DNA of 38,635 bases from an uncultured Burkholderiales bacterium. Lineage in GTDB: Bacteria > Pseudomonadota > Gammaproteobacteria > Burkholderiales > Burkholderiaceae_C. The translations under genes were made by a program, and so were the position numbers. Positions within the stretch are counted from its first letter, which is position 1, and the number at the start of each line of letters is the position of its first letter. Positions 1 to 38,635 of the stretch are shown piece after piece. Location of the stretch: positions 1 through 38,635 of the forward strand of contig CAIMTJ010000032.1 in NCBI GenBank assembly GCA_903844385.1, given 5' to 3'. Under the pieces are notes generated by a model. It was not told the DNA's origin. It searched no databases and saw only the letters and a program-made list of their open reading frames with translations.

Positions 1-2
1 GT

Positions 3-8
3 TATAAT
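3..8 (+). promoter_or_regulatory. -10 box of a promoter cut by the window edge
   Basis: A perfect TATAAT lies 37 bases before the ATG of the J-domain gene. The matching -35 would lie outside the window, so only half of the promoter can be judged. The placement predicts a 5' leader of about 30 bases. Confidence 0.45.
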
Positions 9-45
9 GACTTTTTATTAAAGCCACTTTTTAATTGCTGTGATC

Positions 46-726
46 ATGGCAAAGAACTACTATGAATTGCTAGGACTGCACTACGAAGCCGAAGACATTG
101 TCGTTCGAGCGGCTTACAAAGCTTTGGCCCAAAAATACCATCCAGACAAGTCCCCCAGCAATGCTGAACAAGCCACGGTCATCATGACCCAGTTCAGCGA
201 AGCATTTCAAGTGCTCAACGATCCCAAGTTGCGCAAGCGCTATGACGAGGTCTTGAACCGCAGGCCATTCAGTGAGCCCCAACCCAACTCAAGGTCTAAG
301 TCACAGGACGCATCTACTGCTCGTCCATCAAGTCCACAAGCCCATGCGTCTGAGCACAGATCAACGGACTCGCAAACCAAAGCTGATCACGAGCAGAACG
401 CCACTCAGCCCAACTTTTCGTCCAAACAATCTCAAAGGTCACAAGAACGCGAAAAGCCCTTTGATTTTGAATCTGACGCCAACGGTGAACATGATGCTCA
501 GTTTGCGGTGAAATTGACTCATAAATTGATTGAAAAAATACAGGCCAATCAGATCGATGAGGGCCATATCGTGAGTCTTTTTGAAAAGCTTTTTCAACAA
601 TCTCTTACGATTCATCACGGCATGCTCAACAGTTACACCTTTGTGCATTCGGGTAAAAAATACACCCACAACTTCAGCTCTTTAAAAACGGCCATTTTAA
701 GACGACTCCAAGAGGCCTGTGTTTAG
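46..726 (+). CDS. Small J-domain (DnaJ-like) co-chaperone
   Basis: The protein has an N-terminal J domain of about 65 residues: the YYELLGL start, an HPD motif at residues 32-34 counted from this ATG, and a closing KRYDEVL helix. J domains stimulate the ATPase of DnaK-type Hsp70 proteins. The Gly/Phe region, zinc fingers and C-terminal substrate domains of true DnaJ are absent. A Ser/Gln/Pro-rich linker (about residues 75-145) leads to a short C-terminal region, rich in charged and aromatic residues, that I do not recognise. An in-frame GTG six bases upstream (position 40) is possible, but the ATG gives the usual MAKNYYELLG beginning. No strong Shine-Dalgarno is visible. This is a specialised J protein whose Hsp70 partner and client cannot be told from the window. 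Confidence 0.85.
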   Translation: MAKNYYELLGLHYEAEDIVVRAAYKALAQKYHPDKSPSNAEQATVIMTQFSEAFQVLNDPKLRKRYDEVLNRRPFSEPQPNSRSKSQDASTARPSSPQAHASEHRSTDSQTKADHEQNATQPNFSSKQSQRSQEREKPFDFESDANGEHDAQFAVKLTHKLIEKIQANQIDEGHIVSLFEKLFQQSLTIHHGMLNSYTFVHSGKKYTHNFSSLKTAILRRLQEACV

Positions 727-784
727 TTTGAAGGGCATCGAGTTAAGCCTTTGATGTGCGCAAAGATAGTGCACAATACTCTTT

Positions 785-1642
785 ATGAAAACACCCCCTA
801 GACTAGAGCCTTTGCTAGAAGAAGGTTTGATTGACACCGTTGTGAGGCAACTCATGAGTGGCAAAGAGGCCATGGTGTATGTGGTTCGGTTGGGTGAAGA
901 GACCTTTTGCGCCAAAATTTACAAAGAGGCAACCCAACGCAGTTTTCGCCAAGCGGTGGACTACACAGAGAATCGAAAAGTTAAAAATTCACGTCAAGCA
1001 CGTGCCATGGCCAAAGGCACCAAATTTGGCCGCCAAGCGCAAGAGGCCGCTTGGCAAAGTGCCGAAGTGGATGCCTTGTATCGTTTGGCCGATGCGGGAG
1101 TGCGTGTTCCTAAGCCCCACAATTTTTGTGAAGGCGTGCTTTTGATGGAGTTGGTCACCGATGCCAATGGGGATGCCGCTCCTAGACTCAATGATGTTCA
1201 ATTGTCAGCCCAAGACGCATTGCGCTACCACGCCGCCTTGATCAAGGAAGTGGTGAGGATGCTCTGTGCTGGTGTGGTGCACGGAGACTTGTCTGAATTC
1301 AATATTTTGATGGCGGCAGATGGTCCTGTCATCATTGATTTACCGCAAGCTGTCGATGCAGCAGGCAACAATCATGCGCAGCGCATGCTCATGCGCGATG
1401 TCACCAACCTGCGCCAATATTTTGGGCAATTCCAGCCCTCACTGTTGTCGACCAATTACGGTCCTGAAATTTGGGATTTGTATGCCCGTGGTTTGCTCAG
1501 TGTAGAGACTGAGCTGACTGGTCAGTTCAAGGTGAAGCACCGCCCGGTTGACTTACAAGGTGTCATGCGCGAGATTGATCAAACCGTTCAAGAAAATCAA
1601 CTCAAGCGTGAGCGGGTGGTGAACTTGAGGCGTCAGCTCTGA
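785..1642 (+). CDS. RIO1-type serine protein kinase
   Basis: The 285-residue protein carries the RIO kinase hallmarks. SGKEAMVY (25-32) is the nucleotide loop, and K44 in CAKIYK is the ATP-binding lysine. HGDLSEFN (166-173) is the catalytic loop with D168, and DLPQAVD (from 185) is the metal-binding segment. RIO kinases are compact protein kinases or ATPases; in archaea and eukaryotes they act in small-subunit ribosome maturation, while the bacterial members are little studied. All residues needed for catalysis appear intact. The gene stands alone, convergent with the MAPEG gene downstream and 58 bases after the J-domain gene. Family assignment is firm; the substrate is unknown. Confidence 0.88.
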   Translation: MKTPPRLEPLLEEGLIDTVVRQLMSGKEAMVYVVRLGEETFCAKIYKEATQRSFRQAVDYTENRKVKNSRQARAMAKGTKFGRQAQEAAWQSAEVDALYRLADAGVRVPKPHNFCEGVLLMELVTDANGDAAPRLNDVQLSAQDALRYHAALIKEVVRMLCAGVVHGDLSEFNILMAADGPVIIDLPQAVDAAGNNHAQRMLMRDVTNLRQYFGQFQPSLLSTNYGPEIWDLYARGLLSVETELTGQFKVKHRPVDLQGVMREIDQTVQENQLKRERVVNLRRQL

Positions 1643-1726
1643 GTGCCATATTCATCACAGACCTTGTGCCTAAGGTCCGAGGCGTCTGCTGACCTCCTCA
1701 GATCTCGTACTTTCCCTTCACGGGAC

Positions 1727-2122
1727 TTATTGCATCAGTACCTTCACCACGCCCCAGAGACCGCCAGCCCATAGGCCAATGCTGCAAAGCATAGCGATGG
1801 CAAATCCCGGACCTCTTTTGCTGGGGTTGGAGACATAGGTCAGTGCATACCATGCACGCGCCAAAAACCACACCAGGCCCGTGACGCCTGCACCCAAGTC
1901 ACCAATCGTGACGGCGTACACCCAAAGACAGGGCAGAAAGACGGCCATGGCTTCCAGTGTATTCATCTGTACCCTGAAAGCTCGATCGAACATTTCATGG
2001 CCGGAGGTGGCTGGCGCCTTGATGTCGTATTTGCCTCTGGCTTGCCCGACTTTGATGGCAGTCCAAAACAGCATCACAACTGACAAGAGGGTGGCCAAAG
2101 CGGTGAGTGGATAAGCTGTCAT
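1727..2122 (-). CDS. MAPEG-family membrane protein
   Basis: A 131-residue, strongly hydrophobic protein with about four predicted membrane helices. It has the MAPEG pattern: an N-terminal helix, a polar loop with FDRAFRVQMNTLE (about residues 45-57), then helices containing WFLARAWYALTYV. MAPEG proteins are inner-membrane proteins related to glutathione transferases and leukotriene C4 synthase. The RxxxNxxE motif in the polar loop is the typical glutathione-binding signature. The gene is convergent with the RIO kinase gene and is the last of the minus-strand series. A -10-like TATAAG lies just upstream on the minus strand (2135-2140), so it may be transcribed on its own. No specific substrate can be given. 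Confidence 0.82.
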   Translation of the reverse strand: MTAYPLTALATLLSVVMLFWTAIKVGQARGKYDIKAPATSGHEMFDRAFRVQMNTLEAMAVFLPCLWVYAVTIGDLGAGVTGLVWFLARAWYALTYVSNPSKRGPGFAIAMLCSIGLWAGGLWGVVKVLMQ

Positions 2123-2229
2123 GGTATGGGGGTTCTTATAAAGTGATCAATTGGCCATTGTAAGAATAAACCCCCGCTTTTTCAAGCGCAGACACTCGTC
2201 TTTTCAGCGAGTTTGAATGAGGGTAAGGC

Positions 2230-2631
2230 TCACCGGTTCTGGGGCGGTGAGTTGACTTGCATAGGGTTCAAGGTCGGTGCTGGTGCGCCATTCGAAATGG
2301 GATAGTCCATAATCGGACCAAACACATTGGGCATGACAATGAGTGACATTCTGAGGTCGAAGAGGACGCGTTGATCGTTATTGATCAATGGGTAAAACGC
2401 CTTGGCTTTGATTTCAATTTCTTCGAGGTCCGAATATTGATGACTCGAGTTGTCCACCAACTTGGCCAAATAAGACAAACCCGTTAAGGGTTCGTTGGGG
2501 GGATGTTGGTCTTTGAATTTTTGTCGAACTTGGTCGTCCACATAGGCTCGTACCGATTCGGAGAACTCAAGCCACTTACCTTCTTGCTGCGGCACCAATT
2601 TGAGATCAACTTGTCGCTGAGTTGAATTCAT
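2230..2631 (-). CDS. Small protein translationally coupled to the ApbE-like gene
   Basis: I do not recognise this 133-residue protein with certainty. It has no signal peptide or membrane segment. The central stretch DLEEIEIKAKAFYPLINNDQRVLFDLRM resembles the helical LTxxQ-type repeat of Spy/CpxP-like proteins (a hydrophobic pattern ending in xxQRxxFD), but it would be cytoplasmic here. The C-terminus is Pro/Asn-rich. Its ATG overlaps the TGA of the preceding apbE-like gene as ATGA, so the two are almost certainly co-translated and probably work together. A weak hairpin (CGCTT-GAAA-AAGCG on the minus strand near 2185) followed by a G/T stretch may end the transcript. Confidence 0.6.
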   Translation of the reverse strand: MNSTQRQVDLKLVPQQEGKWLEFSESVRAYVDDQVRQKFKDQHPPNEPLTGLSYLAKLVDNSSHQYSDLEEIEIKAKAFYPLINNDQRVLFDLRMSLIVMPNVFGPIMDYPISNGAPAPTLNPMQVNSPPQNR

Positions 2632-3581
2632 TGCTGATGAACGCGTCCCTGAGCATCAACGCCCAGGTAAGAAAACCCGCTGGCGGCCAAATAGTCTAGC
2701 GCCCCATCCTCCAAGAGCATGGCGCAGGTGCTGCAGCTTCCCGCCACAATTGCCAAAGGCGCCAACACACTCACACTTTGCCAGCCTTGAACCGGTTGTC
2801 CTGTTTGAGGATTGATGATGTGGCAATAGCGTTGGCCGTCGAATTCGAAAAATCTCTCATAGTCGCCGCTCGTTGCCAAGGCACCTTGGTGTATGGGGAT
2901 CGAGGCCAGGAGTTTGTTGGGATCGCGTGGGTGTTGAATCCCCATGCGGTAAGGCTCGCCACTGAATTTCGGCCCCACCACGCGGATGTCACCGGAGAGA
3001 TTGACAAATCCATGCGCAATGCCCTCACGCTGCAATGTGAGGGCAGCTCGATCAGCGGCATACTCTTTGCCAAATCCACCAAAATCGATCTCCATGCCTT
3101 TGAGCGGTAAATAAACCGATTCGCCTTGTCGTTGTACTTTGCGCCAAGACACGAGTGCAAGCAGAGCTTGCAGGTCATTGGGGAGTGGGGGTGTATTTTG
3201 GTCAAATCGCCAAGCACGCCGCAGCACTCCGCTGGTGATATCAAACAGACCTGAGCTGTTGTCAAATAGCGTCTGGGCGTAATCCAGCAAGGTTTGGGTC
3301 TCAGCGTCGACAGTGACCGGTTCTTGACCACTGGCAGCATTGATACAACTCACGACACTGTGAGGGTCGTAGCGAGAATATTTTTTCTCGATGCGTTTGA
3401 CTTCGTCCACGCACAGCTGAGCAATGCGTTGGAGTTCGAGCTGATTGTATTGATTGGACTCGAGTCTGATCTCTCCAGGCCCAGCCATGGCTGCAAATTT
3501 GACGCCAATGGCCGCATGCGAGGTGTTTTGGGGATGCGACTGATTTGAAGGCATCAAGTCGTTTCGAAAAGAGGGCGACAT
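2628..3581 (-). CDS. apbE: ApbE-like FAD:protein FMN transferase
   Basis: The 317-residue protein matches the ApbE family along its length: SRYDPHSVVSCIN (69-81), GLFDITSG (111-118), EIDFGGFGKEYAADRA (164-179), GFVNLSGDIR (191-200), LATSGDYERF (235-244) and HIINPQTG (254-261). ApbE enzymes attach FMN from FAD to a Thr or Ser of a target flavoprotein. The C-terminal segment that is usually ADAxAT, with a metal-binding Asp, reads AGSCSTC here (280-286). The Asp is replaced by Gly and two Cys are present, as in a divergent ApbE subgroup, so transferase activity is not assured. There is no signal peptide. An alternative start is the Met at residue 10. No obvious flavinylation target such as RnfG or NqrC is in the window; the ATP-grasp gene lies upstream on the same strand. 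Confidence 0.85.
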   Translation of the reverse strand: MSPSFRNDLMPSNQSHPQNTSHAAIGVKFAAMAGPGEIRLESNQYNQLELQRIAQLCVDEVKRIEKKYSRYDPHSVVSCINAASGQEPVTVDAETQTLLDYAQTLFDNSSGLFDITSGVLRRAWRFDQNTPPLPNDLQALLALVSWRKVQRQGESVYLPLKGMEIDFGGFGKEYAADRAALTLQREGIAHGFVNLSGDIRVVGPKFSGEPYRMGIQHPRDPNKLLASIPIHQGALATSGDYERFFEFDGQRYCHIINPQTGQPVQGWQSVSVLAPLAIVAGSCSTCAMLLEDGALDYLAASGFSYLGVDAQGRVHQQ

Positions 3582-3677
3582 CTGAGCTGGGATTCAAACG
3601 AATGAATCCTCAGTGTAATTCAAAACATCACGAACACCACCCCCTGTCAGCTGTCTTGAACCTCTGGTCCAATTGCC

Positions 3678-3701
3678 GAGCCACTCCAATACCAGTGGCT
3701 C
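3678..3701. repeat. Inverted repeat between the ATP-grasp and apbE-like genes
   Basis: GAGCCACT and AGTGGCTC form a perfect 8-bp stem with an 8-base loop. Flanking CAATT/AATTG bases extend the pairing past a 3-base bulge. It lies in the 175-base gap between the ATP-grasp stop and the apbE-like start. No T run follows on the minus strand, so a processing or stability hairpin is more likely than a terminator. Confidence 0.45.
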
Positions 3702-3756
3702 AATTGCCATGCAATCAGGGTGAGTGACACCGGTACCCACCCGTTGAAGACCAAGC

Positions 3757-5256
3757 TCAAACAGTTTCGTTGTGTTTCTTGGGGACAGATGCTGAGGCTG
3801 AAATGGAGATGGATGGGGGGGTCGAGGTCTCAGTTTCTGGCCATTTGGCCGTCGTCATCAGCGTGGAGCCAAAGGTGGCGGTTGCGATTTGAGCCATGGG
3901 GCTTGATGTGCCAGAGCCCGTGGAGTTGTGGGTTGGCTTGGGGGCTGATGAATCAGGCGGCGACATGGCAACACAGGTGCACAGCGACAAATACTGCTCT
4001 GCCGACATTTCGGCATCCAATTTGTTGATGGCAGTGGTCATGATAAAACCGATGCGGTCAGCATTTTCCATGGGCGGGCGAATCCAGTCGCCACGCTTTT
4101 TGAGGATCTCCACACTTTTCACGCCCGGAATGGGGAGTTTGGGTTGGATCACGCGGTTTAACAAGCCCACGGATTTCTCATCGGCGGTGATCCAGCGCGA
4201 GACACTGAATTGTGGTGTGGGGTGATTGATGAAATGCGAATGCACACGAGTGTCTTTGGCACTCAAGGGGTGAACCAATGGGCGCATTCTCTTGCCCAAG
4301 TGCAAATCAATGAGCGAGCTCAGCACGTTATAGCCCAGCGAGTAAGACATGAGTCGTGAGAGCTTGGCCCCCACAAGCCTGGCGTTGATTTCAATCAACT
4401 GGTAGCCCTCATCGGTACAGACCAGTTCAATGTGTGACGCGCCAAAATCAAAGTCCACCGCATCCAGCCACGCAAATAGAGTTCGCTCAAGCGCCTGGTA
4501 TTGACCCACATTGGGATTGAAGCAGCCGCCTCGGATGGCAAAAGAAGGTTCGTCGAAATATTGCTTTTCGTGTACACCCAGCAACTGGTGTTCACCATTC
4601 AATGTAAAGACATCACAACCCAAAACAGGCCCGCGAATGAAGCGCTCGACCAACATGCGGTCGTTGGAGACAACCCCAAGACCATAGTCGCTCATGAGTG
4701 GAAGCATGTCGTGCAATGGACTGATGTACTCCTCCAAATCCCACTCGTTTTCAAGCAGGAAAATATTTTGTGAACCATACCCGTCAGAGGGTTTGATGAT
4801 GACAGGTAACCCCATGAGTTTCACCGCTTCTTGGAGTTCTTGGTTGCTCATGGCCAATGCAAATGGGGCTTGTTCAAGTCCTTTGCTTTGCAGTTGTGAT
4901 CGAACACTGAACTTGTCGCGCAAGAGGGCTACACTGGAAGGATTGAGGAATGGTAAGCCCAATGCCTGGGCCAAACGCGCAGCCTCAATGAGTCGAATGT
5001 CGATGAGACACAGCAAAGCATCAAAGGCATCTCTTTGGTGTAAAGCCTTCACCATGGGGTCCAAGACTGCGGCATCAAAACTAGGTGACTCGACAAGATG
5101 GTGGGCTTTTTCAACCCATGACCACACCCTTGGGTCGCGGCGGTAGATGCTCATGTCACTGGTGAGGAAGGTGAAGCGGTCGCCTCTTTGAATGGCGCAG
5201 CTGAGCAAGTCCACATCGTTGCCGCCGGGTAAGTCGATGATCAGAAGGTGAGACAT
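3757..5256 (-). CDS. ATP-grasp domain ligase of unknown substrate
   Basis: A 499-residue protein with an N-terminal Rossmann-like domain (SHLLIIDLPGGND, 2-14). The ATP-grasp core follows: VIIKPSDGYGSQNIFL carries the ATP-binding Lys and glycine loop, MLVERFIRGPVLGCDVF is the typical lid and adenine region, and IELVCTDEGYQLIEINARLVG holds the Mg-binding Glu and Asn. Such enzymes join a carboxylate, through an acylphosphate, to an amine. The layout is closest to the L-amino-acid ligase/carbamoyl-phosphate-synthase-like group. The last 65 or so residues (coding 3757-3963) are low-complexity Ser/Thr/Pro with an SISISASAS stretch, an unusual tail. AGGA six to seven bases upstream supports this ATG. 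A Bug receptor gene lies upstream and apbE downstream. The substrate is unknown. Confidence 0.85.
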   Translation of the reverse strand: MSHLLIIDLPGGNDVDLLSCAIQRGDRFTFLTSDMSIYRRDPRVWSWVEKAHHLVESPSFDAAVLDPMVKALHQRDAFDALLCLIDIRLIEAARLAQALGLPFLNPSSVALLRDKFSVRSQLQSKGLEQAPFALAMSNQELQEAVKLMGLPVIIKPSDGYGSQNIFLLENEWDLEEYISPLHDMLPLMSDYGLGVVSNDRMLVERFIRGPVLGCDVFTLNGEHQLLGVHEKQYFDEPSFAIRGGCFNPNVGQYQALERTLFAWLDAVDFDFGASHIELVCTDEGYQLIEINARLVGAKLSRLMSYSLGYNVLSSLIDLHLGKRMRPLVHPLSAKDTRVHSHFINHPTPQFSVSRWITADEKSVGLLNRVIQPKLPIPGVKSVEILKKRGDWIRPPMENADRIGFIMTTAINKLDAEMSAEQYLSLCTCVAMSPPDSSAPKPTHNSTGSGTSSPMAQIATATFGSTLMTTAKWPETETSTPPSISISASASVPKKHNETV

Positions 5257-5354
5257 GAAAGGTCCTACTTAAGAGGTTGAAGAAATGAGGTGGGTGGAAA
5301 TTGGGTTTGAATGTGGACGCAGACCCTGGATGGTTGTGACATGGCAGCCTTGCG

Positions 5355-6359
5355 TCATTGGGCCACGAGGCCAGCGAGTTCAATCGAGTGGCCCCAATGC
5401 TGCAGTTGATCTTTGACATAGGCCGCCAACTCGGCTGGGGTCGATCCTTTGGACTCAAAGGCTTGCTTGGCAAATTCGGCCTGGGCCTCCTCGCCCTTCA
5501 TGGCTTCGTTGATGGCCAGTGACAGGCGTGAAGCAATCACTGGCGAGACATTGGCGGGCCCAAAAATGCCAGACCAAGGGGTGATGGACAAATTGGGAAA
5601 TCCGAGTTCACGCATGGTGGGTGTTTGCGGCAACAAGGGACTGCGTTTGTCTAAAAAAGTCACCACGGCATTGAGTTTGCCTTCTTTCACAAACTCAAGT
5701 GCATTGGCTGGGGTGCCGAGCATCAACTGAACCCGTCCGGCCAAGAAGTCATTCATGGCGGGTACTTCGCCTTTGTAAGGGATGTGGACCATTTTGAGGT
5801 GGTTGAGTTGGGCAAGTTCTGCCGTTCCCACCACACCCCCCACATTGCCCGAGCCGTAGTTGACCTGATCGGGGTGGGCGTGGATATACGCAATAAGCTC
5901 GTTCAAGTCGTTGGAGGGGATACTGGGGTGCGCGAATAAAAAGAAAGCAAACTTGCCCGTGTTGCTGATGGGTGTGAAGTCATTCAAGACGTTGTAGGGC
6001 AAACTTTTATGCAAATACGGCAGCGCCGACATCGACCCATAGGTGGCCATGAAGAGGGTATAGCCATTGGGCTCAGACTTGGCCACAAAATCAGCGGCAA
6101 TGGCGCCATCGGCACCGGCTTTGTTGTCAATGATGACCGCTTGGCCCATGGACAGCCCCAAGGGCTTGGCAATGGTTCTGGCCACGATGTCGAGCGCACC
6201 ACCCGGTGGGAACGGTACCACCAAGTGAATTGGCTTGCTAGGGAAGTGGGCCGTGCTTTGGGCGTGAGCTTGCGAAACCGTGCACAAAGCCATCGCGGTC
6301 ACGAGCGACACCAAAACGTGAAAGCGATGGAACCGCTGAGTTTTTAGAAAAAATGACAT
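5355..6359 (-). CDS. Bug/TctC-family periplasmic binding protein
   Basis: An extracytoplasmic solute receptor of the Bug (TctC) family. After an N-terminal signal peptide (FHVLVSLVTAMALCTVSQAHAQ), the mature protein opens with FPSKPIHLVVPFPPGGALDIVAR, the Bug ligand loop. NYGSGNVGGV and VPYKG-like (HIPYKGEVPAMND) motifs follow. Bug proteins bind small carboxylates, amino acids or amides in the periplasm. I chose the Met at 6359 because the longer frame (to 6425) would put 22 polar residues before the signal peptide and overlap the next gene. No TctA/TctB membrane subunits are nearby, so this is an orphan receptor, common in Burkholderiales. It is followed on the same strand by the ATP-grasp gene, which may share its transcript. 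Confidence 0.9.
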   Translation of the reverse strand: MSFFLKTQRFHRFHVLVSLVTAMALCTVSQAHAQSTAHFPSKPIHLVVPFPPGGALDIVARTIAKPLGLSMGQAVIIDNKAGADGAIAADFVAKSEPNGYTLFMATYGSMSALPYLHKSLPYNVLNDFTPISNTGKFAFFLFAHPSIPSNDLNELIAYIHAHPDQVNYGSGNVGGVVGTAELAQLNHLKMVHIPYKGEVPAMNDFLAGRVQLMLGTPANALEFVKEGKLNAVVTFLDKRSPLLPQTPTMRELGFPNLSITPWSGIFGPANVSPVIASRLSLAINEAMKGEEAQAEFAKQAFESKGSTPAELAAYVKDQLQHWGHSIELAGLVAQ

Positions 6360-6421
6360 GGAATTTCTTTTGATGACAGGCTGTTCGGGGGTGAGCCGCA
6401 TGGGGTGCTCAATGCAAGGCA

Positions 6422-6940
6422 TCAAGCGGTGGTGTTGATTTTTCCACCCAGCCCCAAAATCGATGAAGCGCTGGGGTTGGAAGGGGGCTGGTAGGCACTG
6501 GTGTTGGCTGCATTGGCTGTCTGTAGGGCAGTCTCTGCGGTGTTCTTGGAGCCTGTGAGCAAAGTGGTCAAGCTGTTGAGTGGATTGTTCGGCGTGGCCG
6601 ACTGGGATGCTGTAGGTGCCTTGCCACCATGCACGTGTTTACCATTCTTGGCTTGCAAGGCCACTGCAATGGCCTGGGCGCTTTTTAAATCCCCCTTTTG
6701 AAGGGCAGCGCCAATTTGTGAAATGGGCGAGTGGGAGTTGGTGATTTTGTCAGTACCGGCTTGGCCACTCGACGCGGCGCTTGCGAGGTTGGAGAACGCG
6801 CTTTGAGCGCCCGCGAGGTCGCCTGCGCTCAAACTGGCAAACAGGGCTTGGGAGCTTTGTTGGCGCTGTTGAAGCGCTGCCGTGTTGCTGCTCGCCTGCG
6901 CGGCCCAGGTGTTGTTGGATGATCCGACACGCATACCCAT
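6422..6940 (-). CDS. Ala/Ser-rich hypothetical protein
   Basis: A 172-residue protein without a recognisable catalytic domain. It contains two similar helical segments of the type SAGDLAGAQSAFSNL (about 38-52) and QKGDLKSAQAIAVAL (about 80-94). These resemble a repeat found in small Burkholderiales proteins built of (K/S)GDLxxAQxA units. The rest is low-complexity Ser, Ala, Asn and Thr. There is no signal peptide. A GAGGA Shine-Dalgarno lies about seven bases before the ATG, so translation is likely. It lies 62 bases upstream of the Bug gene on the same strand. Function unknown. Confidence 0.7.
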   Translation of the reverse strand: MGMRVGSSNNTWAAQASSNTAALQQRQQSSQALFASLSAGDLAGAQSAFSNLASAASSGQAGTDKITNSHSPISQIGAALQKGDLKSAQAIAVALQAKNGKHVHGGKAPTASQSATPNNPLNSLTTLLTGSKNTAETALQTANAANTSAYQPPSNPSASSILGLGGKINTTA

Positions 6941-6953
6941 TGGAGTTTCCTCA

Positions 6954-7139
6954 TCATAAAAGGATGGTCAGCTCCATGGAGCCCACCGATGCAATGACAT
7001 CAGCAATGCCCATGCCATGGGTAGGGGGTTGGCGTGTAAAGTCCCTCAAGTTGACTGGGTTCTCCTCAGTTTCGGGGCGCTTAAGCGTGCTTGGTGTCAA
7101 AAATCGGCTCTCAATGGGAGGACCGCTTGACGCTGTCAT
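6954..7139 (-). CDS. Possible small protein upstream of the Ala/Ser-rich gene
   Basis: A 61-codon frame from ATG 7139, extendable to a TTG at 7175. It ends 13 bases before the next gene, with its stop inside that gene's ribosome-binding region. It has no recognised domain; the middle is Pro/Arg/Thr-rich and the end hydrophobic (SVGSMELTILL). AGGG lies three bases from the ATG. An AT-rich stretch with a TATACT element (7198-7203, minus strand) lies upstream and could serve as its -10. It could be a real small gene, a leader, or chance. Confidence 0.3.
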   Translation of the reverse strand: MTASSGPPIESRFLTPSTLKRPETEENPVNLRDFTRQPPTHGMGIADVIASVGSMELTILL

Positions 7140-7657
7140 GAGCCCTATCCGAGGGGCTTGTGACTTGACCCTCAATTCAAAAAATCAACCATAAAGTAGT
7201 ATAAAAAATTACCAATAGAATCCTTATGGGGTATTGAATGGGAGGAAATAGTCTCGCCCAACGAGGCTCTAAAAACCGGGTTGGGAGAGCACAAAGTTCA
7301 CTCCGAGCGGCGAGCCAAGGTCAACGATTGCAATGCCCGTGACGCCCAGGTGTCCAGGGCTCGATGGGCGTTGTTCAGGCCGACTTGGTCAGCGGCAAAC
7401 AACCGGCAAGGGGTGTAAAGTGGCCGCCCAAGAGGCAAAGAATTGCCATCGTGTGGCCGAGTTGCTTCATGAATGGGGGTCAGAAGCGACAAAGACGCCA
7501 AGCGGCGCATCGGTCGCAAAGCTCGATCACGCTCAGACTTGAAGTCCACGAGGTGCCGAATGCGCTTCACCTGGTCGAGCAAATGGGGCTGTTCGGTGTG
7601 CTCAACATGATGGAGATCATGACCGTGAACAATTTTGATGGCCCCAGGGCACGGGTC
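7140..7657. other. Gene-poor stretch before the catabolic block
   Basis: I find no recognisable gene here. There is an AT-rich patch at 7176-7225 and an open minus-strand frame ending at 7298 (TGA at 7298-7300) that stays open past 7660 without a convincing start or known motif. The plus-strand frame 7364-7762 is also unrecognised and runs over the ribosome-binding site and start of the ABC receptor gene. The stretch may be the remains of a decayed gene, possibly the missing regulator of the block that follows, but nothing in it proves this. Confidence 0.35.
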
Positions 7658-7686
7658 TTCAAAAGTGGATGGGGATGTCGTATAAA
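7658..7686 (+). promoter_or_regulatory. Candidate sigma-70 promoter of the catabolic block
   Basis: TTCAAA (7658-7663) and TATAAA (7681-7686) are separated by 17 bases. They match the -35 consensus at four of six positions and the -10 at five of six. Transcription would start near 7693, leaving a leader of about 65 bases before the receptor gene at 7759, which has GGAG seven bases before its ATG. Confidence 0.4.
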
Positions 7687-7758
7687 CTCAGACCCTGTGC
7701 AAAGGCAGTACTGGGCAGAGCATGATGTGTCTCAAAATCAAAAAATCGGAGTTCAACC

Positions 7759-8961
7759 ATGAATAATCGTCGCGAATTTATCTCTCAAACCGCCTTGGCG
7801 GCTTCTTCGATGGCATTTCCTTTGATTGGTGGTGCTCAGGCCAAAACCGTCAAAGTCGGTGTGCTGCACCCTGTGACCGGTGCCTTGGCTTACTCGGGTC
7901 AACAATGCCGCGAAGGCGCCTTGATGGCCATTGAAGACATCAATCAAGCGGGGGGCATCAAGTCCTTGGGCGGCGCCAAGATTGAGGCCTTGCTCGGTGA
8001 CGCTCAGTCCACACCCCAAGGCGGTTCGGCCGAGGTTGAGAAAATGAACGAAGCGGGGGTGTGTGCCGTGGTGGGGGCATTTGCCTCGGCCATTTGCTTG
8101 GCCACCACCCAAACCGCGGCCAAGTACAACCTGCCCCATATTGTGGATGTGGGCGTGGCCGATCAAATTGTGGAGCGCGGACTCAAGAATACCTTTCGTT
8201 TTGGGCCTGGCTATAAAAAATGCGCCGAAGTGGCAGTTGCCAACTTGCACGTCTTGAATGTGGCCGCTGGCAAGCCCGCTCGCTCGGTCATGATCATCCA
8301 CGAGGAGTCCTTGTTTGGCACCGGCACGGCCAATTTGCTGTCCAAAGAACTGCCCGGTTATGGCTACGACATCAAAGAAATCGTCAAGCACCCCAACCCC
8401 AGTCGGGATTTCAACAACATTGTGCTACGCATGAAGCAAATCAACCCCGATATTGTGATTCCTGCCAATTACTACAACGAGTACGCGCTTCTCGTTCGCA
8501 CCATGCAGCAGCAGCAAGTCGTGCCCAAAGCCATTTACTCGGTCTTGGGTGGTGCAGCATCGAGCTATAAATTCGTCAAAGAGTACCCCCAGGCCGCCAA
8601 TGGCATCATTGACTGCAACCATTGGTTCAACCCCAAGGACAAAAAAGCCCAAGCGCTTAAAAAACGCGCCGAGGCCAAGGGCCTGTTCTTTAGCTACGAG
8701 TTGTTCATGACGTACACCGCCATGACGCTGCTTGCCGACGCTTTGGAGCGCGCCAAGTCAACCGACCGTGCCGCCATCATTGACGCCTTGAACAAGAGCC
8801 AGTTCTCTGGCCACATCATGCCCTATGGCACCACCCAATTCGTCAACGGTCAAAACATGGGTGCACAGCCCTTGATGACCCAAGTGGTCAAGGGCGACAT
8901 CAAGGTGATCGTGCCCCGTGAGTACCGTGAGGTGGAGGCCATTTTCCCATTGCACGCCTAA
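7759..8961 (+). CDS. Liv-type ABC transporter substrate-binding protein
   Basis: A 400-residue periplasmic binding protein of the type I (LivK/AmiC/UrtA-like) fold. The N-terminus NNRREFISQTALAASS resembles a twin-arginine signal, followed by a hydrophobic stretch and AQA cleavage near residue 29. The mature part starts KTVKVGVLHPVTGALAYSGQQCREGALMAIEDIN, typical of receptors for branched amino acids, short amides or urea, and continues with VVGAFASAICLATTQTAAKY. GGAG lies seven bases before the ATG. As first gene of the block it is followed by both permeases and both ATPases after a 160-base gap. The ligand is not predictable; the downstream HyuAB genes suggest an amide, cyclic amide or carboxylate. 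Confidence 0.9.
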   Translation: MNNRREFISQTALAASSMAFPLIGGAQAKTVKVGVLHPVTGALAYSGQQCREGALMAIEDINQAGGIKSLGGAKIEALLGDAQSTPQGGSAEVEKMNEAGVCAVVGAFASAICLATTQTAAKYNLPHIVDVGVADQIVERGLKNTFRFGPGYKKCAEVAVANLHVLNVAAGKPARSVMIIHEESLFGTGTANLLSKELPGYGYDIKEIVKHPNPSRDFNNIVLRMKQINPDIVIPANYYNEYALLVRTMQQQQVVPKAIYSVLGGAASSYKFVKEYPQAANGIIDCNHWFNPKDKKAQALKKRAEAKGLFFSYELFMTYTAMTLLADALERAKSTDRAAIIDALNKSQFSGHIMPYGTTQFVNGQNMGAQPLMTQVVKGDIKVIVPREYREVEAIFPLHA

Positions 8962-9121
8962 GCGGCGGCTGGGGGCTTGGTGAGCGCGATGGGCGTGTCT
9001 GAAGTCGCCAAAAACCCTTTGAGTGCCTCTCACCCAGGCTTGTCGTCTAGGGTGGGGTGGTGCGGCGTGGTCTTTGTGTCGTCTGAGTCCATTGGGGCTT
9101 GATCGTTAAAGGTGGCTGTCC

Positions 9122-9994
9122 TTGTTTGATCTGGGTATTGTGTTGTCGAGTGTGTTGAATGGACTCACCATGGGTGCGGTCTATACCCTCATTGCTTTGG
9201 GACTGACGTTGATCTACGGGGTGCTGCACATCATCAACTTCGCCCATGGCGCAGCACTCATGATGGCGCTTTTTGCGGTCTATGGATTGAACCAGTTTTT
9301 CGGACTCGATCCGTATGCCAGCATCGCCATCGTGGTGCCTGCCATGTTTGTCTTTGGGTACACCTTGCAGCGTTTTGTCATTGAGCGTGCCAGTCATGAG
9401 CGCGATGAAAATATTTTGCTCGTCACCTTGGGCGTCTCCATTGTGATGGAGAACTTGGCCTTGATCCTTTTTCATTCCGACACGCGAAGCATCGACAGCG
9501 GCTACACCTTGAGCACGGTGACTATTTTGGGGTGCGTCTTGGCCCGCGCCAAGGTGATCGCCTTTGTGGGGGCGATGGTGGTCTCGGCCCTGTTGGTGGT
9601 GTTGATTCAAAAAACCGATTTGGGTCGTGCCATTCGCGCCGTTGCCAAAGAAAAGCAAGGTGCTCGATTGATGGGCATCAACGTCGAGCATGTGTATGCC
9701 ATGAGTTTTGGCATCGGCATGGCCAGTTTGGGCGCTGCGGCTGCCTTTTTGTTGCCCTCCTTTTATGTCAACCCGACGGTTGGCAACGGTTTTGTGTTGG
9801 TGGCCTTCACCATTGTGGTGTTGGGGGGAATGGGGAGTTTCTTGGGCGCTTGGGTGGGCGGCTTGCTCGTGGGTGTGGTGGAGTCGGTGGGGGGGCTCTT
9901 TTTAGGGGATTCGTTGGGGCAGGCGGGGATTTTTTTGATCTTCATCGTGGTGCTGCTCTTTCGGCCCCAGGGTCTTTTTGGAGCCAAGACGTGA
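9122..9994 (+). CDS. livH: LivH-type ABC transporter permease
   Basis: A 290-residue inner-membrane permease with eight or so hydrophobic helices and the LivH signatures NGLTMGAVYTLIALGLTLIYGVLHIINFAHGAALM (about 12-46) and VVLGGMGSFLGAWVGGLLVGVVE near the C-terminus. It forms the membrane channel with LivM. The start is TTG at 9122: AAAGGTGG sits six bases upstream, and the first residues MFDLGIVLSS lead straight into helix 1. A 160-base gap separates it from the receptor gene. Its TGA overlaps the GTG of livM as GTGA. Confidence 0.93.
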   Translation: MFDLGIVLSSVLNGLTMGAVYTLIALGLTLIYGVLHIINFAHGAALMMALFAVYGLNQFFGLDPYASIAIVVPAMFVFGYTLQRFVIERASHERDENILLVTLGVSIVMENLALILFHSDTRSIDSGYTLSTVTILGCVLARAKVIAFVGAMVVSALLVVLIQKTDLGRAIRAVAKEKQGARLMGINVEHVYAMSFGIGMASLGAAAAFLLPSFYVNPTVGNGFVLVAFTIVVLGGMGSFLGAWVGGLLVGVVESVGGLFLGDSLGQAGIFLIFIVVLLFRPQGLFGAKT

Positions 9995-11067
9995 AAGATC
10001 TGCGCTGGATTGTCGTGTTTGCCCTGGTGGTGGGTTTGCTGCCGGTGGTGTCGCACTCGGGTGTCTTTTTGAACTGGCTCATGATGGCCCTCTTTGCCAC
10101 CTTGCTGTCGCAAGCTTGGAACGTCTTGGGCGGGTATGCAGGCCAGTTCTCTTTTGGTCACGCGGTCTTTTTTGGCACTGGCGCCTATGCCCAAGCGTTG
10201 TTGCAGCTGAGCGCGGGCGTGAACCCTTGGGTCGCCTTGGTGGGCGCGGTGTTGATCTCAGCGTCCTTGGGTGCAGGCTTGGCGGCGGTGTCGTTTCGCT
10301 ATGGGCTCAAAGGGTCTTATTTCGCCTTGGTGACCTTGGCCTTTGCCGAGGTGTTTCGCATCTTGGCCTTGAGTGCGAACTTCACCGGTGGTGGGGTGGG
10401 CTTGATGCTGCCCTTGTCGGAGTCGCTGGGCAATATGCAATTTGCCTCGCGCGCGGGCTATATATGGCTGATTTTGGCCTGGGTGGTGCTGGCGCTCCTG
10501 GTCACTGCTTTCTTGCGCCAATCGCGCTTTGGCGCCTATGCCCAAGCGGTGCGAGACAATGAAGATGCCGCCACAGCGTTGGGCGTGAACCCTTTTGCAA
10601 TCAAGTGCTGGGCCACGGTGTTGTCGGCTGCGTTGATGGGCGCGGGTGGTGCGTTTTATGTGCAAGTGTTTCAATACATCGACCCCAATTTGGTCTATGG
10701 CTCGCACACCTCCGTGGCTGCGTTGGTGGGCGCCATTGTGGGCGGCATGGGCACGCTTTGGGGGCCGGTGGTGGGTGCCATGGCCTTGGAGTTGCTCGCT
10801 GAGCTCACGCGCAATTTGTTTGGCGAGTTGCCAGGCATCAATTTGATGGTCTATGGCGCCTTGCTGATCCTCATCATGGTGTTCTTGCCCCGAGGACTGG
10901 TGGGATTGAAAGACCGCTGGCAAGGCCAGAAAAAGAGCCAACGCCGTCTGCTGTCTGCGCCCCACACCGAGATGGCGCCGCTGGGGCTGGTGCCACGTGC
11001 TTCACCGCCCATGACGGCTTCTGGCGAGATGACGCCCCAAGGCCAAGGACACAGCGATGTTGCTTGA
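9991..11067 (+). CDS. livM: LivM-type ABC transporter permease
   Basis: The second permease of the importer, 358 residues. I place the start at GTG 9991, overlapping the livH stop (GTGA). The open frame extends upstream, but that part only shadows livH. The protein starts KDLRWIVVFALVVGLLPVV and has the LivM motif WNVLGGYAGQFSFGHAVFFGTGAYAQALL (about 40-70). Conserved AVRDNEDAATALGVNPFAIK and GGMGTLWGPVVGAMALELL segments follow near the C-terminal half. A tail of about 45 polar residues follows the last helix and is longer than usual. It overlaps livG by 11 bases. Confidence 0.92.
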   Translation: MKDLRWIVVFALVVGLLPVVSHSGVFLNWLMMALFATLLSQAWNVLGGYAGQFSFGHAVFFGTGAYAQALLQLSAGVNPWVALVGAVLISASLGAGLAAVSFRYGLKGSYFALVTLAFAEVFRILALSANFTGGGVGLMLPLSESLGNMQFASRAGYIWLILAWVVLALLVTAFLRQSRFGAYAQAVRDNEDAATALGVNPFAIKCWATVLSAALMGAGGAFYVQVFQYIDPNLVYGSHTSVAALVGAIVGGMGTLWGPVVGAMALELLAELTRNLFGELPGINLMVYGALLILIMVFLPRGLVGLKDRWQGQKKSQRRLLSAPHTEMAPLGLVPRASPPMTASGEMTPQGQGHSDVA

Positions 11068-11824
11068 ACTCAGAGGCGTTTACCGCTCATTTGGCGGTTT
11101 AAAGGCCGTGCAGAACTTGAGTTTGCAAGTGCCTGAAAACTCACTCAGTGCGCTCATTGGCCCCAATGGGGCGGGCAAGACCACGGTGTTTTCATTGATG
11201 TCGGGGTTTTTAAAACCCGACCAAGGTCAAGTGTTCTTCATGGGCAGGGACATCACGGGACTGCCCGCCCACGAGTGTGCCAAGCTCGGGCTCACCCGAA
11301 CCTTTCAAATCGTGCAGCCCTTTGCCAGCCAGACGGTGAGAGAGAACATTGCGGTGGGCGCGCATTTGCATTTGAAGTCGCGCACCGACGCGCTCGCCTA
11401 CGCCAGTGATGTGGCGGCGCAAGTCGGCCTGGCGGGTCTTTTGGATCAACCCGCGCGTGAGCTCACGGTGGCTGCACGAAAGCGCTTGGAGTTGGCCCGT
11501 GGGCTGTCCACGCGACCCTCCTTGTTGTTGCTCGATGAGGTGTTGGCTGGTTTGAACCCGCAAGAGATCGCCGAGATGCTGCCGGTCATCCGTGGCATTG
11601 TCGAGTCTGGCGTGAGTGTTCTCATGATTGAACACGTGATGCAAGCGGTCATGAATTTGGCGCGTCACGCTTGGGTCCTCTCTCAAGGGGAGTTGATTTT
11701 TGCGGGACCCACGAAATTGCTCAGCCACGACCCAGCGGTGATCGAGGCCTATTTTGGTGTGGCGGGTGCGGCCAAATTGCGCCAAGTTCAAAATCGAGTT
11801 CAAGAGCAGGGGGACAACGCATGA
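11057..11824 (+). CDS. livG: LivG-type ABC transporter ATPase
   Basis: A 255-residue ATP-binding subunit. Walker A is GPNGAGKTT (35-43), followed by the LivG-specific LTRTFQIVQPF segment. Walker B is LLLLDEVLAGLNP. The signature helix reads ELTVAARKRLELARG instead of LSGGQ; this degenerate C-loop is usual for this LivG branch and is not a defect. H is present in MIEHVMQAVM (switch). It pairs with LivF to power import through LivHM. The ATG lies inside the end of livM, and its TGA overlaps the livF ATG as ATGA. Confidence 0.94.
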   Translation: MLLELRGVYRSFGGLKAVQNLSLQVPENSLSALIGPNGAGKTTVFSLMSGFLKPDQGQVFFMGRDITGLPAHECAKLGLTRTFQIVQPFASQTVRENIAVGAHLHLKSRTDALAYASDVAAQVGLAGLLDQPARELTVAARKRLELARGLSTRPSLLLLDEVLAGLNPQEIAEMLPVIRGIVESGVSVLMIEHVMQAVMNLARHAWVLSQGELIFAGPTKLLSHDPAVIEAYFGVAGAAKLRQVQNRVQEQGDNA

Positions 11825-12531
11825 GCGAGTTGCTCCAAGTCACCGACTTGTCCTCAGGATACGGGGCGGTGCAGATTTTGCGCGATGTGCATTTGACACT
11901 TCACACTGGCGAGTTGGTGGCGCTCTTGGGCAGCAACGGGGCGGGCAAGACCACGCTCAACCACACCCTTTGTGGGCTCGTGCGCGCCCAAAGTGGCCAA
12001 GTGCTCTTTAACGGTCAAGACCTCACCCATGCGCACTACAGCGACGTGGTGCGTGCTGGCTTGATACAAGTTCCCGAGGGGCGAAAAATTTTCCCCAACA
12101 TGAACGTGTTGGACAATTTGCTGCTGGGCGCTTACACACTTCCCCAGTCGCTTCGCCCAGATTTGCTCGAGCGGGTCTTGAAGACTTTTCCACGACTCGC
12201 TGAGCGGCTCACGCAAATGGCGGGCACCTTGAGTGGGGGTGAGCAGCAAATGTTGGCCATCGGGCGAGGGCTCATGGCGGCGCCCAAGCTGTTGATTTTG
12301 GATGAGCCCTCACTGGGCCTGTCTCCAAAGCTCGTGCAAGAGATGTTTGACTTGATCGTGCAGCTCAAGGACGAGGGGCTCACGATACTGCTCGTTGAGC
12401 AAAACGTGGGGCAGTCCTTGGACGTGGCCTCGCGCGCCTATGTGCTGGAGAACGGTCAGATTCGTTTTAGCGGCTCGCCTGAGGACTTGCTCGCCAGTGA
12501 CGTGATGCGCCAAGCGTATCTGGGCGCATGA
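11821..12531 (+). CDS. livF: LivF-type ABC transporter ATPase
   Basis: The second ATPase, 236 residues from the ATG that overlaps the livG stop. Walker A is GSNGAGKT (37-44), LSGGEQQ signature at 137-143, and Walker B LLILDEPSLGL with D161 and E162. The LivF segment IQVPEGRKIFPNMNV is present (usually VPEGRxxFPxLTV). The open frame extends upstream to 11671 but only in antiphase to livG, so that part is rejected. It ends 16 bases before the Bug gene, which has its own strong ribosome-binding site. Confidence 0.94.
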   Translation: MSELLQVTDLSSGYGAVQILRDVHLTLHTGELVALLGSNGAGKTTLNHTLCGLVRAQSGQVLFNGQDLTHAHYSDVVRAGLIQVPEGRKIFPNMNVLDNLLLGAYTLPQSLRPDLLERVLKTFPRLAERLTQMAGTLSGGEQQMLAIGRGLMAAPKLLILDEPSLGLSPKLVQEMFDLIVQLKDEGLTILLVEQNVGQSLDVASRAYVLENGQIRFSGSPEDLLASDVMRQAYLGA

Positions 12532-12547
12532 TGGAGGAGGTATCAAC

Positions 12548-13633
12548 GTGAAAGAAGACAGCATGCTCAGTTTTGATCATCACACCCGGGCCCGCTCGGG
12601 TCTGTGGGGGGGGAGACGTATCAATCGCCCAGTGCAACCCCTGTGCCAATGGGGCCAGACTTTAGGGCGCGTGGCGGCAAACTTGATTGGGCTGGCGCTG
12701 ACTGTTGTGCTTGGCTTTTGTGTTCTCCCGGCTCGGGCTCAATCGACGCCTGCGCCTGTGCGCATTTTGGTGGGTGCACCCGCTGGTGGCACCACCGACA
12801 CGATGGCACGCGCTCTCGCGCAAGCCCTCTCGCAGCAGTGGTCGCGTGTGGTGCTTGTGGAAAACCGCACGGGAGCGGGAGGCAATGTGGCGGCTGAAGC
12901 GGTGGCGCGCGCTGCACCCGATGGGCTCACCTTGCTCATGAGTTTTACCTCACACGCCATCAATGCCTCGCTTTACCCCCACTTGCCCTTTGATCCGATC
13001 AAGGACTTCACCCCCATCACCATGGTCTCCACCTCGCCCTCGATCCTGGTGGCGCACCCCTCCTTGGGGGCCAACACCTTGCCCGAGCTCATCGCCTTGG
13101 CCAAGGCGCAACCGGGTAAATTGAATTTCGCCATCGGCGCGCTGGGGTCTTCCTTGCATTTGGCAGGCGACGCCTTCAAGCTCAAAGCCGGCGTGAACAT
13201 TGTCAATGTGCCCTACCGGGGCACGGCACCGGCCATCCAAGACGTGCTCGCTGGGCAAGTGGAATTGATGTTTGCCAACATTGGCAACGCGCAGCAGTAC
13301 TTGGCCGTGGGCAAGCTCAAGGCCTTGGGGGTCACGTCCCCCAAGCGACTCGCGGCCTTCCCCCAAGTGCCCAGCATGGCCGAGACCTTGCCAGGCTTTG
13401 AGTCGAGTGCGTGGTTTGGACTCTTTGGGCCCGCCAAAATCTCCCCCGAGCTCTTGGCTCGCTTGGAGTCGGGTGCACGCACTGCCATCTTGACACCCGA
13501 GGTCAAGCAGCGCATCGAGGCCGAAGGGGCGAGCGCTGTGGCCAACAGTTCGGCAGAATTTGCACAGTTCTTGGCCGCTGACATTGCGCGTTGGCGCGAG
13601 GTGGTGAAGTTCTCTGGGGCCAAACCAGAATGA
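12548..13633 (+). CDS. Bug/TctC-family periplasmic binding protein inside the ABC block
   Basis: A 361-residue Bug receptor. GGAGGAGG (12533-12540) seven bases before the GTG fixes the start. An unusually long n-region of about 40 residues precedes the signal helix ANLIGLALTVVLGFCVLPARAQ. The mature part begins VRILVGAPAGGTTDTMARALAQAL, the Bug ligand loop, with LNFAIGALGSSLHLAGDAFK and NVPYRGTAPAIQDVLAGQVELMF further on. No TctAB subunits are present. It lies between the complete ABC importer and the LeuCD-like genes, so it may bind the same or a related carboxylate. Its TGA overlaps the next ATG as ATGA. Confidence 0.92.
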   Translation: MKEDSMLSFDHHTRARSGLWGGRRINRPVQPLCQWGQTLGRVAANLIGLALTVVLGFCVLPARAQSTPAPVRILVGAPAGGTTDTMARALAQALSQQWSRVVLVENRTGAGGNVAAEAVARAAPDGLTLLMSFTSHAINASLYPHLPFDPIKDFTPITMVSTSPSILVAHPSLGANTLPELIALAKAQPGKLNFAIGALGSSLHLAGDAFKLKAGVNIVNVPYRGTAPAIQDVLAGQVELMFANIGNAQQYLAVGKLKALGVTSPKRLAAFPQVPSMAETLPGFESSAWFGLFGPAKISPELLARLESGARTAILTPEVKQRIEAEGASAVANSSAEFAQFLAADIARWREVVKFSGAKPE

Positions 13634-14988
13634 TGAACCCCGCTCAAGGCTCTGCCCACGCGCCGACAGCGTCAGATACCCTGGCGCGCACCCAGCCCAT
13701 CACCACTGCGCCCCCAAGCTCACCTCAAAGCTTGGCGCAAAAACTCATTGCCCGCGCATCGGGGCGCTCGAGCGTGGAGGTGGGGGCTTTGCTCAATTGC
13801 CAGGTTGACTTGGCCATGTTCCATGACTCCTCGGGCCCCAGGCGCTTGGCGCCGATGCTCAAAGAACTCGGTGCGAGCATTTGGGACAAGAACAAAGTGG
13901 TCTTGGTGATGGATCACTATGTGCCCGCCCGCGATGAAGAGTCCAGCGCCATTGTGGCGCTCGCGCGTGAGACGGCCAAAGCGTGGAAATTGCCCCACGT
14001 GATCGACTCTGAAGGCATTTGTCATGTGGTGCTGCCAGAGCGGGGGCATTTGAAGCCAGGCATGTTTTGTGTGGGGGGCGACTCGCACTCACCCACCGGG
14101 GGCGCTTTTGGCAGTTATATGTTTGGCATTGGTGCCACAGAAATGCTGGGGGTGGTGGTGAGCGGTGAAATTTGGCTCGAAGTGCCCCAGACCATTGCGC
14201 TCAATTGGACGGGCGAACTCGCACGGGGTGTGTGCGCCAAGGACATGATGCTGCACATGATTGCTGAGCTCGGGCTCAATGGTGGTCAATACCAAGCGCT
14301 CGAATACACCGGTGAGGTGGTCCAAGGTTTGTCCATGCAAGAGCGCATGACCCTCTCCAATATGGGCGCGGAGATGGGCGCGCAGGCCGCTTTGGTGGCG
14401 GCCGATCAAGTCACGGTCGACTATTTAATCGGGGTGGGTGTTGAGCCGCAAGCCCTCGAGGGCTGGAGCGCTTGGAGCAGTGACGCGGGTTCACACAGCC
14501 AAACGCTTCACTTTGATGCCCACACGTTGGCGCCGCAAATTGCCGCACCACACTCGCCTGCACTGACACGCGCCGTGACCGAGTTCGCTCCAACCCCGGT
14601 TGATATTGCCTACATTGGGGCCTGTACTGGGGCGAAACTCGTCGATTTGCGCGCCGCCGCGAGTGTGCTCAAGGGACACCGCGTGCACGCTCAAACCCGC
14701 TTGCTGGTGGCGCCTGCGAGCGCGCGTGACCAAGAGGCTGCCCGAGCCGAAGGCACGCTCCAAGTGTTGCTCGACGCGGGTGCACAGTTGCTGCCCAACA
14801 GTTGTGGCGCGTGTGCTGGTTACGGCGCAACGTTTGAAGAAGGCATGACCGTGATCTCCAGCACGGCTCGCAACTTCAAAGCTCGCATGGGCCCAGCGAG
14901 TGTTCAGGTCTATTTGGGCTCGCCCTACAGTGTGGCAGCAGCGGCCATCCAAGGACGGCTTGCCGATGTGCGCGAGATCCTCGCATGA
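13630..14988 (+). CDS. LeuC-like aconitase-family hydro-lyase, large subunit
   Basis: A 452-residue [4Fe-4S] hydro-lyase subunit. The three cluster cysteines are C332, C392 and C395, with the spacing (60, then 3) seen in isopropylmalate isomerase LeuC. MDHYVPA, GICH and GDSHSPTGGAFGSYMFGIG correspond to the family's conserved histidine and glycine motifs. The segment that is normally GSCTNSR reads GACTGAK here, so the usual Asn and substrate-binding Arg are changed. A true LeuC role is therefore unlikely. The nearest functional analogy is dimethylmaleate or maleate/citraconate hydratase (LeuCD-like enzymes of catabolism). The start is ATG 13630, overlapping the Bug stop; its own stop overlaps the small-subunit start. 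Confidence 0.9.
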   Translation: MMNPAQGSAHAPTASDTLARTQPITTAPPSSPQSLAQKLIARASGRSSVEVGALLNCQVDLAMFHDSSGPRRLAPMLKELGASIWDKNKVVLVMDHYVPARDEESSAIVALARETAKAWKLPHVIDSEGICHVVLPERGHLKPGMFCVGGDSHSPTGGAFGSYMFGIGATEMLGVVVSGEIWLEVPQTIALNWTGELARGVCAKDMMLHMIAELGLNGGQYQALEYTGEVVQGLSMQERMTLSNMGAEMGAQAALVAADQVTVDYLIGVGVEPQALEGWSAWSSDAGSHSQTLHFDAHTLAPQIAAPHSPALTRAVTEFAPTPVDIAYIGACTGAKLVDLRAAASVLKGHRVHAQTRLLVAPASARDQEAARAEGTLQVLLDAGAQLLPNSCGACAGYGATFEEGMTVISSTARNFKARMGPASVQVYLGSPYSVAAAAIQGRLADVREILA

Positions 14989-15512
14989 GCGAGTCATCGA
15001 GCGCCTTAACGCCCTGGTCGCGAGTGTGGCGACTAGGCTCCCAAGTGGACACGGACGCCTTGGCGCCTGGGGCCTACATGAAGTTTGGCATCGAGGTGAT
15101 TGCCCAGCACGCTCTCGAGTCCATGCGCGCAGACTTTGCCAGCGGTGTTCAAGTGGGCGACGTCATCGTGGCCGGTGAGGGCTTTGGGGTGGGCTCGTCT
15201 CGCGAGCAAGCCGCGGGTGTTTTGGTGCAGTTGGGCCTCAAGGCCGTGATCGCGCCGTCATTCAGCGGTTTGTTTTACCGCAACGCCTTCAATTTGGGCT
15301 TGCTGCTGTTGACTTGTCCGCGTGCCACTGAGATCGAGGAGGGCTGTGCGGTGCAAGTGCACCCCCAGGGGATTCAAATCCAAGGCGGGGACTTGTTGCC
15401 GGTGAAGCCCATACCGGAGTTTTTGCTCGAGATGGTGCGCGCCAAGGGTCTCTTGAATGTGCTCAAAGCGCGCATCGAATCGGGCCAAATCAAAACCACG
15501 CGAGAGGGTTGA
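14985..15512 (+). CDS. LeuD-like aconitase-family hydro-lyase, small subunit
   Basis: The 175-residue swivel-domain partner of the preceding gene. It has VDTDALAPGAYMKFG near the start and GEGFGVGSSREQAAGVLVQLGLKAVIAPSFSGLFYRNAFNLGL, where GSSRE is the substrate-binding motif of LeuD and aconitase domain 4. Usual LeuD reads GSSREHA; here the His is Gln. The ATG overlaps the large-subunit TGA, as expected for subunits made in equal amount. The two should form one hydratase or isomerase acting on a di- or tricarboxylate; context favours catabolism. Confidence 0.9.
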   Translation: MSESSSALTPWSRVWRLGSQVDTDALAPGAYMKFGIEVIAQHALESMRADFASGVQVGDVIVAGEGFGVGSSREQAAGVLVQLGLKAVIAPSFSGLFYRNAFNLGLLLLTCPRATEIEEGCAVQVHPQGIQIQGGDLLPVKPIPEFLLEMVRAKGLLNVLKARIESGQIKTTREG

Positions 15513-15597
15513 GTGGGCCCGCTGTGCGATGGTCGTGCAGCTGGGTGTGGTTGAGGTGGCTATTTTTTTTGTTCGTTTTTTTTCGTTGAGGTTTGTC

Positions 15598-15615
15598 ATG
15601 AGTGTTTTGCAATGA
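15598..15615 (+). CDS. Five-codon leader frame overlapping the hyuB start
   Basis: ATG AGT GTT TTG CAA TGA encodes MSVLQ. GAGG (15588-15591) lies six bases before its ATG, while hyuB itself has no Shine-Dalgarno at a normal distance. The TGA overlaps the hyuB ATG as ATGA. Ribosomes loaded here would terminate exactly on the hyuB start, so this may be a loading leader for hyuB. It could also be chance, with hyuB starting from another codon. Confidence 0.35.
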   Translation: MSVLQ

Positions 15616-17333
15616 GTGCCTTGAATTCCCCCTCTCGTGCTGCCGGGTCACCCGCCTTGGACCCCGTGACCTTGGCGGTGTTGGCGGGGAGGCTCGAGCA
15701 AATTGCCGATGAGATGGACGCCACGCTTTACCGCAGTGCCTTTAACCCCATCATTGCCGAAGCCCATGATGCCTGCCATGGCCTCTATGATGCCCTCACG
15801 GGGGACACCTTGGTGCAAGGCAAATCGGGTTTGCCGATTTTTGTCGGCGTCATGGCCTTTGCCGTGCGTGCGGCAGCCCGCGTGGCAAGCGAGCGCGGCG
15901 GCATGCAGCCCGGCGACACCTGGCTCTTTAACGACCCCTACGAAGGCGGCACCCACGCCAATGACTTCAAGTTGGTGAGGCCTTACTTCAAGGATGGGGT
16001 ATTGTTTTGTTACCTGGCGTCGGCCGCGCATTGGCACGATGTTGGGGGTGCGGTGCCAGGCAACTACAACCCAGCGGCCACCGAATGCTGGCAAGAGGCG
16101 GTACAAATCCCGCCTGTTCGCATCATCAAGAACGGGGAGCTGCAAGAGGATGTGCTGGCGATTTTGCGCGCCAACACCCGACTGCCCGATAGCCTTTGGG
16201 GCGACTTGAATGCCCAACTCGCAGCGCTCGATTTGGGGGTCACGAGACTCAATGCTTTGCTGATTGACTACGAGCAAAGCGCTGTGTTGAAGGCCTTTGC
16301 TGCGCTCAGACGCCGCGCCCTCATGTTGATGCGCGAGCACATCCAAGTCCTGCCCAGTGGCGTGTACAGCTTTGACGATATTCTCGACAACGATGGGGTG
16401 GTCGATGAGCCGCTGAGCATTGCGCTGGATTTGCGCATTGAGGGTGAGCGCTTGAGTTTGGATTTTTCACGCTCTTCGCCCCAATGTGCGGGCCCTGTCA
16501 ATATCTCGCGCGCGACCGCTGTGGCGGCGTGCTATGTCGCCTTAAAGCATGTGTTTCCCGATGTGCCGGCCAATGCGGGCGTGCTCGATGCGGTGGAGTT
16601 CATCATCCCAGACGGTTTGGTGATCAGTTGTGAGCGACCCCGGCCCGTGGGGGGCTACACCGAGACGATTTTGCGCATGATCGATGTGATTTTCTCGGCC
16701 ATGGCGCAAGCCGCTCCCGAGCGGGTAGTGGCCCATGCCTATGGCACCATCAACGCCTTGTCCATCGCGGGCTACAAAACCCTCAGTCCCGGGCAGCGCC
16801 GGCCTTGGGTGATGTTCAGCTTCTTTGGTGGCGGGCACGGTGGCCACGCCCATGGCGACGGACTCAGCCACGCCAATGCCCCCATCTCCACAGCGACCAT
16901 TCCACCGCTCGAGATTTTGGAGGCCGCTTATCCGGTCATGTTCACAAAGTGGGCTTTGAGACCTGACTCGGGGGGAGTGGGCCAATACCGTGGGGGCTTG
17001 GGCGCGATTTATGAAATCGAGTTGCTTGAAGAGTCCGCCCAGGCCTTCATCTTTGGCGAGCGTGCCCGCTCCGGCCCCAAAGGCATTGCAGGTGGGGGCA
17101 GTGGCGCACTCAATGTCTTTGAGTACCAGCAAGGCAGCCAATGGCTCATCCCACCAATGGGCGCCAAGATGAGGGGCATTGAATTGAAACGCGGTGAGAG
17201 AGTGCGCTTGTCCACACCGGGCGGTGGGGCTTGGGGCTTGGGAGCAAAGCGCGACCATCAAGCCCACGCCCACGATGTGGCCATGGGGTATGTGAGTGCG
17301 CCGCCCCCTCTAAAAGCGGGAGATGCGCCATGA
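15612..17333 (+). CDS. hyuB: HyuB: hydantoinase B/oxoprolinase family subunit
   Basis: A 573-residue protein of the HyuB family. Visible motifs are RSAFNPIIAEAHD, LFNDPYEGGTHANDFKLVRP, HWHDVGGAVPGNYNP, the glycine/histidine-rich FFGGGHGGHAHGDGLSHAN and GGVGQYRGGLG. Together with HyuA it forms ATP-dependent hydrolases (N-methylhydantoinase, 5-oxoprolinase, caprolactamase) or carboxylases (acetone/acetophenone carboxylase). Without the carboxylase gamma subunit nearby, a hydrolase is more likely. Length is normal. A 99-base gap precedes it, with a T-rich stretch and a five-codon frame that ends on its start codon. Its TGA overlaps the hyuA ATG. Confidence 0.92.
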   Translation: MSALNSPSRAAGSPALDPVTLAVLAGRLEQIADEMDATLYRSAFNPIIAEAHDACHGLYDALTGDTLVQGKSGLPIFVGVMAFAVRAAARVASERGGMQPGDTWLFNDPYEGGTHANDFKLVRPYFKDGVLFCYLASAAHWHDVGGAVPGNYNPAATECWQEAVQIPPVRIIKNGELQEDVLAILRANTRLPDSLWGDLNAQLAALDLGVTRLNALLIDYEQSAVLKAFAALRRRALMLMREHIQVLPSGVYSFDDILDNDGVVDEPLSIALDLRIEGERLSLDFSRSSPQCAGPVNISRATAVAACYVALKHVFPDVPANAGVLDAVEFIIPDGLVISCERPRPVGGYTETILRMIDVIFSAMAQAAPERVVAHAYGTINALSIAGYKTLSPGQRRPWVMFSFFGGGHGGHAHGDGLSHANAPISTATIPPLEILEAAYPVMFTKWALRPDSGGVGQYRGGLGAIYEIELLEESAQAFIFGERARSGPKGIAGGGSGALNVFEYQQGSQWLIPPMGAKMRGIELKRGERVRLSTPGGGAWGLGAKRDHQAHAHDVAMGYVSAPPPLKAGDAP

Positions 17334-19444
17334 GCTCGACTCCCAAACCCGCCGTGAAGTCCAACGTGATTGTGGGGGTGGACGTCGGCGGCACATTCAC
17401 CGACCTTTTTGTTCTCGATTGGGGGGATCATCCCCAAGCCCACATCATCAAAGTCCCCTCCACTCGAGGCCAAGAGGCGCAAGGTTTCATGCGCGGTGTG
17501 AAAGCAGTTCACGATGCGCTCCACCCCAAGGGCGAGCATGAACAGCCCCGCGGCTTGGCCGCCTCCATCACGACCTTGGTGCATGGCACCACAGTGGCCA
17601 CCAATGCGCTGCTCGAGCGCAAAGTCGCCAAGACCGGGCTCATCACCACACGTGGCTTTCGCGATGTGCTGGAGATGCGTCGCAGGGATCGCGCGCAAAC
17701 CTGGGGGCTCAAGGGCAGTTTTGTGCCCATCATCCCCAGAGATTTGAGGCTCGAAGTCGACGAGCGCGTGCTCGCCTCGGGCGAGATCCACACCGAGGTC
17801 AACATCGAGCAAGTGCGCACCCAAGCCCAGCACTTGTTGGCACAAGGCTGTGAGGCCATTTGTGTGTTTTTTATCAACGCTTACGCCAACCCCCTCAATG
17901 AGCTGCGCGCCAAAGCCTGCATTGAGGAGTTTTGGCCCAACGCGCATGTGAGTGTGGCCACACAAGTGTTGCCCGAAATTCGGGAGTTTGAGCGCTGCTC
18001 CACGGCGAGCTTGAACGCCGCTTTGCAGCCGGTGGTGGGGGGCTATTTGTCGAGCTTGGAGAGTGCCTTGGGGCAAGAGGGGTTCTTGGGCGAGCTCTTG
18101 ATTGTGCAAAGCAATGGGGGCGTGATGTCGGCCTCCACCGCTGGCGAGTTCCCCGTTCGCACGGCGCTCTCGGGTCCTGCTGCGGGTGTGATCGCGTGTG
18201 CGGAAATCGCCAAAGTGGCAGGTTTCCCCAATGTCATCACGGGTGACATGGGAGGCACGAGCTTTGATGTGTCCTTGGTCGCGCAAGGCCAAGCGGCTTT
18301 GGCCTCGCAGACCGCCATCGAGTTTGGTCTCGTGGTGAGGTCTCCCATGATTCAGATCGAGACCATTGGTGCCGGCGGGGGCTCCATCGCGTGGGTCGAT
18401 ACAAGCGGCATGCTTCAAATTGGCCCCGAGTCAGCGGGCTCGAACCCGGGTCCAGCGTGCTATGGGCGCGGCAACAAGCGAGCAACCGTCACCGATGCCA
18501 ATGTGCTGCTCGGGCGCATTGCGGCGCACCGCCCTTTGGGGGGCGGGGGCTTGAAGCCCTTGAGTGTCGAGTTGGCGCGCGAGGCGGTGGAGTCGAGTGT
18601 GGCCACGCCCTTGGGGCTTGATGTCTACCGTGCGGCCGAAGCCATTCTCACCTTGGCCAACGCCAAAATGGCGGGCACCATTCGCTTGGTCTCCATTGAA
18701 AGAGGCCACGACCCCAGGCTCTTTGCCTACATGCCGTTTGGCGGAGGGGGGGCACTGCATGTGTGCGCCTTGATGCGTGAAGTGGGTGTGAGTGTGGGAC
18801 TCATTCCGCGCTACCCAGGGGTCACCTCGGCGCTCGGTTGTGTGCTCTCGGACATGAAGCACGATGCGGTGCAGACTTTGAACAAGGGCTTGGCCGATCT
18901 GGATATCGCAGACTTGCAAGAAAAGGTCGCGCGATTGCGCCAACTTTGCCAGGCGCGACTCGATGCGTCGGGCATTGTGTTCACGCGCATCGTGGAGACG
19001 GTGGTGCTCGATATGCTCTACCAAGGTCAAACCCACACCGTGGCGGTGCCCATTGAGGCAGACGACTACAGCCACGAGGGCCTGCTCAAGGCGTTTGAGC
19101 GCACCTATCATGCGCAATTTGGCCGCACCTTGAGTGGACCTGCGGTGCGGGTGCTCAATTTGCGTTATTCCCGCGTGGGCGAGCGCGCCAAATTCGATTT
19201 GTCGATTTTGGCACCCCAAAGCAAGGTGGTGCCCGAGGTGCTGGGCCATGAGCGGATTTTTCACCAAGGTGAGTGGCTCTCTGTGCCGCGCAGTGCGCGA
19301 CTCGATTGGCCCGTGGGCTCCAAGGTGGTGGGGCCTGCCATGCTCGAGCAAGCCGATACCACCATTTGGCTCGAACCGGGGTTTCAAGCGCGGGTGGACG
19401 AGTGGGGCAATTTGCTCTTGAGCCGAGGGGAGACGCCCGCATGA
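17330..19444 (+). CDS. hyuA: HyuA: ATP-binding hydantoinase A/oxoprolinase subunit
   Basis: A 704-residue partner of HyuB. It has the sugar-kinase/Hsp70-like nucleotide fold: phosphate-1 motif VGVDVGGTFTDLFVLD with D18 and T22, HGTTVATNALLERK, phosphate-2 GDMGGTSFDVSLV and GGGSIAWVD. It phosphorylates or activates the substrate with ATP so that HyuB can open a lactam, imide or hydantoin ring. I start it at ATG 17330, where ATGA overlaps the hyuB stop, and reject the 33 extra upstream codons of the open frame. The stop overlaps the next gene as ATGA. The exact substrate is unknown. Confidence 0.93.
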   Translation: MSSTPKPAVKSNVIVGVDVGGTFTDLFVLDWGDHPQAHIIKVPSTRGQEAQGFMRGVKAVHDALHPKGEHEQPRGLAASITTLVHGTTVATNALLERKVAKTGLITTRGFRDVLEMRRRDRAQTWGLKGSFVPIIPRDLRLEVDERVLASGEIHTEVNIEQVRTQAQHLLAQGCEAICVFFINAYANPLNELRAKACIEEFWPNAHVSVATQVLPEIREFERCSTASLNAALQPVVGGYLSSLESALGQEGFLGELLIVQSNGGVMSASTAGEFPVRTALSGPAAGVIACAEIAKVAGFPNVITGDMGGTSFDVSLVAQGQAALASQTAIEFGLVVRSPMIQIETIGAGGGSIAWVDTSGMLQIGPESAGSNPGPACYGRGNKRATVTDANVLLGRIAAHRPLGGGGLKPLSVELAREAVESSVATPLGLDVYRAAEAILTLANAKMAGTIRLVSIERGHDPRLFAYMPFGGGGALHVCALMREVGVSVGLIPRYPGVTSALGCVLSDMKHDAVQTLNKGLADLDIADLQEKVARLRQLCQARLDASGIVFTRIVETVVLDMLYQGQTHTVAVPIEADDYSHEGLLKAFERTYHAQFGRTLSGPAVRVLNLRYSRVGERAKFDLSILAPQSKVVPEVLGHERIFHQGEWLSVPRSARLDWPVGSKVVGPAMLEQADTTIWLEPGFQARVDEWGNLLLSRGETPA

Positions 19445-20076
19445 GCATGCCAAACGCTGACCCTCGCTACGCCTTGTTGATCGTGGATCTTCAAAACGAT
19501 TTTCTCCACCCCCAGGGTGCTTATGCCCGGGGCAAGACCACGAGCGAAGAGGCGGCGGCGCTGCCCGCGCGCATTCGCCCACTGGCCCAGGCGATCAAAG
19601 CGCGAGCTCAAGGCTTGGTGTGCGCGTCCTTGTTCACCTTGTGGCCCAACGCGGCCGGTGAGCCCATGGTCTCGCCGCACTTGCTGGCCAAGCGGGGCTT
19701 TTTAAAGAAGGGCGACTTCGCGCCCGGCTCTTGGGGGCAATCGGTGGTGGATGAGTTAAAGGACACGGTCGATGTTTGTGTGCAAAAGGTGGCCTACTCG
19801 GCGTTTTTCAACACCCAGCTCGACTGGGTCCTTCGCCGCTCTGGCGTCAACACCCTGGTGGTGTGCGGCATTGTGACCAATGGCGGCGTGGCCAGCAGTG
19901 TGCGAGACGCCCATGTGCGCGACTATGACACCGTGGTGCTCTCGGACGGGTGTGCCGCGTTTTCTGCTTCGCAGCACCAAGCCGCCTTGGACGACATGGC
20001 CAGCGTGGCCGAGGTGATGAGCTGCTCTGAGTGGTTGAGCCGCTTGGCGCAGTCCACTGGCCTGGATCACCACTAA
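19441..20076 (+). CDS. Isochorismatase-fold hydrolase lacking the catalytic cysteine
   Basis: A 211-residue protein of the isochorismatase-like superfamily. D16 (in LLIVDLQNDF) and K116 (VQKVAYSAF) occupy the catalytic Asp and Lys positions. The expected Cys, 33 residues after the Lys, is Gly149 in GIVTNGGVASSVRDAH. Amidases of this fold, such as N-carbamoylsarcosine amidohydrolase or maleamate amidase, use that Cys. Isochorismatase itself has Gly there and cleaves a vinyl ether. The enzyme may thus not be a Cys amidase in spite of its hyuBA neighbours. The ATG overlaps the hyuA stop; a 19-base gap separates it from the FAD enzyme. Confidence 0.88.
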   Translation: MSMPNADPRYALLIVDLQNDFLHPQGAYARGKTTSEEAAALPARIRPLAQAIKARAQGLVCASLFTLWPNAAGEPMVSPHLLAKRGFLKKGDFAPGSWGQSVVDELKDTVDVCVQKVAYSAFFNTQLDWVLRRSGVNTLVVCGIVTNGGVASSVRDAHVRDYDTVVLSDGCAAFSASQHQAALDDMASVAEVMSCSEWLSRLAQSTGLDHH

Positions 20077-20095
20077 AGACAAAGGGGAGCGTTTC

Positions 20096-21574
20096 ATGGT
20101 GGCCGATGCATTGACACCCGTTGTGATTCACGTCCCCCACGAGGCCCAATGGGGTGCTGGTGAGGGCCGTGTGGGACCGCTTCTGGGCGCCCCTCATTTC
20201 CCTGTGGTGATTGTGGGCGCGGGCGCGTGTGGGCTCACCGCTGCGCTCATGCTGCAAGGCCAGGGCGTGCCCAGTTTGTTGCTCGAGCGTGACGACCATC
20301 CGCAAGGCTCGAGTGCGCTGTCGTCAGGTTTTGTGCCCGCTGCGGGCACCTTGTGCCAAGCGCGCCAAGGCATCGTTGACAGTCAGGCGCAATTTATCCA
20401 AGATATTGTTCACAAAAACCATGACCAATCGCCCCTGCATTTGGTTCAGGCCTATGTGCAGGCGGTACCCCAGGCCATTGATGCCTTGGAGACCCTGCAT
20501 GGTGTGCCTTGGCGAGTGCTGGATCATTTTTTATACCCCGGCCACAGCATTCACCGCATGCATGCAGTCCCCGAGACCTCGGGGGAGGGCTTGATGGCGC
20601 GGCTCATGCATGCCGCTCAGGTGGCTCAGGACCAGGTGACGGTCTTGACCTCAGCGCGGGTCACACAACTCTACGTGGATCCGGACCAACGCGTGGTGGG
20701 CCTGGGCTATGTCCGTCCTGACGGATCACAAGAGTGGGTGCGCGCTCACGCGGTCTTGCTCGCGAGCAACGGCTTTGGGGGCAACACCGAATTGGTGGCC
20801 CAGCACCTGCCGGCCATGAAGCATGCGGTCTATGCTGGCCATGCCGGCAACGACGGCTCGGCAGTGCTGTGGGGACAAGCCTTGGGTGTCAAGCTCCTCG
20901 ATATGGGGGCCTACCAAGGGCACGGATCTTGGCAGCCTGAATTGGGTCTGTTGATGTCATGGGCTTTGATGGGCGAGGGCGGTATTCAAATCAATCAACA
21001 AGGTGTTCGCTTTCATGACGAATCCCAGGGCTACTCCGAGGCCAGTGTGGGCGTGTTGGCCCAACCGGGCTCACGCGCTTGGTGTGTGTTTGACACCCCT
21101 GTGTTTGAATTGGGTCTGGGGTTTCCGGAGTTCAAACAGGCCAAGGCTTTGGGCGGCATCAAGCGCTTTGACTCGGTGAGTGCATTGGCGGCGTGGGTGG
21201 GCTGCCCGCTGGAGAATCTAGAGCGCACGCTCCAAGGGCTGGCCAATGAGGGTGAAAGTGCTGCAGCACCTTTGAGCGCTTTGTCTCGGCCATTGGCGCC
21301 CCCCCTTTATGCGGTGCAAGTCACGGGCGCTTTGTTTCACACCCAAGGCGGTCTTGACATCGACGCGCACTGCCGAGTGCTCACCAGCGCTGGGGCGCCG
21401 CTACCCAATTTATGGGCCGCCGGTGGTGCAGCGCGTGGCGTGTCTGGCCAAGAGGTCTGGGGCTATTTGTCAGGCAACGGTTTGCTCAGTGCCTTGGCCG
21501 GTGGCTTCATTTCCGCTCAAAGCATAGCGAAGGCCTTGGGCCAGGCCCCAGCGGCAGGCGCAGCGTTGGCGTGA
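20096..21574 (+). CDS. FAD-dependent dehydrogenase of the fumarate reductase family
   Basis: A 492-residue flavoprotein. The dinucleotide motif VVIVGAGACGL (G41, G43, G46) follows an unusual 35-residue N-terminal extension, with the ribose-binding Glu in LLLERDD. NLWAAGGAARGVSGQEVWGYLSGNGLL is the C-terminal FAD closure, as in fumarate reductase, 3-ketosteroid dehydrogenase and tricarballylate dehydrogenase. Such enzymes insert or remove a C=C bond next to a carboxylate or ketone. AAAGGGGAG lies about six bases before the ATG. In this block it could supply the unsaturated substrate for the LeuCD-like hydratase. Its TGA overlaps a possible GTG start of a 22-codon frame. Confidence 0.87.
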   Translation: MVADALTPVVIHVPHEAQWGAGEGRVGPLLGAPHFPVVIVGAGACGLTAALMLQGQGVPSLLLERDDHPQGSSALSSGFVPAAGTLCQARQGIVDSQAQFIQDIVHKNHDQSPLHLVQAYVQAVPQAIDALETLHGVPWRVLDHFLYPGHSIHRMHAVPETSGEGLMARLMHAAQVAQDQVTVLTSARVTQLYVDPDQRVVGLGYVRPDGSQEWVRAHAVLLASNGFGGNTELVAQHLPAMKHAVYAGHAGNDGSAVLWGQALGVKLLDMGAYQGHGSWQPELGLLMSWALMGEGGIQINQQGVRFHDESQGYSEASVGVLAQPGSRAWCVFDTPVFELGLGFPEFKQAKALGGIKRFDSVSALAAWVGCPLENLERTLQGLANEGESAAAPLSALSRPLAPPLYAVQVTGALFHTQGGLDIDAHCRVLTSAGAPLPNLWAAGGAARGVSGQEVWGYLSGNGLLSALAGGFISAQSIAKALGQAPAAGAALA

Positions 21575-21639
21575 AATTTGAAGCGAATTTTGCAATGAAT
21601 TTTGCAGTGTATTTAGCAATGAGTTTTTTGTTTTTTTAG
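21571..21639 (+). CDS. Candidate 22-residue membrane micro-protein
   Basis: A GTG overlaps the stop of the FAD enzyme as GTGA and opens a frame of 22 codons ending in TAG at 21637-21639. After MKFEA the peptide is almost wholly hydrophobic and aromatic, ending SFLFF, and could span or line a membrane. The DNA is made of three 12-base repeats (21586-21621), giving NFA-M, NFA-V and YLA-M. The next CDS starts 14 bases later. The same overlap type is used by genuine neighbours (livH/livM). Small size and repeat origin leave open that this is only a spacer. Confidence 0.35.
   Translation: MKFEANFAMNFAVYLAMSFLFF
21586..21621 (+). repeat. 12-base tandem repeat, three copies
   Basis: AATTTTGCAATG, AATTTTGCAGTG and TATTTAGCAATG follow one another, with a partial fourth (AGTTTTTT). 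The unit is a multiple of three, so copy-number change would keep the micro-ORF in frame. The stretch is far richer in A and T than the flanking genes. Confidence 0.7.
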
Positions 21640-21652
21640 GACTGGATCATTC

Positions 21653-22522
21653 ATGACTTCCATCACACTCAAGGACCGACTCCAGCGCCCCGAGGTCTTG
21701 CTTGCCCCCGGTATTTATGACGCATTGAGCGCTTTGGTGGCCGAGCAAGCGGGTTTTGAGGCTTTGTATTTGTCGGGGGCTTCGATTGCTTACACCCGTT
21801 TGGGTCGAAGTGATGTGGGTTTGGTGACGGCCAGCGAGGTCGCGCAAACGATTGGCCTGGTGTGTGAGCGCGTGAGTTTGCCCGTCATCGTGGATGCGGA
21901 CACTGGATTTGGCAACGCGCTCAACACCCAACGCACGGTGCGGGAGTTTGAGCGCGCGGGAGCGGCCATGATCCAACTCGAGGACCAGACGTTTCCCAAA
22001 CGCTGCGGACACTTGAGCGGCAAAAGCTTGGTGAGCACAGCCCACATGCGCGGCAAGTTGATGGCCGCCTTGGATGCCAGACGCAGCGCAGACACCCTCA
22101 TTTTGGCCAGAACCGACGCCATTGCGGTGGAGGGCTTCACCGCGGCCCTGGAGCGAGCCCAAGCCTACCTCGAGTGCGGCGTGGATGCACTCTTCATTGA
22201 GGCGTTCAAAGACCAGGCGCAAATGCGTGAGGCCTGTGGCCATTTTGCCCCTCACTTGCCGCTCTTGGCCAATATGGTGGAGGGTGGACAAACCCCCGTT
22301 CAAAGTGCCCATGAGTTGGGGGCCTTGGGGTTCAAGATGGTGATTTTTCCAGGCGGCACGGCCAGAGCCGTCACCCACACCCTGCAGGCCTACTACCAGA
22401 GCCTCAAAACCCACCAAACCACCGCACCCTTTCAGCGCCAGATGCTCGACTTTGAGGGCTTGAATGCGGTCATTGAAACCCCCGCGCTTTTAAAGACCGG
22501 TCTTCGCTACGATTTGGAATAG
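21653..22522 (+). CDS. Isocitrate lyase/PEP mutase superfamily lyase (KRCGH type)
   Basis: A 289-residue protein of the methylisocitrate lyase/2,3-dimethylmalate lyase/PEP mutase group. Metal ligands are D81 and D83 in DADTGFGN, with E110 and D111. The gating loop holds KRCGH (116-120) with the acid-base Cys118 typical of C-C lyases; PEP mutase lacks this motif. ARTDA and FPGGTARA segments are also conserved. The expected reaction is retro-aldol or retro-Claisen cleavage of a 2-hydroxy or 3-hydroxy dicarboxylate, giving pyruvate or glyoxylate plus a carboxylate. AGGA is visible 13 bases upstream, rather far. As last gene of the block it is the natural end of the pathway. Confidence 0.9.
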   Translation: MTSITLKDRLQRPEVLLAPGIYDALSALVAEQAGFEALYLSGASIAYTRLGRSDVGLVTASEVAQTIGLVCERVSLPVIVDADTGFGNALNTQRTVREFERAGAAMIQLEDQTFPKRCGHLSGKSLVSTAHMRGKLMAALDARRSADTLILARTDAIAVEGFTAALERAQAYLECGVDALFIEAFKDQAQMREACGHFAPHLPLLANMVEGGQTPVQSAHELGALGFKMVIFPGGTARAVTHTLQAYYQSLKTHQTTAPFQRQMLDFEGLNAVIETPALLKTGLRYDLE

Positions 22523-22547
22523 GGCTCACCAGGACCGCAGCGCTCGG

Positions 22548-22589
22548 CCCTTGGACCTTGGACCTTGGCCCTTGGCCCTTGGCCCTTGG
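22548..22589. repeat. 7-base tandem repeat, six copies
   Basis: Six contiguous units of (C/A)CCTTGG: C, A, A, C, C, C at the first base, then a broken unit CCGATGG. It sits in the 106-base gap between the convergent lyase gene and hemH. There are no spacers, so it is not a CRISPR. No terminator hairpin with a T run is seen in this gap. Confidence 0.9.
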
Positions 22590-22628
22590 CCGATGGGTCG
22601 CTTGACAGCATCCCCCTGTGCGAGTGTT

Positions 22629-23729
22629 TCAGTTCTTGGCGCCCAGGCTCAAAGCGTGCGTGCGCGAAGCGGCAAGCTCACTGTCTGCTGGGGGACTCAA
22701 GTCCCAGCCTTGCAGGTGTTGATGGGCCACCGTGCTCAAGGCCTCAATCCAAGCGGGCTCATTGTTCAGACAGGGGATGTATTCAAACCGGGTGCCACCC
22801 TCTTCCAAGTAGGCGTCGCGCACTTCCATGGCGATTTCTTCCAAGGTCTCCAAGCAGTCACTGGTGAAGCCCGGACACACCACTTGGATGTGGGGGACAC
22901 CTTCGCGGGCCAAGGCCCTGACGGTGGGTTCGGTATAGGGCTCGAGCCACTTGGCCTTGCCAAAACGAGACTGAAAGGTCACCCGAAACTGGTCCTTTTG
23001 CAGCCCCAAAGCTTGGGCCAAGAGGCGAGCGGTTTTGAGGCACTCGCAGTGGTAGGGGTCACCCAGGAGCAAGGTGCGCTCAGGCACCCCGTGAAAACTC
23101 ATGATGAGCATGGGGGCTTGGCCATGGCGAGTCCAGTGCGCACGCACTTTTTGCGCCAACGCTTGAATATAAGCCGAGTCGTCGTGGTAGTGGTTGATGA
23201 ACCTGAGCTCGGGCACAAACCGAGCACGCTTGGCCCAGGCGTAGACAGCGTCAAACACACTGGCGGTGGTGGCCGCGCAGTACTGCGGGTAGGCGGGGAG
23301 GATCAAGACGCGGGTCACGCCGCTGGCGCGCAGCTCTTCCATAACAGACGCCACGCTTGGCTGTCCATAGCGCATGCAATAGCGCACCACCACCGACTCT
23401 TGGGCCTGGTCAAAACGCGCTTGCAGCAACTCGGCTTGGGTGAGCGTCCACACCTTCAGGGGCGAGCCCTCGGGAGTCCAAATGACCGCGTATTTTTGCG
23501 CCGATTTGGCTGGGCGCACCCGCAAAATGATGCCGTGCAGGATAATGAGCCAAAGCCATTTGGGAATTTCAACGACCCTGGGGTCGCTTAAAAATTCGGC
23601 CAAATAGCGTCGCAACGCGCCCGCTTCGGGCGCTTCAGGGGTACCCAAATTGCACAGCAACACGGCTGTTTTGGGGGCTTGTCCATGACGGTAAGGAGGT
23701 TCTGTTGAAAAACGTGATTGTTGAGCCAT
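22629..23729 (-). CDS. hemH: Ferrochelatase
   Basis: A 366-residue protoporphyrin ferrochelatase, the last step of haem synthesis (Fe2+ insertion into protoporphyrin IX). AVLLCNLGTPEAP (22-34), FLSDPRVVEIP, and YPQYCAATTAS are conserved. H213 in MSFHGVPE and E294 in GFTSDCLETLEEI are the catalytic His and Glu. The length is usual for betaproteobacteria. The start MAQQSRFSTEPPYRHG fits related proteins. It is head to head with the HAD gene with only some 29 bases between starts, so its promoter must lie within the other gene's 5' end. Confidence 0.95.
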   Translation of the reverse strand: MAQQSRFSTEPPYRHGQAPKTAVLLCNLGTPEAPEAGALRRYLAEFLSDPRVVEIPKWLWLIILHGIILRVRPAKSAQKYAVIWTPEGSPLKVWTLTQAELLQARFDQAQESVVVRYCMRYGQPSVASVMEELRASGVTRVLILPAYPQYCAATTASVFDAVYAWAKRARFVPELRFINHYHDDSAYIQALAQKVRAHWTRHGQAPMLIMSFHGVPERTLLLGDPYHCECLKTARLLAQALGLQKDQFRVTFQSRFGKAKWLEPYTEPTVRALAREGVPHIQVVCPGFTSDCLETLEEIAMEVRDAYLEEGGTRFEYIPCLNNEPAWIEALSTVAHQHLQGWDLSPPADSELAASRTHALSLGAKN

Positions 23730-23758
23730 GCGCTATTTTCTCATCTTCGGGACTCGAT

Positions 23759-24445
23759 TTGACCCAAGTGCGTGCAATATCCTTGGATTTGGATGATACC
23801 TTGTGGCCCATCGCGCCCACCTTGGCGCACGCCGAGCGCACCCTCGAGGCATGGCTGGGTGAGCACGCGCCGCTCAGTTTGTCGCTCTATCAAAACACCG
23901 CTTGGATGCAAACCCAGCGAGAGGCCATCAAAGCCGAGTGGGCCCACGCCTTGCACGACCTGAGTGCGATGCGCACCGAGCTCATGGCGCGCGTGCTCGT
24001 CCAAGCGGGCTACGACAAAGATTTGGCGGTGAGTGCTTTCGAGGTGTTTTTTCAAGCCAGACAATACATTGAGCTCTATGAAGACGCGCGCCCCGCTCTC
24101 GACAGACTCGCTGTGGCTTACCCATTGATCGCCTTGACCAATGGCAACGCCGATCTGAGCCGCCTCGATATTGGGCCCTTGTTTCACTCGGCCGTGAGCG
24201 CACAAGGCTTTGGGGTGGCCAAACCCGATCCCGCCATTTTTTTGCACACCGCCCACCGCTTGGGGCTTCATGTGCATGAGGTCTTGCATGTGGGCGACGA
24301 TGCCCACACTGACGTGCAAGGAGCGAGGGGGGCCGGCATGCAGGCTGTGTGGCTCAACCGTTCGGGGCTGGCGTGGACACTCAAGACGAGTGAGCCCACC
24401 GCTGTGCCTGGGTTGCTGGCTTTGTGTGAACTCTTGGGGGTTTAG
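23759..24445 (+). CDS. HAD-superfamily (subfamily IA) phosphatase
   Basis: A HAD hydrolase of about 228 residues. Motif I is ISLDLDDTLWP, with nucleophile Asp and acid-base Asp. Motif II is LIALTNGNAD. Motif III Lys lies in GVAKPDPAIF, and motif IV is HVGDDAHTDVQGARGAG. It would dephosphorylate a small phosphate ester, and the cap domain between motifs I and II is all helical. The open frame begins at TTG 23705, but that would overlap hemH. I prefer TTG 23759 because it gives MTQVRAISLDLDDTL, the usual spacing, with GGGA six bases upstream. GTG 23768 is another option. Confidence 0.88.
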   Translation: MTQVRAISLDLDDTLWPIAPTLAHAERTLEAWLGEHAPLSLSLYQNTAWMQTQREAIKAEWAHALHDLSAMRTELMARVLVQAGYDKDLAVSAFEVFFQARQYIELYEDARPALDRLAVAYPLIALTNGNADLSRLDIGPLFHSAVSAQGFGVAKPDPAIFLHTAHRLGLHVHEVLHVGDDAHTDVQGARGAGMQAVWLNRSGLAWTLKTSEPTAVPGLLALCELLGV

Positions 24446-24536
24446 TCCTTCGCACACCACCCGCAGGTCTTGGCTACCGGGGGCTCACCCCATGGCGGCA
24501 CCTGTGCATGAACGCATCTATTCATAAATGCATTAA

Positions 24537-24560
24537 TGCTTCAATGCTTCAATGCTTCAA
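24537..24560. repeat. 8-base tandem repeat across the hpnE stop
   Basis: Three perfect copies of TGCTTCAA, preceded by a degenerate copy TGCATTAA (24529-24536). Read on the minus strand they are TTGAAGCA units that encode the last residues (VEALKH) and stop codon of hpnE. The unit is not a multiple of three, so gain or loss of a copy would alter the C-terminus. Confidence 0.85.
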
Positions 24561-25839
24561 CGACCGCTCTACCCGATCTGACCGCGCCCTCCAAGGTGCT
24601 GGGGTAGGGGCCGTCAACATAGTCGCCACAAGCCCACAGACCCGGGCCCACCCGCATGGGCGGTCGTGCTTGCCCAACCAAGGGGGCAAAGGTGGCGCGT
24701 TTTTCAATGATGCAGCTCTCGAGTTGGGGGGAGTTGAGCCCCAAGTCGTGTTCGGCTTGAGCCAAGACTTGCACGATGAGCGCCTCACGTTCGTGGCCGC
24801 GGCTGTCACTCACCACCAATGCCCAAACGGTGGCCTGATCGTCACCATGCCGGCTCTTGAAAGGGGTGAGAATGGCAAATTGAGCGGGTGCCTGCACAGA
24901 CGACTCCAGCATGACCACGGGGTCTGGGTTGTGGCTCAGAGGTGGAGGGGCTTTGCCGCTCACATAGAGGGTGGCGATGGGGTAGTGGCTGAGGCCTTGG
25001 GCGCGGGCTGACCAATCGGGGTGGGTGTCTTGGGTGAGGTGGGCCGCTTGCCAAGCCGAGGTCGCCACAATCACGGGCTCATGGGCCAACCTTGGCAATT
25101 CACTCAAGGCTTGGATGCGTTTTCCAAAGTGAAGGCTGGCCCCGCGCACTTTGAGCCACTCGAGGGCGGGTGTGACCAAGAGCCGGCTCAAATTGACGCG
25201 GGGGAGTAAGAAATCACACGACTGGGGGGCGTTTGAAAAAGCGTCCACCAGCACCCGAACGAAGACAGCGCCACTGGCCTCATGCGAGGGCGTGTTCAAG
25301 GCGGCCAGGCACAAGGGCTCCACCAAGTCGCGCCTGACGCGAGGGCTTGCCAATGCGCAAATTTTTGACACGCTCACATCCCAGCTTTTACCCGTAAGGG
25401 TGAGGAGGACTTGGTGCGCCAAGCGCCAAAGCCCAAGGCTGGTGAGCCAGCTCAGCATGGAGAGCCGATCTCGTGCATTCCAGCGCTGGTTGTTGACTAT
25501 CGCTTGTACGACCGCACCCCACTTCCCCGCGCGTGGCAGTCGCAGTCCTTGGCCACGCGCGTCGCACAAATGCAAGGGATGGCGCTCAAGCACCTCATCA
25601 ATGGGCACACCGAGCGTGTCCAACAGTGCCAGCGTGTCTGTGTAGGCGCCAAGCAACAGGTGCTGGCCGTTGTCATAGGTTTGGCCATATTGCTCGCTCG
25701 CGCGCGCTCGCCCGCCCGCGTGGTGCGCTGCCTCGTAGAGGACCACTTGCCAGCCGTGAAGACTCGCGTGGATGGCGGCACTCAGGCCCGCCCAACCGGC
25801 CCCGATGATGTGAATTTTGGGCTGGATGGGGTGGGTCAA
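24541..25839 (-). CDS. hpnE: HpnE: hydroxysqualene dehydroxylase
   Basis: A 432-residue FAD-dependent amine-oxidase-like protein. It begins IHIIGAGWAGLSAAIHAS (GxGxxG at 13-18) with YEAAHHAGGRARA and DNGQHLLLGAY, features of the HpnE family. It ends with VGPGLWACGDYVDGPYPSTLEGAVRSG, the C-terminal FAD motif. HpnE reduces hydroxysqualene to squalene, the third step after HpnD and HpnC. The start is TTG 25839 (a stop lies nine codons upstream and no ATG is available) with AGGA about nine bases upstream. It is the last gene of hpnC-hpnD-hpnE, 76 bases after hpnD. Confidence 0.92.
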   Translation of the reverse strand: MTHPIQPKIHIIGAGWAGLSAAIHASLHGWQVVLYEAAHHAGGRARASEQYGQTYDNGQHLLLGAYTDTLALLDTLGVPIDEVLERHPLHLCDARGQGLRLPRAGKWGAVVQAIVNNQRWNARDRLSMLSWLTSLGLWRLAHQVLLTLTGKSWDVSVSKICALASPRVRRDLVEPLCLAALNTPSHEASGAVFVRVLVDAFSNAPQSCDFLLPRVNLSRLLVTPALEWLKVRGASLHFGKRIQALSELPRLAHEPVIVATSAWQAAHLTQDTHPDWSARAQGLSHYPIATLYVSGKAPPPLSHNPDPVVMLESSVQAPAQFAILTPFKSRHGDDQATVWALVVSDSRGHEREALIVQVLAQAEHDLGLNSPQLESCIIEKRATFAPLVGQARPPMRVGPGLWACGDYVDGPYPSTLEGAVRSGRAVVEALKH

Positions 25840-25915
25840 ATGGGGGTGTCCTGTGGCGAACGCTCAAGGGTGATGGGGCGCAAGCGCGGGCGGCTCGAGG
25901 GCGTTGACGCCACAG

Positions 25916-26755
25916 TCACAACCGACCCAGGGCTTGAACGCGCCAAGCCAACCAAAACTTTCTGAGCGGGGTGAGCGAGACGCGCTGGTGCAGCACGGGA
26001 AAACCGCTGGAGTCGATTTCTTGCAGCAAGGTGCGGTAAATGCTCGCCATCATGAGGCCGGGTTTTTGCGCGCGCCTGTCTTGGTCAGGCAGTTGAGAAA
26101 ATGCCAACTGGTAAAGATCGCGCGCTTTTTGTGCTTGGTGTTTCATGAGCGATTGAAAGCGCGTTGAGTCCACGCGGTCCAAAATCTCATGGGCCTTGAC
26201 CTCAAAGGCTTGCAGCTCCTCCATGGGCAAGTAAATGCGACCTCTGAGGGCGTCTTCGCCCACATCGCGGATGATGTTGGTGAGCTGAAACGCTTGCCCC
26301 AAGGTGTGGGCGTAGCGGGTGGTTTGCTCATGGGTTTGACCAAAAATCAAGGCCGAGACCTCGCCCACGACACCGGCGACCAAGTGGCAGTAGCGATTCA
26401 AGTCGTGTTGGGTCAAGTAACGCGTTTGGGTGAGATCCATCTCGCAGCCCTCAATGATGCTCAGCAAATGCTCGGCACGGATGCCAAACTGTGCCACCCA
26501 AGGCATCAAGGCGCGCAAGACCGGGTGCTCGGGCTGGCCTTGGTAAGCGGTGATCACGGCTTGGCGCCACCAGGCGAGTTTGCTCGCGGCGATGGAGGGG
26601 TCGGAGACCTCATCGACCACATCGTCAACTTCGCGGCAAAAGGCGTAAAAAGCGGTGATGGTGGCGCGTTTAGGCGGCGAGAGGAACAAAAAGGCGTAAT
26701 AAAAGGAGCTGCCCGAGGAGGCGGCTTTTTCTTGGACGTAGGTCTGTGGACTCAT
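25916..26755 (-). CDS. hpnD: HpnD: presqualene diphosphate synthase
   Basis: A 279-residue trans-isoprenyl diphosphate synthase of the squalene/phytoene type. SSFYYAFLFL and YAFCREVDDVVDEV carry the first Asp-rich motif (DDxxD, 44-48). RDVGEDALRGRIYLP (163-177) carries the second. It condenses two farnesyl diphosphates to presqualene diphosphate. I chose the second Met (26755), giving MSPQTYVQEKAASSGSSFY, the usual start of this family; 26764 is the alternative. It lies between hpnC and hpnE on the minus strand. Confidence 0.93.
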   Translation of the reverse strand: MSPQTYVQEKAASSGSSFYYAFLFLSPPKRATITAFYAFCREVDDVVDEVSDPSIAASKLAWWRQAVITAYQGQPEHPVLRALMPWVAQFGIRAEHLLSIIEGCEMDLTQTRYLTQHDLNRYCHLVAGVVGEVSALIFGQTHEQTTRYAHTLGQAFQLTNIIRDVGEDALRGRIYLPMEELQAFEVKAHEILDRVDSTRFQSLMKHQAQKARDLYQLAFSQLPDQDRRAQKPGLMMASIYRTLLQEIDSSGFPVLHQRVSLTPLRKFWLAWRVQALGRL

Positions 26756-26836
26756 GCTCGCCATTGTGCCACTGGTGAGCCGTGTTGTGAGCTCGCGGCC
26801 CTGTGCTCGATGTTGGCGCTGCTCTTCGCCAGACCC

Positions 26837-27595
26837 TCAGGCCATACAAGCACTGCGAAACAGCATGAGCGGCAGGTCCCAGCTGTTGAGGCGTGGGCGC
26901 TTGAGCATGGTGTCCATGCCTCGGCATTTCTGCAAAATTCTCAGACCACCTTGCACCACCATGCGGATCTCCCAGCCAGCACGCCCAGGCACGCGCTCGG
27001 CCAAGGCCGAGCCCTGGATCATCAAGGCATGGGCAAAGTTGAGTTCGCTCTCCAAGTTGCTATCGAGCGGCATATAGTGCCGATCTCGCGCCATGTCCAC
27101 GCTCAAGTCTTGCCAAAAGTTAATGAGTTGCAAAGCGGTGCAAATCGCATCACTGCGGCGCAGCGAGTCCGCCTCCGAAATGTTGTACAAGTGCATGAGC
27201 AGTCGCCCGATCGGGTTGGCCGAGCGCTCGCAGTAGGCCAAGAGCTCGGCGCGGTTGTCGTAGCGTCGGCCCTCATGGGTGTAGCGCACGTCTTGCTCGA
27301 AGGCGTCGAGCAAATGGTGCAAGGGCTCCAGGGGCAGGTGATGAGCGGTGATTTGTTCGCCCAAGGTCGTCAAGACCGAGGCCCATTGGGGCTGAAGGGG
27401 CGCGTGAGCGCTGGTGCACAAGCGCAAGTCGCGTCGGTAGGCTTGCAGTTGCGCGAGTCGCGTTGCCGCATCGTCGACTCCCTCGTCCGCCATGTCGTCA
27501 GCCAAGCGGGCAAAGGCATAAATGGCCATGATGGGAGCCCGCAAATGCGGGGGGCATAGCCAAGAGGCCACTGGAAAATTTTCGTAATGTTTCAC
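26837..27595 (-). CDS. hpnC: HpnC: hydroxysqualene synthase
   Basis: A 252-residue partner of HpnD, short for the family. YAFARLADDMADEG holds DDxxD at 33-37. INFWQDLSVDMARDRHYMP (158-176) holds the second motif, with QDxxxD in place of DxxxD. HENFP-type start (KHYENFPVASWLCPP) is typical of HpnC. It converts presqualene diphosphate to hydroxysqualene. The start is GTG 27595. The G run AGGGGG touches the start codon, an odd ribosome-binding arrangement. The gene begins the hpnCDE block. Shc and later hopanoid genes are not in the window. Confidence 0.92.
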   Translation of the reverse strand: MKHYENFPVASWLCPPHLRAPIMAIYAFARLADDMADEGVDDAATRLAQLQAYRRDLRLCTSAHAPLQPQWASVLTTLGEQITAHHLPLEPLHHLLDAFEQDVRYTHEGRRYDNRAELLAYCERSANPIGRLLMHLYNISEADSLRRSDAICTALQLINFWQDLSVDMARDRHYMPLDSNLESELNFAHALMIQGSALAERVPGRAGWEIRMVVQGGLRILQKCRGMDTMLKRPRLNSWDLPLMLFRSACMA

Positions 27596-27835
27596 CCCCC
27601 TATCGTAACTTGTAAAGAACGCGTTGCGTGAGGCGATTGCGCACCCATGAGCGGTGCATGCCCCACGCTTTGATGTCCATCAAAGTCTCGAGCCCGTGAT
27701 GGTGGGCTGTTTGCGCTCGGTGAGGCGTGTGTTTGGGGACACGACCAGCTCGGCGCTCGCTGGTGTTGAAAAGACTTGCTGCAGGCCTGTGATGGTGAGC
27801 TGGTTTTCACATAGAATAGACAGCTTCGAGGGTCG

Positions 27836-27922
27836 GCGACTGTGGCGAAATTGGTAGACGCAACAGGTTTAGGTCCTGTCGGCAGCAATGCTGTGCTGGT
27901 TCGAGTCCAGTCAGTCGCACCA
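27836..27922 (+). tRNA. tRNA-Leu (anticodon UAG)
   Basis: The acceptor arms GCGACTG and CAGTCGC pair perfectly. The D arm GGCGAAATTGGTAGACGC, anticodon stem ACAGG/CCTGT with loop TTTAGGT, a long variable arm (class II) and T arm CTGGTTCGAGTCCAG are all present. CCA is encoded. The anticodon TAG reads CUN leucine codons. A -10-like TAGAAT lies at 27812-27817, without a good -35. Confidence 0.97.
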
Positions 27923-28398
27923 ACTCTTGATGCCCTCAACCGATGGGGCGTGGCTGATTCATTGGCTCGCCCGTGCACCCGGCTGAACGATTCCCCCCCA
28001 TTAGCTGTTGTGGCTGTTGTGACTGTTTGATGAAGCGGTCTCTTGATCATGGTCAATTCAGCTTTTTGGGGCGGCAAGTGGGGTCCAAGCGACGTTTGCT
28101 CTCACCATGGTTGTTCAACCCATTGACCAAAGTTCAATGCATGGCCATACTGGTGACCAGCCATTGGATTTTTAGGGCACCGAGCCTGTGTACTCTGACC
28201 CAACAGTCGCTTGCAACTCAACACCCGAACGCTCGGCTCTTGGCCAATCGCTCGAAAAAGACAAATTCCTAAAACCCCAAGACACCAGGTCGCATGGATA
28301 TGAAATTCAGCTCGCCCGAGTTCACCCAAGACGAAAAGCCTCCAGAGGGTTTTCAAGTCAATAGACCCTCTCTTGAACAAGACCAGCAGGGGGTTGAG
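27923..28398. other. Intergenic stretch between tRNA-Leu and the DUF1800 gene
   Basis: No recognisable gene, tRNA or clear hairpin with a T run was seen. Short open frames here lack ribosome-binding sites and known motifs. The final 105 bases form an in-frame upstream extension of the DUF1800 gene (ATG 28294), which I consider non-coding because a lipoprotein signal starts at 28399. Confidence 0.4.
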
Positions 28399-30465
28399 GT
28401 GAGGTGGTTCGAACTTGGGCTCTCGGGTCCAGCACTCGCGGCTTTGAGTGCCCTCACGGGTTGTGGTGGCGCGCTGATGGATTCGGGGGCACAGGTTTTG
28501 CCCGATCCTTCCAGGGCCGTGAACCGTTTTGAATTGTTGACCAGCAACGGCCCGCAAGGCTTGGACGCGACTGGGCAGTCCAATCGGGTTTTCTTGCGAG
28601 CGGCTGTCACGACTCAGGCGACCAGTGCCAGTTTGACCACGGCCGTCCCCATTTCTGCCTCCACCAGTGCCTCAAGCACCGATGCCAACGCCTTGTTCAA
28701 CTGGGCCGAGCAGCAATACCCTTCCTTGTTTCCAGGGGTCAAGGCCAATATCACGTCCGGTGTTTATCTCTACCGTTACTATCCGGAGACCAAAAATTAC
28801 CTGGGGGTGGGTTTGTCTGGCGATGCCCTGGGCAATGTGTATGTACTCGGTCCCTTGAGCGGCGGTGTTTTGGCCTTGGTGGGCACGCTGCAAGGCTTTG
28901 CTTGTCAAGTCAGCGGTGGGGCGTGCACCCTCAGCTCGGCCAATGATGCGGCTCGGTTTTTAAGCCAAGCCACCTTGGGCTACACCCGCGCGGACCTCAA
29001 CAAGTTGTCACAAACCACGATTTCGCAGTGGCTCGATGCCCAGTTTACGCTGCCCACCAGCACCTCGTATTTCAGTTGGCTCTTGGCCAATGGCTATGAC
29101 TCTTCAAGCAATGAGAACAACACCACGGGCATGGACAACATGGTGTGGAAAAAACTCATCAGCTCGCCAGACGCATTGCGTCAAAAAATAGTCCAAGCTT
29201 ACAGCGAAATTTGGGTGGTCTCGGTGCTTGGGATCAATGCGAGTTGGCGCCAATTCAGCATTGCCAACTATTTGGATGTGCTCGAGGCCAATGCATTTGG
29301 CAACTTTCGCACCTTGCTCGAGCAAATCACCAAGACCCCGGCGATGGCTTACTATTTGACCTACCAAGGCAACGTCAAAGCCAACACGACCACAGGTTCC
29401 GAGCCCGATGAGAACTATGCGCGAGAGCTCATGCAGCTCTTTAGCATAGGGCTGCTGAATTTGAACAACGATGGTTCGTTGCAGCTCGTGAACGGCCAGC
29501 CCGTTCAGACCTATGCGCAAAGCGATGTGAGTGGCCTTGCCCGTGTTTTTACCGGTTGGAGCATTGACACCCATGGGTTGGGGACGCCCTATGGCAGCGT
29601 CTATCAACAACGCCCCTTGGTCCAGGTCAGCAGCAAGTACGAAACCGGCGCGAAAAGCTTTCTCGGGGTGACGATCGCTGCGGGCACCAGTGCCGAGCAG
29701 TCCTTGAAGATTGCTCTGGATACGGTCTTTAATCACGCCAACACAGCGCCCTTTGTCTCTCGCCAGTTGATTCAAAAATTGGTCACGAGCAACCCCAGCG
29801 GCGGCTACATTAACCGAGTGGCCAGTGTCTTTATCAACAACGGCGCTGCCGTGCGCGGCGACTTGAAGGCTGTCATCAAAGCCATCTTGATGGATCCTGA
29901 AGCACGCGACATGAGTTTGGCCCAGCAAAACAACAGTTTTGGCAAGGTGCGTGAGCCCATTCATCGCTTTTTAAGTTGGGCCAGGGCTTTCAATGCCAAC
30001 TCCCCCACCGATGTCTGGGCCATTGGCGATGTCTCAAACGCTGGCAGCGCCTTGGGCCAAAGCCCGATGCGCTCGCCCACGGTGTTTAATTTCTATCGTC
30101 CCGGCTACGTGCCCGCCAACACGAGCATCGCCAACGCGGGCTTGGTGGCTCCTGAGTTTCAACTCATTGATGAAACCACCGTTCCGGCCTATGTCAACTA
30201 CATGCAAAGAGCCATTGCTGGCACGGGGGTGGGTGACGTGAGGGCCGACTACAGTTTGCTGCAAGCCTTGGCGCCGAACTCGAGTGCTTTGCTCGCTGAG
30301 ATCAATACCTTGCTGGCCTGCGGGGAAGTGGATGCCCCCACCTTGGCCAACTTTAAAGCGGCCTTGGACACCATCTCGGTCACGACGGCAACAGGGGTGA
30401 TGAACCGAATTTATGCCGCCTTGATCTTGGTCTTGGCTTCGCCTCAATTCATCGTACAAAAGTGA
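28399..30465 (+). CDS. DUF1800 protein, probable lipoprotein
   Basis: From GTG 28399 the protein has 688 residues and begins with a textbook lipoprotein signal: MRWFELGLSGPALAAL, then lipobox ALTGC with Cys22 and GG. AGGGGG lies five bases upstream. An ATG at 28294 would add 35 polar residues before the signal, so I reject it, though a gene caller might choose it. A conserved front domain follows (NALFNWAEQQYPSLFPG, YRYYPETKNYLGV). The DUF1800 domain begins near AARFLSQATLGYTRADL and includes YARELMQLFSIG and FTGW. DUF1800 function is unknown; it almost always pairs with DUF1501, here ten bases downstream. Confidence 0.88.
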   Translation: MRWFELGLSGPALAALSALTGCGGALMDSGAQVLPDPSRAVNRFELLTSNGPQGLDATGQSNRVFLRAAVTTQATSASLTTAVPISASTSASSTDANALFNWAEQQYPSLFPGVKANITSGVYLYRYYPETKNYLGVGLSGDALGNVYVLGPLSGGVLALVGTLQGFACQVSGGACTLSSANDAARFLSQATLGYTRADLNKLSQTTISQWLDAQFTLPTSTSYFSWLLANGYDSSSNENNTTGMDNMVWKKLISSPDALRQKIVQAYSEIWVVSVLGINASWRQFSIANYLDVLEANAFGNFRTLLEQITKTPAMAYYLTYQGNVKANTTTGSEPDENYARELMQLFSIGLLNLNNDGSLQLVNGQPVQTYAQSDVSGLARVFTGWSIDTHGLGTPYGSVYQQRPLVQVSSKYETGAKSFLGVTIAAGTSAEQSLKIALDTVFNHANTAPFVSRQLIQKLVTSNPSGGYINRVASVFINNGAAVRGDLKAVIKAILMDPEARDMSLAQQNNSFGKVREPIHRFLSWARAFNANSPTDVWAIGDVSNAGSALGQSPMRSPTVFNFYRPGYVPANTSIANAGLVAPEFQLIDETTVPAYVNYMQRAIAGTGVGDVRADYSLLQALAPNSSALLAEINTLLACGEVDAPTLANFKAALDTISVTTATGVMNRIYAALILVLASPQFIVQK

Positions 30466-30475
30466 GGAGACGAGC

Positions 30476-31882
30476 ATGAGCCGCTACATTCAAATTTTGG
30501 ACAAGAACCAGTCTCGTCGCAGTTTTTTAAAGACCACAGCGGCCTTGTCGGTGGCCCAAAGTGCCGCCCCCTTGGCCTTGTCCTTGGCTGGGATGGGAGA
30601 GGCGGCAGCGCTCACCGCGCCTGCGGGCGACTACAAGGCGCTCGTGTGTGTGTTTTTGTACGGCGGCAACGACTACGCCAACACCTTGATCCCCTATGAC
30701 CAGACCAGCTACAACGCCTATCAAAGCTTTCGCTCGAATTTGGCCATTTCACGCATTTTTTTGGACCCCACGGTGCTCAACCCCGCGACGCCTTTGCCCA
30801 ACGCTCATCAATATGCGTTGGCGCCCGAGATGGCCGCACTCATTCCACGCTTTAACTCGGGGGCATTGAGTGTGCTGCTCAATATTGGCAGTTTGGTGCA
30901 ACCGATCACCAAAGCTCAGTACAGCAAAGGCGGTGTCCCCTTGCCGCCAAAGCTGTTTTCGCACAACGACCAGCAGTCTTACTGGCAGTCCTCAAGTCCA
31001 GAAGGGGCGAGCTCGGGTTGGGGGGGGCGAATGGGGGATTTGTTCGAGGCGAGCAACTCGAGTGGTTCGGCTTTCACTTGCATCGGTTTGAATGGCAATT
31101 CGGTTTATTTGTCGGGCCAAACGGCGTTTCCTTACCAGCTCACCACCACTGGTGCGGTGCCCTTTAATGCGGTGAATTCATCCCTCTTTGGTTCGTCAAG
31201 CGCTGCTGCTGCCCTCAAAACCTTGATCAACACACCCAGAACACATTTGCTCGAGAACGAATACCTCAAAGTCTCCCAACGCTCCTTGACGGCCTACGCC
31301 AGCGTGAGCCAAGCTTTTAGCAAATCTGCGCTCACCACTTCCTTTCCCCTGGCCAATTCCTTGGGTGATCAGCTCCAAGCGGTGGCCAAATTGATTGCCG
31401 CGCGAACCAGCTTGAATGTCAAGCGGCAGGTGTTTTTTGTGTCACTGGGTGGTTTTGATAACCACACCTTGCTCGCCAAAGTGCACCCCGGCTTGATGCA
31501 AACGGTGGGCGACGCGATGTCGGCGTTTTATCAAGCCACGGTGGACTTGGGGGTTGCCAATCAAGTGACGGCCTTCACCGCCTCTGACTTCGGTCGCACC
31601 TTGCTCAGCAACAGCGACGGCTCTGACCATGGTTGGGGCAGCATGCACTTCATGCTCGGGGGCGCAGTCAAGGGTCAAAGTTTCGTCGGCACGCCCCCAG
31701 TGCTTGGCAACAATGGGCCTGACGATGTCGGGCAGGGCAGGCTGCTGCCACAACTCTCCGTCGATCAACTTGCCGCCACCTTGGGCAACTGGTTTGGCGT
31801 GTCAGCGCAAGATCAATTGACCGTGCTGCCCAATTTGAAAAATTACACCCAAAGAGATTTGGGCAACTTGAGCGTATCTTGA
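30476..31882 (+). CDS. DUF1501 protein with Tat signal
   Basis: A 468-residue protein of the DUF1501 family, distantly related to alkaline phosphatase/sulfatase folds. NQSRRSFLKTTAAL is a clear twin-arginine motif, so it should be folded in the cytoplasm and exported. FLYGGNDYANTLIPYD and ASDFGRTLLSNSDGSDHGWGSMHFMLGG are the conserved segments, with possible metal-binding Asp and His. GAGGAGACGAGC precedes the ATG. It forms an operon with the DUF1800 lipoprotein. The pair is widespread in the family's bacteria, but the substrate is unknown. Confidence 0.92.
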   Translation: MSRYIQILDKNQSRRSFLKTTAALSVAQSAAPLALSLAGMGEAAALTAPAGDYKALVCVFLYGGNDYANTLIPYDQTSYNAYQSFRSNLAISRIFLDPTVLNPATPLPNAHQYALAPEMAALIPRFNSGALSVLLNIGSLVQPITKAQYSKGGVPLPPKLFSHNDQQSYWQSSSPEGASSGWGGRMGDLFEASNSSGSAFTCIGLNGNSVYLSGQTAFPYQLTTTGAVPFNAVNSSLFGSSSAAAALKTLINTPRTHLLENEYLKVSQRSLTAYASVSQAFSKSALTTSFPLANSLGDQLQAVAKLIAARTSLNVKRQVFFVSLGGFDNHTLLAKVHPGLMQTVGDAMSAFYQATVDLGVANQVTAFTASDFGRTLLSNSDGSDHGWGSMHFMLGGAVKGQSFVGTPPVLGNNGPDDVGQGRLLPQLSVDQLAATLGNWFGVSAQDQLTVLPNLKNYTQRDLGNLSVS

Positions 31883-31942
31883 GCTCGACACCACGCGCCC
31901 AGCCGCACTAGGGCACGGGTTGCGCACCGCGGTTTCAAGGTT

Positions 31943-32041
31943 TCATCGAGCACCTTGCAAGCTCTCTTTGGTGCCTGCTGGCCAAGGGGGCAGGGTGACT
32001 TGATCAAACTCCCCGTCAGTCTTGAGCAACAGCTCGGACAA
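31943..32041 (-). CDS. Possible 32-residue ORF or gene remnant
   Basis: A TTG with GAGG seven bases upstream opens a frame of 32 codons. The peptide is soluble and charged (SELLLKTDGEFDQVTLPPWPAG near its start) and looks more protein-like than its surroundings. It is unrecognised and may be the tail of a lost gene, a small protein, or chance. Confidence 0.2.
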   Translation of the reverse strand: MSELLLKTDGEFDQVTLPPWPAGTKESLQGAR

Positions 32042-32286
32042 AGTGATGCCTCACACCTCGGTTAGAATGGTGGGTTGACCCCTTGGGATGAAAGTGCGGT
32101 GCATTGCGTCGGTGTGGGCGAGGCAGTCGGGATTTGGGGACGTAAATGTCCCAAGTCCACGTCCTCCAAATGCGTCTGGCCGTTTGCGCTCATGCATGGA
32201 TTTTGCCTCTTGAAGGGGCAAAAGTTGGCACGCTGGGCTTTGCGCCTGTTTCCAAGCTTTTGATAGCCCCTATTTTTTGTCATTCA

Positions 32287-32304
32287 CACCCCGAGGTCGG
32301 GGTG
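32287..32304. repeat. Perfect inverted repeat in the tig leader
   Basis: CACCCCGA and TCGGGGTG flank two bases, giving a stem of seven pairs with an AGGT loop in RNA. It ends 36 bases before the tig ATG. It could be an operator or a leader hairpin; no T run follows, so it is not a standard terminator. Confidence 0.55.
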
Positions 32305-32340
32305 GTTTGAATGATGTTAGAGCCTCACGGAGAACTTTTT

Positions 32341-33651
32341 ATGACAGCGTTGATCGAAACATTGGAAAAATTGGAACGCAAAGTCACCTTGACTTTGCCT
32401 GTTGGTGTCATTCAGCGCGAGGTCGATGCGCGACTCAAAAAGCTCGCCCGGCAAGTCAAGATTGATGGTTTTCGCCCTGGTAAAGTGCCCATGAACATTG
32501 TGGCGCAGCGCTACGGCTACTCGGTTCAATACGAGGTCATGAATGACAAAGTGGGCGAGGCCTTTAACAAAGTCGCGCAAGAGGCCAATTTGAGGATTGC
32601 GGGCGCGCCCAAAATCACTGAAAAAGAAGAGGCGAGCGAGGGCATGCTGGCTTTTGACGCGCTCTTTGAGGTCTATCCCGAGATCAAACTGGGTGACTTG
32701 TCAGGCGAAGAGGTGGAGAAGTTCCACGCCGAGGTCACCGCAGAAGCGATCGACAAAACCATCGATATCCTCAGAAAACAACGCACCACCTATGGCCAAC
32801 GCGCACTCGACGCGAGTGTGCAAATGAGCGACCGCGTCACGGTGGATTTTGAAGGCAAGGTCGATGGCGAGCCTTTTGATGGCGGCAAAGCCACCGATTT
32901 CCAGTTCGCCGTGGGCGAGGGGCAAATGCTCAAAGAGTTTGAAGACGCGGTACTTGGCATGAAGAGTGGCGAGAGCAAGACCTTTCCCTTGAGTTTTCCA
33001 GCCGACTACCACGGCAAAGACGTGGCCGGGAAAATGGCCGATTTTTTGGTGTCGGTCAAAAAGATCGAGGCCTCCAATTTGCCCGAACTCAACGAAGCCT
33101 TTGTGAAGTCTTTGGGGGTGTCTGAGCCCACCGTCGAAGGTTTGCGCGCTGATATTGAAAAGAACCTGGCGCGCGAGGTCAAAGCCCGCTTGCTTGGTAA
33201 AAACAAACAAGTGGTGCTCCAAGCGCTGGTGGCCAAGGCTCAGTTGGATCTGCCCAAGGCGATCGTGCAAACCGAGCTCGAGCGCATGGTCGAGCGTGCC
33301 CGGGAAGACTTGAAGTCACGTGGGATCAAAGACGCGGACAAAGCGCCCATTCCAGAAGATCTCTTTCGCCCCCAGGCTGAAGCGCGTGTGCGCATGGGCC
33401 TGGTGGTCTCTGAAGTGGTGCATGTCAACGAGCTTTACGCCAAGCCCGAACAAATCAAGGAGCACATTGATCATTTGGCCTCGAGCTATGAAAGGCCCGA
33501 GGATGTGTCGCGCTGGTACTACAGTGACAAGGACCGTTTGGCCGAAGTCGAGGCCTTGGTGGTGGAGGAGAATGTGACCCAATTTGTCCTCTCTCAAGTC
33601 AAGGTCAAAGAAAAAATCGTATCCTTTGAAGAACTCATGGGTCAGTCCTGA
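32341..33651 (+). CDS. tig: Trigger factor
   Basis: A 436-residue ribosome-bound chaperone and prolyl isomerase. The ribosome-binding signature GFRPGKVP lies at 43-50. The FKBP-type PPIase domain (about 161-245) has [21 protein letters not shown]. The rest is the C-terminal chaperone arms. The open frame begins at 32311, but GGAG eight bases before ATG 32341 and the usual start ([17 protein letters not shown]) support this one. It heads the tig-clpP-clpX-lon run, 29 bases before clpP. Confidence 0.97.
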
Positions 33652-33680
33652 GTTCCCCTTTTTACATTGAAAGCGCGCTG

Positions 33681-34289
33681 ATGAACCAATTAGACATCCA
33701 AGGCCTTGGCATGATTCCCATGGTCATCGAACAGTCTGGACGCGGTGAGCGTTCTTATGACATTTACTCACGCCTCTTGAAAGAGCGAGTGATTTTCTTG
33801 GTCGGTCCTGTGAACGACCAGACGGCCAATTTGGTGGTCGCACAATTGTTGTTTTTGGAGAGCGAAAATCCTGACAAGGACATCTCTTTTTATATCAACT
33901 CTCCTGGCGGCTCGGTGAGTGCGGGCATGGCCATTTATGACACCATGAACTTCATCAAGCCGGCTGTGTCGACTTTGTGCATCGGCATGGCCGCGAGCAT
34001 GGGCGCATTCTTACTGACCGCTGGGGCCAAGGGCAAGCGGTTTTCTCTGCCCAACTCCAAGGTCATGATTCACCAGCCCTTGGGCGGAACCCAAGGACAG
34101 GCGACAGAAATTGAGATTCACGCCCGTGAAATTCTCAAAACCCGCGAACAGTTGAACAAGATTTTGGCCGAAAGGACTGGCCAGCCTTTGGAGAAAATTG
34201 AGCGCGACACGGAGCGCGACTATTACCTCTCAGCCGACGAGTCCAAGGACTATGGTTTGATTGATCAAGTCATTGCCAAGCGCCCCTGA
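33681..34289 (+). CDS. clpP: ClpP: ATP-dependent Clp protease proteolytic subunit
   Basis: A 202-residue serine peptidase. The catalytic triad is S106 (GMAASMGA), H131 (MIHQPLGG) and D180 (ERDTERD), with the same spacing as in E. coli. [19 protein letters not shown] lines the active site. It forms a tetradecameric chamber fed by ClpX or ClpA. A short propeptide is likely at the N-terminus. clpX follows after 235 bases holding a strong hairpin. Confidence 0.98.
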
Positions 34290-34402
34290 ATCGACTCAGT
34301 CACGCCATCTGCTTGAGTCTTGCCGTAGGCGCAGCCGGTTGATCAAATTGCACCCCGTCTCTTGGGCCAGGGTACTGCGCTGGAAAGCCTTGGTGCAGCC
34401 AA

Positions 34403-34434
34403 CCCATCCCGCGCCCACTTGGACGCGGGATGGG
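34403..34434 (+). terminator. Strong hairpin between clpP and clpX
   Basis: CCCATCCCGCG (34403-34413) pairs perfectly with CGCGGGATGGG (34424-34434), an 11-bp GC-rich stem with a 10-base loop. No T run follows directly; the nearest is some 40 bases on (34477-34484). It may be a partial terminator, attenuator or processing site that sets the ClpP:ClpX ratio. Confidence 0.5.
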
Positions 34435-34462
34435 GCCTTCCTCAGGGGATCGATTTGGCTTT

Positions 34463-34493
34463 TTGGGGGGCGGCCCTTTTTTTTGGGTATCAT
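34463..34493 (+). promoter_or_regulatory. Possible clpX promoter
   Basis: TTGGGG (34463-34468) and TATCAT (34488-34493) are 19 bases apart, with the -10 matching at five of six positions. It lies after the intergenic hairpin and 31 bases before the clpX ATG, a fitting place for separate clpX expression. The long spacer and weak -35 make it tentative. Confidence 0.3.
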
Positions 34494-34524
34494 TGCCCCA
34501 ACTCATTCAATTTAAGAACACTTC

Positions 34525-35793
34525 ATGGCCGAGAAAAAAGGCAATTCCGCTGAAAAAACCCTCTATTGCTCTTTTTGCGGCAAGAGTCAACATGAGGTCA
34601 AAAAACTCATTGCGGGACCTTCGGTCTTCATTTGTGATGAATGCATTGAGTTGTGCAACGAAATCGTTCGCGATGAATTGCCCCAGCTCACCGCCTCGCT
34701 CAAGGATGGACAAACTGATTTGCCCACCCCAGCCCTGATCAAAGCGAATTTGGACCAATACGTGATTGGCCAAGAAGTGGCCAAGAAAAGCTTGTCTGTT
34801 GCGGTGTACAACCACTACAAGCGTTTGCAGCACAAAGAACACGCTAAAAAAGACGACGTCGAGTTGTCCAAGAGCAATATTTTGCTCATCGGCCCCACCG
34901 GCTCTGGCAAGACACTGCTCGCTCAAACCTTGGCGCGCATGCTCAATGTGCCCTTTGTGATGGCAGACGCCACCACGCTCACCGAGGCGGGATATGTCGG
35001 GGAAGATGTCGAGAACATCATCCAAAAATTGTTGCAGACATGCAACTACGAGGTCGACAAAGCCCAGAAGGGCATCGTCTACATCGATGAAATCGACAAA
35101 ATCACCCGCAAATCTGACAACCCCTCCATCACCCGAGACGTCTCGGGCGAAGGTGTGCAGCAAGCGCTCTTAAAGCTCATCGAGGGCACCATGGCGAGTG
35201 TGCCTCCCCAAGGCGGCAGAAAGCACCCCAATCAAGATTTTGTGCAAGTTGACACCACCAACATCTTGTTCATTTGCGGCGGTGCCTTCTCAGGCCTAGA
35301 GAAAGTCATAGAAAGTCGCACCGAGTCCTCTGGGATTGGTTTTAGCGCTTCGGTCAAGAGTAAGCAAGAGAGAAGTCTCACCCAGGTTTTTCGGGACGTG
35401 GAGCCCGAGGACTTGATCAAGTTCGGACTGATCCCCGAGTTGGTGGGTCGCATGCCTGTGGTGGCCACCTTGAGTGAGCTCAGCGAAGACGCCTTGGTGC
35501 AGATCTTGACTGAGCCCAAAAACGCCTTGGTCAAGCAATACGCCAAGCTCTTGGCCATGGAGGGGGTGGATTTGGAAATTCGTCCCAATGCCCTCAAGGC
35601 GATTGCCAAAAAAGCCTTGGAGCGAAAAACTGGGGCTCGTGGATTGCGCTCCATCCTTGAATTGTCGCTGATCGACACCATGTACGATCTACCCAATGTG
35701 AGCAATGTGGAAAAAGTGGTGGTGGACGAGTCCACCATTGATGAAAACAAGCCCCCTTTATTGGTTTACCGCGAGGAAGCCAAGAAAGCCTGA
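34525..35793 (+). CDS. clpX: ClpX: ATP-dependent unfoldase of the Clp protease
   Basis: A 422-residue AAA+ unfoldase. The N-terminal zinc domain has C15, C18, C37 and C40. Walker A is GPTGSGKT (123-130) and Walker B is [10 protein letters not shown] with D188 and E189. [26 protein letters not shown] and the sensor segment [12 protein letters not shown] are typical. It recognises tagged proteins and threads them into ClpP. Length matches E. coli ClpX. lon follows after 68 bases, in which GACCCCTTGGGGTC (35812-35825) could form a small hairpin. Confidence 0.98.
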
Positions 35794-35861
35794 ATCCCTG
35801 TGTGGGATGGAGACCCCTTGGGGTCCACCCGTCGACACATTTACTGATGGAAGTTTGACCC

Positions 35862-38282
35862 ATGTCTGGACAAGTTCCCCTGCCGCCCGCCCCCTTGGAT
35901 TTACCACTTCTCCCGCTCAGGGACGTGGTGGTGTTTCCGCACATGGTCATCCCACTCTTTGTGGGTCGCCCCAAGAGCATCAAAGCGCTGGAGACCGCCA
36001 TGGGGCTGGATCGGCGCATCATGCTCGTGGCGCAAAAAGCCGCGGCCAAAGATGAGCCCTCGGTGGGAGACATGTTTGAGGTGGGCTGTGTGGCCACGAT
36101 TTTGCAAATGCTCAAATTGCCCGATGGCACTGTGAAGGTCTTGGTCGAGGGCCAACAGCGTGCTCGGGTCAACCAGATCGAAGACGGAGAAGCACACTTC
36201 AACGCCAATGTGACCCCCATTGAGTTGCCCGATGCGCATGAAGCCGAGACCGAGATCGAGGCTCTCCGAAGAGCTGTCATGCAGCAGTTTGATCAGTACG
36301 TCAAACTGAACAAAAAAATACCCCCCGAGATCCTCACCTCCATCTCCAGCATTGATGACCCGGGTCGTTTGGCCGACACCATTGCGGCGCATTTGCCCTT
36401 GAAGTTGGAAAACAAGCAAATGGTGCTGGATTTGTCTGACGTCAAAGCCCGGCTTGAGAATTTGTTTGAGCAACTCGAGCGCGAAGTCGATATTTTGAAT
36501 GTTGACAAACGCATCCGAGGCCGTGTCAAACGTCAAATGGAGAAAAACCAGCGCGATTTTTACTTGAATGAGCAAGTCAAGGCCATTCAAAAAGAATTGG
36601 GCGAAGGTGAAGAGGGCGCTGACATTGAAGAGATTGAGAAAAAGATCAAGGCTGCCAAAATGCCCCAAGAGGCTCGCAAAAAGGCCGATGGTGAGCTCAA
36701 GAAATTAAAGTTGATGTCACCCATGTCGGCTGAAGCCACGGTGGTGAGAAACTACATCGATGTCTTGGTGAATTTGCCTTGGAGCAAGAAGACCAAGATC
36801 AAGCACGATTTGGGCAACGCTGAGAATGTGCTCAATGAGGACCACTATGGCCTGGATAAGGTCAAAGACCGCATTTTGGAGTACTTGGCGGTACAAATGC
36901 GCGTTGATAAAGTGAAAGCTCCTATCCTGTGTTTGGTTGGGCCCCCTGGGGTTGGCAAGACGTCGCTAGGGCAGTCGATTGCCAAGGCCACGGGTCGCAA
37001 ATACGTGCGCATGGCCTTGGGTGGTATGCGCGATGAGGCGGAGATCCGCGGACACCGCCGCACCTACATTGGTGCCTTACCTGGCAAGTTGCTGCAAAAC
37101 CTCAGCAAGGTCAACACCCGCAATCCGCTGTTTTTGCTCGATGAGATCGACAAATTGGGCAGCGATTTTAGGGGGGATCCTTCAAGTGCATTGCTCGAGG
37201 TTTTGGATCCCGAGCAAAATCACACCTTCAGCGATCACTATGTGGAGGTGGATTTTGACTTGAGTGATGTGATGTTTGTGGCCACATCGAATTCGATGAA
37301 CATCCCGCCCGCTTTGCTTGACCGCATGGAGGTGATTCGCCTGTCAGGCTACACGGAAGATGAAAAAACCCACATTGCCATTAAGTATTTGTTGCCCAAG
37401 CAAATGAAAAACAATGGGGTGAAGGATTTTGAGCTCGATGTTCAAGAGTCGGCCATTCGCGATGTGGTGCGCTACTTCACACGTGAGGCCGGGGTGCGTT
37501 CACTCGAGCGCGAGATGTCCAAAATTTGTCGCAAGGTGGTCAAAGCCTTGCAACTCAAGCAAATGCAACCTCAAGTGGTGGTGACGGCTGAAAATCTGGA
37601 CCAATTTCTTGGGGTGAGAAAGTACACCTATGGGCGTGCCGAGGCGCAAAACCAGGTTGGTCAAGTTGTGGGTTTGGCTTGGACGGAAGTGGGTGGGGAT
37701 TTGTTGACCATTGAGGCCGCATCGATGCCGGGCAAGGGTACCATCACCCGCACTGGCTCCTTGGGCGACGTGATGAAGGAGTCGGTGGAGGCCGCTCGAA
37801 CGGTGGTGCGCTCACGCGCCAAGCGTTTGGGGATCAAGGATGAAATGTTTGAGAAAAAAGACATTCACATTCACGTCCCCGATGGCGCTACGCCCAAGGA
37901 TGGCCCCTCTGCGGGAGCAGCGATGACAACCGCCTTGGTCTCGGCCTTGACCGGTATTCCTGTTCGCGCTGATGTGGCCATGACGGGTGAGATCACCCTG
38001 CGCGGTGAGGTCACAGGGATTGGTGGCTTAAAAGAAAAACTCTTGGCCGCTTTGAGAGGGGGTATCAAGACTGTTTTGATCCCTGAAGAGAACGTCAAGG
38101 ACTTGCAAGAGATTCCTGAAAATGTGAAAAATGGTTTAGAAATTGTGCCGGTGCGTTGGATCGACAAAGTGCTGGAATTGGCGCTAGAAAAAATGCCCGA
38201 AGCTTTGAAAGACGAGGAGCCAGTGGTGGCGACAGTCGTGCCCGAGGTGCAAGTCACGCCACCGGCTGCGGTGAAACACTGA
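35862..38282 (+). CDS. lon: Lon: ATP-dependent protease La
   Basis: An 806-residue Lon protease. It has the N-terminal substrate domain (LPLLPLRDVVVFPHM near residue 14), a coiled-coil middle, and an AAA+ domain with Walker A GPPGVGKT (360-367) and FLLDEIDKLG. The protease domain has S683 (DGPSAGAAM) and K726 (GGLKEK), the Ser-Lys dyad, at the E. coli spacing. It degrades misfolded and regulatory proteins. The C-terminal tail (about 20 residues after EEP) is Val/Pro-rich. No heat-shock promoter could be shown in the short gap after clpX. Confidence 0.98.
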   Translation: MSGQVPLPPAPLDLPLLPLRDVVVFPHMVIPLFVGRPKSIKALETAMGLDRRIMLVAQKAAAKDEPSVGDMFEVGCVATILQMLKLPDGTVKVLVEGQQRARVNQIEDGEAHFNANVTPIELPDAHEAETEIEALRRAVMQQFDQYVKLNKKIPPEILTSISSIDDPGRLADTIAAHLPLKLENKQMVLDLSDVKARLENLFEQLEREVDILNVDKRIRGRVKRQMEKNQRDFYLNEQVKAIQKELGEGEEGADIEEIEKKIKAAKMPQEARKKADGELKKLKLMSPMSAEATVVRNYIDVLVNLPWSKKTKIKHDLGNAENVLNEDHYGLDKVKDRILEYLAVQMRVDKVKAPILCLVGPPGVGKTSLGQSIAKATGRKYVRMALGGMRDEAEIRGHRRTYIGALPGKLLQNLSKVNTRNPLFLLDEIDKLGSDFRGDPSSALLEVLDPEQNHTFSDHYVEVDFDLSDVMFVATSNSMNIPPALLDRMEVIRLSGYTEDEKTHIAIKYLLPKQMKNNGVKDFELDVQESAIRDVVRYFTREAGVRSLEREMSKICRKVVKALQLKQMQPQVVVTAENLDQFLGVRKYTYGRAEAQNQVGQVVGLAWTEVGGDLLTIEAASMPGKGTITRTGSLGDVMKESVEAARTVVRSRAKRLGIKDEMFEKKDIHIHVPDGATPKDGPSAGAAMTTALVSALTGIPVRADVAMTGEITLRGEVTGIGGLKEKLLAALRGGIKTVLIPEENVKDLQEIPENVKNGLEIVPVRWIDKVLELALEKMPEALKDEEPVVATVVPEVQVTPPAAVKH

Positions 38283-38290
38283 GTTGTGGC

Positions 38291-38324
38291 TTGCCAAGGA
38301 ATTTGAAAAATTAGGACTTGGCAA
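38291..38324. repeat. Inverted repeat overlapping the tRNA-Gly -35
   Basis: TTGCCAAG (38291-38298) and CTTGGCAA (38317-38324) form an 8-bp stem with an 18-base loop. The right arm covers the -35 box of the tRNA promoter, and the left arm repeats the anticodon-arm sequence CTTGCCAAGG found inside the tRNA (38388-38397). It may help end the lon transcript or be a sequence echo of the tRNA. Confidence 0.55.
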
Positions 38325-38347
38325 ACACTTTAAAATTCGGGTACAAT
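38318..38347 (+). promoter_or_regulatory. Promoter of tRNA-Gly
   Basis: TTGGCA (38318-38323) and TACAAT (38342-38347) with an 18-base spacer. Both match consensus at five of six positions. The tRNA begins ten bases after the -10. Confidence 0.7.
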
Positions 38348-38357
38348 TACAAGCTCT

Positions 38358-38433
38358 GCGGGAGTAGCTCAGTTGGTAGAGCGCAACCTTGCCAAGGTTG
38401 AGGTCGCGAGTTCGAGCCTCGTCTCCCGCTCCA
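38358..38433 (+). tRNA. tRNA-Gly (anticodon GCC)
   Basis: Acceptor arms GCGGGAG and CTCCCGC pair perfectly. The D arm AGCTCAGTTGGTAGAGC, the anticodon stem CAACC/GGTTG with loop TTGCCAA, and T arm CGCGAGTTCGAGCCTCG are complete. Encoded CCA is present. The GCC anticodon reads GGC and GGU. Confidence 0.98.
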
Positions 38434-38438
38434 ATATG

Positions 38439-38472
38439 AAAAAAAGGGAAGCTCATTGGCTTCCCTTTTTTT
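38439..38472. terminator. Intrinsic terminator after tRNA-Gly
   Basis: A7-GGGAAGC, loop TCATTG, GCTTCCC-T7: a perfect stem of 14 pairs followed or formed by a seven-base T run. The A/T symmetry means it could act on both strands. It lies six bases after the tRNA and before tRNA-Cys. Confidence 0.9.
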
Positions 38473-38495
38473 GTCAAAACATTGGATTATTTAAC

Positions 38496-38569
38496 GGCGC
38501 GGTAGCAAAGCGGTTATGCACCGGATTGCAAATCCGTGTAGGTCGGTTCGACTCCGGCCCGCGCCTCCA
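38496..38569 (+). tRNA. tRNA-Cys (anticodon GCA)
   Basis: Acceptor arms GGCGCGG and CCGCGCC pair. The D arm GCAAAGCGGTTATGC, an anticodon loop TTGCAAA on stem CGGA/TCCG, and T arm TCGGTTCGACTCCGG follow. CCA is encoded (TCCA end). The outer anticodon-stem pair appears mismatched (C/T). It lies after the tRNA-Gly terminator, so it needs its own promoter or read-through. Confidence 0.96.
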
Positions 38570-38579
38570 TTCATTAGAT

Positions 38580-38608
38580 TTGCTTATATTTTGGTTGTTA
38601 AGCATAAT
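38580..38608 (+). promoter_or_regulatory. Candidate promoter for a gene beyond the window
   Basis: TTGCTT (38580-38585) and CATAAT (38603-38608) with a 17-base spacer, in an AT-rich end stretch after tRNA-Cys. The last 66 bases hold no gene that can be recognised. Confidence 0.4.
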
Positions 38609-38635
38609 TAAGACAACATGTCTTTTGTGCGTTAA

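Follow-up and report, generated by a model that had tools for sequence, protein, structure and literature searches.

A conserved thirteen-gene block from a Burkholderiales bacterium as a putative catabolic operon for cyclic amides

The DNA analysed here, a stretch of 38,635 nucleotides from an uncultured, Comamonadaceae-like Burkholderiales bacterium (the window), carries a block of thirteen genes that may act as one operon in the breakdown of a cyclic amide, the most likely candidate being a five-membered imide of the succinimide or maleimide type. We estimate the probability of this reading at roughly one half. The families of the importer, the ring opener, the hydro-lyase and the lyase, as well as the recurrent linkage of their genes, are evident from sequence comparison. 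A preliminary description of this DNA had proposed one unit of cyclic-amide import and opening followed by a LeuCD-like hydro-lyase and a C-C lyase; the families and their recurrence seem to support it as a conserved catabolic unit, with a lyase resembling PrpB and dimethylmalate lyase. The enzyme families are known ones and their combination is new; in a limited literature search, covering titles and the openings of abstracts, we found no published account of such a pathway.

Results

Gene organisation

The thirteen genes lie on the + strand between positions 7759 and 22522, as previously described, in the order substrate-binding protein, LivH, LivM, LivG, LivF, TctC/Bug, LeuC-like, LeuD-like, HyuB, HyuA, isochorismatase-like protein (Isoch), FAD dehydrogenase and PrpB-like lyase. 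Overlaps were found at 7 of the 12 junctions. The earlier statement that these are mostly ATGA overlaps holds for about half of the block: six junctions are 4-bp overlaps (five ATGA, one GTGA), but one is an 11-bp overlap and five are gaps of 19–160 bp.

The Liv-type ABC importer consists of a periplasmic substrate-binding protein (7759..8961; Peripla_BP_6, 2.5e-47), the permeases LivH (9122..9994, TTG start) and LivM (9991..11067, GTG start), both PF02653, and the ATPases LivG (11057..11824) and LivF (11821..12531), both PF00005, whose best NCBIfam models were LivG and LivF, respectively, each under its cut-off. A TctC/Bug-type solute receptor follows (12563..13633; PF03401, 7.3e-71). The Liv substrate-binding protein was 79–87% identical in 16 further loci of a set of 41 loci compared. 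Scanning for promoters gave one promoter-like site versus 3.6 in shuffled sequences, and scanning for terminators gave 24 terminator-like sites versus 20.5. Three records were returned by a search for plasmid near-matches, covering just 13–14% of the query. The host assembly comprises 2.83 Mb and contains HyuB-family genes at three places, that of the window included.

Conservation of the gene set

A total of 135 loci entered the comparison (L042-L073, L082-L163, L185-L204 and the window). The locus counts rest on tblastn identity thresholds; L074-L081, with LeuC identities of 32–37%, are outside the set. Removal of loci lacking a LeuC match of at least 50% identity over 250 residues, and of those sharing an exact LeuC stretch, left 126 non-redundant loci among which near-copies may remain, and 89 of these had adequate flanks. 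Cultured carriers include Limnohabitans sp. T6-20 (L093) and Acidovorax sp. Root219 (L103). Liv permease, HyuBA, Isoch, the FAD gene and the PrpB-like lyase were all present together with LeuC in 42 of the 89 well-flanked loci. Two genomes from a different family of the phylum (L186, L187) also have the full set, with the genes arranged differently. Because of this recurrence we concluded that the genes are grouped more than by chance. The preliminary description had named rare co-occurrence as evidence against its proposal; the neighbourhood counts showed that the genes are often together. A GntR regulator accompanied 25 of the 41 compared loci, and its orthologue was not found in the host assembly (best match 32%; assembly 88.6% complete).

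The hydro-lyase and the lyase

The large subunit of the LeuC/aconitase-like hydro-lyase (13630..14988) scored 474.9 bits on NF001614, the aconitase/IPMD large subunit family (cut-off 385), and its nearest solved relative was the isopropylmalate/citramalate isomerase 4nqy. The small subunit (14985..15512) scored 139.3 bits on the LeuD/DmdB model TIGR02087 (cut-off 108.95). It contains the motif YMKF, which we take to be the substrate loop; when 131 small subunits were searched by pattern, duplicates not removed, 71 had YMK[LFHNYGM] or YMQH. On the LeuC model TIGR00170 the large subunit was matched only in pieces of 148.5 and 71.4 bits, compared with a cut-off of 560.25, and another gene of the host scored 761.3. 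Since the host thus has a separate leuC above the cut-off, leucine synthesis was ruled out as the role of the block, which at the level of sequence also answers the earlier concern that the LeuCD pair might complement leucine auxotrophy.

Lyases of the isocitrate lyase/PEP mutase superfamily have a catalytic loop of the form KKCGH or KRCGH. The lyase of the window (21653..22522; PF13714, 7e-44) carries such a loop, and KRCGH was found in 104 of 104 homologues (duplicates not removed). Its best NCBIfam model was prpB (TIGR02317) with 278.8 bits, under the cut-off of 354.4, on which ground we rejected the PrpB of the methylcitrate cycle. Structure 3fa3, our comparison for 2,3-dimethylmalate lyase, was matched at 165.8 bits, and several methylisocitrate lyases scored higher. 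The PrpB-like gene was present in 80 of the 89 well-flanked loci and absent from 9.

Three apparently interchangeable candidate ring openers

One of three unrelated families of cyclic-amide hydrolases was present in 64 of the 89 well-flanked loci. HyuBA was found in 47 (45 with Isoch, one alone, and one with Isoch plus a PuuE-like protein), an allantoinase-like amidohydrolase in 11 and PuuE-like proteins in 6, in addition to the locus shared with HyuBA. Neither an opener nor Isoch was seen in 23 of the 89 loci, and Isoch without an opener in two. HyuBA and the amidohydrolase never occurred in the same locus (0/126). On a quick LeuC tree of 106 loci the opener label changed at least 18 times, with 9 changes among the three opener types alone. 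Such swapping of three unrelated openers points to a cyclic amide as the probable input of the pathway.

HyuB (15612..17333; PF02538, 1.4e-160) belongs to a family in which the motif NDPY.GGTH..D was found by pattern search in 51 of 60 homologues (duplicates not removed). The nearest solved relatives of HyuA (17330..19444; PF01968 and PF05378) were N-methylhydantoinase (386.6 bits) and 5-oxoprolinase (377.9 bits). With carboxylases it scored lower (157.9–256.6 bits), and no third carboxylase subunit was recognised among the 13 genes; a carboxylase of the acetone/acetophenone type was rejected on these grounds. The caprolactamase models NF050156 and NF050157 gave 504.3 and 264.6 bits, below the cut-off of 1000. 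The alternative amidohydrolase, carried for example by L048, was nearest to allantoinase and D-hydantoinase. Of the PuuE-like proteins, one group had the PuuE allantoinase as best solved match and also matched HpPgdA (3qbu), and in the other group PuuE was only the third match, and a weak one. An amidase, IsoC, was found in six PuuE-type loci with its Cys intact in 6/6; that of locus L125 matched 4l07, titled maleamate amidase Ami, best among solved structures at 113.1 bits, nearly equalled by N-carbamoylsarcosine amidohydrolase at 102.6 bits.

Amidases of the isochorismatase fold that depend on Cys use an Asp-Lys-Cys triad. The window's Isoch (19441..20076; PF00857; predicted model with pLDDT 91.2) keeps Asp16 and Lys116 and has Gly149 where the catalytic Cys is expected; GG stood at this site in 55 of 55 sequences, none with Cys (duplicates not removed). 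Ordinary Cys-dependent amide hydrolysis, suggested by its earlier description as a hydrolase, thus finds no support. Among the 41 loci compared, the clusters of the amidohydrolase type had no recognisable amidase. Given this and the missing Cys of the window's Isoch, hydrolysis of the half-amide is without an assigned enzyme both in the window and in those clusters.

Hydantoins, allantoin, dihydropyrimidines and lactams are further substrates of the opener families, as is partly reflected in the names of the profile models. It is possible, if somewhat unlikely, that the ring is a hydantoin, a dihydropyrimidine or another ureide, opened to an N-carbamoyl amino acid from which an amidase step would remove the carbamoyl group; the amino acid so freed would give up its nitrogen elsewhere, ahead of the LeuCD and lyase steps. 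The affinities of HyuA to N-methylhydantoinase and of the amidohydrolase to allantoinase and D-hydantoinase are in line with this, RutB, a ureidoacrylate hydrolase, was the best solved sequence match of Isoch, and a gene of the Asp/Glu/hydantoin racemase family in L099 and L125 would fit hydantoins. However, Isoch is without the catalytic Cys, and Pfam and NCBIfam profiles revealed neither an aminotransferase nor an ammonia-lyase in the block. An imide would need no such deaminating enzyme, and for this reason we regard the five-membered imide as the simplest fit.

The core without an opener

LeuCD and PrpB occurred without opener, FAD gene or Liv importer in 19 of the 89 loci, and the host itself has a second PrpB-LeuC-LeuD-TctC cassette beside which no opener was recognised. 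Both observations would suit an operon shared by two unrelated jobs, with Liv, HyuBA and Isoch serving the use of an amide or lactam and TctC, LeuCD and PrpB that of a branched dicarboxylate. We consider this improbable, given that three different openers occur in LeuCD-PrpB loci and that the full set is kept, although reordered, in another family of the phylum.

The FAD dehydrogenase

Enzymes of the fumarate reductase/succinate dehydrogenase type are marked by two substrate-binding arginines (Arg402 and Arg544 in Fcc3). In the FAD protein of the window (20096..21574; PF00890, 3.4e-52), which has the fumarate-reductase/ketosteroid-dehydrogenase fold, the positions we take to correspond to these are occupied by Tyr313 and Tyr457. 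Both tyrosines are invariant across the alignment (29 of 29 sequences), and two active-site His of fumarate reductase are kept (His276, His415). With both arginines lost, fumarate-reductase chemistry was rejected. TcuA tricarballylate dehydrogenase (NF006130) was matched at 100.8 bits, far under the cut-off of 369. The best fold matches of the predicted model (pLDDT 88.7) include cyclohexanone and ketosteroid dehydrogenases, approximately tied with fumarate reductases; since the top matches lie about 1 Z apart, fold alone cannot choose between the ketone and the fumarate type.

The FAD gene was always accompanied by an opener in well-flanked loci (57/57), and an opener was present in 7 of the 32 well-flanked loci without the FAD gene; HyuBA loci lacking it are L124, L136, L163 and L197. 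Outside the flank criterion, seven FAD loci had no visible opener. Of 7 independent pairs on the LeuC tree, 4.5 had the FAD gene following the opener and none showed the opposite, which is not significant (p 0.03–0.25).

The preliminary description had HyuBA opening the ring first and the FAD enzyme then desaturating a free branched dicarboxylate in the manner of succinate dehydrogenase, before LeuCD and the lyase; in spite of the fumarate-reductase fold and the conserved His pair, this order is unlikely and has in our view little chance of being right, because both arginines are Tyr in all aligned sequences and, in well-flanked loci, the FAD gene never occurs apart from an opener, the opener-less LeuCD-PrpB loci lacking it.

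Discussion

In the imide reading, the ring compound would be imported by the Liv importer, and the FAD enzyme would desaturate it beside the ring carbonyl, as from succinimide to maleimide. HyuBA would then open the ring with ATP, a step presumably taken in relatives by the metal amidohydrolase or the PuuE-like imidases. The half-amide would be converted to a cis (maleate-type) C4 dicarboxylate, LeuCD would add water across the double bond, and the PrpB-like lyase would cut the hydroxy-diacid, probably to pyruvate and a carboxylic acid. Minimal relatives, with only TctC, LeuCD, PrpB and the GntR regulator, would import the diacid directly.

A speculative and rather improbable extension is that the substrates are disubstituted maleimides or succinimides, for instance hematinic acid or methylvinylmaleimide, which remain when tetrapyrroles (chlorophyll, haem, bilins) are broken down oxidatively. 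If so, opening would give a 2-methyl-3-substituted maleate, fitting a pair resembling dimethylmaleate hydratase and dimethylmalate lyase, with pyruvate as one product and another acid, glutarate in the case of hematinic acid, as the other. Through the operon, bacteria would then consume the final ring pieces left by decaying pigments in lakes and soil.

One hydratase-lyase core is apparently fed by three interchangeable, unrelated openers in many Burkholderiales and in one or more other families of the phylum. A common substrate is thereby suggested for three orphan enzyme sets, and the class of substrate used by a widespread unassigned cluster becomes open to direct testing. The cluster may also illustrate the recycling of nitrogen-containing ring compounds by bacteria.

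Nicotinate fermentation in Eubacterium barkeri uses dimethylmaleate hydratase and 2,3-dimethylmalate lyase, an enzyme that splits dimethylmalate into pyruvate and propionate. At the family level the window resembles that route, with a LeuCD-type hydratase, whose small subunit passes the LeuD/DmdB cut-off, followed by a lyase of the isocitrate lyase superfamily. Unlike it, the block has a HyuBA opener, an FAD enzyme and a Liv importer, and its 13 genes include neither enamidase nor methyleneglutarate mutase. An aconitase-family hydro-lyase with a KRCGH-type lyase is likewise shared with the methylcitrate cycle (PrpB) and the glyoxylate cycle (isocitrate lyase), but the window's lyase is under the prpB cut-off and its neighbours are different. 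The HyuA/HyuB architecture is that of the ATP-dependent N-methylhydantoinase, 5-oxoprolinase and caprolactamase, the first two being nearest to HyuA among solved proteins, whereas the window's proteins fall under the caprolactamase cut-offs and are linked to LeuCD and a lyase.

The modelled fold of the FAD protein is like that of 3-ketosteroid and cyclohexanone dehydrogenases, at just 19–25% identity. According to PMC8220720, Tyr487 of 3-ketosteroid dehydrogenase (KSTD) forms a bond to the keto group and a proton is taken up by Tyr318; the window's protein has Tyr at both arginine sites of fumarate reductase, a likeness that we draw at the level of residue type. Among the known routes for cyclic imides are those of the fungal imidase HxnM and of the Pseudomonas putida imide hydrolase, in which the imide is opened and the amide is then hydrolysed. 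HxnM is similar to HpPgdA and to a P. putida imide hydrolase homologue (PMC9304392). The pathway proposed here would follow the same two steps, and PuuE-like and maleamate-amidase-like proteins occur in relatives of our locus. HxnM acts on a six-membered imide, whereas the window has HyuBA, with a hydratase and a lyase downstream in the proposed pathway.

Gene organization of the block

The host assembly, of which the window is contig C32, comprises 2.83 Mb and is 88.6% complete. All thirteen genes that the preliminary description had listed at 7759–22522 were found as described, from the Liv importer to the PrpB-like lyase. The junctions consist of six 4-bp overlaps, one 11-bp overlap and five gaps of 19–160 bp. 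The GC content of the block is 59.5%, compared with 52.1% and 55.9% in the flanks, and the next gene after it, on the opposite strand, encodes ferrochelatase. Two minus-strand genes of the window (2628–3581 and 3757–5256) encode an ApbE-type protein and an ATP-grasp protein whose C-terminal domain is of the L-amino acid ligase type; both lie downstream of a TctC-like receptor gene (5355–6425).

Conservation among genomes

The LeuC-like protein was matched in 43 of 299 family genomes (E ≤ 1e-60), 33 of them, host counted, at 48% identity or more. At E ≤ 1e-100, host counted, it was matched in 20/399 order genomes and 11/398 phylum genomes, two samples with genomes in common. The named loci matching best belonged to Burkholderiales bins, Comamonadaceae bins and Limnohabitans, and on this ground the host was assumed to be Comamonadaceae-like. 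In two records, titled Akkermansia muciniphila and Singulisphaera, the block resembles that of Burkholderiales, a sign that these bins may be mixed or mislabelled.

For the locus comparison 135 loci were entered and 126 remained after filtering; in 89 of these the sequence around LeuC extended 5 kb or more upstream and 7.5 kb or more downstream. Among these 89 the PrpB-like gene was present in 80. The expectation that the gene set would recur in other genomes was borne out, as Liv permease, HyuBA, the isochorismatase-like gene (Isoch), FAD and PrpB occurred together in 42. Liv permease, amidohydrolase, FAD and PrpB were combined in 9, PrpB without opener (the presumed ring-opening enzyme), FAD or Liv was found in 19, and the other 19 were spread over eleven further combinations. 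We concluded that the block is a real, conserved catabolic unit; no description of it was found in the open-access literature searched.

Accessory modules and further cassettes

Genes added in other loci encode MmgE/PrpD, Asp/Glu/hydantoin racemase, an AMDase-like protein and flavin monooxygenase, and further modules consist of AtuA with DUF4387 or thiolase with CoA-transferase. The host itself has a second PrpB-LeuC-LeuD-TctC cassette on contig C18 (locus L216, 9570–13603), with 40% (PrpB) and 33% (LeuC) identity to the counterparts in the window; its LeuC scored 521.2, just under the leuC cut-off of 560.25. On contig C58 (locus L218, 206–4811) TctC (other strand), flavin monooxygenase, a PrpB-like lyase, a Cys-type isochorismatase amidase and a gene of weak AMDase family likeness form a cassette resembling another for ring degradation. 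Given these modules and cassettes, the LeuCD-PrpB pair looks like a common endpoint into which several peripheral modules feed.

AtuA-like genes stand upstream of a GntR-LeuCD-FAD core in seven loci (L053, L109, L114, L116, L118, L119, L126), whose Liv importer is more distant (about 45–61% identity); DUF4387 accompanies the AtuA-like gene in cluster k22 loci. In L043 an AMP-binding acyl-CoA-synthetase-type gene (17266–18837) lies directly upstream of the GntR regulator gene, as it does in L097; ten Limnohabitans-type loci, of which two are a single contig, carry homologues.

Exchange of the opener

The slot between LeuD and FAD is occupied by HyuBA and Isoch in one locus type and by a 490-residue amidohydrolase in another; loci of a third type contain polysaccharide-deacetylase-family proteins. 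HyuBA never occurred together with the amidohydrolase in the 126 loci, and with a PuuE-like gene once (L099). On a quick LeuC tree of 106 loci without bootstrap the opener label required at least 18 changes, against a shuffled mean of 47.4; the three opener types alone required 9, and starred branches forced at least 7 (HyuBA), 4 (amidohydrolase) and 4 (PuuE).

The amidohydrolase was matched best by allantoinase models, with scores under their cut-offs, and by allantoinase and hydantoinase structures. Of five motifs sought in it, all were present in 19 of 20 copies, duplicates retained, and three in one truncated copy. In Isoch (19441–20076) and its homologues in LeuC-selected loci Gly replaces the catalytic Cys in all 55 sequences, although Asp and Lys are retained.

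Predicted chemistry and substrate

Both hydro-lyase subunits scored above cut-off for broad families, the LeuC-like one for aconitase/IPMD and the LeuD-like one for LeuD/DmdB. By simple pattern search the presumed substrate loop of the small subunit reads YMK- or YMQH in 71/131 copies; many of the others listed have AMKH or AMKF. The PrpB-like lyase carries KRCGH in 104/104 sequences and Phe in the D..F.E. motif in 103/104. A Phe at this position faces the substrate methyl in E. coli PrpB, whereas isocitrate lyase has Trp there. Because the Phe is kept, the lyase sequence would favour pyruvate as product.

A cyclic-amide input to the block is well supported. Hydrolysis of a hydantoin or lactam gives an amino acid that requires deamination, while hydrolysis alone converts an imide to a C4 diacid. 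Since no deamination gene was recognized among the 13 genes of the block, imides were preferred, an argument of parsimony. If one substrate class is to be named, a five-membered imide fits best, with a probability of about one half.

For one polysaccharide-deacetylase-family group PuuE was the top solved match, HpPgdA (3qbu) also being matched; in a second, more distant group PuuE ranked third. A Cys-type isochorismatase-fold amidase adjoins the first group in six loci (L125, L162, L196, L202–L204), and the top solved match of the L125 copy was 4l07, titled maleamate amidase Ami. According to a published study, the fungal imidase HxnM and an imide hydrolase homologue from P. putida share 64.2% identity; in structure HxnM resembles HpPgdA, of which PuuE is the nearest characterized relative (PMC9304392).
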